Positions 1-64,000 of a DNA stretch of 64,000 nt are shown in pieces. The position numbers and the translations under genes were made by a program. Source of the stretch: Betaproteobacteria bacterium UKL13-2 (GTDB taxonomy: Bacteria; Pseudomonadota; Gammaproteobacteria; Burkholderiales; Usitatibacteraceae); contig CP012157.1 of NCBI GenBank assembly GCA_001602455.1, positions 2,413,733-2,477,732 on the forward strand, read 5' to 3'. Positions within the stretch are counted from its first letter, which is position 1. Every line of letters begins with the position of its first letter. Under the pieces are notes generated by a model. That model made no database searches and was not told where the DNA came from. It was given only the letters and a program-made list of their open reading frames with translations.

Positions 1-1022
1 GCGCCGATGTCGATGCCTTTATCGAGCGGGTCGCCGACACGCATTTTTTCCATACGGGCGCGCAGCTTTTTGTAGACCTTCTCGGCCACGCCTTCTTGCA
101 CCAAGAGGCGCGAGCCCGCGCAGCACACCTGGCCTTGGTTAAACCAGATGGCATCAACCACACCTTCGACTGCGCTATCGAGGTCGGCGTCATCAAACAC
201 AATGAATGGCGACTTGCCGCCAAGCTCCAGCGACAGCTTTTTGTCCGTGCCCGCCGTGGCGCGGCGGATGATGCGGCCAACCTCCGTTGAGCCGGTGAAG
301 GCGATCTTATCGATACCCGCGTGCTCGACAATCGCGGCACCCGTCTTGCTGTCACCCGTGACGATATTCACCACGCCGGCAGGCAGACCAACACTCGCGC
401 AGATTTCAGCGAACAAAAGTGCGGTGAGAGATGTAAGCTCGGCGGGCTTCAAGACAACAGTGTTGCCCATCGCGAGTGCGGGGGCGATTTTCCAGCTCAG
501 CATCAGCAGCGGAAAATTCCACGGGATGATTTGGCCCACCACACCGAGCGGCTGGTAGTCACGCATCTCGGTATCGGCGAGCTGCGCCCAACCAGCGTGG
601 TGATAAAAGTGGCGAGCGACGAGCGGGATATCGATATCGCGTGTCTCGCGAATCGGCTTGCCGTTGTCCATGGTTTCGAGCACCGCAAACAAGCGTGAAT
701 GTTTTTGTACCTGCCGTGCAATCGCATACAGGTAGCGGGCACGGATGTGGCCTGGCGTGCTGCTCCAGCCTTTGAATGCGGCGCGTGCGGCTTTGACGGC
801 GTCGTTTACGTCTTTCTTGCTCGCTTGTGCCACGCGCGCGAGCTTTTTGTTGTTCGACGGGTTGATCGAATCAAACCACTCTTTGGGGGATGGGTCGCGC
901 CATTTGCCGTTGATGAAGATGCCAAATTTTCCGTTGTGCTCGGCAATCCAATCGAGCGCGGGCTTGGCAGCTTCGGGGGCCGGGCCGTATTCGAGGGTTT
1001 TGAGTATTTGTGCGACTTTCAT
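1..1022 (-). CDS. Aldehyde dehydrogenase family protein, C-terminus beyond window
   Basis: NAD(P)-dependent oxidation of an aldehyde to an acid. The reading frame begins with ATG at 1022 and stays open to base 1, giving about 340 residues of a usually ~480-500 residue enzyme. Visible family motifs, in order, are the cofactor-fold IIPWNFPLLM stretch, KPAE, FTGSTEVG, ELGGKSP (general-base Glu) and NQGQVCCAGSR with the nucleophilic Cys, so the catalytic core is intact as far as it can be read. It lies downstream of deoC in the same direction. DERA releases acetaldehyde, so oxidation of that product is an attractive inferred role, but the substrate cannot be read from sequence. An IS3-family element now lies between this gene and deoC and may cut it off from the operon promoter. 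Confidence 0.93.
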   Translation of the reverse strand, partial: MKVAQILKTLEYGPAPEAAKPALDWIAEHNGKFGIFINGKWRDPSPKEWFDSINPSNNKKLARVAQASKKDVNDAVKAARAAFKGWSSTPGHIRARYLYAIARQVQKHSRLFAVLETMDNGKPIRETRDIDIPLVARHFYHHAGWAQLADTEMRDYQPLGVVGQIIPWNFPLLMLSWKIAPALAMGNTVVLKPAELTSLTALLFAEICASVGLPAGVVNIVTGDSKTGAAIVEHAGIDKIAFTGSTEVGRIIRRATAGTDKKLSLELGGKSPFIVFDDADLDSAVEGVVDAIWFNQGQVCCAGSRLLVQEGVAEKVYKKLRARMEKMRVGDPLDKGIDIG

Positions 1023-1076
1023 TCGTTTCGGGCTTTCTTGTCGTCTATCTCTTGATGCGGGTGCTGCTTAAACTGG

Positions 1077-1107
1077 GTCCCGGACTTTCGCTACGCTCAT
1101 CCGGGAC
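1077..1107. repeat. Small hairpin in the deoC-ALDH spacer
   Basis: GTCCCGGA at 1077-1084 pairs with TCCGGGAC at 1100-1107 around a 15-base loop. It lies between the ALDH start and the IS left end. No T tract follows, so it is not an obvious intrinsic terminator. Confidence 0.4.
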
Positions 1108-1177
1108 GACAACTTTAAGGTGTCTTCTGTGCGCTCTCTGAGCGGGATCCGATTTAGTGGACGGATAAGTTGATAGA

Positions 1178-2062
1178 TTATGCGGCCAATTGCATTTGTG
1201 CTTCGTTGAATTGCTTTGCACAATCAGCTGGTGACTGATTGTTGATTTTTGCATGACGTCTGATTTGATTGTAGAAGACCTCAATATATTCAAACACAAC
1301 CCGTCTGGCCTCTTCACGCGTGGCAAACCGGTAATGATGCAGACTCTCTGTCTTGAGTGTGCCAAAGAAACTTTCCATTGGCGCGTTATCCCAGCAATTA
1401 CCTCGGCGACTCATTGACGTTGTCATCCCGTAGCTAACCTGTAAGGCGCGGTAAGCGGCGCTGCAATACTGGCTACCGCGATCTGAATGGTGCATCAAAC
1501 CTGCTTTTGGCTTCTTGCGCCAATACGCCGCGCGTAACGCATCAATGACTAACTGCTTGGTCATTTGCTTATCCATCGCCCAACCAACGATCTCACAGGT
1601 ATATAAATCCTTGATCGCGGCCAGAAATAGCCAACCCTCATCGGTCGGAATGTAGGTGATGTCAGCCACCCACACTCGATTCGGTGCAGTTGGCCTAAAT
1701 TGACGACTAAGCAAATTCTCAGCGACCGGAAGTTGATGCTTTGAATCCGTCGTGACACGGAATTTCTTTTTATGCGTGCAGCGGATGCCGTTGAGTTTGC
1801 GTAACCGTTTGATTCGGTTGAGTCCAGCACTGATGCCTTGGCTTGCCAATTCAGTTCGAATCTTCGCTGGCCCATAAGTGCCGCGACTACGTTCGTGTGC
1901 GGCTTTGATGGCCGCTAGTAGCCTTTTATCTTCAAGCCTCTTGGCAGGAATGACGTTGCCCCGACGCCACGCTTGATAGCCGCTTTTGGCGACATCCACT
2001 AACTGACATAGCTTGTCCACAGGGTGTGTGTGACGGAGTTTATCGATCATGGCATACCTCAC
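1178..2062 (-). CDS. IS3-family transposase OrfB (DDE integrase core)
   Basis: Catalytic half of the transposase, about 294 residues. Visible motifs: VWVADITYIPT (first Asp), HSDRGSQYCS (second Asp) and the CWDNAPMESFFGTLKTE segment with the catalytic Glu. This is the rve/DDE arrangement of IS3-type enzymes. The frame opens with GTG at 2062, overlapping the OrfA stop (GTGA), but translation is more likely to arrive by -1 frameshifting. A run of seven A residues on the coding strand near the 3' end of orfA (TTA AAA AAA GCG) is a suitable slippery site, and the -1 frame from there is open into OrfB. Confidence 0.93.
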   Translation of the reverse strand: MRYAMIDKLRHTHPVDKLCQLVDVAKSGYQAWRRGNVIPAKRLEDKRLLAAIKAAHERSRGTYGPAKIRTELASQGISAGLNRIKRLRKLNGIRCTHKKKFRVTTDSKHQLPVAENLLSRQFRPTAPNRVWVADITYIPTDEGWLFLAAIKDLYTCEIVGWAMDKQMTKQLVIDALRAAYWRKKPKAGLMHHSDRGSQYCSAAYRALQVSYGMTTSMSRRGNCWDNAPMESFFGTLKTESLHHYRFATREEARRVVFEYIEVFYNQIRRHAKINNQSPADCAKQFNEAQMQLAA

Positions 2063-2358
2063 TTCGACTCTTTCGCGAAGTATGCCGTCGCTTTTTTTAA
2101 TATGTCTCGCTCCATCTTGGCAATAGCGAGTTCGCGTTCAAGCTCGCGGATACGCAGTTGGTCGGCGGTGAGTTTATCAGCGCCTAAACTAGCTTTAAGC
2201 TCACCGCGCGACTGTTGCTCGATCCATGTGCGTATTGATTTCGTGCCGATGTCGAGCTTTTTGCTGACCTCGGCATGGGTAAGCTTTTGTTCAGTTACAA
2301 GTTTGATGGCTTCGGCTTTGAATTCAGCCGTGAATGTGCGACGGGGGATACGTTTCAT
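2059..2358 (-). CDS. IS3-family transposase OrfA (HTH)
   Basis: A 99-residue DNA-binding subunit. Its N-terminal helix-turn-helix (FTAEFKAEAIKLV through LDIGTKSIRTW) recognises the IS ends, and a C-terminal leucine-zipper-like stretch (LRIRELERELAIAKMERDIL) is typical of IS3-type OrfA. It ends with KKATAYFAKESK, the usual IS3 tail, where the A7 slippery run occurs. Together with OrfB it forms the fused OrfAB transposase. Confidence 0.93.
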   Translation of the reverse strand: MKRIPRRTFTAEFKAEAIKLVTEQKLTHAEVSKKLDIGTKSIRTWIEQQSRGELKASLGADKLTADQLRIRELERELAIAKMERDILKKATAYFAKESK

Positions 2359-2504
2359 GAGGACTCCTGATAAGTTGATAAAGTAACATCAACTTGTCCG
2401 TCCAGAAAAACGGGCCCCGTTCACTCTTCGTGTTTATCGGGCACGACGGCTTAGAGATACCCTCCAAACTGTCGCCCCTGATTTAGTCAGGGGCCTAATT
2501 CCAA

Positions 2505-3506
2505 CTATCCAAGAGACTGATACTGCATCGACGCATACCGCCCATATGCATAGTGCTCAAGCTGCCGCTCAATGTCATTCATCAGTGCTGAAGCGCCGAT
2601 GCGGAACAAATGCGGCTGCATCCATTCGTCACCCAATTCCTCTTTCATCAGGATCAGCCATTCCAGCGCTTGCTTGGCCGAGCGAATACCGCCCGCAGGC
2701 TTAAAGCCGACTTTGTGCCCCGTCTGTTCGTAGTATTGGCGAATAGCGCGAACCATGACGAGCGAGCCCGCAATGGTGGCGTTGGTCGGCTCTTTACCGG
2801 TGGAAGTCTTGATGAAGTCCGAGCCGGCTTGCATACATACGATGGAAGCACGACCGATATTCTCGAGTGTGCCGAGTTCACCAGTGGCGATGATGGATTT
2901 CATATGCGCCGGGCCGCAGGCGTCGCGTAAGGCTTTGACTTCATCGTAGAGTGCGCGCCAGTTGCCGGTGAGTACGTGTTCCCGCGAAATAACAATATCA
3001 ATCTCAGATGCGCCGTCTTTCACACTGGCTTTGATCTCTTCAATCTTTTGCGGAAACGGCGTGAGGCCTGCGGGGAATCCGGTCGAGACGGCCGCAACGG
3101 GAATGCCCGAGCCTTCGAGCGCATCCACTGCCGTTTTCACAAACGCGTGATACACACAAACGGCACCCGTGTGCAGTTTGATGTCGGCTAAACCAATATC
3201 CGCCAATAGTTGTTGCTGAATCGGTTGGCGTGCTTTAGCGCACAGACGCTTGACGGTACCAACGGTATCGTCACCCGAGAGTGTGGTGAGATCGATGGTT
3301 TTGATGGCATGTACCAGCCACGCCGCTTGCCAATCTTTTTTGACAGTACGGCGTGTCCCCATGGTTGCGGCACGGCGCTCGATGGCGCTACGGTTGATAC
3401 GCACATCGCGCACCGGTGCCGGGTCAAATCGGGTACCGGGATTGCGGCCATTAGCGACGGAGGGGGACAAGGCTGCGCCGAGCTTAATTTGGGTGACATT
3501 GGCCAT
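2505..3506 (-). CDS. deoC: Deoxyribose-phosphate aldolase, long form
   Basis: Cleaves 2-deoxyribose 5-phosphate to acetaldehyde and glyceraldehyde 3-phosphate in the cytoplasm. The Schiff-base lysine sits in FIKTSTGK (K233), the second active-site lysine in GFKPAGG (K269), and the acidic residue in GASEIDIVI (D168/D170). At 333 residues it is longer than the ~220-260 residue short bacterial form and resembles the long form that carries an N-terminal extension. It is co-directional with the aldehyde dehydrogenase at 1-1022, which could oxidise the acetaldehyde. An IS3-family element now separates the two. The start at 3506 is followed by MANVTQIKL and I see no better one. Confidence 0.95.
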   Translation of the reverse strand: MANVTQIKLGAALSPSVANGRNPGTRFDPAPVRDVRINRSAIERRAATMGTRRTVKKDWQAAWLVHAIKTIDLTTLSGDDTVGTVKRLCAKARQPIQQQLLADIGLADIKLHTGAVCVYHAFVKTAVDALEGSGIPVAAVSTGFPAGLTPFPQKIEEIKASVKDGASEIDIVISREHVLTGNWRALYDEVKALRDACGPAHMKSIIATGELGTLENIGRASIVCMQAGSDFIKTSTGKEPTNATIAGSLVMVRAIRQYYEQTGHKVGFKPAGGIRSAKQALEWLILMKEELGDEWMQPHLFRIGASALMNDIERQLEHYAYGRYASMQYQSLG

Positions 3507-3566
3507 TCAGAATTGGACTTTTTTGACGAGAATGAATTATACGCACAGCACAATTTGAGGCCTTCC

Positions 3567-3610
3567 CCGATACCCACCCGATACCCACCCGATACCCACC
3601 CGATACCCAC
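3567..3610. repeat. 11-bp tandem array, 4 units
   Basis: Four perfect copies of CCGATACCCAC. It lies upstream of deoC, between deoC and the small gene at 3710. Its 11-bp unit length recurs in unrelated arrays at 6697, 11350, 32570 and 54470. Confidence 0.95.
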
Positions 3611-3709
3611 CACGATTCGCATCTACGCAACCTACCCACTACTGTTTATGTAATGTCGTCGAAATGATCCACTCAAATTTGACGAACTCAATCTATCGAA
3701 TGGAGCATT

Positions 3710-3898
3710 GTGAATCGCGAATACGACGTTTTACCCGCTGCTGAGGAAGAAGTAGTTACTCGGCGCACGATTGCGCTCGCGATCATTGCCGCGATCTGCG
3801 CCTTGCCGCTTGTATGGTTCTCTGTTGATGCCGACGCAGGCGATACGCTGCTGAAACTCACCAAATCTGCACCCAACATCAAAACCGCTCAACGCTAG
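3710..3898 (+). CDS. Small single-pass membrane protein, unknown
   Basis: A 62-residue frame opening with GTG at 3710, four bases after a TGGAG ribosome-binding sequence (3701-3705). A charged N-terminus (EEEVVTRR) precedes one hydrophobic helix at about residues 20-37 (TIALAIIAAICALPLVWF), followed by a polar tail. I do not recognise the family. It stands alone between divergent deoC and convergent recX. A spurious frame is possible because of the small size, but the RBS and amphipathic layout favour a real gene. Confidence 0.5.
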   Translation: MNREYDVLPAAEEEVVTRRTIALAIIAAICALPLVWFSVDADAGDTLLKLTKSAPNIKTAQR

Positions 3899-3993
3899 CC
3901 CAAGTTTTTTCTGGGGGCGCGTTGGAAAGCGGACAAGAGGGCGAACGTTTTTTTGCCTGACCGACCAGCTTAGCGAGCTGTGAAATATGTGGG

Positions 3994-4455
3994 CTAGTCA
4001 TCTCGGTCGGCCACAAAGGCCTTCTTGATTGCCTCGTATCCGAATCCGCGCGCTTGCATATAGCGAATCTGCTTCGCTCGGGACGCGGCATCAACTGGTG
4101 CCTCGCCAAATTTACGCGCCAATACTTCCCGCGCCCGCGCAACTTCGGTGTCCTTCATTTCGCCCACCGCAGCGGCGACAACTTCGTCTGGCACACCTTT
4201 TTGTTTGAGCGTTTGGCTGATCCGTGAAGCCCCATAACGGTAGCCAAGCCGACGTGCCACCACCTCGGCGTAACGCGCTTCATTCAGCCAGCCTTCGGCT
4301 TCGCACCACACGACAGCTTCGGCGATTTCCTCCGGCGTAAATTCTTTCGCGGCGAGTTTCCGTTCAAATTCCGCCCGGCTCATGTCGCGCATGGCGAGCA
4401 GGCGCAGTGAGGCAGAAACAATTTCGCGGTTGGTGGGTTTGGGGGCGTTAGCCAC
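3994..4455 (-). CDS. recX: Regulatory protein RecX
   Basis: RecX binds and modulates RecA filaments. This 153-residue protein has the three-helix repeats typical of the family: an N-terminal ASLRLLAMRDMSRAEFERKLA segment, a central LNEARYAEVVARRLGYRYGASRISQTLKQKGV segment, and a C-terminal KQIRYMQARGFGYEAIKKAF segment. It lies downstream of recA on the same strand, the usual arrangement, though a gap of about 310 bp separates them. Confidence 0.95.
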   Translation of the reverse strand: MANAPKPTNREIVSASLRLLAMRDMSRAEFERKLAAKEFTPEEIAEAVVWCEAEGWLNEARYAEVVARRLGYRYGASRISQTLKQKGVPDEVVAAAVGEMKDTEVARAREVLARKFGEAPVDAASRAKQIRYMQARGFGYEAIKKAFVADRDD

Positions 4456-4764
4456 GATTGCTAATCATTGGGCGCAAAAAAAAGGGGCCGAACAACTTGC
4501 CCACTGGAGGTGAAACAAGGTATTCGACCCAACCATCGAACTTTGCGGAGCACCGGTAAACCTACTGCGCCAGCGAGTTGGCAACTGCGGTCGCGCCTGC
4601 GGTGCTCTGAGTACATTTGTACACATGCGCTATTCCTCGTGCACTGCATTGCACTCTGGGGCTCGCGGGCGCGAAGCAATGCTTCGCGAATTCCCGCTCA
4701 CCTGCCACGACCATCACCGCCCCGCTACGGTTTCCGGGCACTCCACGGAAAATCAGCGTGAAGA
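4456..4764. other. recA-recX spacer with a 9-bp-stem hairpin
   Basis: No convincing gene is visible. CGCGAAGCA at 4670-4678 and TGCTTCGCG at 4680-4688 form a perfect 9-bp stem with a single-base loop. It has no T tract, so it could slow or process a recA-recX transcript rather than act as an intrinsic terminator. That role is inference. Confidence 0.5.
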
Positions 4765-5829
4765 CTATTCCTCGACTTCTTCACTCTCGTCAGAGCCACC
4801 ACCCGCAGCGCCGGCACCAACGCCAACGGCTGCGCGAATTTTGGCTTCAATTTCTTGCGCCATTTCGGGATGCTCTTTGAGGAACTTGCGCGTATTGTCT
4901 TTGCCTTGACCGATCTTGTCACCTTGGTAGGCGTACCATGCACCGGACTTATCCACAATTTTATGGATCACGCCCAATTCAATGATTTCACCTTCGCGTG
5001 AAATGCCTTCGCCGTACAGGATGTCGAATTCGGCTGTTCGGAACGGCGGCGCGACTTTGTTTTTGACCACCTTTACACGCGTCTCAGAGCCGATGACTTC
5101 ATCACCGTTCTTGATCGAGCCGATACGACGAATATCGATACGTACCGAGGCGTAGAACTTGAGCGCGTTACCACCGGTGGTGGTTTCGGGGCTGCCGAAC
5201 ATAACGCCGATCTTCATACGGATCTGGTTGATAAAGATGACCAGCGTGTTGGAGCGCTTGATATTGGCGGTAAGTTTGCGCAACGCTTGGGACATGAGGC
5301 GCGCTTGCAGGCCGGGTAATTGATCCCCCATCTCGCCTTCGATTTCAGCGCGTGGTGTGAGTGCGGCGACCGAGTCAACCACGACGATATCGATACCACC
5401 GGAGCGAACCAACATGTCGGCGATTTCGAGTGCCTGTTCGCCGTTGTCTGGCTGCGAGATCAGCAGGTCGTTGATATTCACGCCGAGTTTGGCGGCGTAG
5501 GTGGGGTCGAGCGCGTGTTCGGCGTCAATAAATGCGGCGGTGCCACCGCTCTTTTGCATTTCCGCAATCACTTGCAGCGTCAGCGTGGTTTTGCCTGAGG
5601 ATTCGGGGCCGTAGATTTCGACCACACGACCGCGTGGCAAGCCACCGATGCCAAGGGCAATATCCAGGCCGAGCGAGCCGGTAGATACGGGGATGATGTC
5701 GTTACCGACACTGCCCTCGCCCATCTTCATGATGGAGCCTTTGCCGAATTGTTTTTCGATTTGGGAAAGCGCTGCGGCGAGTGCTTTTGATTTGTTTTCG
5801 TCCATAAAAGGCTCTTTCATCATGTTCAT
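4765..5829 (-). CDS. recA: Recombinase RecA
   Basis: Forms ATP-dependent filaments on single-stranded DNA for homologous recombination and for LexA self-cleavage. The Walker A motif GPESSGKTT lies at about residues 74-82, followed by the MAW/L2 region [16 protein letters not shown] and a C-terminal acidic tail (SDESEEVEE). Two starts are possible. ATG at 5829 has a strong GGAGG six bases upstream. The [13 protein letters not shown] start at 5805 matches the usual RecA N-terminus but has a weaker AAAGAG. I give the longer frame (354 residues) because of its RBS. Tandem LexA boxes at 5891-5923 show SOS control. Confidence 0.97.
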
Positions 5830-5890
5830 GGCTTACCTCCAGTCAGGTTTTTGGAACGCGCACCGCGACGGTTAAATCGCGCCACACGGG

Positions 5891-5923
5891 TTGTATGAAA
5901 ATACAGTCTGTATTTCCATACAG
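5891..5923 (-). promoter_or_regulatory. Tandem LexA (SOS) boxes upstream of recA
   Basis: CTGTATTTCCATACAG at 5908-5923 is a perfect CTGT-N8-ACAG LexA site. Immediately beside it, TTGTATGAAAATACAG at 5891-5906 is a second site with one deviation in the CTGT half. Both lie about 60-95 bp upstream of the recA start on its promoter side. Confidence 0.85.
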
Positions 5924-6036
5924 TACCGGACTGGAAAGCCGATTGCAAGGATTTTTTGTTGGGTCGCGCTGGAAAGTACGAGAAACCGGTGCCCCAAGCA
6001 CCAGCATGGGTTTGCCGGGCGATACTGATGTTACGA

Positions 6037-6531
6037 CTAATTCAGATTATGCAGGAGCTTCGCCAGCGCGTGCGCAACTGTCGCCCGACGCACCGCCGCA
6101 CGATCGCCAGGAAAATGGCAAACCTCTGAAATAATTGATTTTTTTGGGAATTTCCACGCAAACCAGACGGTGCCAACCGGTTTGTCAGGCTGCCCACCGT
6201 CGGGACCGGCGATGCCGGTAACGGCCACGGCCACTTGGGCACGGGAGTGGGCAATCGCGCCCTCCACCATTTGTCTGGCGATCTGTTCGGACACCGCGCC
6301 GTAATCAACCAAATCTTCGCGCTTCACGCCGAGCATGTCGACCTTGGATTCATACGAATAGGTGACAAAACCGCGGTCGAACCACGCTGACGAGCCGGGA
6401 ACACGAGTGATGGCTTCGGCGATACCGCCGCCGGTGCACGATTCGGCGGTGGCAAGCAGCAACCCCTGTTTTCTGAGCGCCTGACCGAGCCGAGCCGAAA
6501 GATCATCGACGGCATTGATAGATTGATTCAT
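6037..6531 (-). CDS. pncC: CinA-family nicotinamide-nucleotide amidohydrolase
   Basis: A stand-alone CinA C-terminal domain (164 residues) that deamidates NMN to nicotinate mononucleotide in pyridine nucleotide recycling. Visible signatures are ATAESCTGGGIAEAITRVPGSS near the N-terminus, VTYSYESKVDMLGV, and VAVTGIAGPDGG with the conserved glycine-rich core. The N-terminal molybdopterin-binding domain of full CinA is absent, as is usual for this form. It lies upstream of recA on the same strand, a pairing common in bacteria. Confidence 0.93.
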   Translation of the reverse strand: MNQSINAVDDLSARLGQALRKQGLLLATAESCTGGGIAEAITRVPGSSAWFDRGFVTYSYESKVDMLGVKREDLVDYGAVSEQIARQMVEGAIAHSRAQVAVAVTGIAGPDGGQPDKPVGTVWFAWKFPKKSIISEVCHFPGDRAAVRRATVAHALAKLLHNLN

Positions 6532-6696
6532 GAACGAATGAGATTGTTATTTGAGGCAGTGCCAATACCAATGGGATGGGCGCGCGAGGATGATGAGGAG
6601 GGTGAGGACGTGTGAGGAGTATGCCGGAACAAATCCCACTTTCTCATTTACCGATACGGCGACGTCGCTATCGCGTTTAAGTTGAAGAAAGGCAAT

Positions 6697-6740
6697 CTTC
6701 ACGCCTTCTTCACGCCTTCTTTACGCCTTCTTCACGCCCC
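6697..6740. repeat. 11-bp tandem array, 4 units
   Basis: Units are CTTCACGCCTT, CTTCACGCCTT, CTTTACGCCTT and CTTCACGCCCC. It lies 27 bp beyond the nupC stop. A looser GAGGA-rich repetition sits nearby at about 6578-6625. Confidence 0.93.
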
Positions 6741-6766
6741 AACAACAGACGATGCGGCAGCATCAA

Positions 6767-8044
6767 TCAGTACTTTGCAGTGAGGAAAATGCCCGCAATG
6801 GTGGCACTCATCAGATTCGACAGTGTGGCCGCGACCACCACACGCAAGCCGTACTGCGCCACCGTGGCGCGCAGATGAGGCGCGATGCTGCTGAACGCAC
6901 CCGCCAAGATAGCAATCGAAGAAATGTTGGCGAAACCGCACAAAGCAAACGAGAGAATGGCCAGGGTGCGCGGATCAATGACGGTGAGCCCGGCTGCCGC
7001 AACCTTCGCGGGTTCTTGCAGATACGGCGCGAGACCGACATAGGCGACAAATTCGTTGAGGATTAATTTTTGCCCGATCAAGTTACCGGCGAATGCGGCG
7101 TTCTCCCACGACACACCCAGCATATAGGCCAATGGCGCAAAGGCTTTACCGAGCAGCGTTTCGAGGTTCACCCCCGGATACCCCATCCAGTTGGCCGCGC
7201 CGCCAATCATGCCATTCAAAAGCGCGATCAAACCGATGAACGCAATCAACATCGCGCCGACCGCACAAGCGATCTGAAAGCCCAATGCTGCACCGCTAGC
7301 CGCGGCTTCGATGACGTTCTCAGGCTTTTTTTCTTCAAACTGAATGTTGTCGAAATTGATGTTCTCTTGCTCACTCGACGGACACAGCAGCTTGCCAAAC
7401 AACAAGCCGCCGGGGATGGCCATAAAGGAGGCGGCGATCAAGTACTCCATCTTCACGCCGAGCCCCGCATACCCCGCCAGCGCGGCACCGGCCACACTCG
7501 CCATACCAGAGGTCATGATGACAAAGATGGTCGGCCCTTTGAGCTGCGCCACGAATGGCTTTACCGCCGCGCCCATTTCGTTTTGCCCTAGGAAGATGGT
7601 GGTGACCGCACAAAATGATTCGATCTTCGACACGCCAAGTAGCTTCTGCAATGCGGTTCCCAAAATGGTGATGATCCACCGCATGATGCCGAGGTGATAC
7701 AACACCGCAATCAGCGCCGTGACATAGATGATGGTGGGTAACACGCGAAAGGCAAAGATGAAGCCCAAACCACCCGGCTTGAACACATCCGGGCTCACTA
7801 GGCCACCAAACATGAACTCAGTGCCTTTTGCACCGAACTCCAGCGCGTGGGTCACCGTCGCCGCGATGCCGAGCAGTACCGTATTCCCTGTGGATGAAAA
7901 CAAAACGACGGCACCGATTGCCATCTGCAATGCCAGTGCAGACAACACCACACGCCATTGCACACGCCCGCGGCCCATTGAGAACAGCCAGCCGATGAAA
8001 ATCAACAGCGCGATGCCGACCAAACTACGAACCACATCAGGCAT
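6767..8044 (-). CDS. NupC-type nucleoside transporter (CNT family)
   Basis: Ion-coupled nucleoside uptake across the inner membrane, 425 residues. It has many hydrophobic helices and family signatures such as FLGQNEMGAAVKPF (substrate loop), PGGLLFGKLLCPSSE and NEFVAYVGLAPYL. I place the start at ATG 8044 (MPDVVRSLVGI), which has a GGGAG ribosome-binding site. The longer frame upstream adds an implausible Arg-rich tail. It runs head-to-tail behind tatD with a 13-bp gap. Nucleoside import fits functionally with deoC in the same window. Confidence 0.92.
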   Translation of the reverse strand: MPDVVRSLVGIALLIFIGWLFSMGRGRVQWRVVLSALALQMAIGAVVLFSSTGNTVLLGIAATVTHALEFGAKGTEFMFGGLVSPDVFKPGGLGFIFAFRVLPTIIYVTALIAVLYHLGIMRWIITILGTALQKLLGVSKIESFCAVTTIFLGQNEMGAAVKPFVAQLKGPTIFVIMTSGMASVAGAALAGYAGLGVKMEYLIAASFMAIPGGLLFGKLLCPSSEQENINFDNIQFEEKKPENVIEAAASGAALGFQIACAVGAMLIAFIGLIALLNGMIGGAANWMGYPGVNLETLLGKAFAPLAYMLGVSWENAAFAGNLIGQKLILNEFVAYVGLAPYLQEPAKVAAAGLTVIDPRTLAILSFALCGFANISSIAILAGAFSSIAPHLRATVAQYGLRVVVAATLSNLMSATIAGIFLTAKY

Positions 8045-8057
8045 ACCTGACTCCCTC

Positions 8058-8852
8058 TTAAGTTTTAGCCTGAATATCACGCGGGCGCGCGTGTTCAAAC
8101 AGCCGAAAGAAGTTCGCAGTCGTGGCCTCAGCGATTGATTCAAGCGGAATGCCGCGTAACTGGGCGATGAACTCACCGACATGCCGCACATAACCCGGCT
8201 GATTCATCTTGCCCCGGTGGGGCGTCGGCGCGAGATACGGTGAGTCTGTTTCAATCAGCATGCGATCCAGCGGAACCATCTTCGCCACTTCTTGCAGGTC
8301 TTTGGCGCTTTTGAAGGTCACGATACCGGACAGCGAAATATAAAAACCAAGGTCAAGCGAGGCACGCGCCACGTCTTGAGACTCAGTGAAGCAGTGCATC
8401 ACACCACCCACCTCCGTCGCATTTTCTTCCCGCATCAGCCGTAAGGTGTCTGCCGATGAACTTCGAGTATGGATCACGAGCGGCTTTTTGCAGGTGCGTG
8501 CCGCGCGAATGTGCGTTCTGAACCGCTCGCGTTGCCAATCAAGCGGCTCGGCTAGTCGGTAGTAGTCGAGTCCCGTCTCGCCGATCGCAACAACCTTGGG
8601 GTGATCGGCCATCTTAAGTAGCTCCTCGACGGTCGGTTCATGGTCGTCGACCCGCTCGTCGGGATGAACCCCCACCGAACACCATAGGTTGGTCCGCGAT
8701 TCGGCAACCGCAAGCACATTTGGAAAGCTCTTGAGGGTAGTTGAAATCGTGAGCGCATGGCTGACCTGATTTGCCGTCATCAATGCAAATACACTCTCGC
8801 CTTCAGCGAGGAGCTCAGGGAAATCGAGATGGCAGTGCGAGTCGATAAACAT
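8058..8852 (-). CDS. TatD family metal-dependent hydrolase/DNase
   Basis: A TIM-barrel amidohydrolase of 264 residues. Metal ligands are visible in FIDSHCHLD (residues 2-10), GETGLDYYR (Glu), VIHTRSS (His), GVMHCFTES (His) and ETDSPYLAP (Asp). TatD and its paralogues act as Mg-dependent 3'-5' nucleases in DNA repair or turnover. Which paralogue this is (TatD, YcfH or YjjV type) cannot be fixed from sequence alone. Confidence 0.94.
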   Translation of the reverse strand: MFIDSHCHLDFPELLAEGESVFALMTANQVSHALTISTTLKSFPNVLAVAESRTNLWCSVGVHPDERVDDHEPTVEELLKMADHPKVVAIGETGLDYYRLAEPLDWQRERFRTHIRAARTCKKPLVIHTRSSSADTLRLMREENATEVGGVMHCFTESQDVARASLDLGFYISLSGIVTFKSAKDLQEVAKMVPLDRMLIETDSPYLAPTPHRGKMNQPGYVRHVGEFIAQLRGIPLESIAEATTANFFRLFEHARPRDIQAKT

Positions 8853-8882
8853 GCATGCATTATCGCAAACCTGTAGCGACTG

Positions 8883-11120
8883 CTACCAACGCCGCCGCAA
8901 AAGGAGTGCGTTTGAGACGACGCTCACGCTCGATAGGGCCATTGCTGCCCCTGCAATCATTGGATTAAGCAGCCCGGCAGCGGCTAGCGGAATGCCAATG
9001 ACGTTATAGCAAAACGCCCAAAATAGGTTCTGCTTGATTTTTGCCGTTGTCCGGCGCGACAACTCGATTGCTACGGCAATCAGCGTGGGGTCACCGCGCA
9101 TGAGGGTGATGCCAGCAGCCTCCATCGCGACATCAGTGCCATTTGACATGGCGATGCCGATGTCGGCCGCCGCCAGCGCAGGCGCATCGTTGATACCATC
9201 GCCGACCATTGCAACGACGTTTCCGCCCTGCTTTAGTGTCGCGACCATTTCGGCTTTTTGCGCGGGCAGTACACCTGCAAAAATTTGGTCGATGCCAAGT
9301 GCGCCTCCAACCTTCCGCGCAGCCGCCTCGGTATCACCGCTAATCAAGACCGTTTTGATACCCAAACGATGGAGCGCATCAACCGCCGCATAAGACGCCG
9401 GCTTAATCGCGTCACCAAATGCAAAGCAACCAAGCAGCGTGTTGTCAGAACTAAGCCACGCCACAGTAAGACCATCGCCTGAGTAGTCATCGGACCTTGC
9501 CGACAGCGGCGCGATGTCGATCTTTTGTTCTGCCATGAGGCGAGCACTACCCATCATGTAACGCTTGCCGTCTACGACTGCGGCAACGCCCCGCCCCGGC
9601 AGCGCGGTGATGCCGCTTGCGGCAGAGATTGCAATCTGCTCTTGCCCCGCCGCAGCTAACACCGCCTTGGCTAGGGGATGCTCACTGCCAGATTGCAGCG
9701 CCGCTGCAATCGAGATCAGCGACTCTCGGGAAATACCAAGCGGCTCAGCGGAGACGAGCGTTGGATTCCCGACGGTCAAGGTGCCGGTTTTATCGAAAGC
9801 GACGATGGCCACATCATGCGCCGCCTCAAGCGCAGCGGCGTCCTTGATGAGAATGCCACGTGTCGCGGCGATGCCCGTTCCCACCATGATCGCGGCCGGC
9901 GTGGCCAGACCAAGCGCACAGGGACAGGCGATGACGAGCACCGAGACTGCATTGACCAACCCCCGCTGCCAGTCCCCTGACACAAGACCCCAAGCGATAA
10001 CAGTTGCCAATGCCACAACGAGGACAATAGGCACAAACACGGCGCTAACATGATCGACCAATCGCTGGATGGGCGCCTTGTTTGCCTGCGCATCTTCAAC
10101 CAGCCGCACAATACGCTGCAACGTCGACTCCGCGCCGACTGCTAAAACTCGAACGTCCACCAATCCTTCGCCATTCACCGCCCCGCCAGTCACATGATCC
10201 CCCACCGCTTTAGGCACCGGCAGGCTTTCGCCAGTAATCATTGACTCATTAGCGTGCGTTGCACCGCTCAGCACTTCACCATCAGCCGCAAACCGCTCGC
10301 CAGGGCGCACCCTCACCACGTCTTCGAGGCTCAGATCTGACGCTCGCACGGTATGTTCAACATTGCCGATCACAATCTGCGCCGTTGTTGGCCGCAGATT
10401 TTGCAGTGCGCGCAACGCTGAGGTGGTCTCTCGCTTGGCGCGACTCTCCAACCATTTACCGAACATGACCAGCGTGATCACAACGGCCGCACTTTCAAAA
10501 TATAGGTGCGGCATTGCCGTCATCGCCTCTTCGCCTTCAGGCTCAAACATCAAGAACACAGACAGGCCAAAGGCTGCGGATGTACCGATCGCGACGAGCA
10601 AATCCATGTTGCCCGCAAACGCCTTGATCGCGAGCCAAGCCGAACGGTAGAAGCGTGCACCAAGCCAAAATTGTACTGGTGCGGCAAGCACAAGCTGCCA
10701 CAAGGGTGGAATCATCAAATGTAGACCGAACACCGACAATAACATCGGCGCGATCAACGGCAACGAGAACAGCGCAGCGATGGTAACCCGTGCGCCATCG
10801 CTCAGCACAAAACCTGCCCGCGCCGCTGAGGCCCAGCCCCGCACCAGATTTTCTGGGCCCTCCGCCATGGCGGCTGGCACGGTATAACCCGCTCCAACAA
10901 TCGCCGTTTCGAGTGATGAACGTGTCGTCGTGCTGCTCGCCATCACATCGGCTATCTCTGTCGCGAGGTTGACCGACACATCCACAACGCCGCTCACCTT
11001 GTGGAGTGCTTTTTCGACGCGCATCACACACGAGGCGCAGGTCATCCCGCCGATCGGAATCTTGATCCGATTGACCATCGATGTCGCAACAACTGGACTT
11101 GAATCGGTGGGCGAGTGCAT
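8883..11120 (-). CDS. copA: Copper-translocating P1B-type ATPase
   Basis: Exports Cu(I) from the cytoplasm. Domains in order: one N-terminal heavy-metal-associated domain with CxxC (GGMTCASC, Cys 28 and 31), membrane helices, the actuator domain with TGES at about 296-299, the transmembrane CPC metal site (399-401), the phosphorylation motif DKTGTLT (443-449), and the hinge [11 protein letters not shown] near the C-terminal membrane pair. CPC plus a single HMA points to Cu(I). The start at 11120 is preceded by AAGG. The HMA chaperone at 11556 is divergent, the usual partner in copper homeostasis. I see no clear CueR operator in the shared region. Confidence 0.95.
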
Positions 11121-11555
11121 GGTTGCCTTAAGGTTGATAATCGCGACGAACGCTGAACGCCTTGCAAATCAGAATACCGACATCATTTAAGACGTATCTT
11201 AGCCTGAACATTTCATGGGGGCACATTTCATTGGGACACGATTGCAAGCGAGTGATTGATTAGACGGGCGAGCGATTTTTTGGCTGACCGACCGCAGCAT
11301 CGCGAGTCGTGTTTGCAAAATGCATACGGAAGAAAGGCGCGTGTTTGTTAACTGCGTGTCAACTGCGTGTCAACTGCGGTGGCAAACACGTTGCCGTTCA
11401 ATCAACCGAAAGCGAACGTACCGCCCGCATCCACGGCAAAAGAGGAACGAGCCAAAATGGTTTACCAATCCCCCAGAGGCAACCTCCTTCGACACGGCGG
11501 GCGTCCCATGAGATATTCAGGTTAGTCCAATCACCGCAAATTCAAGGAATCCACC
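11121..11555. other. Divergent spacer between copA and the copper chaperone
   Basis: 435 bases with no credible gene. It contains the short 11-bp array at 11350-11382. No inverted repeat resembling a MerR/CueR or CsoR operator stands out, so the promoter arrangement is unresolved by eye. Confidence 0.5.
11350..11382. repeat. 11-bp tandem array, about 2.6 units
   Basis: AACTGCGTGTC occurs twice (11350-11360, 11361-11371), followed by the diverged AACTGCGGTGG (11372-11382). Confidence 0.85.
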
Positions 11556-11756
11556 ATGTTCGAATTCACCATCCCCGACATCTCTTGCGGTCATTGCGTC
11601 GGCGTCGTGCAAAAGACCGTGAAATCTGTTGATCCATCCGCGACCGTCGACATCGACATCGCGTCAAAACGCGTCAAGATTACCTCTGACACCGAGCGCG
11701 CCACATTTGCCGACGCGCTGGTTGCTGCGGGCTATTCGCCAGCGGGGCCATGGTAG
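11556..11756 (+). CDS. CopZ-like HMA copper chaperone
   Basis: A 66-residue stand-alone heavy-metal-associated domain. The metal site is ISCGHC (Cys 10 and 13 as CxxC), within the beta-alpha-beta-beta-alpha-beta pattern, and the C-terminal AAGYSPAG loop is typical. It should carry Cu(I) to the CopA encoded divergently at 8883-11120. An AAGGA ribosome-binding site precedes the ATG. Confidence 0.9.
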   Translation: MFEFTIPDISCGHCVGVVQKTVKSVDPSATVDIDIASKRVKITSDTERATFADALVAAGYSPAGPW

Positions 11757-11804
11757 TCAGCATTTGAGGCGAGGGCATTGCTGATCAGCCCCTATAATTT
11801 GGGG

Positions 11805-12413
11805 ATGAACGCGCTCAATCCTCTCAATTCTATTTGTCTCTTTTGTGGGGCCTCTCCCGGAGCCAACCCGATATACCGCGAGGCGGCGCGGCAATTCGGC
11901 ACGATTCTCGCCGAAACCCACATCCGTCTCATCTATGGCGGCGGCAGTGTCGGGCTGATGGGTGTTGCGGCCGATGCCTGTTTAGCAGCCGGCGGCGAAG
12001 TCGTCGGCGTCATCCCCCGCCTGCTGATGGAAAAAGAAGTTGGGCACAAAGGCTTGACGACACTGCATGTCGTTGAAACCATGCATGAGCGCAAGGCATT
12101 GATGACCGATCTTTCCGACGGATTCATTGCGCTACCAGGGGGATATGGCACCTTGGACGAATTGTTTGAGTCACTTACTTGGCTGCAACTGGCCTACCAC
12201 ACCAAGCCGATTGGTCTATACAACGTAAGTGGCTTCTACGACAAACTGATTAGCTTTCTAGACCATATGCGCGACGAGAGATTCTTGCGTGACCTGCACC
12301 GGGATTCCATTCAAGTCGACGCCGATTTGCCCACGCTCATTGAAAAACTACGTCATGCGAAAGCGCCGGAAACGGGAAAATGGCTCGACCACGCGAAACG
12401 AGACGACTTATAA
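11805..12413 (+). CDS. LOG family (TIGR00730) cytokinin riboside 5'-monophosphate phosphoribohydrolase-like protein
   Basis: A Rossmann-fold nucleotide phosphoribohydrolase. The motifs LIYGGGSVGLMG and the signature LPGGYGTLDELFE are both present, along with the N-terminal CLFCGASPG. In bacteria LOG proteins hydrolyse nucleoside monophosphates such as AMP or cytokinin nucleotides; the physiological role is often unclear. I choose ATG 11805 (MNALNPLNS, about 202 residues). An upstream TTG at 11778 in frame would add nine residues. A TATAAT sequence ends seven bases before the ATG, raising the possibility of a leaderless mRNA. Confidence 0.88.
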   Translation: MNALNPLNSICLFCGASPGANPIYREAARQFGTILAETHIRLIYGGGSVGLMGVAADACLAAGGEVVGVIPRLLMEKEVGHKGLTTLHVVETMHERKALMTDLSDGFIALPGGYGTLDELFESLTWLQLAYHTKPIGLYNVSGFYDKLISFLDHMRDERFLRDLHRDSIQVDADLPTLIEKLRHAKAPETGKWLDHAKRDDL

Positions 12414-12497
12414 GTACGCGTTAAAACGCGCTATCTAATTCCTAATCGGGAAGGTCTAAAAACTCCGTCGGCCCGGCGCAGTCTCACCAGACCTTCG

Positions 12498-13670
12498 TCA
12501 CGCATTGGTGTTGCGGTGGAGTTTCACCTGCTCGCGGTCACGTTGCTCCATGCGCTTGAGAAACTCCACCAACCACACTACCCTCGCCTCGAGATTCCAC
12601 CATTCAGGTTCGACGTGCATACCTTCGACAGCCTGCCCGCCATTGGCGTTGGCATTGACGTTGACGTTGACGTTGGCGTTGGCGTTGGCGTTGGCGGCGC
12701 CAGCCTCAACCAAGAAGCGGCACTCTTCCAATACGGGCAAGCCAAGGCTTACCGAAGGTGAAGGTGCGACGAGCGCCTTTGCGAGTAACTTCGCTTTCAC
12801 CCTCGATGGCACGACCGCACGACGGCTGACCGAATCCATACCCGCGCGCTCAACCTCGCGACCAATCTCCGAATACAGATAACGTGCCGCATTGATCCCC
12901 GGCTGGCAACCTTTTGGCAGTACCGCAACACCTGCCGCCACGCGTGAATACAGTGCATCAGCTTCGGCCAATAATCTGCCTACCGTGCGCCCGATCGCGG
13001 GATTGAACTTGGGATCGGCAAGCCACGCATCAACGTCAATACCTTCCTCCACCAGCCAATCGAGCGGCAAATAGACGCGCCCGGCTCGTGCGTCTTCACC
13101 GATGTCGCGGGCGATATTGGAAAACTGCATCGCCACACCGAGATCGCACGCACGCGCCATCGCGTTGGCTTCACGCGTCTCCATCAAAATCGACATCATC
13201 GCCCCGACCGTTGCCGCGACACGGGCAGCGTAAGCCGTGACATCACTAAGTGTTCGGTAGCGCCGCTCCTCCGCGTCCCATTGAAACCCCTCCAACAATG
13301 CCTCTGGTAGTGCACGCGGAATGCGATAGAACGACACCACCTCGGCGAAGGCGCGGTCAGGCGCTTGATCGACTGGGCGACCCGCATAGACCAATTCCAA
13401 GCGTTCGCGCAACTCGTTGACTGCGGCTGACTTACCAGCCTTGGTCGCCCGCGTATCGAGGTCAACTGCGTCGTCCGCCATGCGGCAGAAGGCATAGAGC
13501 GCTGAGGCTGGCTCGCGAACTGTTTTCGGGAGCATCAGCGAGGCCGCGAAGAAGGTCTTCGAATTTTCTTTCAACATGGCGCGGCATTCTGCGACATCCG
13601 CCGCGACCCGCTCGCGCCACACAAGATCCGCAAACCCTACGCCGAGACCGAGATCAGCCATGCTGCACAT
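12498..13670 (-). CDS. crtB: Phytoene synthase
   Basis: Condenses two geranylgeranyl diphosphates to phytoene, the first carotenoid step. The two Mg-binding Asp-rich motifs are present: ADDAVD (residues 65-70) and DIGEDARAGRVYLP (from 189). It overlaps the 3' end of crtI by 17 bases, so the two are translationally coupled. The start may be ATG 13670 (MCSMADL) or the Met three codons later. At about 390 residues it is longer than most CrtB proteins. The extra length is a C-terminal Asn-Ala/Asn-Val repeat encoded by hexamers at 12642-12695, followed by a Trp/Arg/Glu-rich tail. It is the last gene of the bchI-bchD-bchO-crtI-crtB run. Confidence 0.94.
   Translation of the reverse strand: MCSMADLGLGVGFADLVWRERVAADVAECRAMLKENSKTFFAASLMLPKTVREPASALYAFCRMADDAVDLDTRATKAGKSAAVNELRERLELVYAGRPVDQAPDRAFAEVVSFYRIPRALPEALLEGFQWDAEERRYRTLSDVTAYAARVAATVGAMMSILMETREANAMARACDLGVAMQFSNIARDIGEDARAGRVYLPLDWLVEEGIDVDAWLADPKFNPAIGRTVGRLLAEADALYSRVAAGVAVLPKGCQPGINAARYLYSEIGREVERAGMDSVSRRAVVPSRVKAKLLAKALVAPSPSVSLGLPVLEECRFLVEAGAANANANANVNVNVNANANGGQAVEGMHVEPEWWNLEARVVWLVEFLKRMEQRDREQVKLHRNTNA
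12642..12695. repeat. Hexanucleotide repeat inside crtB
   Basis: Nine consecutive hexamers of the type GTTGGC, ATTGGC, GTTGAC or ATTGAC on the plus strand. In the crtB frame they encode alternating Asn and Ala or Val. The unit is a multiple of three, so copy-number change would not break the frame. Confidence 0.93.
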
Positions 13671-15177
13671 CCTGCTTCACCGTTGAGCCGTGTGGCACCA
13701 CGCGGTCGAGCACCTTTGCCGATGCAATGACGCCTGGCATACCCGCGCCGGGATGCGTACCCGCACCGACCAGATACAGATTGTCGAGCTCCTCGCTCTT
13801 GTTATGCGGACGAAACCACGCGCTTTGCGTCAGTATCGGCTCTAGGCTAAACGCCGCACCGTTAACCGAATTGAGTCGGTCCTGAAAATCTTGCGGCGTC
13901 AACATCATCGAGCTCGCAATCTCATTCTCCAATCCCGGCAACACCGTCTTACCCAAATACTGCTCAATCGATTTACGATATGGCTCGGCCTTTTCGCGCC
14001 AGTCGGTGCCGCTGCCAAGATGTGGCACCGGCGACAAGACATAAAACGCATCACATCCGGGTGGGGCCAATGAAGAATCGGTCGCTGTTGGGCGATGCAA
14101 ATAGAGACTGAAATCTTTTGCCAGCACTTTGTTCTTAAAAATATCGGCGAGCAATTCTTTGTAGCGCGGGCCGAGCAAAATAGTGTGGTGCTCAACATCG
14201 GGATATTGCCGTTTGGTGCCGAAATACCAAACGAACAAACTCATCGAGTACTTCGATTTTTCGATGCGCGAGTTGGTCCAGCGGCGACGGTGTTCTGGGG
14301 CAACCATCTTGCGATAGGTCCATGCCGCATCCGCGTTTGACACCACTAGATCCGCATTGATGACCTCGCCTGACTTCATCACCACACCTGTGGCACGCCG
14401 ACCCGCGACCTGTATCGACTCCACCTCGGCATTCATGCGCACGGTATTACCCTGCCCTTCAATCAACTTCGCCATGCCCTCAACGATCTTGCCGGTGCCG
14501 CCCATCGCAAAATGCACGCCCCACTTACGTTCCAGATGATTGATCAAACACAAAATGGACGTGGTCGTAAAGGGGTTACCGCCGATGAGCAACGGATGAA
14601 AACTGAGCACCGTCCGGATGCGCTCGTCCTTGATATAACTTGCCACCAGCCCATAGACTGTGCGGTAGCTCTTTAGCCGCAGCAAATCAGGCGCAATTTT
14701 GACCATCGTTGTCCAGTCGGCAAACGAGATATCGACCAGTTCGGTGAAGCCGACGTCAAACACAGCCTTGGCCTGTTTGACAAAACGCTCGTAGCCCTCA
14801 ACATCACTCGGCGAAAATTTTGCGACCTCTTGGCGCATTGCTTCTGCGTCGCCTGTGTAGTTAAAAATTTCACCATCGTCAAAACGAATTTGGTAGAACG
14901 GTGTCACCGCACGCAGATCAACATCGTCGCTCAGCTTTTTGCCACAAAGTGCCCACAGTTCATCGAGTAAAAACGGCGCGGTAACAATCGTGGGCCCGCC
15001 ATCAAAGACAAATCCGTCTTGCTTGTAGACGTAAGCCCGTCCACCTGGCGCATCGAGTTTTTCGAGGACCGTGACGCGATAGCCGCGTGCGCCCAGCCGA
15101 ATAGCGGCGGCGAGCCCGCCAAAGCCGGAGCCGATCACGACGGCGTGAGGCTGGTCAGAGTGATGTGAGATATCCAA
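13654..15177 (-). CDS. crtI: Phytoene desaturase (CrtI family)
   Basis: FAD-dependent desaturation of phytoene, 507 residues. The dinucleotide-binding motif VIGSGFGGLAAAIRLGARG lies near residues 15-33, and the C-terminal signature LYLVGAGTHPGAGMPGVIASAKV contains the CrtI-type FAD-binding GxHPGxGMPG. The number of desaturation steps (three or four) cannot be told by eye. It overlaps crtB downstream and follows bchO with an 8-bp gap, placing it in a pigment operon. Confidence 0.95.
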   Translation of the reverse strand: MDISHHSDQPHAVVIGSGFGGLAAAIRLGARGYRVTVLEKLDAPGGRAYVYKQDGFVFDGGPTIVTAPFLLDELWALCGKKLSDDVDLRAVTPFYQIRFDDGEIFNYTGDAEAMRQEVAKFSPSDVEGYERFVKQAKAVFDVGFTELVDISFADWTTMVKIAPDLLRLKSYRTVYGLVASYIKDERIRTVLSFHPLLIGGNPFTTTSILCLINHLERKWGVHFAMGGTGKIVEGMAKLIEGQGNTVRMNAEVESIQVAGRRATGVVMKSGEVINADLVVSNADAAWTYRKMVAPEHRRRWTNSRIEKSKYSMSLFVWYFGTKRQYPDVEHHTILLGPRYKELLADIFKNKVLAKDFSLYLHRPTATDSSLAPPGCDAFYVLSPVPHLGSGTDWREKAEPYRKSIEQYLGKTVLPGLENEIASSMMLTPQDFQDRLNSVNGAAFSLEPILTQSAWFRPHNKSEELDNLYLVGAGTHPGAGMPGVIASAKVLDRVVPHGSTVKQDVQHG

Positions 15178-15185
15178 AGGGCTTC

Positions 15186-16136
15186 CTATCCGTGCTTCGA
15201 TATGGCTAACGGTGACGACGGTGCGGCAATGGTCGCGATGGGCAAATTCAAAATCAAATCGACGGTTTGTTGCGGTGACTCTTCGTGCGCGAGGTGCCCG
15301 TGTCCGGGCAGCGTGACGATGGTGGCTTTTGGCAACATTGCTTTGACCCTATTTGCCTCGTTGGGCGAAACCGTTTTGTCATTTTCACCGACGACGAGCG
15401 TAATTTCCAAATCGCGCTCGGAAAGTTTGGGCAAGTCTCTAGCCAAGGGGCGCAAATCCCACTGCGCCATCATTTCCAGCGCGGCCGCCGCATGCTGCGC
15501 GTTGCGAATGATGGTGCCGTAGAGTTCAGCCCCGGTGTCATCAATCCGCGAGCCGGTGCCATCGAGCAGCCGCCGCAAAATCTGCGGGTCGGAGGCACGC
15601 CAAGCAAATAGTTTGGGGATGAGCGAGCTGCGCGACAGCACTTTCGCAATCGGCGAGAACACTTCACCCGCGATCCCCGACAGTGGTAACAACGCGCCAT
15701 TAAGACTCACCAAGTGTTGCGGTGTAATCAGCTTGTCCAGACACATCCGCGCCAGAATCGCCGCACCGGCAGAATGGCCAACCACAATCTGTGGTGCCAC
15801 CGACATCGCCTTCAGCAATGCCGATAATGAAGCCGCCATTTGCGGTAACGAGAAACCATGTGAGGGTGGGGACTCGGTAAAACCGTGGCCCGGAAGATCA
15901 ACAGCGATGACATTAAATTTCGATGCCAGCAGTGGCATGAGACCGCGCCACGAATGGGTTGCCGCACCCGTGCCATGCACCAGCAGAACCGTCGGCTTTG
16001 TTGTGTCGGGCTTACGTGGCATGGTTTGTACGTGCCAACGCAATCTATCTGACCCGGCAAGCACAAATTGGCTGGCCTTGCGGTTCGGCCAGTCGCGTCC
16101 CTCTCGTTCCCAATTGAGCGGCTCGGCCATATTCAT
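15186..16136 (-). CDS. bchO: Alpha/beta hydrolase BchO, Mg-chelatase-associated
   Basis: An alpha/beta-hydrolase of 316 residues with an oxyanion-side HGTGAATHSW motif, the nucleophile elbow GHSAG (Ser 122) and a late HGHLAHEE His. BchO is found with bchI and bchD in photosynthesis clusters; its biochemical role is not established. The stop region overlaps nothing, and its start overlaps the bchD stop by 4 bases (ATGA). Identification rests on the fold plus location directly behind bchD. Confidence 0.9.
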   Translation of the reverse strand: MNMAEPLNWEREGRDWPNRKASQFVLAGSDRLRWHVQTMPRKPDTTKPTVLLVHGTGAATHSWRGLMPLLASKFNVIAVDLPGHGFTESPPSHGFSLPQMAASLSALLKAMSVAPQIVVGHSAGAAILARMCLDKLITPQHLVSLNGALLPLSGIAGEVFSPIAKVLSRSSLIPKLFAWRASDPQILRRLLDGTGSRIDDTGAELYGTIIRNAQHAAAALEMMAQWDLRPLARDLPKLSERDLEITLVVGENDKTVSPNEANRVKAMLPKATIVTLPGHGHLAHEESPQQTVDLILNLPIATIAAPSSPLAISKHG

Positions 16137-18118
16137 CTGGCCGTCGCTTTTGACGTACTTGCTGCCACCTGCACAGCGTGCATCAGCGTGCGCGCCCCGG
16201 CATGTGGCAACGGCAAATAGGTCGCACCCATCGCGTTCGCTAGTGTCTCGGCCCGCGGATTGGCTGTGGGGGAGGTATCGACAAACAATGCCCGCAGGCC
16301 ATTGATTTGTCGCAAACTTTTAGCCGCCGATAACGCGTCGGCCTCGGCGAGCGGACGATTGCCACCGACACCATTTCGCGCCACGTTCGCCTTGCCATCG
16401 GTGAGCATCACCACGACCACCGTGTCGCCACGCCGACGCAAGGCTTCTGCCATTTCGCGTGCAGCATCGATGCCATTGGCAAGTGGCGTACCGCCGCCGC
16501 CGGGTAGCCCAGCGAGGCTGCGCTTTGCGCGAACAAGGGAACGTGTTGCCGGCAGTAGCACTTCAGCGGTGCGTCCACGAAAGGCGATCACGCTCACGCG
16601 ATCCCGCCGAATATAACAATCGGCCAGCAGCAATTCCACCGCGCCTTTGGCTTCGGCCAGCCGATTCAGTGCGGAGGAGCCCGATGCATCGACCACAAAC
16701 AAGGTGGTGGTCTCAGCGCGCTCTTGATAGCGGTTCACGCGGAAATCTTCTTTACGAATATGCAAACGCCCTACCCGCGCCGGATCGGCCACCGCAGATT
16801 GCGCACGAAGCCGTTGCCACGGTGCAGCAGCACGAAGAGTGGCCAGCACGTTCATACGTGCGCCGGAGCGAATGTCGCCACGCACCGAACCCACCGCTCG
16901 GCCACGTTTGGTTCCATTGTGCACTTGACCCGACGACCCGGACGATTTGCTTGCACCGCGTGAGGCGCTGCCTTGCATCATTAACTTCAATAGCAGTTTT
17001 TCGGGGATCGCCGCTGCGGTTGCAGCCAGCACCACATCTTCCAAAGGTTGGTCGATGTTCGTTTCGACTTGATCCGGCTCGGGCGGCTCTTGGTCTTGGC
17101 TATTGTCCTCGGGTGGCGCTTGTTCCTGTTCGTGCTCCTGCTCCTGCGGCTGTTCCTGTTCTGGTTCCGGCTCACTCGGCGCAGCGTCTTCCGGCGGCTG
17201 GGGTAATCTTGTCGCCCGCGGCGCCAATACGAGGCGTCCTGCTAGTTGCACATCGTCGTCGGACACCACGGCTCGTCCATTGAGCGCCGCAATCGCTCGC
17301 GCTGTATTGATCGCCAAGTTCGGGGCGCGCATGCCATCCACACCGAGCGCGTAAGCCGTTGCCGTCAGCGCTTCGATCGCGTTGTCACTCACCGTGATCC
17401 CGCGAATTGAGGCGCGTGCAGCAATCACATCATCCACCGAAACGGCGAAAGCCTCTGCCATTTCGCCAGCATTGCCGCCCTCATGCTCTTCGCGCAGCAA
17501 CCGAACCGGAAAGTCACTGAGGTCGATCTGAAATGCGAGCCGGTCGGCAAGGGCAACTGAGGCCAATTCATCATCATCAATTCCCTCATCCAACAATACT
17601 GCGGCGAACGCGGCTTCATGACGCAGTTGAAAACCATCGCGCTCGACGATCACCACACCAGAATCAATAACGCAAGCCAACTTCGCGGCCGTATATGAAG
17701 ACATACGCTCGGCCATCGGGAAAATCGCCACGCCGCCATCACAATCGGCCAGCACGCCACGTTCAGCCACTGGCCGACCCGTGGCAAGTGTTGAGGCGAG
17801 GTCAAGCCCGCCTAACAGGCGACCGTCCGCAATGTTCGACGGTACGCGCTTGACCGCCGCGCCCGGGGGCAACATCGCCAAAAACTCGCGCAACCATGTA
17901 TCGCGTACCGGGCCGGCACGCGAGCGGAGCACCACACCGTTCAACCGCGTCGGGTCAACGGCCAGCACCGCGGCAGCCGTCAGTGCGAGCCGCCAGACCG
18001 CGATCCATGACGCGACGTTTTGAGCACCGTCTGGCAGCGCTTGTTTGTTGCCAGCAGCCACAATCGGGGTGGCCGTGGAAGTTTGTGCGGCATCGCGGGA
18101 ATTGATGTTGGTCTGCAC
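16133..18118 (-). CDS. bchD: Magnesium chelatase subunit D
   Basis: Works with BchI and BchH to insert Mg2+ into protoporphyrin IX, the committed step to bacteriochlorophyll. Three regions are visible in 661 residues: an N-terminal AAA-like domain without a good P-loop, as expected for BchD; a Pro/Glu/Gln-rich acidic linker at roughly residues 300-350; and a C-terminal VWA domain whose metal-ion-dependent adhesion site is DASGSS (477-482), with TDG at 574-576. It lies between bchI and bchO on the same strand. Confidence 0.95.
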   Translation of the reverse strand: MQTNINSRDAAQTSTATPIVAAGNKQALPDGAQNVASWIAVWRLALTAAAVLAVDPTRLNGVVLRSRAGPVRDTWLREFLAMLPPGAAVKRVPSNIADGRLLGGLDLASTLATGRPVAERGVLADCDGGVAIFPMAERMSSYTAAKLACVIDSGVVIVERDGFQLRHEAAFAAVLLDEGIDDDELASVALADRLAFQIDLSDFPVRLLREEHEGGNAGEMAEAFAVSVDDVIAARASIRGITVSDNAIEALTATAYALGVDGMRAPNLAINTARAIAALNGRAVVSDDDVQLAGRLVLAPRATRLPQPPEDAAPSEPEPEQEQPQEQEHEQEQAPPEDNSQDQEPPEPDQVETNIDQPLEDVVLAATAAAIPEKLLLKLMMQGSASRGASKSSGSSGQVHNGTKRGRAVGSVRGDIRSGARMNVLATLRAAAPWQRLRAQSAVADPARVGRLHIRKEDFRVNRYQERAETTTLFVVDASGSSALNRLAEAKGAVELLLADCYIRRDRVSVIAFRGRTAEVLLPATRSLVRAKRSLAGLPGGGGTPLANGIDAAREMAEALRRRGDTVVVVMLTDGKANVARNGVGGNRPLAEADALSAAKSLRQINGLRALFVDTSPTANPRAETLANAMGATYLPLPHAGARTLMHAVQVAASTSKATAR

Positions 18119-18150
18119 AGTGTCCGATTCAGCGCCGCTGACGATCTTGC

Positions 18151-19179
18151 TCAGACAGCCGCAAAAATTTCATCGACCGCACGCTGCACGCGGGCAGTGG
18201 AGCCAGAATCATCGAGCGGGTCACGGCGCAAACGATGCCGCAACACCGAGGCGGCGAGCGGTTGCAGGTGTTCGTCGCCGACGCTGTTAGCACCGTTGAA
18301 TGCCGCTAACGCCCGCGCCGCGCGAATCAACGTGAGTTCGCCCCGCAAACCATCAGTACCGAGCTTCATACAAAGTGAGGCCGCCCGCCGGAGCGCAGCG
18401 TCGGTCACTTGCACGTTTGGCAGACGCTCACGCGCAGCCACGATGTGCCGACGCGTCTTGTCCTGTGCCGATTTCCATTTCGCGGTGAAGGCGTCAGAAT
18501 CATTTTCGAATTGATCGCGGCGCTTTACGACCTCAATGCGCTCTTCCAATAGGGTTGGTGTACGGACTTCAACCGAAAGTCCGAAGCGATCCAGCAACTG
18601 CGGCCGCAATTCGCCCTCTTCTGGATTGCCGCTGCCGATCAACACAAATCGTGCCGGGTGGCGGATGCTCAGGCCTTCGCGCTCAACCACGTTCTCGCCA
18701 GAGGCGGCGACGTCGATCAGCAAATCGACCAAGTGGTCTTCGAGCAAGTTCACTTCATCGATGTATAGGAAGCCGCGATTGGCACGCGCCAACAGACCCG
18801 GCTCGAAGGCTTTCTCGCCACGCGCCAATGCACGCTCCAAATCCAGCGCACCGACAACGCGATCTTCTGTGGCACCGAGTGGCAAATCGACCACGGGCAC
18901 CGTGACCATGACGGTTTTGGCTTTAGCGACGACTTCATCGCCAGGGATGGGGGGCGCGTCGGGCGAGGCGTTATAACGAGAACCAGCAACCACGGGGATC
19001 TTGGGCAATAAAGCCGCCAAAGACCGCACCGCTGTTGACTTTCCGGTTCCGCGGTCGCCAAGGATCAGTACACCGCCAACGCTGGGATCGATGGCGGCGA
19101 TGATCATCGCGCGCTTCATCTCCTCTTGCCCAACGATGGCTGAAAACGGGAAGGGTTGACCCACTATCGGAGCCCCCAT
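18151..19179 (-). CDS. bchI: Magnesium chelatase ATPase subunit I
   Basis: The AAA+ motor of Mg-chelatase. Walker A GDRGTGKST lies at residues 41-49, Walker B near GFLYIDEVNLLEDH, and the sensor region LIGSGNPEEGELRPQLLDRFG follows. I start at ATG 19179 (MGAPIVGQPFPFSAIVGQEE), giving 342 residues, close to the family norm. The frame remains open further upstream through a TTG at 19242. That would add 21 residues rich in Phe, Trp, Leu and Pro, encoded by a tandem repeat, which is out of character for this soluble protein. No Shine-Dalgarno is visible before 19179. bchI is first in its operon and divergent from hemA. Confidence 0.95.
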   Translation of the reverse strand: MGAPIVGQPFPFSAIVGQEEMKRAMIIAAIDPSVGGVLILGDRGTGKSTAVRSLAALLPKIPVVAGSRYNASPDAPPIPGDEVVAKAKTVMVTVPVVDLPLGATEDRVVGALDLERALARGEKAFEPGLLARANRGFLYIDEVNLLEDHLVDLLIDVAASGENVVEREGLSIRHPARFVLIGSGNPEEGELRPQLLDRFGLSVEVRTPTLLEERIEVVKRRDQFENDSDAFTAKWKSAQDKTRRHIVAARERLPNVQVTDAALRRAASLCMKLGTDGLRGELTLIRAARALAAFNGANSVGDEHLQPLAASVLRHRLRRDPLDDSGSTARVQRAVDEIFAAV

Positions 19180-19240
19180 GGGAAGCCAAAGGAACCAAGG
19201 GAGCCACGGGAACCAAAGGAACCAAGGGAAGAAAAGGAGC
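19180..19240. repeat. 9-bp purine-rich tandem repeat upstream of bchI
   Basis: On the plus strand GGAACCAAG-type units (GGAACCAAG, GGAGCCACG, GGAACCAAA, GGAACCAAG, GGAAGAAAA) follow one another directly before the bchI ATG, so the bchI mRNA leader would be pyrimidine-rich. The array lies where the ribosome-binding site should be. Confidence 0.8.
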
Positions 19241-19315
19241 AAACTTCGGTGGAAAGGGCCACTTTGCGAACGATTGCGCGAGAAAAAATCTGCATATATT
19301 CAATCACTACCGTGT

Positions 19316-19347
19316 TTGACAAAACGAACTGTAAGGTTTACTTTACA
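19316..19347 (+). promoter_or_regulatory. Candidate hemA promoter with PpsR/CrtJ-like palindrome
   Basis: TTGACA at 19316-19321 and TACTTT at 19339-19344 are spaced by 17 bases and point towards hemA. TGTAAGGTTTACTTTACA at 19330-19347 fits the TGT-N12-ACA consensus of the photosynthesis repressor PpsR/CrtJ and overlaps the -10. A near match (TGT-N12-ACT) starts at 19313. The -10 is weak (3 of 6 matches). The site lies between divergent bchI and hemA, where such control would make sense. Confidence 0.5.
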
Positions 19348-19409
19348 CATTATTGACCGGGATGTCTCAATCTCTAGAAGGTAAATGTCCCGAAAACCGG
19401 AGGAATTGG

Positions 19410-20678
19410 GTGTCGCAAACTGCGCTTTTTGCGTTGGGGCTGAATTACCGCACAGCTCCCATCGAGATTCGGGAACGCGTGGCATTTCCCGCCGCCGCTC
19501 AGCGCGATGCGGTAGATGCCCTGCGTCGTGCGACCTTTGCCGACGAGGCAACCCTCGTTTCGACCTGCAACCGGACCGAGCTCTATCTGCGTGCGCCGCA
19601 TGCCGATATCCTCGACCGCGCTGCCAACTGGGTGGCCGACTTGCCGAGTGTCCGTGGCCTCGATATTCGCTCGCACTTATATCGATTAACGGGCGCAGAA
19701 GTGCCACGTCACGCATTTCGAATGGCGAGTGGCTTGGACTCGATGATCCTTGGCGAGCCACAGGTTTTGGGCCAAGTCAAAATGGCCGTCAAGATCGCGA
19801 ACGATGCCAACACCTTATCTGGTCCGCTCGATCGGCTGTTCCAAGAAACGTTTCAAGTCGCCAAGACGGTGCGATCACAAACGGCAATCGGTACCACCTC
19901 CGTTTCAATGGCAGCCGCCTCGGCCAAACTCGCCTCCCGGCTCTTTGGCGACATGCGAGGGGTTCGTGTACTGCTGATTGGCACCGGTGAGATGATTCAA
20001 CTCGCAGCGGCGCATTTCGCCGCGTTTCATCCACAGCAAATTGTGGTTGCCAATAGGACGCTGGCTAAGGCAGAAGCACTCGCAGAACAATTTAGCGCAC
20101 AGTCGATGACATTGGACGAGGTGCCGCTTCGTATCCACGACTTTGATGTGGTCATCACTTCCACCGCGTCCACCTTGCCCATTATTGGCAAGGGGATGAT
20201 CGAGCGTGCGTTGAGGCAGCGTCGCCGAAAACCGATGTTTTTAGTTGATCTGGCGGTGCCACGCGATATCGAAGCCGAAGTAAGAGACATCGAGGACGTC
20301 TATCTACATACGCTCGATAGCCTCGGCCGAATCATCGAACAAAACTTAAGCACGCGGCAGGCGGCAATCGCCGAGGCAGACCTGATCATCGAAAAGCACA
20401 CCAACGAATTTATGCGCTGGATGGATGCACGCAAGTCCGTACCATTAATCCAGCAGCTACGTGCGAAGGCCGATGACTACCGTCAACTTGAGCTGGAGCG
20501 CGCACAGAAAATGCTCGCACGGGGCGATGACCCGTTGAAAGTGCTTGAGGCACTCTCGCATGGTCTGACAAACAAATTTTTGCATCACCCACTCATGGCC
20601 CTCAAAAGCGGCGGCGACCCTAAGGCGCCGGTGTCCTCGTTGGTGCAGGACATTTTCCAACTCGATAAGCCAAACTAA
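19410..20678 (+). CDS. hemA: Glutamyl-tRNA reductase
   Basis: First enzyme of C5-pathway tetrapyrrole synthesis: NADPH reduction of glutamyl-tRNA to glutamate-1-semialdehyde. The catalytic cysteine lies in STCNRTELY (Cys 53 in my numbering). The signature MASGLDSMILGEPQVLGQVK and the NADPH-binding VLLIGTGEMIQLAAAHF follow. I choose GTG 19410 because GGAGGA at 19399-19404 is five bases upstream and MSQTALFALGLNYRTAP is the expected N-terminus, giving 422 residues. It is divergent from bchI, so haem/bacteriochlorophyll precursor supply and Mg-chelatase share a control region. Its end overlaps the convergent MFS gene by four bases. Confidence 0.95.
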   Translation: MSQTALFALGLNYRTAPIEIRERVAFPAAAQRDAVDALRRATFADEATLVSTCNRTELYLRAPHADILDRAANWVADLPSVRGLDIRSHLYRLTGAEVPRHAFRMASGLDSMILGEPQVLGQVKMAVKIANDANTLSGPLDRLFQETFQVAKTVRSQTAIGTTSVSMAAASAKLASRLFGDMRGVRVLLIGTGEMIQLAAAHFAAFHPQQIVVANRTLAKAEALAEQFSAQSMTLDEVPLRIHDFDVVITSTASTLPIIGKGMIERALRQRRRKPMFLVDLAVPRDIEAEVRDIEDVYLHTLDSLGRIIEQNLSTRQAAIAEADLIIEKHTNEFMRWMDARKSVPLIQQLRAKADDYRQLELERAQKMLARGDDPLKVLEALSHGLTNKFLHHPLMALKSGGDPKAPVSSLVQDIFQLDKPN

Positions 20679-21952
20679 GCCGTTAGCGCGATTCGAGGTT
20701 GCATTTTCGCTTCGCGAATCGGTAAGTTAGCCAGCGCCGCAACCACGGCCAGCGCAATATCGGCATACCACATCGCTTGGTAATTGCCGAGTTCTACGAC
20801 TGCAATCCCGCCGAGCCACGCGCCGAGAAATCCGCCGACTTGGTGCGAAAACAGGGTCAATCCAAACAGCGTCGAAAGATAGGTTGTGCCAAACAGCTTG
20901 CCCACAAGCCCTGCCGTCGGCGGTACGGTGGCGAGCCAGGTCGCGCCAAGACCCAACGCAAAGACGTAGAACGTCGTCTCCGTTTTCGGGCAGACCAGAT
21001 ACAAGCCAATCAAGACCGCACGGGACGTATACATCCAGAACAAGATTGTTTTGCTGCGGAATCGCCCCACGCCCCAACCGACCGCCAAGCTGCCAAGGAT
21101 ATTGGCCAAACCAATGATCGATAGTGACCAGCTTGCAACGCTTGGCGACATCCCGCACAAGTCGATCTCGCCGGGCAAATGTGTCACCAGAAACGCGATA
21201 TGAAATCCACAGGTGAAGAACCCCAAATTAAGCAACAAGAAACTAGGATTGCACACCGCCTGTTTGATGGCCGCTCGCAGCCCGATTTTTGGCGCGACGG
21301 CTGGATAGCCCGAGGCGGCTGGCGCATCGTCGCGCTCGACTGGTCGGCGCAAGATTCGGGCCAATGGCAATGTGGCCAACGCGACCAATGCCATGATCCA
21401 CATCGCGTTTACCCAACCCGACAGGGTGATCAGTTTTTGCACAATCGGGGCAAACACCATCTGCCCAAACGACGCCCCCGCATTAATGACGCCGGCCGCC
21501 ATGCCACGGCGCTCAGCCGGAAGGTGATGCGCGGTGGCGCCAATCAAGACGGAGAAGCTGCCGAGTCCAGATCCAGCCGCCATCAACACACCAATCGAGA
21601 ACGCGAGCCCAACATGACTCGTCATCAAGGGCGTAATGACATATCCCAATGCAAGCACCACCGCGCCGATGACCAATACGCGGCCATGGCCATATCGATC
21701 CGCGAATGCACCGGCGACTGGTTGAACGGCGCCCCAGACGAGTTGGCCGATCGCCAGCGATAAACTGATCGAGGCGATGCCAAGCGCCGTCGCCGTGTTC
21801 ATCGGCGAGATGAACATGCCCATCGACTGCCGCGCACCCATCGTGACCATGAGCAGCGCCGCGCCGGCCAGCGTGATCCGCCAGTAGGTGCGTGCTGAGA
21901 CAGGAACGACAGACACGGCGTCCGTCGAGCTACTTCGTTGCTTTAGGCGCAT
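20675..21952 (-). CDS. MFS transporter
   Basis: A major facilitator permease of about 425 residues with around 12 hydrophobic helices and a cytoplasmic loop after helix 2 containing DRYGHGRVLVIGA, the usual MFS motif A position. The MGARQSMGMFISPMN stretch resembles the oxalate/formate or monocarboxylate-type branch, but the substrate cannot be stated. The start is uncertain: ATG 21952 is the most plausible, and an in-frame start at 22009 would overlap oxyR more deeply. It follows oxyR on the same strand. Confidence 0.85.
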   Translation of the reverse strand: MRLKQRSSSTDAVSVVPVSARTYWRITLAGAALLMVTMGARQSMGMFISPMNTATALGIASISLSLAIGQLVWGAVQPVAGAFADRYGHGRVLVIGAVVLALGYVITPLMTSHVGLAFSIGVLMAAGSGLGSFSVLIGATAHHLPAERRGMAAGVINAGASFGQMVFAPIVQKLITLSGWVNAMWIMALVALATLPLARILRRPVERDDAPAASGYPAVAPKIGLRAAIKQAVCNPSFLLLNLGFFTCGFHIAFLVTHLPGEIDLCGMSPSVASWSLSIIGLANILGSLAVGWGVGRFRSKTILFWMYTSRAVLIGLYLVCPKTETTFYVFALGLGATWLATVPPTAGLVGKLFGTTYLSTLFGLTLFSHQVGGFLGAWLGGIAVVELGNYQAMWYADIALAVVAALANLPIREAKMQPRIALTA

Positions 21953-22847
21953 GCAGCAACATCGTCGGAAACCTTCGAAGCAGTGGCACCAAACCGTGCA
22001 GGAAGTCATTAAGCGCAGAGGTACGCCGCCAAGCCATCGCGATACGCCGATGCGGAATCGGATCGTTAAAGGGAATCAGCTTGATGGATGGCGAAACGGG
22101 CGACGGTGAGTGTACGGTCAGCGCCGGTAACAAGGTAATGCCCGCATTGGCGGCGACCATGTGGCGGAGGGTCTCGAGGCTCGTCGCACGGAATCCGGGG
22201 CGCTCGCCCGCCCCAGCCATATGGCACACCTCAAGCGCCTGAGCACGCAAACAGTGTCCATCGTCGAGCAGTAGCAAACTTTCCTGCGCCAGATCGCTCA
22301 GGCTCACTTTTTTCTGTTTCGCCATGGGATGCTGCTTGGGTACGGCGAGGATGAAATCCTCCTCGAACAAAAACTCCACCTGAAGGTTGTCATCCGGTAA
22401 AGGTAGCGCCAAGATGCCACAGTCGAGCTCGCCATCGTTGAGTTTTCGCAGAATAACTTCGGTTTTTTCCTCAACCAGAATTAACTCGAGTTTCGGGTAG
22501 CGTGCAATGATGCCCGGGATGACGTGAGGCAATAGGTATGGGCCGAGTGTGGGGAAAATACCGAGCTTCAACAATCCAGACTCTGGGTCTTTTGAGCGCC
22601 GCGCAATGGCGCGAATCTCATCGGCCTCTCGCAACATCACCCGCGCACGCGCGAGCACCGCTTCACCAACACTGGTCAACATCACATTGCGCGGGTTGCG
22701 TTCGACCAGCGAGACGCCGAGTTCGTCCTCAAATTTTTTCAATTGCGTCGACAGGGTGGGCTGCGAAACGTGACTCGCTTCGGCGGCGCGGCCAAAATGC
22801 CGATGATCCGCCAGCGCCACAAGATAACGAAGGTCGCGAAGATTCAA
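21930..22847 (-). CDS. oxyR: Hydrogen-peroxide-sensing regulator OxyR
   Basis: A LysR-type activator of 305 residues. The N-terminal winged HTH (LRYLVALADHRHFGRAAEASHVSQPTLS) precedes the effector domain. The redox cysteines sit in DDGHCLRAQALEVC at Cys 199 and Cys 208, the same numbering as Escherichia coli OxyR, so peroxide sensing by disulfide formation is well supported. It slightly overlaps the downstream MFS gene. No catalase or peroxiredoxin lies adjacent. Confidence 0.93.
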   Translation of the reverse strand: MNLRDLRYLVALADHRHFGRAAEASHVSQPTLSTQLKKFEDELGVSLVERNPRNVMLTSVGEAVLARARVMLREADEIRAIARRSKDPESGLLKLGIFPTLGPYLLPHVIPGIIARYPKLELILVEEKTEVILRKLNDGELDCGILALPLPDDNLQVEFLFEEDFILAVPKQHPMAKQKKVSLSDLAQESLLLLDDGHCLRAQALEVCHMAGAGERPGFRATSLETLRHMVAANAGITLLPALTVHSPSPVSPSIKLIPFNDPIPHRRIAMAWRRTSALNDFLHGLVPLLRRFPTMLLHAPKATK

Positions 22848-22988
22848 TTAGAAAATCCAAAAATGATAATCGATGCATAAATGCTAACATCGCCCGTTCG
22901 CTGCGGCGATACTTCAATACAATCCAGAATATTTGTGCGAGTGAGTTCGTCGGCTTGCAGCCTCGTCCGCTCGCGGCACCGTCGCTCC

Positions 22989-23207
22989 ATGGAAAAATTC
23001 GGCTTCAAAATTCAAACCCGCACCGGCACGACGGTAGATCGCCTAGTCGTCCACGCCGTCGATCAGGCCGCCGCCGAAAAGAAGCTGCGCGAGATGTACC
23101 ACTATTGCACCATTATTGAGGTACGCGTCATCGACGAAGTGGCGCGTGGCGAAGGCACCGACCTCGAAGGGGCGATTTCGCTAATCGTGAGCCTAGACAA
23201 AAAGTAG
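22989..23207 (+). CDS. Conserved small protein, unknown
   Basis: A 72-residue soluble protein starting at ATG 22989 (MEKFGFKIQTRTG). It is predicted alpha/beta, with a beta-hairpin N-terminus, a helix over AVDQAAAEKKLREMY, a strand over TIIEVRVIDEV, and a final strand SLIVSLDKK. I do not recognise a functional family. It is transcribed divergently from oxyR, so it may share that promoter region. Confidence 0.6.
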   Translation: MEKFGFKIQTRTGTTVDRLVVHAVDQAAAEKKLREMYHYCTIIEVRVIDEVARGEGTDLEGAISLIVSLDKK

Positions 23208-23326
23208 TGCCCGTAACGGCGGCGATGGGTGGCAAATACAGTTCGCGCTGCTTTTGTCGGTCAGGCAAACAATCGTTCGACCACTCACCCGCTTTCGCAC
23301 GCCCCCCCCATGAAATGGGCAGGCTA

Positions 23327-23472
23327 GGGAACTTCTATAAACCTGCTGCGTGGGCGAATTTGTCCGTTCCCGCGTTTGTCAAATTCGTCGCCGTACACCG
23401 GGTACGTGTCCCGCGTTTGCCCACCCCGTCGCCGCCAACTCGCCCCGCTCGCGACGGTTTTTAGAAGTTCCC
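23327..23472 (-). repeat. 146-bp inverted-end element, copy A
   Basis: Its ends are GGGAACTTCTATAAACC at 23327 and the inverse of GGGAACTTCTAAAAACC ending at 23472. It is flanked by TA on both sides. The interior matches copy B (37739-37884) in reverse orientation, including a GTACACCGGGTACGTGTCCC core. It has no transposase. It lies just downstream of the parA stop. Confidence 0.9.
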
Positions 23473-23481
23473 TAACGTCCT

Positions 23482-24252
23482 CTATTCAGGACGCAAGAAG
23501 TTGTTCGATTTCAACTCGTCATACAGCGCTTGATAGTCCAACGCCCCACGGCTCCTAGGTGCGTAGTCAAACACATCTTTTTCTGCGAACGGGCTTTCAG
23601 CAACGGATACGCTCTCGGTGACACGGGTTTCACAAACATCTGCCCCAAACTTCGCGCGCAGGGAGTTAAAAATATCCCACGACATTTTGCGTCTACCATC
23701 AAATCGCGTAATCACATACCGCCGAGTAATGCGCTTTTTCAGCACCGGCCCGAGCGCGTTGAGCGTCTTTTCAACCTGCTCGGCACCTTTGACCGCCAAG
23801 TAATCTGCCGACACTGGGACAATCACTTTGTCGGCCGCAAAAATCGCCGACAACGACATCACACCGAGCAATGGGCTACAGTCAATGATGACAGGACATG
23901 TGCCGTTCAATTGCTCACGAACCAGCCCAATCTTGAGGCGGTTAAGGATATTGGGACCTTTGCCGAACTGCGTATCGATTTTGCTCAGCTCTAGGTGCGC
24001 AGGCAGGATATGCCAGCCACGGTCGGTGTCACGAATCAGGCTCGCAAGCAATTTGTTGTCGCGATAGTGTCCGTAAAGACTTTCAGCAGCACCATTGATG
24101 GTCACGCCGGATAGCGCAGTCAGGTGCGCCTGTGGATCGAGGTCAATGGCAAGCGGGCGCTCCCCGGCGCGCGCGAGTGCCGCAGCAAGGTTGAGCGCAG
24201 TCGTGGTTTTACCAACACCACCTTTTTGATTAAACACACAGATGCGAGCCAT
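23482..24252 (-). CDS. ParA-family ATPase
   Basis: A 256-residue deviant Walker A ATPase: KGGVGKTT at residues 10-17, the switch region PVIIDCSPLLG, and a nearby DLDPQAHLT. It belongs to the ParA/MinD/Soj superfamily that moves chromosomes, plasmids or cellular cargo. No parB partner lies alongside, so this is more likely an orphan cargo-positioning ParA (for example for PHA granules, carboxysome-like or chemosensory clusters) than the chromosomal Soj. That assignment is inference. Confidence 0.88.
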   Translation of the reverse strand: MARICVFNQKGGVGKTTTALNLAAALARAGERPLAIDLDPQAHLTALSGVTINGAAESLYGHYRDNKLLASLIRDTDRGWHILPAHLELSKIDTQFGKGPNILNRLKIGLVREQLNGTCPVIIDCSPLLGVMSLSAIFAADKVIVPVSADYLAVKGAEQVEKTLNALGPVLKKRITRRYVITRFDGRRKMSWDIFNSLRAKFGADVCETRVTESVSVAESPFAEKDVFDYAPRSRGALDYQALYDELKSNNFLRPE

Positions 24253-24529
24253 TCACGCACTTCCAACGTTCATAAAACATCGCATCGAGATCGTCGAAAA
24301 TCGCCTAAAACTACAGACAACTGCCGAGTTCTTGAGCGTCCGGGGGAGAGATTTTTAGCACAAATTCAAGCAGTTGCCAAATGTTTCTAACAACTCAGGC
24401 AAATAAAGTCGAATAACGCCCTGAAATGTCTGGATTCAGCGCCTTGATTCAGCGCCTTGATTTGGAAAAATTTCATTCCAATTCTAAGAAAGTTCGGTGA
24501 CGCGGTCGTGACAAATCCACACAACACGC

Positions 24530-25267
24530 TCAAGTCGGCGCATCGCGCATACGATCCAGTGCATCCGTAAAGATTCCATCTAGTCCCAACCGAAACAATC
24601 GACAAGCCACATCCGCATCGTTGACTGTATACGCCATGAGCCGGAGACCGCATGAGTGTGCCGCGTGAACAATTTCTGGCGTGACATCATGCCAAGCACA
24701 ATGGAGACTAACGCATCCCAATTCGACCGCCAGTGCAAGCTGCTCAGTCGAACATTGCTCGACCAATAGCGCACGCGGGAGCGTCGGTGCGGCATGTGCC
24801 GCCGCCCGAAGCGCCACGACACTGAATGATGAAAGCAACGGTGGCGGCCAAGTGCTGCCAAGTTTCGCGGCTGCTTGGGCCACGATGCGTCCAGTTTCTT
24901 CGTCGCGTCCGACACACGGCTTCACTTCGATATTGGCCGTCATATGTTGCCCGCAGAGAAAAGCCATCACCGCATCCAGTGCAGGAATCCGCTCCCCTGC
25001 CCACATTGGCCCTTTCCAAGACCCCGCATCAAGCTGCTTGAGCTCAGCCGAAGACAGATGCTTAAACAGGCCCGAACCGGATGTTGTCCGTTCTAACGTA
25101 TCGTCGTGCATCAGCATCGGCACATTGTCGCGGGACAACTTTACGTCGAACTCGACCGCCTGATATCCCCGTGCCTGCGCCTCTTGCATCCCAGCCATCG
25201 TATTCTCGGGGGCGAGCGTGCCGCCGCCCCGATGCGCGAATAAACGCGGATAAGGCCAGCGTGTCAT
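24530..25267 (-). CDS. Glycerophosphodiester phosphodiesterase
   Basis: Cytoplasmic UgpQ-type enzyme, 245 residues, that hydrolyses glycerophosphodiesters to glycerol 3-phosphate and alcohol. The metal and catalytic motifs are AHRGGGTLAPENT (His/Arg/Glu), VEFDVKLSRDNVPMLMHDDTLERTT (Glu, Asp, His) and NIEVKP. No signal peptide is present. It overlaps pgpA by 4 bases, so both phospholipid-related genes are coupled. Confidence 0.92.
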   Translation of the reverse strand: MTRWPYPRLFAHRGGGTLAPENTMAGMQEAQARGYQAVEFDVKLSRDNVPMLMHDDTLERTTSGSGLFKHLSSAELKQLDAGSWKGPMWAGERIPALDAVMAFLCGQHMTANIEVKPCVGRDEETGRIVAQAAAKLGSTWPPPLLSSFSVVALRAAAHAAPTLPRALLVEQCSTEQLALAVELGCVSLHCAWHDVTPEIVHAAHSCGLRLMAYTVNDADVACRLFRLGLDGIFTDALDRMRDAPT

Positions 25268-25764
25268 GTGGCGGGGTTAATGGTCAGTGCGCGTAGTGTG
25301 AGGATAAAGACAATCGTCAATAGCGCCGCGAGCAGGTCATCAAACATCACCCCAAAGCCCCCTTTGATTTTTCGGTCGGCTACTCCAATTGGCCACGGCT
25401 TGACGATGTCGAACACTCTGAATGCCGCGAAGGCGACTAGCGTCCATAGCCAAAAGTGTGCGCCCGAAGGAACAAACGCCATTACCAATACAAATGCGGC
25501 GATTTCATCGATCACGATACCGCCGTGATCCGCGACACCGAGGCTCTTCCCGGCTTTAGCGCTCGCCCATACACCTAAGCCAAACAGTACAACGACCAAC
25601 ACCGTCACAACATACACCCCACCTAGCGCATGGAAGGCAAGATATATCGGCAGCGCGAGTAGCGTGCCAAACGTGCCTGGCGCTTTGGGGGCGAGCCCTG
25701 CGCCAAAACCAAACGCAACAAAGTGAGCGGGATGGGAAAGCAAAAACTTACGGTCAGGCTTCAT
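25264..25764 (-). CDS. pgpA: Phosphatidylglycerophosphatase A
   Basis: Dephosphorylates phosphatidylglycerol phosphate in the inner membrane. The family motifs are FGAGLAPKAPGTFGTLLALP near the N-terminus and DHGGIVIDEIAAF (metal-binding acidic residues), with about four membrane helices. I start at ATG 25764 (MKPDRKFLLSHP, 166 residues), ten bases after the thiL stop. The longer frame overlaps thiL. It lies between thiL and the GDPD gene, the common thiL-pgpA order. Confidence 0.93.
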   Translation of the reverse strand: MKPDRKFLLSHPAHFVAFGFGAGLAPKAPGTFGTLLALPIYLAFHALGGVYVVTVLVVVLFGLGVWASAKAGKSLGVADHGGIVIDEIAAFVLVMAFVPSGAHFWLWTLVAFAAFRVFDIVKPWPIGVADRKIKGGFGVMFDDLLAALLTIVFILTLRALTINPAT

Positions 25765-25774
25765 CTGGGTACTG

Positions 25775-26731
25775 TCACGTTTCGCGGTGAGAAAAATGGT
25801 CGAACCCGGCAGAGGCAAGTCTCATCGCATTACCTTCACCATCGAGAACACAAACCTGACCATGATCGGCGGACATCTGCCCGATCCGCGCGAGCGATAT
25901 TCCCAGAGGACGGGCAAGCGCGGCAATTGTCTCCCGAAACTCTGGCGCAGCGGTGAAGCAGAGTTCGTAGTCATCACCGCCAGCCAGAGCACATGCCACT
26001 TGCACCGCCTGCTCCTGCGCCACAAGTTCGGCGTGAATTGGCACAAGCGGCCAGTGCACCAATGCGCCGAGCGACGAACGCTCGGCGATATGCCCGAGGT
26101 CCGCGATCAGTCCATCAGAAACATCGATGGCGGCACTCGCCAGCCCTTTCAAGCGCTGCCCAAGTGCAACGCGAGGAATCGGACGCTCCATCCGCTCAAC
26201 AACCATCTGCGCCAGTGCCACTTGATTGGTATTGATCGCGTGGAGCGCAAGCGCAGCGCCGCCGATGGACCCCGATACCCAAATGTCGTCGAGCGGCTTT
26301 GCGCCGTCTCTACGCAATGCGAGCATCGCATCGACCTCACCCATCACAGTCACCGTGATCGAGAGCGGCCCACGGGTTGTATCCCCACCAACGAGTTCGA
26401 TCTGATAATCATCAGCGATGGCGTACAGACCCGATGAAAAACGTTCGAGCCACTGCTCATCTATGCTGGGCAAGGTCAATGCCAGCGTAAAAGCGCGTGG
26501 TCTCGCCCCCATCGCAGCCAAATCTGACAAGCTCACTGCAAGCACCTTATGACCGAGCGATTCTGGAGAGACGTCATGAAAAAAGTGAACCCCTGATACG
26601 AGGGTATCCGTTGAGACCGCCGTCGCGAGCGCGGTCGGTGGCAAGAGCGCGCAATCATCTCCGCCACCGAGCAGTGCCACGCGAACGGGGCGGGAAAAAT
26701 AGTTGGCAATCAACCCGAATTCTGGCGTCAC
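25775..26731 (-). CDS. thiL: Thiamine-monophosphate kinase
   Basis: Phosphorylates thiamine monophosphate to the active pyrophosphate. Motifs in order: GGGDDCALLPP (Mg/ATP aspartates), STDTLVSGVHF, DLAAMGARPRAFTL, VGGDTTRG and AIDVSDGLIADLGH. The length of 318 residues is normal. It sits between nusB and pgpA, the conserved order in proteobacteria. Confidence 0.95.
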   Translation of the reverse strand: MTPEFGLIANYFSRPVRVALLGGGDDCALLPPTALATAVSTDTLVSGVHFFHDVSPESLGHKVLAVSLSDLAAMGARPRAFTLALTLPSIDEQWLERFSSGLYAIADDYQIELVGGDTTRGPLSITVTVMGEVDAMLALRRDGAKPLDDIWVSGSIGGAALALHAINTNQVALAQMVVERMERPIPRVALGQRLKGLASAAIDVSDGLIADLGHIAERSSLGALVHWPLVPIHAELVAQEQAVQVACALAGGDDYELCFTAAPEFRETIAALARPLGISLARIGQMSADHGQVCVLDGEGNAMRLASAGFDHFSHRET

Positions 26732-26746
26732 GGTTCGGGAGCGGTG

Positions 26747-27205
26747 CTATTGTCGGCGACTTACCGACTTACTCGATGCAGGCGGTGCCGCAACTTCGGC
26801 CGCACGTACAATGGCCGCAAGCTTATCGAGCACCCCGTTCACATACTTGTGGCCATCGGTGCCGCCATACGACTTCGCCAGTTCGATCGCTTCATTGATG
26901 ATGACGCGATATGGCGTCTCCGGCGTGTGTATGAGTTCAAACCCTGCGATCAGCAGAATCGCCCTTTCGACCGGGCTCACTTCCGCCCAGCCACGGTCAA
27001 GGTTGGGTACCAGTGCTGATTCAAGCGACAACGCATTTTGAATCGCCCCCACAACGATGGACTTAAACAACGCTGCATCGGACTTATCGAAACCTTCGGC
27101 AAGCTGGTACTGTTGTTCAATCTCGGCAAATGACGGCTGCGCCAGTTGCCATTGATAAAGCGCTTGCAACGCAAATTCGCGTGATCGCCGTCGCGGGGAT
27201 TTCAT
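26747..27205 (-). CDS. nusB: Transcription antitermination factor NusB
   Basis: All-helical RNA-binding protein of the rRNA antitermination complex (with NusE/S10). The start at ATG 27205 ([20 protein letters not shown]) overlaps the ribH stop as ATGA and gives 152 residues. The Arg-rich N-terminus contacts boxA RNA. The C-terminal helices include [49 protein letters not shown], the strongest family signature. The ribH-nusB-thiL-pgpA order is typical. Confidence 0.95.
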
Positions 27206-27690
27206 GCCGATTCCTTCGGCCGCGCGGAGCGGCTTGCAATACGTTCTAACAGATTGGCCATTTCCACGGCAACATTGGCGCAATCGGCACCCTTTTCTTC
27301 GACGCGTGCCAACGCTTGCTCATCGGTATTGGTCGTCAGGATGCCGTTAGCAATTGGTATCCCGGTGTGCAGCGCAACCTCAGACAAACCGCGGCAAGAC
27401 TCATTCGATACCACCTCAAAGTGATAGGTCTCGCCACGGATGACCGCGCCGATGGCAATCAAGGCATCGTAACGATGCGTCAGCGCCATCGACTGCAGGA
27501 CAAGCGGTATCTCTAACGCACCGGGAACGTTTGCGACATCCACATCATCGTCAGCCACGCCGAGTACGCGAAGCGTCTTTAAACACGCCGTGACCATTTG
27601 ATTCACGATAGGCGCATTAAAGCGGCTATGAACAAGGCCGATTTTCAACCCACGGCCTGCTAGGCTGTTTTCGATATTCAACAAATTCAC
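27202..27690 (-). CDS. ribH: 6,7-dimethyl-8-ribityllumazine synthase
   Basis: Penultimate riboflavin step, condensing 5-amino-6-ribitylaminouracil with the butanone phosphate made by RibB. The 162-residue protein shows [27 protein letters not shown] and [20 protein letters not shown] with the catalytic His. It overlaps ribBA upstream by 4 bases and nusB downstream by 4 bases, so translation is tightly coupled. Confidence 0.95.
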
Positions 27691-28811
27691 ACCACCTTCA
27701 ATTTGCGCTCTTGGCTAGGAGGAACGTATTCGACCACCTCGAGATCGAAGCCGGCCATACTCGGAATATTCTTAGGCCACGAAAGTACGCGCATCTTGCG
27801 TACATTGAGATCGTGCAAAATTTGTGCGCCGATGCCATGCATGCGCGGGTCCCATTTGTGAGCGCGTCTCGTCTTGGCCTCATCAGGCGTCAGCGTAAAC
27901 CGATCAATGACCGCTTGCGCTGTTTCCTCGCGACGCAGAAGGACTATCACGCCAACACCTTCGGTGGCGATCATCCGCATCGCTTCGCCCACAGAATAAG
28001 CGTGTCGCCCGCTATCAAATTCGAAGATATCGGCGCCAACGAATGGCTCGTGCACTCGCGTGAGCACCGGCACATCTGGGCGTACGTCTCCGCGTGTGAG
28101 GGCCATATGGACTTCATTGACAGTTTTGTCTCGAAACAAGTGTAATTTGAACGGGCCATAGGGTGTACTGACATCTCGGGACACCACCCGCTCCACGAGC
28201 GTTTCATTGACCGAACGATGGCGAATCAAGTCGGCAATCGTCCCAACCTTGAGGCTATGTTTGTGCGCAAACGTAATCAGATCTGGTAGCCGCGCCATGC
28301 TGCCGTCTTCGTTCAAGATTTCGCAAATCACACCAGCAGCAGACAAGCCGGCCAAGGAAGCCAAATCGCACGCCGCTTCGGTATGGCCTGCACGCATGAG
28401 CACACCACCATTTTTTGCGGTCAGCGGGAAAATATGTCCGGGCTGCACGATATCTTCTGCCTTGGCGTGATGTGCTGCGGCAACCTGCACGGTACGCGCG
28501 CGATCTGCGGCGGAGATGCCGGTGGTGACACCAGTTGCGGCCTCGATTGAAACGGTAAACGCGGTGCCATGTGAGGTGCGGTTATCCGCCACCATCGGTG
28601 GCAGGTTCAGGCGGGTGGCATGCTCTTCAGTGATCGGCATACAAATCAGGCCACGCGCATGTTTGGCCATGAAGTTAATGGCCTCAGGCGTCACAAAATC
28701 AGCCGCCATCACGAGGTCACCTTCATTCTCGCGGTCTTCGGCGTCGACCAACACCACCATCTTGCCTTGGCGGATGTCTTCGATTAGTTCCTTTGTCGAG
28801 GAGATCGACAT
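27687..28811 (-). CDS. ribB: 3,4-dihydroxy-2-butanone-4-phosphate synthase with degenerate GTP cyclohydrolase II-like domain
   Basis: The N-terminal ~200 residues are a complete RibB domain: [17 protein letters not shown] acidic loop, [14 protein letters not shown] and [17 protein letters not shown]. The C-terminal domain resembles RibA ([46 protein letters not shown]), but the three zinc cysteines of active cyclohydrolase II are missing (RVHEPF instead of RVHSEC, no CDCG). A working ribA is therefore expected elsewhere. This matches the RibBX type described in proteobacteria. It is in the rib operon between ribE and ribH. Confidence 0.92.
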
Positions 28812-28859
28812 GTTGTACTCCGTTATGGTTTTGTGACGTACGTCCGGCAGCAGCGGGTT

Positions 28860-29468
28860 CTACGGCCTCATGCCGTCTTGCATCATGCGCTCAACATAAC
28901 GCGCCAGCAGGTCAATTTCAAGATTGACTTTGCTGCCGCTGTGTAAGCCACGAATGCTGGTGACCTGATAGGTGTGCGGAATGATATTGATTTCAAAGCT
29001 ACAGTGACTGGGTGTATCAGCAATCTTATTTACGGTGAGCGACACCCCGTTGACCGTAATTGAGCCTTTACGCGCAATAAACTTTGCCAGGTCATGTGGA
29101 GCCTCGATGACCAAGCGCCATGACGCGCCCAGGTCTTCCATCTGGCTGACGGTGCCGATGCCATCAACGTGACCGCTGACCAGATGCCCACCGAGACGAT
29201 CACCAAAACGTAGCGACTTCTCGAGATTGACAATCGCACCCTGCGGAAAACCGGAAGTCAGCGCAAGCGACTCATTCGAAACATCGACGGAAAATGTCTC
29301 CGCTGTCTTGGCGACCACAGTCAGGCAGCAGCCATTGACCGCAATGGAGTCGCCCAAGCTGACTTGATGCAACCCTAACTTCGGCGCGTTAATCGTCAGC
29401 CGTAGGTTTGTCGGCGCTGCGTCGGCTGTCTGGATAACCCCTGTCGTTTCAATGATGCCCGTGAACAT
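28860..29468 (-). CDS. ribE: Riboflavin synthase, alpha subunit
   Basis: Dismutates two lumazines to riboflavin. The 202-residue protein has the expected internal duplication: MFTGIIETTG...NGCCLTV in the first barrel and HLVSGHVDGIGT...VNGVSLTVN in the second. It is separated from ribD by two bases and from ribBA by a 48-bp spacer. Confidence 0.95.
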   Translation of the reverse strand: MFTGIIETTGVIQTADAAPTNLRLTINAPKLGLHQVSLGDSIAVNGCCLTVVAKTAETFSVDVSNESLALTSGFPQGAIVNLEKSLRFGDRLGGHLVSGHVDGIGTVSQMEDLGASWRLVIEAPHDLAKFIARKGSITVNGVSLTVNKIADTPSHCSFEINIIPHTYQVTSIRGLHSGSKVNLEIDLLARYVERMMQDGMRP

Positions 29469-29470
29469 GA

Positions 29471-30577
29471 TTACGTTATGATCCTTGCGGTGATCCTTAG
29501 ATCCGGCCCAATCTGGCGCACGTCGCTGAACGAAAGCGTAATTTTATCCCGCAGTGAGGCGAGCGGCTCAAGTGCAAATAAACCCTTTGCGTTGTCTCCT
29601 AGAATCGACGGGGCGATATAGGCAACGATTTCATCCACGACGCCGGCGGCGAGCAAGGAACCGTTTAACTTTGCACCAGTTTCAACCATGAGCGCGTTGA
29701 TTTTTCGCTTGCCGAGCGCCTGCATCATCGCCGACAAATCGACCTTGCCTTTGACTGACTCGGTGGGCACACGAATAACCTCAATGCCACGATCAAGCAG
29801 TTCATCGCAGCGCGTTTTTGCGCCCGTTGCGGTAACAATAAGCGTATTGCCACCTTCAAGAATTTTTGCGCCATCGCCAACATCAAGGCGACTATCGAGC
29901 AGTACACGAAGCGGCTGCCGTTCGCATGGAACCTCCCTCACCGTCAGCGCCGGATCATCGACGAGCAGCGTTCCAATCCCCGTCATAACAGCGCAGCTAT
30001 CGCGTCGCATGGTGTGTACATCACGCCGCGCTGCGGCTGACGTAATCCATTGTGACAGACCATTGGCCAGCGCCGTTTTACCGTCGAGACTGGCAGCGAC
30101 CTTCAGCGTCACATAGGGTCGCCCGCTACGCACACGCTGCAAAAACGCTTTTAGCTGGCATTCAACCTCCATACTCATGAGGCCCGTGTCGAGCGTGATT
30201 CCCGCACTCACCAAGTTATCGTGCCCCTTGCCGTCGACACCTTCAAACGGATCGTGCAGCGCAGACACCACCCGCGCGACCTTGGCGGCGATGAGCAGAT
30301 CAGAGCACGCCGGCCCCCGCGAGTTGGCGTGCAGTGCACATGGCTCAAGGGTTGAGTAGACCGTCGAACCTTCTGCGGATTCTTGGCATTTTGCCAATGC
30401 ATCGGCCTCAGCGTGTGGTCGCCCTCCGGCGCGGGTAAAGCCTTCGCCGATGATGCGACCTCGCTTGACGATGACGCACCCCACGAACGGATTGGGCGTG
30501 GTCACCGCCCGCCCCTTCTCCGCCAACTGAATGGCTCTGGCCATCATGGCATGATCTAGCGCCGTAAAACGCATCAT
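29471..30577 (-). CDS. ribD: Bifunctional diaminohydroxyphosphoribosylaminopyrimidine deaminase / 5-amino-6-(5-phosphoribosylamino)uracil reductase
   Basis: Second and third steps of riboflavin synthesis. The N-terminal deaminase has the zinc site HAEADAL and TLEPCALHANSRGPAC. The C-terminal reductase contains VTLKVAASLDGKTA and ALMVETGAKLNGSLLAAGVVDEIVAYIAP. I choose ATG 30577 (MMRFTALDHAMMARA) over the upstream GTG at 30625, whose extra residues do not resemble the family. The RBS is weak for both. It lies between nrdR and ribE. Confidence 0.94.
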   Translation of the reverse strand: MMRFTALDHAMMARAIQLAEKGRAVTTPNPFVGCVIVKRGRIIGEGFTRAGGRPHAEADALAKCQESAEGSTVYSTLEPCALHANSRGPACSDLLIAAKVARVVSALHDPFEGVDGKGHDNLVSAGITLDTGLMSMEVECQLKAFLQRVRSGRPYVTLKVAASLDGKTALANGLSQWITSAAARRDVHTMRRDSCAVMTGIGTLLVDDPALTVREVPCERQPLRVLLDSRLDVGDGAKILEGGNTLIVTATGAKTRCDELLDRGIEVIRVPTESVKGKVDLSAMMQALGKRKINALMVETGAKLNGSLLAAGVVDEIVAYIAPSILGDNAKGLFALEPLASLRDKITLSFSDVRQIGPDLRITARIIT

Positions 30578-30638
30578 TTGACAACCCAGCGTGCGCGCGC
30601 TCGTCGACTGGCACGCGCAGCACAAACCGGCTGGAGCC

Positions 30639-31088
30639 TCACTTCGTCACTTCCCGGATGGCTTGCTTGAATTCCTCGACATCGGAAAAACTACGGTAGA
30701 CCGACGCGAACCGCACATATCCGACTTGATCGAGTTGTTTTAACTCCGCCATGACCATCTCACCTACCTTGCGCGTAGGCAACTCTCGGCGTGCCTCGTT
30801 TAACAGCGCCTGTTCGATGCGCTCAATTGCGGCGGCAATTTGCTCCTCCGGGACCGGACGTTTGTGTAACGCACGGTGCAAACTCAGCTCGATTTTCTTG
30901 CGCGAATAGTCTTCACGTTGCCCATTCGATTTAACGACAGTGGGCATACGCAGCTCTGCGTTTTCATATGTCGTAAATCGCTTATGACACACGGTACAGC
31001 GGCGGCGGCGACGCACTTGGTCGCCTTCATCTGACACCCGCGAATCGATGACCTGAGTTTCCTGTGCGCCGCAGAAAGGGCACTTCAT
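30639..31088 (-). CDS. nrdR: Transcriptional repressor NrdR
   Basis: Zn-ribbon/ATP-cone repressor of ribonucleotide reductase genes, 149 residues. The zinc cysteines are CPFC...CTVCHKRF in the first ~40 residues. The ATP-cone [29 protein letters not shown] follows. It lies between glyA and ribD, a conserved betaproteobacterial and gammaproteobacterial arrangement. Confidence 0.96.
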
Positions 31089-31208
31089 TCGGCAATGAGT
31101 CGGGAAGGGAGAAGCGAGAAGGGAGAAGGCAACGGCGCCGAGATCGCCAGCAATGCCCTCCCCTGCGAAGGCCTGCCCTTCTCTGTTCCTCCTTCTCTGT
31201 TTACACCG

Positions 31209-32474
31209 TTAGGCATAAACCGGGAAGCGTTTCGTCAGCGCGGCGACCTTTTCACGTACTGCCGCAATATTGGCCGGGTCGTGCGGATTGTCGAGTAGAT
31301 CGGCAATCAAATTGCCGGTGAGTTCAGCTTCCGCGTCCTTGAAGCCACGGGTGGTCATCGCGGGCGAACCCAAACGAATGCCGGACGTGACGAACGGCTT
31401 TTCGGGATCATTTGGAATCGCGTTTTTATTCACCGTGATATGTGCTTGGCCGAGTAGCGCCTCGGCTTCCTTACCGGTGATGTTCTTTGCCCGCAAATCC
31501 ACCAACATGACGTGTGATTCGGTATGACCCGAAACGATGCGAAGACCGCGCTTGATCAGTGTTCTTGCCAGCGCGTCGGCGTTCTTTAACACTTGCGTTT
31601 GATAGACCTTGAATGATGGGTCCAGCGCTTCCTTGAAGGCAACCGCTTTTGCCGCGATCACATGCATCAACGGTCCTCCCTGCAATCCCGGAAAAATCGC
31701 TGAATTGATGACTTTCTCAAGCTCGGGTTTCATCAAGATGATGCCACCGCGTGGCCCACGAAGGCTCTTGTGTGTGGTTGATGTGACGACGTCCGCATAC
31801 GGCAGCGGCGAAGGGTAAACACCCGCCGCGATCAGCCCTGCGTAGTGGGCCATGTCAACCATAAAGACGGCACCGATTTCCTTTGCCACTGCGGCGAAAC
31901 GCGCAAAATCAATCTTCAACGCATAGGCAGACGCACCGGCAAGAATCAATTTTGGTTTATGTTCGCGTGCAAGACGCTCCATCTGGGCATAGTCGATGAC
32001 TTCATCGGCATCGAGGCCGTAACTGATCACATTGAACCACTTACCACTCATATTGACCGAAGCGCCATGCGTGAGGTGCCCGCCCATGGCGAGATTCATG
32101 CCGAGGAAGGTGTCACCGGGCTTTAAGCAGGCGAGAAAGACCGCTTGGTTAGCCTGCGAGCCCGAGTTGGCTTGTACATTTGCAGCGTAGCCGTGGACGT
32201 CCGCACCGAATAACTTACGCACACGCTCGATGGCGAGCGTCTCTGCAATATCGACGTATTCACAGCCGCCGTAGTAGCGTTTGCCGGGGTAACCTTCTGC
32301 ATACTTGTTGGTCAATTGCGAGCCCTGTGCCTGCATCACCGCAGGACTGGTGTAATTCTCGGAAGCAATCAACTCAATGTGCTCTTCCTGACGGCGATTC
32401 TCCTGCTGAATCACGGCGAAGATTTCGGGATCGACATTAGCGAGCGTTTGTGAGGCCTGAAAGGTGTCTGGCAT
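31209..32474 (-). CDS. glyA: Serine hydroxymethyltransferase
   Basis: PLP enzyme that interconverts serine and glycine and loads tetrahydrofolate with one-carbon units. The PLP lysine lies in [13 protein letters not shown] (Lys 236). [36 protein letters not shown] near the N-terminus is diagnostic. The length of 421 residues is normal. It is upstream of nrdR and the rib genes on the same strand; a 120-bp purine-rich spacer separates glyA from nrdR. Confidence 0.97.
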
Positions 32475-32569
32475 GATGGGTTCCCGAAAAAAACAATAAT
32501 CGAATCAATCGCACATACCTCCTTATCCGGAAGGCCGCGAGCTGAATTCAGCGGCGAATGGGGCGGTAA

Positions 32570-32668
32570 AGCGGTGGTAGAGCGGTGGTAGAGCGGTGGT
32601 AGAGCGGTGGTAGAGCGGTGGTAGAGCGGTGGTAAAGCGACGGCAAAGCGACGGCAAAGCGATGGTAA
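32570..32668. repeat. 11-bp tandem array, 9 units
   Basis: AGCGGTGGTAG occurs five times perfectly, then AGCGGTGGTAA, AGCGACGGCAA twice, and AGCGATGGTAA, all in register. It lies in the spacer between the apbE stop and the glyA start. Sequence decay increases towards apbE. Confidence 0.96.
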
Positions 32669-32751
32669 AACTGCCCATTGAGTTTATCACGCAGCCTTGG
32701 CCGAAGGCGCTGCCATCGAGGTTACAACCCGCGATACCGAGCCAACGCCGG

Positions 32752-33657
32752 TCAGTAACGGCAAACGCGCCCACACTGGTCGACTGCCAGCCCGCGCAAG
32801 TCACCAGTGAGCACGCTCGCCAGCCAGTCGATTGCGTAATTGCCCTTGAGCATGGCAATGGTCGTAATCGCCCCAGCGACCAAACAACTCGGGGCAAATA
32901 CGGTTATCGACTGCAAACCCCTCACCGGCTGTCCGTCGCACGGGTCGAGAATATGGCAGTAGCGCACACCGTCGATTTCCATGAAACGCTCATAGTCGCC
33001 GCTGGTGGCAACAGCCCCGCTGGCAATCTCAACAGTCTCTAGCACGGCACCATTTTGCCTCGGGTGACGGATACCAAGCGTCCATGGCGCACCATCGGGC
33101 TGCGGCCCCGTTACCACGACATCACCGCCTAAGTCGACGAAGCCATGCATGACCCCGCTTGCGAGTAACACAGTAGCGGCACGGTCAGCCGCATATTCCT
33201 TACCGAACCCGCCAAAATCAATCTCCATCCCGCTGCGTGTCAGTTGGATGGCGTTCGGCTTGCGGTTGACCTGCTGCCAGCCGACCAACGGCATCAGTGC
33301 GTCGATGGCTTCCTTGGAAGGTACGCGACCTGAGTTGAAATCCCAAACCCGCCGTAATACGCCGGAAGTAATATCGAACAACCTGTCACTTTGTTGGAAA
33401 CACGACTCCGCAAAATCCAATAGTTGCGATGTCTCGTCATCAATCTGCGTCCACGCGGCACTATTTCCATCGCCGCTCGCCTGACTAATGCGGGTCAATA
33501 CACTATCTTCACGATATCGGGAGTACTTCTGCTCGATGCGCCGCACCTCGTCGATAGCGGCGTTTGCCGCAGACTCAGCGTGCGCAAGCGTATTGGCGAA
33601 AAGTTCGATGGTGTTTTCACACGCCATCGCCTGAAACGGGAAACAAAAACGCTGCAC
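32752..33657 (-). CDS. apbE: FAD:protein FMN transferase (ApbE family)
   Basis: Covalently attaches FMN to Thr/Ser of target flavoproteins such as NqrB/NqrC or RnfG. The 301-residue protein has the family motifs KYSRYREDSVLTRI, MEIDFGGFGKEYAADRAA, GDVVVTGPQPDG and the C-terminal HILDPCDGQPVRGLQSITVFAPS. No lipobox or clear signal peptide is seen, which differs from classical periplasmic ApbE lipoproteins. No nqr, rnf or other obvious flavoprotein target lies nearby. It follows the frameshifted gene at 33660-34336. Confidence 0.92.
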   Translation of the reverse strand: MQRFCFPFQAMACENTIELFANTLAHAESAANAAIDEVRRIEQKYSRYREDSVLTRISQASGDGNSAAWTQIDDETSQLLDFAESCFQQSDRLFDITSGVLRRVWDFNSGRVPSKEAIDALMPLVGWQQVNRKPNAIQLTRSGMEIDFGGFGKEYAADRAATVLLASGVMHGFVDLGGDVVVTGPQPDGAPWTLGIRHPRQNGAVLETVEIASGAVATSGDYERFMEIDGVRYCHILDPCDGQPVRGLQSITVFAPSCLVAGAITTIAMLKGNYAIDWLASVLTGDLRGLAVDQCGRVCRY

Positions 33658-33659
33658 GC

Positions 33660-34336
33660 CTACTTCGCCGGCGGTAGGTTGGGTACGCCGCGCAAAAAAA
33701 TGGCGTCAATGAGTGCCGTTTCGCGCTCGGCAATGGTGTGCAGAAATGGTGTCGCCCCTTTCATGTGTCGAAACGCAGAGAAGCCCGCCTCCAAAAACTG
33801 CTGCATTTCTGCAAGCCCGGCCAGTTTTGAGGGGCGACGCAACATTTTCAGCGTTGAGTAGATCAACGGCTTCTTGACCACAAGATCAAGACCGTGGCCG
33901 ACATCTTGCATCAACGCGACTTGTCTCAGCCGATCCGCTTTTCGGCCTACTGCGCGAAATGCCTCACAATAAACCGCGTTGTTGATCGGCACACCTCGGA
34001 GCTGCGTGGCCAGCGCTTGATCAAACTCTTCGGAGAGCACATCGAGCGCCAAAGCATTACTCAGTGTTTCGAAGGCAAACTTGGGTAGCAGACGTTTGAT
34101 CGTGGGATACATCCGCAACAAATCCCTGTCGCGTGGTGCCGTGTCTTTCTCACCGTAGAGCTCATCTAAAAAAATGCGGTGGCCGGGGCAAATCGTTGGT
34201 CGATACTGAGATCGTGATACGTGTAGTGCAGCCGCTGATGCTGCCACCGTTTGATGCGTTTAACGTCGGCAAAAAAATCCGCCTCGCGTTGCCTTGGTCC
34301 ACGCAGTTCTTCTAGTCGATTCAGATGCTCAAGCAT
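33660..34336 (-). pseudogene. Conserved protein with an apparent single-base frameshift
   Basis: From ATG 34336 one frame encodes MLEHLNRLEELRGPRQREAD...YHDLSIDQRFAPATAF, then a TAG. From the same place another frame continues FLDELYGEKDTAPRDRDLLRMYP to the stop at 33660. The junction is a run of seven A at 34168-34174 (T7 on the coding strand); eight would restore one frame of about 225 residues. This FFLxDLYG...RD family is familiar from proteobacteria but I cannot name a function. The loss may be a base-calling error in the homopolymer or a real mutation. It directly precedes apbE with a 2-bp gap. Confidence 0.75.
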
Positions 34337-34501
34337 TGCGCTTCACGCTCACCCAACCTCCACAATCAAACGATGTTGCGCCGCGCCAAATTAGACGCTT
34401 CAATCTAATTGAATCCGCCACGCTCGATTCGCCGCTGCTATTCTAGCGACCGTTCCGATCAATGATCCCATCGTGGCAAGCATTGTAGACATATTAGACA
34501 T

Positions 34502-35968
34502 ATGGACCTGAGCAATACCCCCAATCACCAGCGTCACACGCAGCGCTTAACTGAGGCAGAAGCAGTTCCCGACGCGAACCTGAGACCCGCGCTTGACCGT
34601 CTGCGTGCCGCTTATGTAGCCAACCGAATGCCGAGCGTTGATTGGCGTCGTCAACAATTGTCACGGCTTGAAGCCATGCTACGAGACAACATCGACGAAA
34701 TCTGCGTGGCAATCGCCGCTGACTTTGGCCACCGCTCGCACCACGAAACGCAGTTGCTCGAGTTGTTTCCGGCCATCGCCGCCATCAAACATGCTCGCCG
34801 TCATGTGAGCGGTTGGATGAAGCCGCGCCGCAGTTGGGCATCCATGTGGTTCCTGCCGGCACGTAATGAAATTCGTCCTCAACCACTCGGCGTCGTTGGC
34901 ATCATCGTGCCGTGGAACTATCCGATTTTATTAGCAGTGGCACCCCTAGTAGGTGCATTGGCGGCGGGCAACCGAGCCTTTATCAAAATGAGCGAATTTA
35001 CGCCTCGGACCGGCGCACTGTTTGCCAAACTGATCGAAACTTACTTCTCGAACGACGAGGTACTGGTCGTCAATGGTGGCGCCGAGGTCGCGCGAGCATT
35101 TTCAATGCTGCCCTTTGACCACTTACTTTTTACGGGCTCAACTGCCATCGGCAAACTCGTGATGCAGGCTGCTGCTGAACACCTCACGCCGGTGACCTTG
35201 GAACTCGGCGGAAAGTCCCCTGCCGTTATCGGGCCAGACGCCGACATCACGTCCGCAGTCTCGCGCATTATGTTTGGCAAGTGCTTGAATGCCGGGCAGA
35301 CGTGTATCGCACCCGACTACGTGCTCGTGCCACGAGGTAAAGAAGTCGAATTTATCGACGCTGCACGACGTTTTGTTTCAACCCATTACCCGACAATTGC
35401 CGCAAATGCGGACTACACCTCGCTGGTAAGCCAGCGTCATCTATCACGACTGCATGGTTATCTCGATGAAGCCCGCGCCGCTGGGGCAACCGTTTACCCG
35501 CTCAACGGCGCTGGCGAAAGTCTGGACGGCACCCAAAAACTCGCGCCGACGATTGTGACCGGCGCATGTGACGATTGCCGACTGCTGCAAGAGGAGATTT
35601 TCGGCCCGATTCTGCCGTTGATTCCTTATGATGGGCTCGACAGCGCGATCGGTTACATCAACGCCCGTCCGCGCCCACTCGCGCTGTATTACTTCGGCCA
35701 TGATCGTCGGCAGATCGATCAAGTGCTCGACGAGACCGTCACCGGTGGTGTATCCATCAACGAAACCCTGTTGCACATCTCGCAAGAGGATTTGCCGTTT
35801 GGCGGCGTCGGCCCGTCGGGGATGGGCGCTTATCACGGCAAGGTCGGGTTTGATACCTTCTCCAAGTCAAAGCCCATCTTTCACCAGTCCAGATTTAATG
35901 GCTTGGCCATGTTCCAACCGCCTTTTGGTCAACGCTTCGAGGCACTCATCAGGTTTCTACTGAAGTGA
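34502..35968 (+). CDS. Coniferyl-aldehyde-dehydrogenase-type aldehyde dehydrogenase
   Basis: An NAD(P)-dependent aldehyde dehydrogenase of 488 residues. Motifs are GIIVPWNYPILLAVAPLVGALAAGN, FTGSTAIG, ELGGKSPAVIG (Glu) and NAGQTCIAPDYVLVP (nucleophile Cys). The last motif and the short membrane-associating C-terminus (RFEALIRFLLK) are characteristic of the CalB/fatty-aldehyde branch rather than the betaine-aldehyde branch. The true substrate is unproven. It is followed by a GMC oxidoreductase on the same strand, which could supply the aldehyde from an alcohol. Confidence 0.9.
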   Translation: MDLSNTPNHQRHTQRLTEAEAVPDANLRPALDRLRAAYVANRMPSVDWRRQQLSRLEAMLRDNIDEICVAIAADFGHRSHHETQLLELFPAIAAIKHARRHVSGWMKPRRSWASMWFLPARNEIRPQPLGVVGIIVPWNYPILLAVAPLVGALAAGNRAFIKMSEFTPRTGALFAKLIETYFSNDEVLVVNGGAEVARAFSMLPFDHLLFTGSTAIGKLVMQAAAEHLTPVTLELGGKSPAVIGPDADITSAVSRIMFGKCLNAGQTCIAPDYVLVPRGKEVEFIDAARRFVSTHYPTIAANADYTSLVSQRHLSRLHGYLDEARAAGATVYPLNGAGESLDGTQKLAPTIVTGACDDCRLLQEEIFGPILPLIPYDGLDSAIGYINARPRPLALYYFGHDRRQIDQVLDETVTGGVSINETLLHISQEDLPFGGVGPSGMGAYHGKVGFDTFSKSKPIFHQSRFNGLAMFQPPFGQRFEALIRFLLK

Positions 35969-36065
35969 GTTTTGGCGCGTTGTGTACGCGCAGTGAATCG
36001 GCGCATACGCCGTTTTCGCCAACTGAACTGGGTACTTTCCTCGCGCACCGATTCTGTGAACAACT

Positions 36066-37673
36066 ATGTCTGACTGCATCACCGACTACCTAATCCTTGG
36101 CGCAGGCTCTGCGGGTTGCACCCTCGCCGGACGTCTCTCCGAACGCAGCGACACCCACGTTACCCTACTCGAAGCAGGACCGCGTGATTCCAGCGTCTTG
36201 ATCCATTGCCCGGCGGGAATGGCAGTGATGGCCCAAACCGGCACGGCAAACTGGGGATTCAACACTGTTCCCCAACGCGGGCTATATGGCCGTAAGGGCT
36301 ATCAACCACGAGGCAAAGTGCTGGGCGGTTCAAGCTCGATCAACGCGATGATCTATGCACGCGGACACCGTGCCGACTACGATCATTGGGCAGAACTTGG
36401 CAATACAGGTTGGGCCTATCAAGACGTCCTGCCGTATTTCAAACGCGCCGAGAACAATGAACGTGGCAGCGATCGTTTTCACGGCGTTGGCGGCCCGCTG
36501 AATGTACGCGACCTCGCGAGCCCGAATCGGTACAGCCAAGCGTTCATCGACGCGGGTCACGAAGCCGGGTTCCCGATCAACCACGACTTCAACGGTGCCG
36601 AGCAGGAGGGTGTGGGGCTGTATCAAGTGACACATCGCGCGGGCGAACGCTTCAGCGCGGCAAAGGCTTACCTCGCGCCGAATCGCGGTCGAAGTAATCT
36701 GACAATCGAGACTAACGCACAGGTCACACGGATCTTGTTCGAAGGAAGGCGCGCCGTTGGCGCCGAGTTTGTGCAAAACGGCACCTTGCGGCAGATTCGT
36801 GTACGCCGTGAAGTATTGCTCAGCGCCGGCGCTCTGCAGTCACCGCAGATTCTAATGTTGTCGGGTGTCGGTAGCGCCGATGCTTTATCAAAACTGGGGA
36901 TTCCGGTGGTGCATCACCTGCCCGGCGTCGGGCTTAACCTGCATGACCATGCGGACGCCGTGCAGGTTTACGATGCGCCGAAACTAACCGATTTGTTGGG
37001 CGTCTCGGTTACCGGTGTCTGGCATTTGCTTAAAGGGATTGCGGAGTGGCGTAGCCACCGCACTGGTTTGCTCACGACAAACATTGCCGAAGCGGGCGGC
37101 TTCGTCCGCAGCAGTCCGGCAGAAGCAATTCCCGATCTGCAATTCCATTTCGTGATCGGTAAGTTAGTTGATCATGGCCGCAAGGTCACCTTCGGTCACG
37201 GCTACTCGTGCCATGTGTGTGTCTTGCGACCAAAGAGCCGCGGCAGCGTGACATTGCAATCATCTGACCCGTTGGCCGCACCGTTAATTGACCCGAATTT
37301 CCTGGACGACCCGGAAGACATGGCGCGTATGGTTAAGGGCTTCCGTATCATGCGCGATGTCTTGGCGCAGCCCGCACTGTCACGATACGGCGGACGCGAA
37401 TTAAACCGCTCCGCCACGGCGCAGACTGACGCCGAAATTGAAGGCTTCATTCGCAGCCAGGCAGACTCCATCTACCACCCCGTCGGCACCTGCCGGATGG
37501 GTGGTGATGATGCGGCGGTGGTCGACGCCTCCCTTCGAGTTCATGGCATCGAGGCATTGCGGGTGATTGACGCATCGGTCATGCCGCGTATTGTCGGGGG
37601 CAACACCAATGCGCCGACCATCATGATTGCGGAAAAGGCTGCTGACATGATTCGGCAAAATATCAAACTCTAG
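36066..37673 (+). CDS. GMC-family FAD-dependent alcohol dehydrogenase
   Basis: A 535-residue glucose-methanol-choline oxidoreductase. The N-terminal FAD-binding motif DYLILGAGSAGCTLAGRLSE, the GMC signature GKVLGGSSSINAMIYARGH, and the C-terminal YHPVGTCRMGGDD with the catalytic His and RVIDASVMPRIVGGNTNAP are all visible. It resembles AlkJ/choline-dehydrogenase-like enzymes. The gene follows the aldehyde dehydrogenase at 34502 with a ~97-bp gap, so a two-step alcohol-to-acid oxidation is likely. A 14-bp-stem hairpin begins six bases after its stop. Confidence 0.93.
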   Translation: MSDCITDYLILGAGSAGCTLAGRLSERSDTHVTLLEAGPRDSSVLIHCPAGMAVMAQTGTANWGFNTVPQRGLYGRKGYQPRGKVLGGSSSINAMIYARGHRADYDHWAELGNTGWAYQDVLPYFKRAENNERGSDRFHGVGGPLNVRDLASPNRYSQAFIDAGHEAGFPINHDFNGAEQEGVGLYQVTHRAGERFSAAKAYLAPNRGRSNLTIETNAQVTRILFEGRRAVGAEFVQNGTLRQIRVRREVLLSAGALQSPQILMLSGVGSADALSKLGIPVVHHLPGVGLNLHDHADAVQVYDAPKLTDLLGVSVTGVWHLLKGIAEWRSHRTGLLTTNIAEAGGFVRSSPAEAIPDLQFHFVIGKLVDHGRKVTFGHGYSCHVCVLRPKSRGSVTLQSSDPLAAPLIDPNFLDDPEDMARMVKGFRIMRDVLAQPALSRYGGRELNRSATAQTDAEIEGFIRSQADSIYHPVGTCRMGGDDAAVVDASLRVHGIEALRVIDASVMPRIVGGNTNAPTIMIAEKAADMIRQNIKL

Positions 37674-37678
37674 ATTTT

Positions 37679-37716
37679 ACGGGCGTCTTCAGACCGAATC
37701 GCCTGAAAACGCCCGT
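37679..37716 (+). repeat. Dispersed hairpin, copy 1
   Basis: ACGGGCGTCTTCAG (37679-37692) pairs with CTGAAAACGCCCGT (37703-37716), one mismatch. Similar hairpins occur at 52642-52679 and 61801-61836. It directly follows the GMC gene and could end its transcript, although no T tract follows. Confidence 0.85.
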
Positions 37717-37738
37717 GCCTATTTGACTTTGATGAAGG

Positions 37739-37884
37739 GGGAACTTCTAAAAACCGTCACGAGCGGGTGAAGTTGGCAGTGACGGGTTTGGCAAACACGG
37801 GACACGTACCCAGTGTACGGCGACGAATTTGACACACGCGGGAACTGACAGATTCGCCCGCGCAGTAGGTTTTTAGAAGTTCCC
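37739..37884 (+). repeat. 146-bp inverted-end element, copy B
   Basis: Starts GGGAACTTCTAAAAACC and ends with its inverse (GGTTTTTAGAAGTTCCC). It is strongly similar to copy A (23327-23472, inverted) and copy C (52702-52835, same orientation). It has no transposase. Confidence 0.92.
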
Positions 37885-37950
37885 AAGGGGAAGACGGTTT
37901 CAAATAAATAGTGCAACACAATCTTGTGAAGTCTACAAAGGAGTGTTGCG

Positions 37951-38064
37951 ATGGAAAGCAAGTCGGGTTGTTACAAGACGATGGATCTGGCGGTTCGGGA
38001 GGAGATCAGCCTAGGGCTGGCCAAGGGTTTGGATCAGGCGCAGATTGCGCGTTTGGTCGGTTTT
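37951..38064 (+). pseudogene. IS30-family transposase 5' remnant
   Basis: About 38 residues of an IS30-type N-terminus are readable: MESKSGCYKTMDLAVREEI, then SLGLAKGLDQAQIARLVG, the HTH that starts these transposases. At about 38060 the similarity stops and unrelated sequence begins; the frame runs on to 38226 without further transposase features. An AAAGGAG ribosome-binding site remains before the ATG. No catalytic DDE part is present in the window. Confidence 0.75.
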
Positions 38065-38110
38065 GCACCCCGCCACCCGCCTCAGCGCCCCATAACTCCC
38101 TCAGCCGTGC
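38065..38110. repeat. Block shared with the msrA 3' end
   Basis: Bases 38078-38110 (33 nt) are identical to 52871-52903, and the preceding ~10 bases also match with one extra C. On the minus strand both encode ARLRELWGAEA. In msrA this is the normal C-terminus; here it lies at the break point of the IS30 remnant, with no msrA around it. Confidence 0.8.
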
Positions 38111-38257
38111 CCCAATGGCACCCAGCAGCCCCAACAACCGCCCTTGCTCTAAGCGGGCATGGTCCAGGGGCAAGTGCCGTCGCGTCAAATGTGCGCTGCG
38201 GCCAAGCGCGGTGCTGCCAGATATAACGCGTTTGTGTGGACTGGTTTTGGGTGGGCA

Positions 38258-38285
38258 TGAGGTGTATTTTGCAAAATACACCTCA
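38258..38285. repeat. Perfect 28-bp palindrome
   Basis: The two 14-base arms, beginning TGAGGTGTATTTTG, are exact reverse complements with no loop. There is no T tract. It lies between the IS30 remnant and the DUF2130 gene. Confidence 0.9.
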
Positions 38286-38398
38286 AAACACGGCACAGAA
38301 CAAGCCTTGAGTGCTGCCTTGTGCACCGAAGAAGGTGATGAGCCTGTTGATGGCAAGCGGGCTGAGGGGTGTTACCGAGGGGCGCATTGAGCGCCGTC

Positions 38399-39811
38399 TC
38401 AGTCGGGAGTGTTCCCCGGCAACTCTGCAAACTTGGCCGCCATCGTGGGGTTGCCCCGTGTGAGCTTCTTGATCGTCAAGTCGTCGGCCTTGTCGTTGGC
38501 CAGGCGCAAATTGTTGGCCGACTTGTGCAGCGCTTCCTTGGTTTTTTCCAAGTCCTTGATGGCTTCATCAATGCGCTTGACGGCTTCTTCAAAGCCCTCA
38601 GAGGCCAAGCGCCAATTGCGGCCAAACGACGTCTTGAATTCGTCCAACTGGGTTTCAAACTTGGTGATGTCCACGTTCTGCGAGCGCACCAAGGCCAGCT
38701 CGGTCTTGTACTTCATCGCGTTCAAAGCCGCATTGCGCAACAGCGTGATCAGGGGCACAAAGAACTGTGGCCGCACCACGTACATCTTGGGGTAGCGGTG
38801 CGACACATCGACGATGCCGCTGTTGTACAACTCGCTCTCCGGCTCCAGCAGGGACACCAGCACCGCGTATTCGCAGGCCTTTTCTGTGCGGTCCTTGTCC
38901 AGCTCTTTCAGAAAATCTTCGTTCCGCTTTTTGGTGGCGGTCTCGTCGCTTTCGTTCTTCATCTCAAACATGATGGAGACGATCTCGGCACCCGACTCGT
39001 CTGAGTCGCGAAAAATGTAGTCGCCCTTGCTGCCGGTGCGGGCGTCGTTGTCTTTCTCAAAATGCGCCCGTTGAAAGGCGGCTGCACGGATGCGGTTGAA
39101 CTCGATTTCGCAGTGCTGCTCAAGGGTCTCACCCACCATCTTTGTGGACAGCCGCGCCTTCATGTCGCGCAGACGCGCAATCTCGCCATCACGGTCGCGC
39201 AACTGCAAGGCGAATTGCTCCTTGATGGCTTTCTCTTCGAGCTGGTTTTTTACAGCAATGAGGTTGAGGTCATTTTTCAAGCCATCGCGCTCGCGGGCGA
39301 CCACCCCCACGGCCTCGTTCACAGCCAGTTGCCGCGCCGTTTCGCTGGCCGCCAGCTTGGCTTGCAGCGCCTGAATTTCGGCGTCCTTTTTGGCAGCTTC
39401 GGCCTGCAGCGCATGGGCCAGCTTGGCCTCGGCCAACTGGGCCGCCGCTTGGCTGCTGTTGCGCGCCCTCTCCTGTTCGGTCTTCAGCTCGTTGGCCAAC
39501 GCGTCGCGCTCTTTGCTCACCGTGCCCAAAGCCTCCGACACCGCCAGCTTGCGCGCCACCTCGCCCGCGTCAAGCTGGGCTTTCAGCGCCTGAATCTCCG
39601 TGTCTTTGGCCGCTGCTGTTTTTTGCAGCGCATTGGTGACATTGGCCTCGGCCAAAGCAATCGCATCGCGCTTTTCCCGCTCGGCCAACTCCAGCCGCTC
39701 GTGCAACTGCTTTTCAAAATCGCCATCGCGCACCTGCTTAAGGATGTCGGCGTACCCCGCCTCGTCGATCTTGAAGGCTTTGTGGCAGTGGGGGCAGATG
39801 ATTTCATGCAT
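38399..39811 (-). CDS. DUF2130 domain-containing protein
   Basis: About 470 residues from ATG 39811 ([13 protein letters not shown]); an in-frame start 17 codons upstream looks less likely. It has an N-terminal CxxC zinc-ribbon-like start. A long coiled coil over roughly residues 35-210 is rich in Ala/Glu/Lys heptads. The globular C-terminal DUF2130 region contains [37 protein letters not shown] (a possible PD-(D/E)XK-like E-x-K) and [14 protein letters not shown]. The family has no settled function and is often found near restriction genes. It is the last gene of the island on the minus strand. Confidence 0.85.
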
Positions 39812-39907
39812 GGGACTTGAGTGTGGCGGGTGCGTCAGCGACCTAGAAAATGGTGTAGCCAAGTTGTATGGGGCTTGAAGGTTGGGTGAAACTGCATAGG
39901 GGTCTTG

Positions 39908-42900
39908 TCAATCGTCGAATGGCGACCGCTTTGACTCGCGTTCGGCCTGCCTTTCGTAATCGTCGGCCAGTTCCCTGAGTGTGGTTGCCAGTCGATAGAA
40001 CCCTGCAGCATCAACTTCGTCAGCTTGAGCACGGTATTTGGTCGCAATGTTCTTCTCCGCCTCCCCCGATGTGAATCCGTGCACACCCCGCGAATTGAAT
40101 AGTTCTGTTCTGAACCCATCACGCATGTCCGTAGCTTCTTTTTGATTGAGGGCTGATGCTGCCGCGCGATGAATCCACAGTCCGTCCGGATCAGCAGGCA
40201 CATAAATCAAGGAGTGTCCAAGCATCGTCATGGCGATTTCATAGTGCCCGGTTGCCGTGCATTCAGCCTTCACAGCATCTAGCCACTGATTCAGAGCAGC
40301 GCCATCGTAATTTTCATCAGATCGGTGGCCAGGCGGGGTCTGCCAATTGCTGAGTAGCCGATAAGCATTGGTTGCAATATTCTTTCTATCTTCTGTTGCA
40401 TCTTCAGATGATTGGTCTGCGTTTTTTGATCGAAAAACGAGCCGAATTACCTCGCAAAAAAATCCTGGCTCAGTCGCCAAACGATGCCAAAGGTGCTTGG
40501 GTGATGCGCCGCTATGGCGATTTAACAATGGCAAATATGCCCACTCGACGCGGAATAGATCCTCTCCATTTGTACTTGGATCAGACTGAAGAGCTTTGAT
40601 AACTTCAGTTGTTTCGTAGGTGTCAATCGAATGCGTGCCCTCAGATGATTCAAGCGCTGCAACGAGCGCCTGCACCGCCAGCGCAGCGTTAAATTGCTGC
40701 TCTCCACGCAGCGTCCTACCGACACATCGCAACGCTGCGTATGGGCGCCCATGTTGAATAAGGGAGGCCGTTGCACGATCAAGACCTGTCTCCGTTTCGT
40801 ACGGATTCGCGGTCGTCTTGCTCCAGTACATCGCTTCATTCGTTCCAAGAAGTCTACTGGACCTGTCCCAAGTATTCGATGAAAAAGGGAGGTAGGCCAA
40901 AAACTGCCCAATTTGCGAAGGTGTCCAATTTTGGAAATCAAAGCTATCGACCCACTGCCAGCTCAAACGAGAAAATCTGCTCCAAACGAATCCACTCGCC
41001 AACTGCACTAGATGCTTCTGCTCGGCTTCGAGCAAGGCTGGTAGTACTACGCCATCCACGCCAGGGTCTGCGATTACGCCGAAAGCTAGGCCTACGCGCC
41101 AGGGGGATTGCACGGCCGATGAGAAGACGAGAACAGCAGGCACACCCCCACTTGCAGCCACTTCGGCCAAAGCTTCTTGACGACGGACCTCAAGGGTCGT
41201 GCGCTGTTCCTGGTAGTTACCCTTCTCTTCGTAGAGATCGAAATCACGTTCGCTAAAAAGGCGTTGGTGGCGAAACGCCGGGGCATTTGGCGCGAGCAAA
41301 TCAGTTAGTGCCGCAATCTTGTCAACCTTCTCCTTTCCCATCGACCAGTCGGCATCTAGATACTTTCTGTGTTTGGTTGCCAAATCGACAAGCGCTGTCC
41401 ATACGCTCAGCCTATTGGTTTCTGGCATCGCAATCACAGCGGCAGACCCGATGTGCGTTAACAACTGATCGAAGGCAGATTGCGGAAGGTTCTCAATTCT
41501 GCGAATCAACTCAACGAGCTTCGTGGGATCGCTTTTAGCCGTGGCAATCGCGATTTTGGAGTAATGGTCAGTCTGCTCCCAGTATTCGCCTCGCGTTACA
41601 CCTTTTGCCCAATCATCCGGAATCGTTTGGCGCCATGCTGGTCTGCGACTACCAGACGATATGGAATGCGAATTGGGGAGAAGGCTCAGCAGCAGTTTCC
41701 AACCGACTTCTGGAAGCTCCCTGATCAACATGGAAACGGCGGAGCAGCGCTTGGCAATTGGCGCACAGGTTTGCGGCATCCACGGCAATAGAATTGTGCT
41801 GAGCGAATTGGCCGGGCGATTAGAGTACTTCCCACCTGGGTCACGCGAAGCAAGTTCGCCAAGGCACATTGCCACACGGCTCAGATGTTCGGCAGACCAA
41901 GCGAGAGTCTCTAGCGACCAGAGAACGCCGCTCATGTAGGTTCGCCCCATGAAATCACCACTTTCTTGAGCAAACACTTTGTCGAAAGGACAAGGATTGG
42001 TAACCAGGGCTCTTTCAACAGCGTCAAGAAATTCGTTGGGTGCAGCTTCAGCCAGCAGCGGAAGTAAATCGTTTAGGCCAGCCCATCGTTCCCAGTCAGC
42101 ATCTGAAAGAACAGCACGGACAGTTAAGGCTGCGGTGGCTTCAGCTTTGCCAACCGAAGTTGAAACAAGTGCATTAGGAAAGCTACCCAATAGAGCCAAT
42201 GATTCAGCGAGACCATTCCGCAAGGTCTGTGAATGCTTCATCACCTTTCCGTGCATTCGAGATGCATATCGCTCGTTGGTAGGCAGATCAAATTGTGGGT
42301 CTCTTTCCACAAATACGGCAGTAACCAGCGATTGCAACTTCTCTAAGTGTTCGTCAAAAATTCTCGGTCCAAGCGCGTGCCACCCCTCATACCGGGAAAC
42401 GAACCGCCAACTGCCGTCACGTTGAGTTAGGGGAGTGCCCGGACGATGGGTGATTTCACGCATCTTCCCGATCCACTCCCCGTACCCGTTTCCCGACAAA
42501 CCCTCCACAACCGTGCGGTCCGCATCAGAGTTTTCCGCCCACGAGCCAAGAAGTACCGCAATTGCCAATTCCGCCGCCGCGGTGCTCTCTGCCCACTCGG
42601 GCATCACCGACAGGTTTTGTAGGCACCTCAGCAGAGTTCCAAGGTTGCCTCCGCTTTTCTGTGCCAAAGTGCGGGCGCGCTCCTCGCCGTAGCCGCACTT
42701 CACCAAGGCTTCTCTGACATGGTGGCTTCGTGGTGCCGATAGCGCCACACTGGTTGGATCGGGGATTCCACCAGTGGGACCGCCAAAAACTATTGCATGG
42801 TTTGCTCGCCGTGCCTTTTGAATGAGCTTTGTGCCAGCATCCCCCGTCAAGTCAAGTGTTGCATCGGCTACAAGTACCAATTTTTCAGGTTGCTGAACCA

Positions 42901-43708
42901 TGTTATTCCATGCATCAATGCTTGAGACGATCACGCAGCGACCGGCGGCGTCGACTCGGCTCACGTCGTCAAGGTTTTGCACAGCGGCAGCGACAAAGTC
43001 AGCGACCTGATCTGGGAAATGTGTATTGAGCCTAAGTTGAATGCTTGTGCCGGCGAAAACTTCATTGATCTTGGTTGTCGCCTCTTCGCGATTCGCAAGG
43101 AATAAGGTGGGTGCGAGTGAAGGAGGTTCACCGTAGCTACGGAGCAGGCTCCAACGTTGTTCGGGCGTTTCAATGTGATCTATTGAATGGCCGAGGATGA
43201 TATTGGCGAGCCAAACTTCAACGGGCGGAAATTGTCGTATCCAGTCGATCAGCTTTGTCCCGTCGATTATGCGAACGTCCAGCCATTCGCTCTCTTTTCT
43301 TCGTTTTCTTAGCCAAGATGCCTGTGCCTTGTCTTTCCACGTGTGGGGAAAGCTACGTCGCCCAGAAATGGGGGTGACGAACACGAAGGTTGACTGGACT
43401 CTTTCGTCTTTTGGTATTCCCGAAACGAGGCCGTCGTAGTCTTCTGTTGCCTTGTCCCCAGGTTTTTCACCGGTGCCTATCTCCCAGAAAGAGCGACCTT
43501 CAGGTACGAAGGGATCGAATGAGTAGTCCACATCCAATACACCATCGGGTCCGTGTTGGCCGATGCTGTCGCCCAGGGGAAATCGACGCTCTTTGGGGCG
43601 CGGGGAAGATGCTGCGACCAATCGCCAAACAAGCTCAACAATGACTCCCTGCGCTTCCCGCGCGTTTCCTCTAACCCAAGTATCGAGTTGGTTTTCTGTC
43701 AAAAGCAT
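39908..43708 (-). CDS. Large protein (1266 aa) with nuclease-like N-terminus and STAND-like core, function unknown
   Basis: The N-terminal ~170 residues look like a PD-(D/E)XK-type fold: VIVELVWRL (E25), GPDGVLDVD (D55), SFWEIGTG (E76) and DKATEDY (K86), then STFVFVTP and DVRIIDGTKLIDWI. The middle (about 200-350) has strand-helix repeats such as CVIVSSIDAW and LVLVADATLDL. A KSGGNLGTLLRCL segment then recalls the lid/winged-helix part of STAND NTPases, but I find no Walker A. The remaining ~900 residues are helical, Trp-rich and repeat-like, plausible as a sensor scaffold. The start at 43708 has AAGGAAAA upstream. Its place beside a type I restriction system suggests phage defence; that is inference. 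I do not recognise a named family. Confidence 0.8.
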   Translation of the reverse strand: MLLTENQLDTWVRGNAREAQGVIVELVWRLVAASSPRPKERRFPLGDSIGQHGPDGVLDVDYSFDPFVPEGRSFWEIGTGEKPGDKATEDYDGLVSGIPKDERVQSTFVFVTPISGRRSFPHTWKDKAQASWLRKRRKESEWLDVRIIDGTKLIDWIRQFPPVEVWLANIILGHSIDHIETPEQRWSLLRSYGEPPSLAPTLFLANREEATTKINEVFAGTSIQLRLNTHFPDQVADFVAAAVQNLDDVSRVDAAGRCVIVSSIDAWNNMVQQPEKLVLVADATLDLTGDAGTKLIQKARRANHAIVFGGPTGGIPDPTSVALSAPRSHHVREALVKCGYGEERARTLAQKSGGNLGTLLRCLQNLSVMPEWAESTAAAELAIAVLLGSWAENSDADRTVVEGLSGNGYGEWIGKMREITHRPGTPLTQRDGSWRFVSRYEGWHALGPRIFDEHLEKLQSLVTAVFVERDPQFDLPTNERYASRMHGKVMKHSQTLRNGLAESLALLGSFPNALVSTSVGKAEATAALTVRAVLSDADWERWAGLNDLLPLLAEAAPNEFLDAVERALVTNPCPFDKVFAQESGDFMGRTYMSGVLWSLETLAWSAEHLSRVAMCLGELASRDPGGKYSNRPANSLSTILLPWMPQTCAPIAKRCSAVSMLIRELPEVGWKLLLSLLPNSHSISSGSRRPAWRQTIPDDWAKGVTRGEYWEQTDHYSKIAIATAKSDPTKLVELIRRIENLPQSAFDQLLTHIGSAAVIAMPETNRLSVWTALVDLATKHRKYLDADWSMGKEKVDKIAALTDLLAPNAPAFRHQRLFSERDFDLYEEKGNYQEQRTTLEVRRQEALAEVAASGGVPAVLVFSSAVQSPWRVGLAFGVIADPGVDGVVLPALLEAEQKHLVQLASGFVWSRFSRLSWQWVDSFDFQNWTPSQIGQFLAYLPFSSNTWDRSSRLLGTNEAMYWSKTTANPYETETGLDRATASLIQHGRPYAALRCVGRTLRGEQQFNAALAVQALVAALESSEGTHSIDTYETTEVIKALQSDPSTNGEDLFRVEWAYLPLLNRHSGASPKHLWHRLATEPGFFCEVIRLVFRSKNADQSSEDATEDRKNIATNAYRLLSNWQTPPGHRSDENYDGAALNQWLDAVKAECTATGHYEIAMTMLGHSLIYVPADPDGLWIHRAAASALNQKEATDMRDGFRTELFNSRGVHGFTSGEAEKNIATKYRAQADEVDAAGFYRLATTLRELADDYERQAERESKRSPFDD

Positions 43709-43761
43709 TGATTTTCCTTGCCGTATTGCTGGTGAATTTGTAGTTGTGAAAACGGTATAAC

Positions 43762-44010
43762 TTAGTGATATAGCCTTTTCGCAAATCTTCCATCCCCACC
43801 CACCCCCATCACCAACCTCTGTCTAGCCCTAGTAGCCGCCACATAAAACACCCGGGCCGCTTCCTTCTCGGCTCCCGTCACGGCATTCATATATCCCACG
43901 CAGGGTAGCTCCACCGCAGATAACCCAAGGCCGCTACTGACCTTCTTGGTCAGCACCTGAATGTCGTCTGCACCGGGGTGGTCGTTGCCGCCGTTAAGTA
44001 ATGAGCTCAC
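43762..44010 (-). pseudogene. UvrD/Rep-type helicase C-terminal remnant
   Basis: Eighty-two residues retain only the last helicase block: DDIQVLTKKVSSGLGLSAVELPCVG (motif V region) and ARVFYVAATRARQRLVMGVGG (motif VI), then FAKRL. Such sequences end NERD/UvrD-family helicases of about 600-700 residues. The upstream motor domains are absent. It overlaps the ORF6N stub by 4 bases, as if the junction had been made by deletion within an operon. Confidence 0.8.
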
Positions 44011-44213
44011 GGGGCCTTCCTACCTTTGGCGGATGACTTTGGTGGATCGGACAGATTTAGGAGGTGGTCGCAATTTGCGACCCCATACAGCGCAGCCAGG
44101 TCCACATCCAGCATGACGCGCAAGCCGCGAATCACTTGGATACGGCTCCCAATGCGCCGCAGCATTAACGTGTTGTGCTGATCACTCATCTTCATGGCTT
44201 CCTCAGGCTTCAA
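44007..44213 (-). pseudogene. ORF6N-domain protein remnant
   Basis: The 68-residue frame begins like an ORF6N/KilA-N protein: RIQVIRGLRVMLDVDLAALYGV is the family's N-terminal signature. It then diverges after about residue 44 into unrelated sequence and stops. Full-length members are ~150-300 residues and often lie inside type I restriction operons, as here (the ATG overlaps the hsdR stop). Confidence 0.75.
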
Positions 44214-47200
44214 CGATTCCCTGCCTGCCCCTGCACCAACAGATCAAACACAATCCGCGCAAAGTTAGCCGCTTTGCTCGGGTCGGCCAGCAACTGCATC
44301 ATCTGGTTCTGGTGGGCATCACTGCTGTCGAGGATCGCGTCGTCAATGGCCTTCGAGAAGTCACCCAGCAGGGCCTGCTCGGCCGAGTTGTTCTCGATCT
44401 GCTTCATCACCTTGATGTTCTCACCCACCTTGTCGCGGATCGTGTAGGCGTAGTTCACCATGTCCTTGTCGGTGAGTTGGTCGGTGACGAACACCTCGTT
44501 CAAGCGGTTGATGATCTGCGACAGAAACTCTTCTTGTCTGTCCTTTGGCTTGGCCGTTCCCAGTCCTTCGCCGGGCACCAGCTTGTGGTTCTGGCTATTT
44601 TCTTGAAGCACCAGATCTTGCTGGCGCATCTTGGCCACGCGGTAGTGGCTGAGCACCACATTGCCCAGGTCGATGTCGTCTTCATCGAGCAAGGTTTCGC
44701 GCAGCATGGGCCGCAGGTTGCGGGCGTACAGGCTGAGCTTTTCCAGATCGGTGTCGTCGTAATCCACGATCTGCGACATGAACTCATAAAAGCGCACAAA
44801 GGTGCCCAGGTCTTTCTTGAAGATTTCGAGCGCGTCTTTTTCCTTCTGGCATTCCTTCAGACTTTTCTCGGCGTTCGCGATCAGCACTGCATCGCCCGTC
44901 TTCAGGGTGCGCTCAAACATCTCCTTGGCTAGTCTGAAAGCCTCTACCGCCGATTTGTAGCGCAACTGCCAGCGTTGCACCGCTGGCTTGCAGATATTGG
45001 CAATCGCCGCGTTGCTCTTGTTCTTCACATAAAACGCGGTGCAGAACTGCTCCACTTCCGTCCAAGTAAAAATGCCAGCGGCACGCAGCTTGTCTTGCAG
45101 CGCAAAGATCAGGTTCGGGTCAGACACATCCAGCAGCTCAGCCGTCTGAAAATACGGCTGAAACGCTTCCAGAATCTCATCCGGCTCATTGAAGAAGTCC
45201 AGCACAAAAGTGCCCGTCTCGGCCTTGTTGGGGTAGGTGCGGTTCAGGCGCGACAGCGTTTGCACGCACTCCACCCCGGCCAGCTTCTTGTCCACATACA
45301 TGGCGCACAGCTTGGGCTGGTCAAACCCGGTCTGGAACTTGTTGGCGACGACCATCACTTGGTAGTCGTCCGAATCAAAAGCCTTGCGCATATCGCGGCC
45401 CTTGAGGTTCGGGTTCATATTGCTTTCGGTGAACTTCTCGCCGACCGTGCCGATCAGGCTCGCCGTGCTCTGTCCCACCATGGCCGGATCTTTGTCGGTG
45501 AACTCCACCTCACCCGAAAACGCCACCATAGCGTGAATCTTTTGGTAGCCAGGTTTTTCACCTTGGTCTGCGATGTACTTGTCAAAGCACTGCTTGTAGC
45601 GCACCGCCTCCTTGCGCGAGCTGGTGACCACCATGGCCTTGGCCTGCCCACCGAGCAAGCCCATCACGTTGTCCTTGAAGTGCTCCACGATCACCATCAC
45701 CTTTTGGGCAATGTTGTGGTCGTGCAGGCGCACCCATTGGTTGAGCTTCACCTTCGCCCGCTTGCTTTCCACTTCCGCGTCGGCATCTTGCACCTTCAGG
45801 GCCAGCTTGTACGCCACCTTGTAGTTGGTGTAGTTCTTCAGCACATCGAGGATGAAGCCCTCCTCAATCGCTTGGCGCATGCTGTACACATGAAACGCCG
45901 CGGGCTTATTGGTGACGGACGCCACCTCGTCCGGGCGCGGCAGGCGGCCAAACAATTCCAGCGTCTTGGCCTTGGGCGTGGCGGTAAAGGCAAAGTAGCT
46001 CAGGTTGCCCGAGGCGCGGCGCGCCGCCACCGTAGCGGCGATGATGTCGTCGCTGTCCAGCTCCTCGGCTTCTTCTCCCGCCTCCCCTGCTTCCTTCATC
46101 AGCACCTCTTTGAGCTGCCGCGCCGTAGAGCCGCTTTGCGACGAATGCGCCTCGTCGGCAATGATGGCGTAGCAACGGTCTTTGAGGCTCACGCTGTTTT
46201 CAATCGCCTTCAACACAAAGGGGAAGGTCTGGATGGTGACGATGATGATGGGCTGGGCCGACTCCAAGGCCCCGGCCAGCTTTTCAGACTTGGAGCCGTC
46301 GCCTTCCTTGTTGTTAATGCGCCCCACCACGCCATCGGTGTGTTCAAACTGGTAGATCGTGTCTTGCAACTGATCGTCCAACACGGTGCGGTCGGTCACC
46401 ACAATCACAGAGTCAAACTGCTTTTTGCCGTCGGCCTTGTACAGCGACGAAAGCTGATGCGCCACCCAAGCAATCGAGTTGGACTTGCCCGAGCCCGCGC
46501 TGTGCTGAATCAGGTACTTCTGCCCCGGCCCCTCGCTGCGCGCCGCCGCCAGCAGCTTGCCCACCACGTCCCACTGGTGGTAGCGCGGGAAGATCATGCT
46601 TTCCTTCTTGTACTTGCGGCCTTCCCAGTCTTCCTTGTCCTCAATCTGCAGGTGCACAAAGCGGGCCAAGATGTTGAGCAGGTTGTCCGGCAGCAGCACC
46701 TCGTTCCACAGGTAATCCGTGGCGTAGCGGTTGATGTCATACGGCACCTCATTGCCCGCGCCGCCGTCGTGTGTGCCTTTGTTGAAGGGCAGAAAGTAGG
46801 TGCCCTCCCCCTCCAAGCGTGTGGCCATGTGCACCTCGTACTGGCTCACCGCAAAGTGAACCAGCGCACCGCGCTTGAAGGTCAGCAGCGGCTCGGCTTT
46901 CTTGGCCACCGGGTCAACAGGCAGGCGCGTGGTTTTGTACTGCCGAATGGCGCGATCCACCGCCTGTTTGAATTCACTCTTCAGTTCCAACGTGGCCACC
47001 GGCACGCCATTCACAAACAGCACCAGGTCAATGCGCCAGGCCTTGGCCTTTTTGGCGTCACTGTTTCCCGTCTCCAGCAGGTGAGCATCCGTCGCCCACG
47101 GGCTATACACCAGCTCTGGCACCACGCGCAGGCGGTTTTTGGCATAGCGAGCCAGTGTGTCAGGGTTCAGGTCGTGCTCGGGCTTGAACTGGCACAGCGA

Positions 47201-47527
47201 CAAGCGCGCATTGCGGTCGCGCAGCTCGTGGCGCAGCACGCCCAGCGTGCCAAAGGTGCGGCTGTCTTTGTGCGTGGCATTGGGGTCGGCCTTGCCCAGT
47301 TGCGCGGCAACCAGTTGCAAAAACTTCTGCTCTGCATCCTTGGGGTGGTTGGCGCAAAACTTTTGCCACTGCACGTCTTGCGTTTCCTGCACAAAGCCCA
47401 ACGCATCCTCGGGGTACAAGGCCAGTTCGCGGTTGTACTTGTCTGGCGAGCCGAGCAGCCAGCCATTGGCCAGAAGTTGGCGAATGATGTCGTCTTGAAA
47501 GATGCGTTCGGTGGCTTGGTCGCTCAT
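44210..47527 (-). CDS. hsdR: Type I restriction endonuclease subunit R
   Basis: Motor-nuclease of a type I system, 1105 residues, acting only in complex with HsdM and HsdS. The N-terminal nuclease has RIDLVLFVNGVPVATLELK (D167, E181-x-K183). The SF2 translocase has Walker A AGSGKS (345-349) and DEAHSS, with later helicase motifs including KFQTGFDQPKLCAMYVDK. A helical C-terminal domain for HsdM docking follows. The frame is open and full length, unlike hsdM upstream. It begins 36 bp after hsdS. Confidence 0.95.
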   Translation of the reverse strand: MSDQATERIFQDDIIRQLLANGWLLGSPDKYNRELALYPEDALGFVQETQDVQWQKFCANHPKDAEQKFLQLVAAQLGKADPNATHKDSRTFGTLGVLRHELRDRNARLSLCQFKPEHDLNPDTLARYAKNRLRVVPELVYSPWATDAHLLETGNSDAKKAKAWRIDLVLFVNGVPVATLELKSEFKQAVDRAIRQYKTTRLPVDPVAKKAEPLLTFKRGALVHFAVSQYEVHMATRLEGEGTYFLPFNKGTHDGGAGNEVPYDINRYATDYLWNEVLLPDNLLNILARFVHLQIEDKEDWEGRKYKKESMIFPRYHQWDVVGKLLAAARSEGPGQKYLIQHSAGSGKSNSIAWVAHQLSSLYKADGKKQFDSVIVVTDRTVLDDQLQDTIYQFEHTDGVVGRINNKEGDGSKSEKLAGALESAQPIIIVTIQTFPFVLKAIENSVSLKDRCYAIIADEAHSSQSGSTARQLKEVLMKEAGEAGEEAEELDSDDIIAATVAARRASGNLSYFAFTATPKAKTLELFGRLPRPDEVASVTNKPAAFHVYSMRQAIEEGFILDVLKNYTNYKVAYKLALKVQDADAEVESKRAKVKLNQWVRLHDHNIAQKVMVIVEHFKDNVMGLLGGQAKAMVVTSSRKEAVRYKQCFDKYIADQGEKPGYQKIHAMVAFSGEVEFTDKDPAMVGQSTASLIGTVGEKFTESNMNPNLKGRDMRKAFDSDDYQVMVVANKFQTGFDQPKLCAMYVDKKLAGVECVQTLSRLNRTYPNKAETGTFVLDFFNEPDEILEAFQPYFQTAELLDVSDPNLIFALQDKLRAAGIFTWTEVEQFCTAFYVKNKSNAAIANICKPAVQRWQLRYKSAVEAFRLAKEMFERTLKTGDAVLIANAEKSLKECQKEKDALEIFKKDLGTFVRFYEFMSQIVDYDDTDLEKLSLYARNLRPMLRETLLDEDDIDLGNVVLSHYRVAKMRQQDLVLQENSQNHKLVPGEGLGTAKPKDRQEEFLSQIINRLNEVFVTDQLTDKDMVNYAYTIRDKVGENIKVMKQIENNSAEQALLGDFSKAIDDAILDSSDAHQNQMMQLLADPSKAANFARIVFDLLVQGQAGNR

Positions 47528-47563
47528 GGTCGAATTGAGATTTGGCTGTGTAGGTTAAGACAA

Positions 47564-48877
47564 TCAGGCGGCAGCTTGCCAGTTGCGTACGTCGATCTTG
47601 CCGGTGACAGCGGCGGAGATCAGGGCGGTGCGGCGTTCTTGGAGAAGTTCGATGCCGCGCTTTGCTTTTTCGACTAGGGCGTTGAATTGTTCTCTGGATT
47701 TCTTTATTGATTCAACAATCGCCTCTACCTCTTGATCAGGTGGTACGGGAACCGTGATTGCTTTGACAATGTCAGTGTTCAAATTTGGCTGTCCAGAACC
47801 TTGCTTAATTCGCTCCCTTAGATCATCGGTCAGCGTTGACAAGTAGAAGTATGCGAATTCATGGTTTAAGGTTAAGTCTTCAAAGCCAACGACTCCATCG
47901 TTTGCATTGGCATCGATAGAAAGAATTTTTGGCACACCTAGGGTCGCACCGCTATTTGAAAGCAACAGCGTCCCCTTTGAAAAAACCCGACATTGTTCAC
48001 TGCCCTTCTTGGTAAGGAAGGTTTCCGTTTCAGTCAAATAAATGTTGTCGTCCTTGGTAATTTCTGCCACCGTAACCCAAGGCGAATAATCGCCATTGAA
48101 CAAAGCTGGATCGCCAGCTGGTCTCGGTGAGCCACCACGGACTACCATCGAGATGAAGCCAAACTTTCGGATTGCCCAATGCGCGGGCACTTCGCCTAGC
48201 CACTCCACGCCGGAGTCTTTCAACGGGGCGTTGGGGTTGAGGCCTTTGGTGACGGCGTGGCTGATGACGGCTTGGCGCTTTTCCTTGAGCAACTCAATCA
48301 ACCGCTGCTGCTTCTCGATCAAGGCATCAATCTTCGCGGTTTCGTGATCGAGGAAGTCAGCGATTTGCTTCTGTTCGTCCAGTGACGGGCAAAGCATTTG
48401 CAAACGCCGCATTTCTTCAAACTTCATTGATTGCCGCAGACCACCGCCCATGCCGTAGAACACCTTTGTGGTGTCATAGGAATGCAGTAATCGGTAAAGA
48501 TAGCGATCAAGAAATATCTGCTTTGCAGTCAGTTTGAGATAGGCAGAAGTAATGATCCCCTTCTCGCATGCAAGGCCTACTCGAAGACTTCTCTTGTCGT
48601 TTTGCAGGTCAGTCAATCTGAGGATGATGTCGCCAGCCGCCACGAGCTGATAAGTATTGAACGACTCGGGCAGTAGCCCGTGATTATCCTCAACATCTCT
48701 GCGGATGATTCTTCCGTAACTCAGCGACAAGACATTATTTTCAGCGCCGTCATCGTTCTTTAAAACGTCAGTGGACGCCAATGAAAACAGTGGACTCACG
48801 TCCCAAGAGTTCGGAATCGCGCCGACCCACTCAACGCCCGAATCTTTGTACTCCGAATAAGCCTTGTACCGACTCAT
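47564..48877 (-). CDS. hsdS: Type I restriction specificity subunit S
   Basis: Gives the DNA target of the HsdRMS complex. The 437-residue protein has the usual two target-recognition domains. The first opens with KDSGVEWVGAIPNSWDV, the second with KDSGVEWLGEVPAHWAI, and each is followed by a helical spacer (EQKQIADFLDHETAKIDALIEKQQRLIELLKEKRQAVI and the C-terminal EAIVESIKKSREQFNALVEKAKRGIELLQERRTALI). The frame is open. It overlaps yhcG by 4 bases upstream. Confidence 0.95.
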   Translation of the reverse strand: MSRYKAYSEYKDSGVEWVGAIPNSWDVSPLFSLASTDVLKNDDGAENNVLSLSYGRIIRRDVEDNHGLLPESFNTYQLVAAGDIILRLTDLQNDKRSLRVGLACEKGIITSAYLKLTAKQIFLDRYLYRLLHSYDTTKVFYGMGGGLRQSMKFEEMRRLQMLCPSLDEQKQIADFLDHETAKIDALIEKQQRLIELLKEKRQAVISHAVTKGLNPNAPLKDSGVEWLGEVPAHWAIRKFGFISMVVRGGSPRPAGDPALFNGDYSPWVTVAEITKDDNIYLTETETFLTKKGSEQCRVFSKGTLLLSNSGATLGVPKILSIDANANDGVVGFEDLTLNHEFAYFYLSTLTDDLRERIKQGSGQPNLNTDIVKAITVPVPPDQEVEAIVESIKKSREQFNALVEKAKRGIELLQERRTALISAAVTGKIDVRNWQAAA

Positions 48878-49911
48878 TCCGCCTCTCCGTTGCCCACGTT
48901 CGCCAAATAAAACTCATGCAGTTTGGCCTGCAGCAGTTGCTTGTCTGGCAACTGGTTTTGGTACTGGGCAACCAAGGCTGGGGAGAGGCTGCGGCTCAGG
49001 GCGTACTCCACCACTTCGTCGTCTTTGCTGGCGCACAGCAACAGGCCGATGGCGGGGTTTTCGTGGGGCTTTTTGTGGTCGCGGTCCAGCGCTTCGAGGT
49101 AAAAGTTGAGCTGGCCCAGGTGTTCGGGCGAGAAGCGGGTGGTCTTGAGTTCGATGGCGACCAGGCAGTTGAGGCCACGGTGGAAGAACAACAAATCGAG
49201 GGCGAAATCTTGCTTGCCCACTTGCAGCGGGTATTCGCTGCCCACAAACAGAAGTCGCGCCCCAGTTCGAGCAGAAACTGCCGCAGTTGCGCCAGCAGAC
49301 CGCGTTGCAAGTCGCTCTCCAGGTGGGCGGCGGGCAGGTCGAGAAATTCGACCAAGTAGCTGTCCTTGAACACGCTGGCCGCTCGGGGTGAATTTGTGTC
49401 ACCAGTGGTGACACTTTTGCCGGGCTGAGGACGACGCGCTCAAAAAGGGCTGTGTCGTATTGCCGCTCCAGCTCGCGCTAGACCATTTTTCCTGCGCTGC
49501 CATCTTGAGGTAGAACTCGCGCTCTTCCGGGCGCTGGCTGCGGCCGAGGATGATGAGGTTGTGCGTCCAGGGCAATTGTGTCAGCAGTGCTGACACAATT
49601 TGCGGGTCGGGGTAAGCCTCGTAAAACTGCCGCATGCGGAACAGGTTGCGGCGAGTAAAGCCTTTCAGCCCCGGCTGCGTGCTGACCAGGTGCTGGGCCA
49701 GTTGATCAACAACGCCCTCGCCCCATTCGGCGGCTTTGATCTTGGCACTGAGATAGGCGCCCACCTGCCAGTACAGCTCGATCAGCGCGGTGTTGACCGC
49801 CTGATAGGCGCGCTGGCGGGCGCTTTCGATGAGACGGGAGATTTCGTCGAAATCGGGAGCATTCGTGGGTGATGTTGGAGTTGGAGTTGGGGTTGGTGTC
49901 AAATCACTCAT
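48874..49911 (-). pseudogene. YhcG-type PDDEXK nuclease (DUF1016), three frame breaks
   Basis: The N-terminal DUF1016 half reads in one frame from ATG 49911 (ARQRAYQAVNTALIELYWQVGAYLS...RRNLFRMRQFYEAYP...EREFYLKMAAQEKWS). The rest is found by shifting frame near 49479 (RELERQYDTALFERVV), 49374 (VFKDSYLVEFLDLP) and 49250 (FVGSEYPLQVGKQDFALDLLFFHRGLNCLVAIELK, the nuclease motif). Each step fits one missing base, and no other stop or substitution damage is seen. Reconstructed length is about 346 residues, normal for YhcG. Its position between hsdM and hsdS is common. Confidence 0.88.
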
Positions 49912-52247
49912 GAATGCACCTCGCGCAGCAGCGCCATGATTTCAGCACTCACGGCGTCCAGATCGGCGTCAATGGCTTCCAATGGCCGTGGCGGCTGGTA
50001 TGGTAGAAGTGGCGGTTGAACGGGATTCATACCCGACGATGCCGATCTCGCCATCTTTGGCGTCGCGCTTGCTGGCGTCTATCCACGCGTCCGCAACATG
50101 GGGCTGCACTTCGGCGATGAAGTAGGCCTCTACGCTGGCGCTCACGGTGCGGCTGGGGTCTAGCGCCACGTTCTCAAAGTCGCGCAGCTCGCCATCGGCT
50201 TGGTATTCGATGACTTCCTTGTTCACCGCAAACAGGCCATACAGTGGCTGGCTTTGCCTTTGTGAACCTTCTTGATCACCTTTGCGGCGGCGGGGTTCTT
50301 CCAGCTCACGGCATCGGCGATCTGCTTTTGCTCTTTGGCGTCCAGCGCGAATTTGTCACCATGGCCTGCCCGCTTGCTCGCGGCTTTGATGGCGTCGTCA
50401 TAGCCATTGAAGTCATCAAACTGGCGCTGCCGATCTCGCCTTGCAGGGCGCGGGCTTTGAGCAGCACAGTCTTTTGTGCCAGCCAGGTGCTGGCATCAAG
50501 CAGGTCTTTGATCTGCTTTTCTTTGAGGTCGGCAAAGTGGCTTTTGAGATAGGCGCGAATTTCGACGTGGTGCTCGCCTAGCTGGCCGTAGAGCTCGCAA
50601 TCTGCTGCGTCTTGCCAGTGGTCCTGACCATACTCGGAGTAGATCCAATGCATGGCCGCATTCAGGGTGCCGGACTCAAAGCGCAAGCTGGCGATGCGTT
50701 CATCGCTGAACTGCCACGACAAACGCAGTGGCCGTTCGATGGTGATGCGGCGGTAGCCAAACTCGTGCGCGGCAAAAATTTTGCTGGCGAAGGTTTTGAC
50801 GGCTTCGGGCTTGGGGGTGAGCTTGGAGTTGGTGGCTTGGCGGCCACGGTTGCTTTTGACTTCTGCCGGTTTATCGAGCGCCTGCGCTTGGACCACCTCA
50901 AAGTTGCCAAAGCAGCGGGTGATGGTGGCGATGTCGTCATCAATCATCACATGGCGCTTGCTGCCCAGCGATTTGCGCATCTTGCCGCAGAGGTTGACGC
51001 CGTTGATGAGCTGCACCCGGCCTTGCGCTCGGCGGGCTTTTTATTGGAGAGCACCCATACATAAGTGGCAATGCCGGTGTTGTAGAACATGTCGGTGGGC
51101 AGCGCGACGATGGCCTCTAACAGATCGCTTTCCAGAATATGGCGGCGAATTTCGGATTCGCCCGAAGCTGCGCCGCCGGTGAACAGCGGCGAGCCATTCA
51201 AGATGATGCCAATGCGTGAACCGCCTTCCTTCACATCGCGCAGCTTGCTGATGAGGTGGAGCAAAAACAGCAGCGAGCCGTCAGACACACGCGGCAGGCC
51301 AGGGCCAAAGCGGCCATCAAAGCCTTTGAGGGTGTGTTCGTCGGTGATGTCGCCTTCGATCTTTTTCCAGTCCACGCCAAAGGGCGGATTGGAGAGCATG
51401 TAGTCGAACTTGCTGGTGTAGAGGTGGTCGTTGGAGAGCGTGTTGCCGAGCTTGATGTGGCTGACATCCTGCCCCTTGATGAGCATGTCGGCCTTGCAGA
51501 TGGCGTAGCTTCAGGGTTCAGCTCCTGACCAAAGGCACGCATGGCGGCTTGGGGGTTGAGCTCGTGCACATATCCATGCCCGCCGACAGAAAGCCGCCGG
51601 TGCCCGCCGTGGGGTCATAAATGGTGCGGATGATGCCGGGCTTGGTGAGGGCTTCGTCATCTCCATGAACACCAGCGAGGTGGTGAGGCGCACGATGTCG
51701 CGCGGGGTGAAGTGTTCGCCAGCCGTTTCGTTCGAGCTTTCGGCAAACTTGCGAATCAGCTCTTCAAACACCAAGCCCATCTCGTAGTTGGAAACAGCTT
51801 TGGGGTGCAGGTCCATGGTGCGGACTTTTTGCACCACCTTGTAGAGCAGGTTGGCATCGTTCAGCAGGCCAATGAATTCGGCGAACTTGAAGTGGTCAAA
51901 AATCTCGCGGGCGTCTTTGGAAAAGCACTGGATGTACCGCTCCAGATTGGCCTTGATGCCCGACTCGCCCAAGGTGCTCAGGTCCATGGGCGAGGTGTTG
52001 AAAAAGCTTAAGCCCCCGGTTGTACGCAGCAGCAGCTTTTCCTTGGCCTCCTCGGCAATGGCCATCTTCTCCACCTTGGCGGCTTCGGCCAGCACAGCAG
52101 ACTTGCTGCTTTCCAACACACATTCCAGACGGCGCAGCAGGGCAAAAGGCAGGATGACGCGGCCATATTGGCTCTGTTTGAAGTCACCGCGCAGCAGGTC
52201 GGCCAGCGCCCACAGATCGGCGGCAGGTTGTTGGTTTCTTGGGTCAT
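49908..52247 (-). pseudogene. hsdM: Type I modification methylase HsdM, about nine frame breaks
   Basis: Reconstructed from three forward frames: MTQETNNL then [17 protein letters not shown]; a long block through [37 protein letters not shown] (SAM motif I); [14 protein letters not shown] (catalytic NPPF); and a C-terminal block ending LREVHS. Shifts are needed near 52223, 51660, 51571, 51510, 51018, 50424, 50249, 50025 and 50000. Every one is explained by a single missing base, usually in a two- or three-base run. Corrected length would be about 780 residues. The stop overlaps yhcG (ATGA). As it stands no methylase could be made; whether this is decay or sequence error is discussed in the findings. 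Confidence 0.88.
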
Positions 52248-52641
52248 TTTTTACGAACGAGGGGTTGGGGTTTCAACCTGATAGCCCACAAGTATTACAC
52301 GGGGTAGAGGGTGAATTGGCCACCCCATGCGCTGGCCTTTATAGAAACAAAGCCCGATCCGTTGCCGGTTCGGGCTTTGTTTGGGGTGCTTGGTGGCTGG
52401 CTTACTTTTTTGTAGGCGGCAAGTCCGTGCAGCTACGGTGCGCCACTTCTGCCGCCATGCCGCCGCCCAAGATCTTGCCGTAAAAACAAAAATAGGGCAG
52501 ACCCTCATGGCACTACCTTAAGTCTGTCGTCCCGGCGAACAACCACAGGGGTTGTTCACCGGGGAGACAGTTTTCGGAGTCGGTTTAGGGGTTGCACTAA
52601 TTTCCTGAAACCGTCTCCCTAAAAATAAAACCCTATATTCG
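52248..52641. other. Spacer upstream of hsdM
   Basis: About 390 bases without a credible gene. It holds the 13-bp-stem hairpin at 52345-52382. The operon promoter should lie in its left part, but I cannot pick a convincing -35/-10 pair. Confidence 0.45.
52345..52382. terminator. Intrinsic terminator-like hairpin
   Basis: AAACAAAGCCCGA (52345-52357) and TCGGGCTTTGTTT (52370-52382) form a perfect 13-bp stem around a 12-base loop, with A and T runs making it usable in both directions. It lies ~100 bp upstream of hsdM, where it could insulate the island operon. Confidence 0.65.
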
Positions 52642-52679
52642 ACGGGCGTTTTCAGGTTAAATCGCCTGAAAACGCCCGT
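52642..52679 (+). repeat. Dispersed hairpin, copy 2
   Basis: ACGGGCGTTTTCAG (52642-52655) and CTGAAAACGCCCGT (52666-52679) form a perfect 14-bp stem. It precedes element copy C as copy 1 precedes element copy B. Confidence 0.88.
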
Positions 52680-52701
52680 CCCTGCTTGACTTTGATGATG
52701 T

Positions 52702-52835
52702 GGGAACGTCTCGAAACCGTCGCGAGCGGGCGAAGTTCGTGCCGACGGGTTTGGCAAACACGGGTCACGTACCCAGCGTACGGCGAGCACCGCAGGCGCA
52801 AAATTCGCCCACGCAGCAGGTTTGTAGAAGCGCCC
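52702..52835 (+). repeat. Inverted-end element, copy C (134 bp, diverged)
   Basis: Starts GGGAACGTCTCGAAACC and ends with GGTTTGTAGAAGCGCCC; the interior shares GGGTTTGGCAAACACGGG and the CACGTACCCAG core with copy B. It is more decayed than A and B. It begins 13 bp beyond the reconstructed msrA stop. Confidence 0.87.
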
Positions 52836-52847
52836 AATGTCAACGAT

Positions 52848-53512
52848 CTACTGCTTGATCGCCCCGCCACCGCCTCAGCGCCCCATAACTCCCTCAGCCG
52901 TGCGTCGCGGCCGCATCCGTTACGATAGTACTTGTAGCGGATGGGATTTTTTAAGTAGTAATCTTGGTGATAGTCCTCCGCCGGATAAAACGTCGTCGCA
53001 GCGGTAATTTCGGTTACAACGCTCGACTTAAAGGGCTTTGACTTAACCAATGCCGCCTTCGACGCCTCCGCAGCGACCTTCTGTGCGTCATCGTGCGTGA
53101 AAATCCCGGTGCGATACTGCGATCCGACATCGCAGAACTGTTGGTTCTTCACGGTGGGATCGATGTTGCGCCAAAACACGGCGAGCAGGCGCTCATAGCT
53201 GACTTTCTTGGGGTCATAAACTATCTCGATGGCCTCGGTATGGCCGGTGTATCCAGCAGAGACCTCTTTGTACGTCGGGTTCTTTTGTTTGCCGCCGATA
53301 TAGCCGGATGTGGTGGATAACACGCCGTCAATGGCATCAAACGGCGGTTCCATACACCAGAAGCAGCCGCCGGCAAACGTTGCCTTGGCGGTGGCTGCGG
53401 TGGGCGCAGGTGCCGGTTTTGGTTTCTCCAACGCGCTGGCGGGCGCACTGTTCACAACGGCAATGGCGGTAACTGCGGCGGCCATTGCGAAAAGTTTCGT
53501 GACAATTTTCAT
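52848..53512 (-). CDS. msrA: Peptide-methionine (S)-S-oxide reductase, exported
   Basis: Reduces methionine-S-sulfoxide in proteins. A signal peptide (residues 1-28, MKIVTKLFAMAAAVTAIAV then APASA) implies periplasmic action. GGCFWC carries the catalytic Cys, and EAIEIVYDPKKVSYERLLAVFWRNIDPT and DYHQDYYLKNPIRYKYY are family motifs. As written, the frame runs past the normal C-terminus (GRDARLRELWGAEAVAG) into repeat copy C and stops only at 52652. One extra G in the CCCC run at 52862-52865 would give AIKQ and a stop at 52848, a typical MsrA end. I therefore annotate that end and treat the extension as an artefact or recent frameshift. Divergent from phzF. Confidence 0.85.
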
Positions 53513-53620
53513 TCAGACGCTTTCAAGAGAGATCGTTGAGAGAGAGATGTACAGATACGTTCGTGCCGCCCGAATAGATTCAACGGCTAAACTTATAGCC
53601 CATTTTTGTCGCCTATCGTC

Positions 53621-54471
53621 ATGGATAACATGCCTTCCTTTCATTATCGCTTGGTCAATGTATTCGCCGAAACAATCTTCGGCGGCAATCCACTTTGTGT
53701 CTTCGAAGACGGCGCGGCCTCAGTGACCAGCAGATGCAGGCGTTGGCGCTACAGTTCAATCTTTCCGAAACGACATTTGTGCTGCCCTCGGATGTCGCCA
53801 CCGCGCGCGTTCGAATTTTTACACCGACCTTCGAACTGGCCTTCGCCGGCCACCCCACCCTCGGCAGTTCGCATGTTGTGCGGGACTTAACCCGGTGCGG
53901 CGATTCCCTCACCCTCGAAATGAAGGCCGGCGTGATTCCAGTCAGCGCACACGGCGATCGTTGGACGCTAAAGGCGGGGGCAGCGACTTCGCGCGACTGC
54001 GAAAAAAGTAACGCAGAACTTGCCGCGATGTTAGGGTTGAACGCGCTTGATATTCTTCCCGGTGCGCGCTGGCTCAACACCGGCACTGAACAGTTAATTG
54101 TCCCGCTCGCTACGCCCGCTGCGGTTCAGCGGGCGTTACCGAAGCCTGACCTACTCGCCGGCGTTGCCAGTGATATCGGCCGCTCGATGGCCTACGTGTT
54201 TGCCAACAATGGCCAACACAAATTGTTATCGCGCTTTTTCTTTATGAAACACGGCAGCGTCGTCGAAGATCCAGGCACCGGGTCCGCAACGGCAAACCTC
54301 GGCGGTTGGATGATCCATCACGGTCGCACACCTTGTTCATACGCCATCGAACAAGGCGCTCAGGTTGGCCGTCCCTGCCACTTGGGGTTAGATGTACTTG
54401 CCAATGCGGAAATCTTGGTCAGTGGCCGCGTAATTGAAATTGGACAGGGTACGATCCACCTCGCTGCCTGA
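53621..54471 (+). pseudogene. PhzF-family isomerase-like protein with one frame break
   Basis: The start MDNMPSFHYRLVNVFAETIFGGNPLCVFEDGA reads from ATG 53621. The remainder (LSDQQMQALALQFNLSETTFVLPSD, with the family Glu, then the second half PGTGSATANLGGWMIHHG) reads in another frame. The join is at 53713-53719 (GGCGCGGCC), where one more G would unite them into about 283 residues, the normal length. PhzF-like proteins are diaminopimelate-epimerase-fold enzymes; the substrate here is unknown. Error or recent mutation are both possible. Its stop codon is the first bases of the 11-bp array. Confidence 0.83.
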
Positions 54472-54590
54472 AGGCTGCCTGAAGGCTGGCTGAAGGCTGC
54501 CCGAAGGCTGGCTGAAGGCTGCCCGAAGGCTGGCTAAAGGCTGCCCGAAGGCTGGCTAAAGGCTGCCCGAAGGCTGCCCGAAGGCTGGCT
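54470..54590. repeat. 11-bp tandem array, 11 units
   Basis: GAAGGCTGCCC, GAAGGCTGGCT and AAAGGCTGCCC alternate in perfect 11-bp register, giving a partial 22-bp higher-order pattern. It starts at the phzF stop and runs into the 3' end of the convergent membrane-protein gene, supplying its last ~19 codons. Confidence 0.96.
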
Positions 54591-55241
54591 AAATGCGGCG
54601 CTATTGGCGTAGAGGATATGCGCCACGCTTGTCAACAATGCACCGACCAAAAAAGAACCATCAGTTGCCCATGAGTGGAATGACGAACTGGCTACTGGCA
54701 ACGATACTAGGAGAGCGACCGACATCGCAACAAAAATCGCCGCCAATCGCCTCCAAGAATCAGCAGTTAAGATCGGCTTCATTCTCAACCAGCCAAAAAA
54801 ACCTGCAACGTTAAGCAAGGGCAGGGTCGAAAAAAAGATGAGGCAGACCCACATGAAAATGCCTACTTGGTCGGTGTTTCCCTCAACGATGATCTGAGCG
54901 AATCCATCCGAGAAACTGATCAGCTCTGCGATAAGAAATGCCCACATAAACACGGGACGACAAAACGCTTCAACATTTGTCCCACGCGCAACTCGCCGCA
55001 TCACCCAACGCCCGATTAGCCTCACCATCCAAAAAGCGAGAACAGCCATCAACGCTACATAGCCGGTTGCACCAATAGCCGGTAGGTTGGCGAGCCAGTC
55101 CGGCGCCCTGTCCGCACTGATCCTCGAGTAATGAACGAACACCGTTAGCAGCGCGGTTGCGATGGCCAGCGCCTTCCAGCGCGATGAGAGAGGCGGAATG
55201 TTTAGCAGGTCTGACTTGTTCGACTCGGCAGGTATATTCAT
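54534..55241 (-). CDS. Polytopic membrane protein, unknown
   Basis: About 235 residues with five or six hydrophobic segments (WKALAIATALLTVFV, IGATGYVALMAVLAFWMV, VFMWAFLIAELISF, VGIFMWVCLIFFSTLPLL, LAAIFVAMSVALLVSL, LVGALLTSVAHILYA). The final ~20 residues (AAFSQPSGSLRAAFSQPSGSL) are encoded by the 11-bp array, so the ancestral C-terminus was probably near residue 213. I do not recognise the family. It overlaps the small membrane gene upstream by 4 bases (ATGA). Confidence 0.7.
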   Translation of the reverse strand: MNIPAESNKSDLLNIPPLSSRWKALAIATALLTVFVHYSRISADRAPDWLANLPAIGATGYVALMAVLAFWMVRLIGRWVMRRVARGTNVEAFCRPVFMWAFLIAELISFSDGFAQIIVEGNTDQVGIFMWVCLIFFSTLPLLNVAGFFGWLRMKPILTADSWRRLAAIFVAMSVALLVSLPVASSSFHSWATDGSFLVGALLTSVAHILYANSAAFSQPSGSLRAAFSQPSGSL

Positions 55242-55561
55242 TTTGTCTGCACCTGATGATGACTTTGCTCGGAACTAGGTTCACTGGCGGGAAGGCTAAC
55301 GCTCGAAGGCTTCTTCAACAACCTACCCTCGCTGAACGTGTAATTCGCCAGCCCAAAGTGGTTCGCTAGGCTGACGACCAAAAAATACAAGACACCGAAA
55401 ATGGCCAAGCGCCCCGAAGCGTGCAACCAATTGATATCGTCCTGAAACAACTCGCTATTCACGAGGCCCAGTTGGTCTGCCACGAACCTGGAGCATAACG
55501 AGCATGCGACTGCGATGCCAAAATGCTGAAGCCCGCTCAACGGTTCATTGTGTTGTTTCAT
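55238..55561 (-). CDS. Small membrane protein, unknown
   Basis: A 107-residue protein with two hydrophobic stretches (FGIAVACSLCSRFVADQLGLV and LAIFGVLYFLVVSLANHFGLA) and a Ser/Gln-rich tail. Translationally coupled to the gene at 54534-55241, and both are downstream of fadD. No family is recognised; the pair may form one membrane complex, which is inference. Confidence 0.65.
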   Translation of the reverse strand: MKQHNEPLSGLQHFGIAVACSLCSRFVADQLGLVNSELFQDDINWLHASGRLAIFGVLYFLVVSLANHFGLANYTFSEGRLLKKPSSVSLPASEPSSEQSHHQVQTK

Positions 55562-55586
55562 TCTGGAAGGTGGGAATTCTCGTTTT

Positions 55587-57281
55587 TCACTTCACCGGAG
55601 CAGTGTCCCGAACAGTGCGCCGCAGCACCTTGCCAACATTCGTCTTCGGCAACTCAGACCAAAACTCGATCTGCCGCGGCATCTTGTATCCCGTGAGCCG
55701 CTCTTTGCAAAATGCCATGATCGTTTCCTTAGTCAAGTTTGGATCGCTCTTGACCACCACGACCCGAACCGCCTCAGTGGATTTTTCGTCTGGCATCGAC
55801 ACCGCACAAACTTCCAATACACCGGGGCACATGGCGACGACATCTTCGATTTCATTTGGATAGACGTTGAAGCCAGAAACCAGAATCATGTCTTTCTTGC
55901 GATCGACAATCTTGAAATAGCCGCGTTCGTCCATCAAGCCAATATCACCCGACTTGAACGCGCCATCTTTACAAAACACCTTCGCTGACTCGTCGGGGCG
56001 CTGCCAATAGCCCTGCATAACTTGCGGGCCTTCGATACAAATTTCGCCGACCTCGCCGACACCAAGTATGTTTTCGTCGTCGTCACGGATGGTGACGATC
56101 GTCGACGGAAATGGCAGGCCGATACAGCCGTTGAATTCTGCAAGGCTAAGTGGATTACCAGTGGCGCCTGGGGAGGTCTCGGTCAAGCCATAAGCTTCGA
56201 TCAGTGTTTTGCCAGTCACACTTTTCCATTTCTCCGCGACGGCTCGCTGCACCGCCATTCCCCCACCAAGTGCGAGCTTGAGCCCCGAAAAATCCACATT
56301 TTTGAACTCGGGGTGATGCAGGAGACCATTAAAAAGCGTATTCACCCCTGTCAACACGTTCCAGCGCCGCGACTTAAGCTCCTTAATGAAACCATCCATG
56401 TCACGCGGGTTGGGAATGAGCACCGTTTCCGCCCCGCGTGACATGAAGTTGATCGAGGTGTTCAGCGCGAAAATGTGGTACATCGGCAGCGGCTGGATGA
56501 TGACCTCTTCGCCATCTTTCAAGCTGAGCCCCGTCCAGCACCCCACCTGCTGGATGTTGGCCACCAAATTTCGGTGCGTGAGAATCGCACCTTTTGAGAC
56601 CCCCGTCGTTCCACCCGTATATTGCAAGAACGCGATATCACTCCCCGCGATTTCTGGCTTGGTATAAGAGAGCGCCTCACCTTCTGCGAGCACCTGCTTG
56701 AACGAAACCGCGCCTGGTATGTTCCAAGCGGGCACCATTTTTTTGCGGTGCTTGATGACCCAATTGACCAGTAGAGACTTTGGAAATCCAAGTAAATCGC
56801 CGAGCTGCGTCGTGATGACGTGCTTGACGCCAGTGTGCTGAATACATTGTTCTAGGGTCGTCGCAAAATTCTCGATCACCACAATGGCTTTCGCGCCAGA
56901 GTCTTTCAACTGATGCTCCAGCTCGCGCGTGGTGTAGAGCGGATTGCAATTAACGACGACATATCCGGCGCGCAAGATGGCAAAAATCGCCACCGGATAC
57001 TGAAGGATATTGGGCATCATGACCGCGACGCGGTCTCCGCGTGTCAGCGAAAGTTTGTTTTGCAGATACGCCGCAAAATGTCGGGACAGCCGATCAACGT
57101 CCCGAAATGTCAGTGTTTTACCCATGCAGGTGAACGCCGACTGCGTGTCGTACCGCTGGCAGGCTGTATTCAACACATCCTTGAGCGACGCATAAGCATC
57201 GGGGTCAATATCGGCGGGCACGCCCTCTGGGTATTCGTTAAGCCATGGGCGATCATGTTTGGATGAAACGGCTGCATTCAT
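55587..57281 (-). CDS. fadD: Long-chain fatty-acid-CoA ligase
   Basis: Activates fatty acids to acyl-CoA via acyl-adenylate. In 564 residues the AMP-binding P-loop YTGGTTGVSKG lies at 221-231, YGLTETSP follows, and the C-terminal DRKKDMILVSGFNVYPNEIEDV hinge and GKVLRR lysine are present. The start MNAAVSSKHDRPW follows a GGAGAG ribosome-binding site. With the phasin, acyl-CoA-binding and WS/DGAT genes downstream on the map it suggests a lipid-storage neighbourhood. Confidence 0.94.
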   Translation of the reverse strand: MNAAVSSKHDRPWLNEYPEGVPADIDPDAYASLKDVLNTACQRYDTQSAFTCMGKTLTFRDVDRLSRHFAAYLQNKLSLTRGDRVAVMMPNILQYPVAIFAILRAGYVVVNCNPLYTTRELEHQLKDSGAKAIVVIENFATTLEQCIQHTGVKHVITTQLGDLLGFPKSLLVNWVIKHRKKMVPAWNIPGAVSFKQVLAEGEALSYTKPEIAGSDIAFLQYTGGTTGVSKGAILTHRNLVANIQQVGCWTGLSLKDGEEVIIQPLPMYHIFALNTSINFMSRGAETVLIPNPRDMDGFIKELKSRRWNVLTGVNTLFNGLLHHPEFKNVDFSGLKLALGGGMAVQRAVAEKWKSVTGKTLIEAYGLTETSPGATGNPLSLAEFNGCIGLPFPSTIVTIRDDDENILGVGEVGEICIEGPQVMQGYWQRPDESAKVFCKDGAFKSGDIGLMDERGYFKIVDRKKDMILVSGFNVYPNEIEDVVAMCPGVLEVCAVSMPDEKSTEAVRVVVVKSDPNLTKETIMAFCKERLTGYKMPRQIEFWSELPKTNVGKVLRRTVRDTAPVK

Positions 57282-57658
57282 CTTGCTCTCCTCGAATTGC
57301 TTTTGTTATCTGCGACTCTCAATTCACGCGATTCACATGATTGGAGCAGCAGTACGTTGTTAAAACTCTTTGCGTCACAGTTTGCCCCATTCTGGCGAGG
57401 TTTTGGCGACAACACAGCGCCGTAAGGCTCATATCTGATGGTACTTTTGTGACCAATTGGTCAGTGGTTACGCCGATGAATTATCGCCTTCATCATCGCC
57501 TTCATCTTCGGCTTCATCTTCGCCGTAGAAAACGCAGCTCCCCATAGTGTGAACACTCTAATTTTTCTAAATAGACTGCAATCCATTCTAAAAGGTTCAG
57601 TCAAATTCGCGCAATGAGCGAATCACCTTTTTAAACCGACTACTTTCAGGGGAACGAC
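57282..57658. other. Divergent spacer between fadD and phasin, with 12-bp repeat
   Basis: 377 bases without a credible gene. A 12-bp tandem repeat lies at 57483-57518 (ATCGCCTTCATC twice, then TTCGGCTTCATC). The phasin start is preceded by a CAGGGGAA ribosome-binding site. Confidence 0.6.
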
Positions 57659-58240
57659 ATGGCATCACGTTTGAAACAGGCGCAGCAATCGGCACAGGCC
57701 ACCAAGACTTCGACCCCAGTCGAGCAGATCACCGAAAAGCTCGGACAAGTCGCTGCGACACTTTCTGAACAGCAAATCGCCAAGCAAGTAATGGAATCTG
57801 CGCAGCAAATCTGGCTCGCGGGCTTAGGTGCCTTCTCCAAGACACAAGTTGAAGGCAAAAAAGTATTCGAAACCTTGGTCAAACAAGGCGAGGCACTAGA
57901 ATCGCGCACTCGCCATGTTGCCGAAGCGACGATGGAAACGGCGCGCGACCAAGCCACAAAAACATTTGAAGCTGCATCTGGCAAATTCGACAAGCTCGAG
58001 CAAGTCTTTGAGGCGCGCGTACACAAGTCGCTGAACCGCTTGGGCGTCTTGACCAGCAAAGATGTCGAAGCCCTCTCGAACCAAGTCGCTGAACTCGCTG
58101 ACACCGTGCGCGCCCTCCTTGCACAGGAGAAAAAGACAACCGTCGCACGCCCAGCCGCGAAGAAGGTTGTGACCAAAAAAGCGGCCAAAGCGCCTGTGGC
58201 AAAGAAACCCGCTAGACGCAAAGTCGCACAAAAGAAATAG
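57659..58240 (+). CDS. Phasin family (polyhydroxyalkanoate granule-associated) protein
   Basis: A 193-residue amphipathic helical protein. The phasin region (about 20-150) includes MESAQQIWLAGLGAFSKTQVEGKKVFETLVKQGE, the usual phasin core. It is followed by a Lys/Ala/Pro-rich histone-like tail (KKVVTKKAAKAPVAKKPARRK) as in PhaF/PhaI, which can bind DNA and help segregate granules. It implies PHA storage. A perfect-palindrome terminator follows at 58318. Confidence 0.9.
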   Translation: MASRLKQAQQSAQATKTSTPVEQITEKLGQVAATLSEQQIAKQVMESAQQIWLAGLGAFSKTQVEGKKVFETLVKQGEALESRTRHVAEATMETARDQATKTFEAASGKFDKLEQVFEARVHKSLNRLGVLTSKDVEALSNQVAELADTVRALLAQEKKTTVARPAAKKVVTKKAAKAPVAKKPARRKVAQKK

Positions 58241-58317
58241 TTTTTGTCACTGCCACCACGAGTCGCTTGCAACCCACTCCTCCTCGTCCCGATTCGCTCT
58301 GAAAACGGACGACCTCA

Positions 58318-58347
58318 AGCCCGAATCAATTGATTCGGGCTTTTTTT
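58318..58347 (+). terminator. Rho-independent terminator of the phasin gene
   Basis: A perfect 24-bp palindrome (arms AGCCCGAATCAA) at 58318-58341 is followed by a run of T to 58347. Orientation and position fit the phasin transcript. The acyl-CoA-binding gene converges on it from the other side. Confidence 0.9.
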
Positions 58348-58355
58348 CGTCGTGA

Positions 58356-58616
58356 CTATTCGCTCAGGACGCGTGCGACCAGTTTGATGTACGCCTTCTG
58401 CGCATCTTCTTGCGGTGTTCCCTTCAGTTTGGCCCACGCATCATATTTGGCGCGCCCAACAAAATCAGTAAAGCCGGGGCGCTCCCCGGTAACGTCCCCC
58501 TCTTGGCCTTGCTTGAAGTTTGCATACAGACGCAGTTTCATCTCATTGCCAGGATCAGTCTTGGCTTTGGTGACGTCTTTCGCGGCCTTATCAAAGAGCT
58601 TCTTGGTATCAGACAT
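58356..58616 (-). CDS. Acyl-CoA-binding protein
   Basis: An 86-residue four-helix protein that buffers long-chain acyl-CoA. Family residues are visible in KLRLYANFKQGQEGDVTGERPGFTDFVGRAKYDAWAKLKG. I start at ATG 58616 (MSDTKKLFDKAAKDV) because the frame upstream has no such similarity. It converges on the phasin gene and lies head-to-head with the WS/DGAT gene. Confidence 0.92.
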   Translation of the reverse strand: MSDTKKLFDKAAKDVTKAKTDPGNEMKLRLYANFKQGQEGDVTGERPGFTDFVGRAKYDAWAKLKGTPQEDAQKAYIKLVARVLSE

Positions 58617-58903
58617 GACGCTATATCCTCTAGTTTCGTAATGTTTTGCCCTGACTTTGTTGCGCCGCATCACAAATCTCGGCGCAGCGAATCCCGGAAT
58701 TCGGGGGTTTGCAGGGGTGCCTAATGAGGCTAAAGTAACTGTAACGGAATCAGTCGCCCCCTGCAATTTGTGGTGTTATACCGCTCTTCACCGAACAAAT
58801 TGCGACGCAAGTCAAAGGTAGTCGCGACCGTGCACGCTCGGCGGCCTTGCTCCTGGGGCAAGGCTTACCAAAAACAACATTCGGCAAACGACAAAGATCG
58901 ATT

Positions 58904-60394
58904 ATGGCGAGCATTTCCGGCATCCCCTCATTCTCTGTACTTGGCCGCGAACGTATGACTGGCGTCGATACGGCGTGGCTACGGATGGAACACCCCACCA
59001 ATCTGATGATGATTGTTGGGGTCATGATTTTCAACGATAAGCTTGCATTTCCGAAGCTCAAAGCGACCATTGAACAGCGTTTCTTGTCTTACCCGCGCTT
59101 TAAGCAAAAGGCGGTGCAAGACCCAACCGGCGCGTGGTGGGAGGTCGATAAGAAATTCGATATTGCCAACCACGTCAAGAAGACTAAATTGCCGGGACGC
59201 GGCACCAAAAAAGACCTCGAAGACTATGTCAGCCAGCAGGCAAGCGAACCGCTCGACTTCACTAAGCCACTTTGGCAATTTCAACTGATCGAAAATTACC
59301 GCGGTGGCTCGGCGCTGGTGACGCGCATTCACCATAGTTATGCCGATGGTATCGCGTTGATTTCGGTGATGCTTTCACTCACTGGCGAGACGCCTGAGGC
59401 AAGCCTCGTTAAGCCGAAAAAGACCGACAAGCGCCCGCGTGACGAAATGGATTTTTGGACGTCCGTCACCAAGCCAATGGCATCGGTCATGTCCGGCGCG
59501 ATGAAACTCACCCGTGGACTCGTTGAACAAGGTTTAGAAATCGCGAAAGACCCGGCGACCATGCGCGAGTTCGCCACCAAGGGCGTTGAACTCGCCGAGG
59601 AGTTGCGCAAGATTGCGACGATGCAGCCAGACTCCAAGACCCGCTACAAAGGGTTGCTCGGGCGGCAGAAACGCGTCGCGTGGTGCGAACCTCTACCGCT
59701 GGCCGAAGTAAAGGTCATCGGCAAGGCGCTGGGGGCGTCGATTAATGACGTATTGCTCGCCACCGCGGCGGGTGCGCTCCGCGACTATCTACGGCAAAAC
59801 AATGACCCGACCGAAGGTGTTGAGCTTCGCGCGGTCGTTCCGGTCAATTTGCGTCCGGTTGAAAAAGCGGGTGAATTGGGCAATCAGTTCGGCCTCGTAT
59901 TTGTTGACCTGCCGGTCGGCATTGAAGACCCACTGGCGCGGCTCGAACTGGTGCGTTCTCGCATGTCCGCACTGAAGGGGTCATCACAACCCATCGTCGC
60001 ATTTGTACTGCTCTCAGCGGTGGGCTTGGGACCAAAAATTTTGCAGGATCAAATCAGCGGGCTGATCGGGCGCAATGCAACAGCCGTCATGACCAATGTG
60101 CCGGGGCCACAAAAGCCGCTCTACCTAGCGGGGGCAGAAATCGACGAAATCGATTTTTGGGTGCCCCAATCCGGCGGTATTGGCATGGGGCTATCGATCC
60201 TGACCTATAACGGCAAAGTGCAGTTTGGCCTCATCACCGATGGCGGCCTTGTACCTGACCCGCATAACGTCATCGATCGTTTTGCGGAGGAGTTTGAAAA
60301 ACTTGTGATGCTCACACTGATGGGGCCATACGGGCCCGAGTATGACGAGGTGCTTGAGCAGGTCTTTGGCGGCAAAGGCAAAAAACAACGATGA
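58904..60394 (+). CDS. Wax ester synthase/diacylglycerol acyltransferase (WS/DGAT)
   Basis: Uses acyl-CoA to esterify a fatty alcohol or diacylglycerol, making neutral storage lipid. The active-site HHxxxDG is HHSYADG (143-149). PLWQFQLIE lies upstream, and the C-terminal ATAVMTNVPGPQKPLYLAG is a family signature. The start is ATG 58904 (MASISGIPSFSVLGRERMTGVDTAWLRME), giving 496 residues. It overlaps the small gene at 60391 by 4 bases. Nearby fadD and acyl-CoA-binding protein could supply and carry its substrate. Confidence 0.93.
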   Translation: MASISGIPSFSVLGRERMTGVDTAWLRMEHPTNLMMIVGVMIFNDKLAFPKLKATIEQRFLSYPRFKQKAVQDPTGAWWEVDKKFDIANHVKKTKLPGRGTKKDLEDYVSQQASEPLDFTKPLWQFQLIENYRGGSALVTRIHHSYADGIALISVMLSLTGETPEASLVKPKKTDKRPRDEMDFWTSVTKPMASVMSGAMKLTRGLVEQGLEIAKDPATMREFATKGVELAEELRKIATMQPDSKTRYKGLLGRQKRVAWCEPLPLAEVKVIGKALGASINDVLLATAAGALRDYLRQNNDPTEGVELRAVVPVNLRPVEKAGELGNQFGLVFVDLPVGIEDPLARLELVRSRMSALKGSSQPIVAFVLLSAVGLGPKILQDQISGLIGRNATAVMTNVPGPQKPLYLAGAEIDEIDFWVPQSGGIGMGLSILTYNGKVQFGLITDGGLVPDPHNVIDRFAEEFEKLVMLTLMGPYGPEYDEVLEQVFGGKGKKQR

Positions 60395-60696
60395 TGATGA
60401 ATAGTATTGAGCTAAGAACGCGAGTTTTACTTTCGCTTCAGTCTGCTTTGTTAGGGGAAATTACGCCTAATGTTAGAGGAATCACCTGCCGCTGGGACAC
60501 GTCTGAAATCATGATTGTTTGTTATCTGCAGGGTGAAGTTAGCGAAGATATTGAAGAATCCATGGCGTGTGTCGCCACTGAGGTCATGGCCGATTTCCCT
60601 GAGCATCAAGTTGAGATTGCGTGTAAAGAATTAAATGAACCTGAACCATTGAATCCTTACACATTATCTGCATGGGTTTATCGACGAAAAGAGTAA
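60391..60696 (+). CDS. Small acidic protein, possible immunity-like, unknown
   Basis: A 101-residue protein (RVLLSLQSALLGEITPNVRGITCRWD...EIACKELNEPEPL...AWVYRRKE). It resembles small orphan proteins sometimes linked to toxin immunity, but I cannot name a family with confidence. Its start overlaps the WS/DGAT stop, yet its base use is visibly AT-richer than both neighbours, which suggests acquisition. No toxin gene lies beside it. Confidence 0.6.
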   Translation: MMMNSIELRTRVLLSLQSALLGEITPNVRGITCRWDTSEIMIVCYLQGEVSEDIEESMACVATEVMADFPEHQVEIACKELNEPEPLNPYTLSAWVYRRKE

Positions 60697-60820
60697 TTCG
60701 GCCATTTCCAGTCTTCAGCGTCAGCGAAATTCAAGCTTGAGATGGTTGCGGCGGCGACTTAGCCTGAATGTTTCATCGCGTTGTCAGCGACGGCGGGCGA
60801 GGAGTACCGCGCTGCCGCCC

Positions 60821-61771
60821 TCATTTCACCACCCACGGAAGTCGGTCGAGATCCACGTTGCCGCCGGTAATGATGATCCCGACACGCTTACCTTTAACAT
60901 CAATGCTGCCTTCCAGAATCGCGGCAAGTGGCGGACAACATGACGCTTCGCAGATGAATTTGCCGTATTCCCAAGTCATTCGCATGGCGCGAATGATGCC
61001 CTCCTCACTCGCGACACCAATACCATCCACATCGCGCCGAATATTGCCGAATGTTCGCTCCGACAGTACCGTAAGCAGGCCATCACAAATCGTCTGCGGC
61101 GTCTGACTCGTTACACGCACGCCGGATTGGAATGACCTCGATCCATCATCCGCCCCGCGCGGTTCACCGCCGAATACTTTGATGTCGGGCTTGAGCCCCT
61201 TGGCCGCGATCGCCGTGCCGGATAACAAACCTCCTCCACCGAGCGGCGAGATGATGATGTCCAGATTCGGCAGGTCTTCTAGCAATTCAATGGCCGCCGT
61301 GCCCTGCCCCGCAATCACGTCATCATTGTCGAACGGATGAATCAGTTCATAACCGTGTTCGCCAATCAGTGCGCTCACTGCGGCTTCGCGCGCTGCAGTG
61401 TTGGGCGCGCAATATTGAATTGTGGCACCGTACCCTTCGATTGCACGTTTTTTGGGGGCGGGAGCATTCTCCGGCACGACCACCGTTGCCTTGATTCCCC
61501 TGAGACCTGCCGCCCATGCGAGTGCCGCGCCGTGGTTACCCGAGGAATGGGTCACCACACCGCGCTTAGCCGCCTCATCACTCAACGAAAAGATGGCATT
61601 ACAGGCACCACGCGCCTTGAATGCGCCAACCTTTTGAAAATTCTCACACTTAAAGAAAATTTCCGCACCAACTTCCCGATTGATGAAGTCGCTCTTGATC
61701 AATGGCGTACGATGGATGTGTGGCTTGATACGTTGGTGAGCGGCTTGTATGTCGGCGAGCGTAACGGGCAT
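60821..61771 (-). CDS. Threonine/serine dehydratase-type PLP enzyme
   Basis: Deaminates a hydroxy-amino acid to a 2-oxo acid. The PLP lysine lies in VGAFKARGA, and SSGNHGAALAWA, SPLGGGGLLSGT and the C-terminal GIIITGGNVDLDRLPW are fold-type II motifs. At 316 residues it lacks the ACT-like regulatory domain of biosynthetic IlvA, so it is a catabolic threonine dehydratase, serine dehydratase or 3-hydroxyaspartate ammonia-lyase; sequence by eye does not decide. Confidence 0.88.
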   Translation of the reverse strand: MPVTLADIQAAHQRIKPHIHRTPLIKSDFINREVGAEIFFKCENFQKVGAFKARGACNAIFSLSDEAAKRGVVTHSSGNHGAALAWAAGLRGIKATVVVPENAPAPKKRAIEGYGATIQYCAPNTAAREAAVSALIGEHGYELIHPFDNDDVIAGQGTAAIELLEDLPNLDIIISPLGGGGLLSGTAIAAKGLKPDIKVFGGEPRGADDGSRSFQSGVRVTSQTPQTICDGLLTVLSERTFGNIRRDVDGIGVASEEGIIRAMRMTWEYGKFICEASCCPPLAAILEGSIDVKGKRVGIIITGGNVDLDRLPWVVK

Positions 61772-61800
61772 AGTTAATCAATACCAAAGTGACCAATCGG

Positions 61801-61836
61801 CGGGCATCTTCAGACCAAACAGCTTGAAAATGCCCG
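61801..61836 (+). repeat. Dispersed hairpin, copy 3
   Basis: CGGGCATCTTCAG and CTTGAAAATGCCCG pair around CAGACCAAACAG-type loop sequence that also occurs in copy 1. It lies between the TPR-like gene and the dehydratase, without an adjoining inverted-end element. Confidence 0.8.
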
Positions 61837-61857
61837 TAAATAATGGGGTTTCCCAAA

Positions 61858-62628
61858 TCATTCGTCTTCGAGTTCAGCCTTCGCGATTTCGATGTCCATT
61901 GTCTCCATCGCGTCGCGGCCCTTCATCTTTGCGGCCTTCTCATAGAGCGTGGTGGCCTTATCGACTTCTTTGTCGCCGAACAACATCAACAGTCCATTGG
62001 CGTACTCGATATGCGCGATGGGTGACTGCGGGTTAAGTTTGATTGCCTTCTCGAAGTGATCCACGGCCGCGTCTTTATTCGTGCCATAGGTCAACTTACC
62101 CACCATCGCACCTACCTTATCGATTATCTCGGCGTGGTAGGCACCCATCGCAGTGTGAGCGTCGGCGTGCTTGGCATCGAGTTTGAGTGCGGCTTCGAGC
62201 GCACTCTTGATTTTGCCGCCATAGCCTTCCTTAAGCGCCTTGATCACCGAGATGGACTGTGAGTAACGCCCGGCGGCATAGGCGTATTGATAGTGCGCGT
62301 TGGCGTTCCTCGGCTCTGCCTTCACTAGCGCCTCGGCCATCTGCATCACATCTTGGAAAAGCGCGACTTTGCTCGCGGCTTTGTTCTCGACGTGATTGGC
62401 ATAAATGGCGGTCGCTTTTATCGCAACGATGTGTCCCTGACCCAGCTCAACGGCGCTGGCATAGTCTCCCACATGAAAGGCACGCCAAGCATCTTGCAAA
62501 CCCGTGTCTTTGGGAAAGGGCTCATTGTCCCCTTTATGCAGTCCATCCCATGCTGTTTTCAGCGCCGCGCCGGCGAAGGTAAGTGACATCGAATCCACCG
62601 GGGTTTTGCGCCATTTTGCTTTTGCCAT
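61858..62628 (-). CDS. TPR-repeat-like protein, unknown
   Basis: A 256-residue helical protein. Tetratricopeptide-like pairs are visible, e.g. LVKAEPRNANAHYQYAYAAGRYSQ, ALKLDAKHADAHTAMGAYHA and AIKLNPQSPIAHIEYANGLLMLFGDKEVDKATTLYEKAAKMK. No signal peptide is present. Such scaffolds mediate protein contacts; the partner is unknown. A similar gene often sits near lipid or granule genes, but that link is weak. Confidence 0.8.
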   Translation of the reverse strand: MAKAKWRKTPVDSMSLTFAGAALKTAWDGLHKGDNEPFPKDTGLQDAWRAFHVGDYASAVELGQGHIVAIKATAIYANHVENKAASKVALFQDVMQMAEALVKAEPRNANAHYQYAYAAGRYSQSISVIKALKEGYGGKIKSALEAALKLDAKHADAHTAMGAYHAEIIDKVGAMVGKLTYGTNKDAAVDHFEKAIKLNPQSPIAHIEYANGLLMLFGDKEVDKATTLYEKAAKMKGRDAMETMDIEIAKAELEDE

Positions 62629-62671
62629 TTTCTCCGTCCTCGTGTTAGGCCGATTCCACTGTGCCGTGGAT

Positions 62672-63358
62672 TCAACTCGTGTAGTGATCCATCAAATGGT
62701 CAAGATGTGACTTTGCCTCGCCGACCAGATACGGTGCCAAGAGGCGCATCACCTGATACACACCACGCGTCAGATGCCGCTTGGGATCATCCCTGATTCC
62801 CGCACGGTGCTTGAGATTTTCGTAGTTCAGCCAGTAGGTCGCCACGACGAGAATATTCTCGGCGAGCGCCTCAATCATCGGTGCCGTTGCCCTCATCGCA
62901 CCGGCATCCACCAGCGAGTTACACATCCCTCGGATGGCCTCGCGTTTGTGGCCAATGATGATATTGAAGTGCGAACGAAGCTTTGCGTCACGCGCCATCA
63001 AGTCATCAAGGTTGCGATAGAGAAACCGATATTGCCAAATCCGCTCAAACATCATATGCAGGTACAGCCACAAGTCTTCCATCGCTGAGGGCGCATCATT
63101 GATCGGTTCAGGCGCGATATCGATCTGTTTTTCAAAGTCTGAGAACAGATGGTGAATGATCTCGTTCTTGTTGCGAAAGTGGTAGTAGAGGTTACCCGGC
63201 GAGATATCCAATTCGTCGGCGATATGTCCCGTGGTGACATTCGACTCGCCCTCAGCGTTGAAGAGATCAAGACTGACCTTAAGGATGCGTTCGCGAGTTC
63301 GTGCTGAGCGTGACGGCGGCGGCGCCAACGGCTTGAACGGTGAAGGAATGATGGACAT
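62672..63358 (-). CDS. TetR/AcrR-family transcriptional regulator
   Basis: A 228-residue repressor. The N-terminal HTH (ARTRERILKVSLDLFNAEGESNVTTGHIADELDISPGNLYYHFRNKNEI, about residues 19-70) is textbook TetR. The C-terminal ligand domain is unassigned. It lies 9 bp beyond the patatin stop in the same direction, so the two may share a transcript. A role in lipid metabolism control is inference from neighbours. Confidence 0.92.
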   Translation of the reverse strand: MSIIPSPFKPLAPPPSRSARTRERILKVSLDLFNAEGESNVTTGHIADELDISPGNLYYHFRNKNEIIHHLFSDFEKQIDIAPEPINDAPSAMEDLWLYLHMMFERIWQYRFLYRNLDDLMARDAKLRSHFNIIIGHKREAIRGMCNSLVDAGAMRATAPMIEALAENILVVATYWLNYENLKHRAGIRDDPKRHLTRGVYQVMRLLAPYLVGEAKSHLDHLMDHYTS

Positions 63359-63367
63359 TGAGAAATG

Positions 63368-64000
63368 TTACACCGTCGTTGACGCTGCGGATGAATCCGC
63401 AGTTTTGCCGCGGCTCTGCGCCACGAAACGCTCGAGGTCTTGAATGACCTCGGACAAATCCGTGGTGAGCGCCTTGACTTGCGTTTGCGCCGATACCCGT
63501 TGCCGCTGTTTCAGTAGACGCTGATCGAGCGTACGCTTGGTGTCGCGCAATATGTCCAAATTCAATGTAATGCCGTACTTGGCGAGGATCGGCGTGAGGG
63601 CATGACGTCGTTTCAGCAAATCTTGCCGAGTCCGTTGGTAGGCGTGCTCACACACTCGCTTGCGCGTGGTGTAGGAAAACAGATTCGTAAAGAAAATTTC
63701 GGCGTCGTCTTTGGCAGGTTCGAACAGCACCACATCGCGGTCTTTGTATTGTGTCAAATACTTCTGGAGGCCAACCTGCATTCGCGAATGGATGATCGCG
63801 CGGAAGGTCTGCGACAGCACGGTCGGCAATCCGCCTTCGCTGAGCTTTTGCATCGGTGGTCGGCCATGTCGCTTCGCATGATTCGCATCAAACGGAACAA
63901 GCGGATTCACGCACAGCACCAACTGAGCGCCTTCTTCCAAGGCAACCGAGGCATTTAACGTTTTTTTCAGTGCGCCGTCGACATAATAATGCCCCTCGAT
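63368..64000 (-). CDS. Patatin-like phospholipase, N-terminus beyond window
   Basis: The frame is open from 64000 to the stop at 63368, giving the C-terminal ~210 residues. EGHYYVDGALKKTLNASVALEEGAQLVLCVNPLVPF contains the patatin DGA catalytic Asp. The region after it (LFSYTTRKRVCEHAYQRTRQDLLKRR) is a helical tail ending in a Ser/Ala-rich stretch. The Ser nucleophile (GxSxG) would be upstream of the window. Confidence 0.85.
   Translation of the reverse strand: MEGHYYVDGALKKTLNASVALEEGAQLVLCVNPLVPFDANHAKRHGRPPMQKLSEGGLPTVLSQTFRAIIHSRMQVGLQKYLTQYKDRDVVLFEPAKDDAEIFFTNLFSYTTRKRVCEHAYQRTRQDLLKRRHALTPILAKYGITLNLDILRDTKRTLDQRLLKQRQRVSAQTQVKALTTDLSEVIQDLERFVAQSRGKTADSSAASTTV

Follow-up and report, generated by a model that had tools for sequence, protein, structure and literature searches.

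The window, the whole stretch of 64,000 nucleotides that was analysed, from Betaproteobacteria bacterium UKL13-2 (contig CP012157.1), carries on its minus strand an intact gene for a protein of 1266 amino acids, with AAGGA 6 nt 5' of its ATG start (Table 1). The strand had been left unstated in the first-pass annotation; a consensus scan found no sigma-70-like promoter for the gene. It is the only member of its family in the 3.39-Mb genome. The neighbours named in the first-pass annotation, DUF2130 and type I restriction genes, do flank it and lie on the same strand; hsdM is split between frames and several other neighbours in the window are fragments. GC3 is 0.52 in the 1266-aa gene, 0.80 in hsdR, 0.78 in DUF2130, and 0.57 in hsdS.

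The gene lies in a 15-kb island (37.74-52.85 kb in the window) with direct repeats of 229 bp (78%) and 43 bp (42/43) at its edges. The same flanking genes enclose about 1.9 kb of other sequence in the same-genus genome G286 and almost nothing in G285, and the 1266-aa gene was found in none of 12 same-genus genomes. Its closest homologue, in Simplicispira hankyongi (86%), has in common with it a block that begins 254 bp before the start codon and runs to 8 bp past the stop, and judged from this comparison the gene appears to move as a one-gene cassette. A dN/dS of 0.157 against the same homologue indicates that it is not decaying.

Table 1 Features of the 1266-aa gene and its surroundings. Positions are those of the window; residue numbers are those of the protein; profile-profile E-values are single-pair values.
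Feature	Position	Strand	Evidence
Complete gene, 1266 aa	39908..43708	-	ORF; single match in own genome; dN/dS 0.157
PD-(D/E)XK-like domain, residues 1-180, putative nuclease effector	43169..43708	-	AlphaFold2 order; profile match to PD-Lambda-4_A homologues, pairwise E 2.8e-9
D55 in GxDG, invariant, putative metal-binding	43544..43546	-	36/36 covered rows
E76-I77-G78, E-x-G of putative active site	43475..43483	-	E 36/36, G 32/36
K86, invariant, start of next helix, candidate migrated catalytic lysine	43451..43453	-	36/36 covered rows; helix 83-97
AAA+/STAND-fold pseudo-ATPase and lid helices, residues 181-370	42599..43168	-	Z 8-9.3; match to STAND domain of PD-Lambda-4_A homologues, pairwise E 4.6e-6; dN/dS 0.086
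Turn NTH in P-loop place, residues 229-231	43016..43024	-	Secondary structure; alignment to GLSGVGKTRL; no Walker A, 36/36 relatives
Winged-helix-like segment, residues 378-436	42401..42577	-	Secondary-structure order only
Alpha-solenoid, residues 437-1266, putative sensor	39911..42400	-	Model pLDDT 86; Foldseek, HEAT/ARM-type; match to C-terminal region of PD-Lambda-4_A, pairwise E 1.1e-13
One-gene cassette in common with Simplicispira hankyongi, 86% DNA identity, flanks unrelated	39900..43962	-	Sequence comparison
Accessory island carrying the 1266-aa gene, absent from same-genus G285 and G286	37737..52848		Empty site; direct repeats at edges

No usable match to the protein was obtained in Pfam, NCBIfam or PADLOC (a UBA match at E 0.019 was set aside as chance), and PDB sequence searches with the protein and with its family profile returned nothing. 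PHROG phrog_18693, a family without function, matches it over its full length (E 6e-158). More distant relatives were found in 6 other genomes of the 274 sampled from the class, in 12 other genomes of the 398 sampled from the phylum, on 22 plasmids (including one Bacteroidota and one Actinomycetota plasmid), and on viral contigs; blastn found no copy of the gene itself in E. coli genomes. Many relatives are annotated as helix-turn-helix transcriptional regulators, and an N-terminal HTH (PF01381) is present in L012 (E 7.6e-9) and L011 (E 1.3e-5) and absent from the 1266-aa protein and its close clade. By hand count, a defence annotation other than toxin-antitoxin lies within 7-9 kb of the relative at 9 of the 15 annotated plasmid loci, the kinds being Abi, SIR2, AbiEi/Eii, type I restriction, Shedu, and PD-Lambda-4; a small control of five 50-kb stretches of the same plasmids gave two methyltransferase genes at the edges and toxin-antitoxin genes. 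A distribution that is sporadic and mobile, and neighbours with defence functions, are compatible with other roles as well.

The same two N-terminal domains occur in 36 non-redundant proteins (L065 in a frame-shifted version); the 36 alignment rows covering the N-terminal domain are those of the 1266-aa protein and its 35 intact non-redundant relatives. The E...D...E-x-G...K pattern that had been read from the sequence of this domain is borne out by the alignment: D55, E76-x-G78, and K86 are present; D55, G56, E76, K86, A87, and D149 are identical in all rows; and residue 78 is G in 32 of them. Because whole-protein identity to most relatives is 22-44%, invariance of D55, E76, and K86 places the pattern beyond chance. 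In the AlphaFold2 model (mean pLDDT 79) the order of elements is H16-34, E40-42, E56-60, E71-77, H83-97, E106-111, H126-138, E144-148 (H, helix; E, strand), with D55 directly before strand 56-60, E76 inside strand 71-77, and K86 near the start of helix 83-97. This mixed alpha/beta order is compatible with PD-(D/E)XK, the fold being compared only within the match of residues 1-369 to Avs4 given below. The D...E...K set of the superfamily is thus present, K standing outside its customary position, and the position of the canonical ExK lysine holds G, S or T instead (G in the 1266-aa protein). On the model, residues 1-180 would form a PD-(D/E)XK-like site with K86 as displaced lysine; that K86 takes over catalysis, E-x-G being without the canonical lysine, is a guess. 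The dN/dS of the domain is 0.115 against the Simplicispira homologue. Apart from one endodeoxyribonuclease I of low rank, the hits in a search of viral structures were nearly all AAA+ proteins.

Residues 175-391 match the AAA+ ATPases ClpC1, ClpA, and RFC (Foldseek, VIA-align), with Z up to 9.3; the alpha/beta fold with helical lid is present over about 175-200 residues, in agreement with the STAND-like core seen in the first-pass annotation. The absence of Walker A noted there extends to the whole set, as the alignment contains none in the ATPase domain of the protein or of any of the 36 relatives carrying this domain. Strand 224-228 is joined to helix 232-244 by a turn of three residues, where PD-Lambda-4_A homologues have GxSGVGKTR; in many members the P-loop place is occupied by the motif A-D/E-S-x-E-E-A-x-A-F, the Walker B acidic residues are missing from the aligned proteins, and a GRSLTVLRR motif is found in the lid. 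A chance GxxxxGKS in L033 sits in the nuclease-like domain, outside the ATPase domain. Against the Simplicispira homologue, dN/dS of the middle domain is the lowest of the protein (0.174 for the rest), which makes it the most conserved part and no relic. The middle domain keeps the AAA+/STAND fold and is probably unable to bind nucleotide by the canonical route, and loss of the P-loop is, on the alignment, a clade-wide state under purifying selection and not a private mutation. Avs4 (8dgf) was aligned over model residues 1-369 with Z 8.9 (270 residues, rmsd 16.9); the high rmsd indicates that relative domain placement differs.

The helical, repeat-like part of about 900 residues described earlier was modelled as a winged-helix-like segment (helices and a two-stranded wing, model residues 13-71) followed by helices throughout. 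Foldseek matches of this C-terminal part are HEAT/ARM solenoids, CAND1 and importins among them; they mark the model as a solenoid and point to no specific relative.

PD-Lambda-4 was identified in E. coli by selecting functionally for protection against phages (Vassallo et al. 2022, PMC9519451), and its listing includes a P-loop NTPase (PMC10952713). A PADLOC check of the 1266-aa protein recognised no known defence family (no family at E up to 1, the PD-Lambda-4_A profiles included), and several relatives gave weak co-linear PADLOC matches to PD-Lambda-4_A, with E from 0.014 to 9.5e-5. Compared with hhalign, the family and PD-Lambda-4_A align at full length over 1100 columns (single-pair E 2.3e-22); the nuclease, STAND, and C-terminal parts each match their counterpart, and the six off-diagonal comparisons gave E >= 0.05. 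By profile comparison the protein is thus a distant co-linear homologue of PD-Lambda-4_A (PDLC03991) and a member of a broad family. Length, domain order, and co-linear alignment of the three parts are alike in the two; PD-Lambda-4_A homologues have GxxGxGKT (P-loop kept in 8/8 PD-Lambda-4_A-like sequences covering the site) and a D51..Q78-x-K80 nuclease motif, whereas the 1266-aa protein has neither, falls in a separate, fully supported tree group, and is missed by the PADLOC model. It is related to a known anti-phage protein, yet outside its defining features. Of the new nuclease-sensor with a lost P-loop put forward in the first-pass annotation, the architecture stands; the isolated novelty falls with the PD-Lambda-4_A homology and the clade-wide loss. 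No housekeeping family was matched, the only named relatives being PD-Lambda-4_A and, by fold, Avs4. On Rhizobium leguminosarum pPR4 (L062) a P-loop-less gene (7548-11666) is followed after about 64 bp by a PD-Lambda-4_A with intact P-loop (PDLC03991, E 8e-66). With such a tandem, nucleotide could come from the partner in some lineages.

A midpoint-rooted tree (42 rows) built on the C-terminal part splits proteins with P-loop from those without at 100/100. On the P-loop-less side, beside the clade of the 1266-aa protein, lies a nested group (99/98) that is without either N-terminal domain and shows two replacements. One is a different domain of about 330 aa with invariant D61, D62, and Q81-x-K83, found at prophage-associated loci of E. 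coli (8 of 5426 genomes); a 'Cap4' label for it was dropped, as no Pfam or PDB profile supports it and only the D61/D62...Q81-x-K83 pattern speaks for it. The other is a separate upstream gene, in L066 that of a Het-E N-terminal protein (PF20701, E 1.5e-40), which ends NHSGTGDNVGGNKI, similar to the N-terminus of the solenoid protein, QNHTGTGHNVAGDLTIY; L031 resembles L066, the GTGHNVAGD-like motif of both solenoid proteins being matched at the C-terminus of the upstream gene. A HEPN label for L005:879-1523, resting on RNEHYH with no Pfam match, was rejected. Such swapping of N-terminal modules while the solenoid stays the same is what marks an effector-sensor protein. Because P-loops are as a general rule ancestral, the P-loop was probably lost first and the domain discarded later.

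We infer a defence function for the 1266-aa protein. The reading that we favour, at a probability of about 60%, is a single-protein receptor against phages or other mobile elements, composed of a PD-(D/E)XK-type nuclease, a pseudo-ATPase middle, and a solenoid sensor. The C-terminal solenoid would bind a phage or invader component; binding, with no ATP acting as switch, would rearrange or oligomerise the protein via its pseudo-ATPase and winged-helix parts; and the N-terminal nuclease would then cut DNA (phage, host or both). Activation would need no nucleotide, given the loss of motifs and the nested relatives that do without this domain altogether. More tentatively, and with odds somewhat against it, a whole clade of NLR-like receptors may switch on without nucleotide, strong selection preserving the former ATPase as a hinge or ligand-binding part free of nucleotide, and the nested lineage having discarded it and coupled the solenoid straight to effectors that can be exchanged, among them a Het-E-type partner joined via a shared amyloid-like motif.

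Of the competing explanations, that of an N-terminal domain which binds DNA or protein without cutting, as a pseudo-enzyme regulator, is unlikely, though it draws on the replacement of the ExK lysine by G, on the annotation of many relatives as HTH regulators, and on the HTH of L012 and L011. A structural domain would tolerate changes, but D55, E76, and K86 never vary in the 35 intact relatives; the HTH is absent from the protein and its close clade; and the N-terminal module gives way to others of effector-like kind. AAA+ rings that mix active and inactive subunits are well known, and with this precedent and the tandem genes of pPR4 it may be asked whether the pseudo-ATPase works only with a P-loop partner (PD-Lambda-4_A-like or other STAND) in a mixed oligomer, like the inactive subunits of clamp loaders. 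This is less probable still, as L062 alone has such a partner among the loci scanned with 7-10 kb flanks, the protein and its 86% homologue have this gene alone in common, and the genome of the 1266-aa protein has one family member.

Adjacency on one strand could also mean that the 1266-aa protein serves DUF2130 or the type I restriction system next to it as an accessory subunit; this is very improbable in view of the unrelated flanks of the 86% homologue, the split hsdM, the GC3 difference from hsdR and DUF2130, and the many different genes adjoined by the plasmid relatives. Least credible is a functionless, decaying remnant of PD-Lambda-4_A, to which the lost P-loop and the fragmented neighbours might point and which the selection test largely refutes: the domain without its P-loop is precisely the one with the lowest dN/dS, reading frames remain open across classes and phyla, and a new conserved motif stands in the P-loop place.

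Under the favoured reading of a nuclease-pseudo-ATPase-solenoid receptor, an unannotated family, present in Pseudomonadota and on Bacteroidota and Actinomycetota plasmids and undetected by PADLOC 2.0.0, joins the candidate defence repertoire. Bacterial STAND/NLR receptors are understood as ATP-driven switches, and a P-loop-less clade provides a test of the need for nucleotide in activation, with P-loop STAND, pseudo-STAND, and no STAND on one solenoid as matched natural variants. Avs4 and the AVAST systems have the same layout of nuclease, AAA+/STAND, and repeat sensor, but no sequence relation and no match to a PADLOC Avs profile were detected; immunity by Avs5 needs its Walker A lysine (PMC12931631), which the 1266-aa protein does not have, so that it cannot work by the Avs5 switch. 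GiPD474, a Gifsy prophage defence ATPase, was dropped as a relative, its domain being of the ParA/AAA_31 type and having Walker A (PMC12724215). Plant NLRs that naturally are without P-loop (rice Pb1 family, degenerate-P-loop NLRs; proposed helpers, PMC3478704) are likewise immune receptors of STAND layout, but they are unrelated eukaryotic proteins with NB-ARC and LRR and not single-protein nucleases. The GTGHNVAGD-like start of the L066 and L031 solenoid relatives recalls the BASS/BELL amyloid-signalling NLR pairs (PMC7889193), although these two receptors are without an NTPase domain and the 1266-aa protein is without the amyloid-like motif.

The solenoid of the 1266-residue protein also occurs behind other N-termini. 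Genes of about 1180 aa in E. coli and prophages (L027-L030, L032, L067) carry another D..QxK domain in front of the same solenoid; they are annotated as "hypothetical protein" wherever annotation exists, and the D..QxK-solenoid gene is present in 8 of 5426 complete E. coli genomes. The solenoid relatives of loci L066 and L031 have neither a nuclease nor a STAND domain. Their first residues form a GTGHNVAGD-like motif, and a similar motif closes the gene upstream, whose product in L066 matches PF20701 (Het-E N-terminal, E 1.5e-40). Solenoid relative and upstream gene may form an amyloid-signalling pair, with a receptor without NTPase.

In L005 and L006 (two genomes), an ORF that contains an RNEHYH motif lies upstream of the solenoid gene and overlaps it in another reading frame, the split falling inside the winged-helix-like segment in both; this ORF, HEPN-like by motif, had no match in a Pfam search. 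In L062, the P-loop-less relative is followed, after a gap of ~64 bp, by the P-loop-bearing gene for the anti-phage protein PD-Lambda-4_A. A third protein, encoded after the latter, matches CAP12/Pycsar TIR weakly (E 0.0042).

Coordinates of island features and of relatives at other loci
Feature	Position	Remark
15-kb accessory island	window 37737-52848	flanked by GMC oxidoreductase gene and msrA
229-bp direct repeat, island edges	window 37658-37886, 52621-52837	78%
43-bp direct repeat, island edges	window 38068-38110, 52862-52903	42/43
146-bp repeat	window 23327-23472, 37739-37884, 52702-52830	three copies
UvrD-type helicase C-terminus fragment	window 43762-44010	directly upstream of gene 39908-43708
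YhcG/DUF1016 nuclease	window 48874-49911	split between frames
hsdM	window 50306-52119	split between frames
Upstream gene, solenoid relative	L066:7540-7860, 7866-10634	gene pair
Solenoid relative	L031:about 7600-10694	
P-loop-less relative	L062:7548-11666	Rhizobium leguminosarum pPR4
PD-Lambda-4_A gene	L062:11730-15575	PDLC03991, E 8e-66
ORF ahead of solenoid gene	L005:879-1523	RNEHYH motif

The island is missing from two sister genomes, and no integrase-like gene was noted within it. The 146-bp repeat, self-complementary in part and also held by a sister genome, is possibly a MITE- or REP-like element. The hsdR and hsdS reading frames are open, whereas hsdM and the YhcG/DUF1016 gene are split; the type I system has apparently been inactivated, unless the split genes reflect assembly indels. 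The Simplicispira copy (86% identical) shares most of the UvrD-type fragment (to 43962), which therefore travelled with the cassette.
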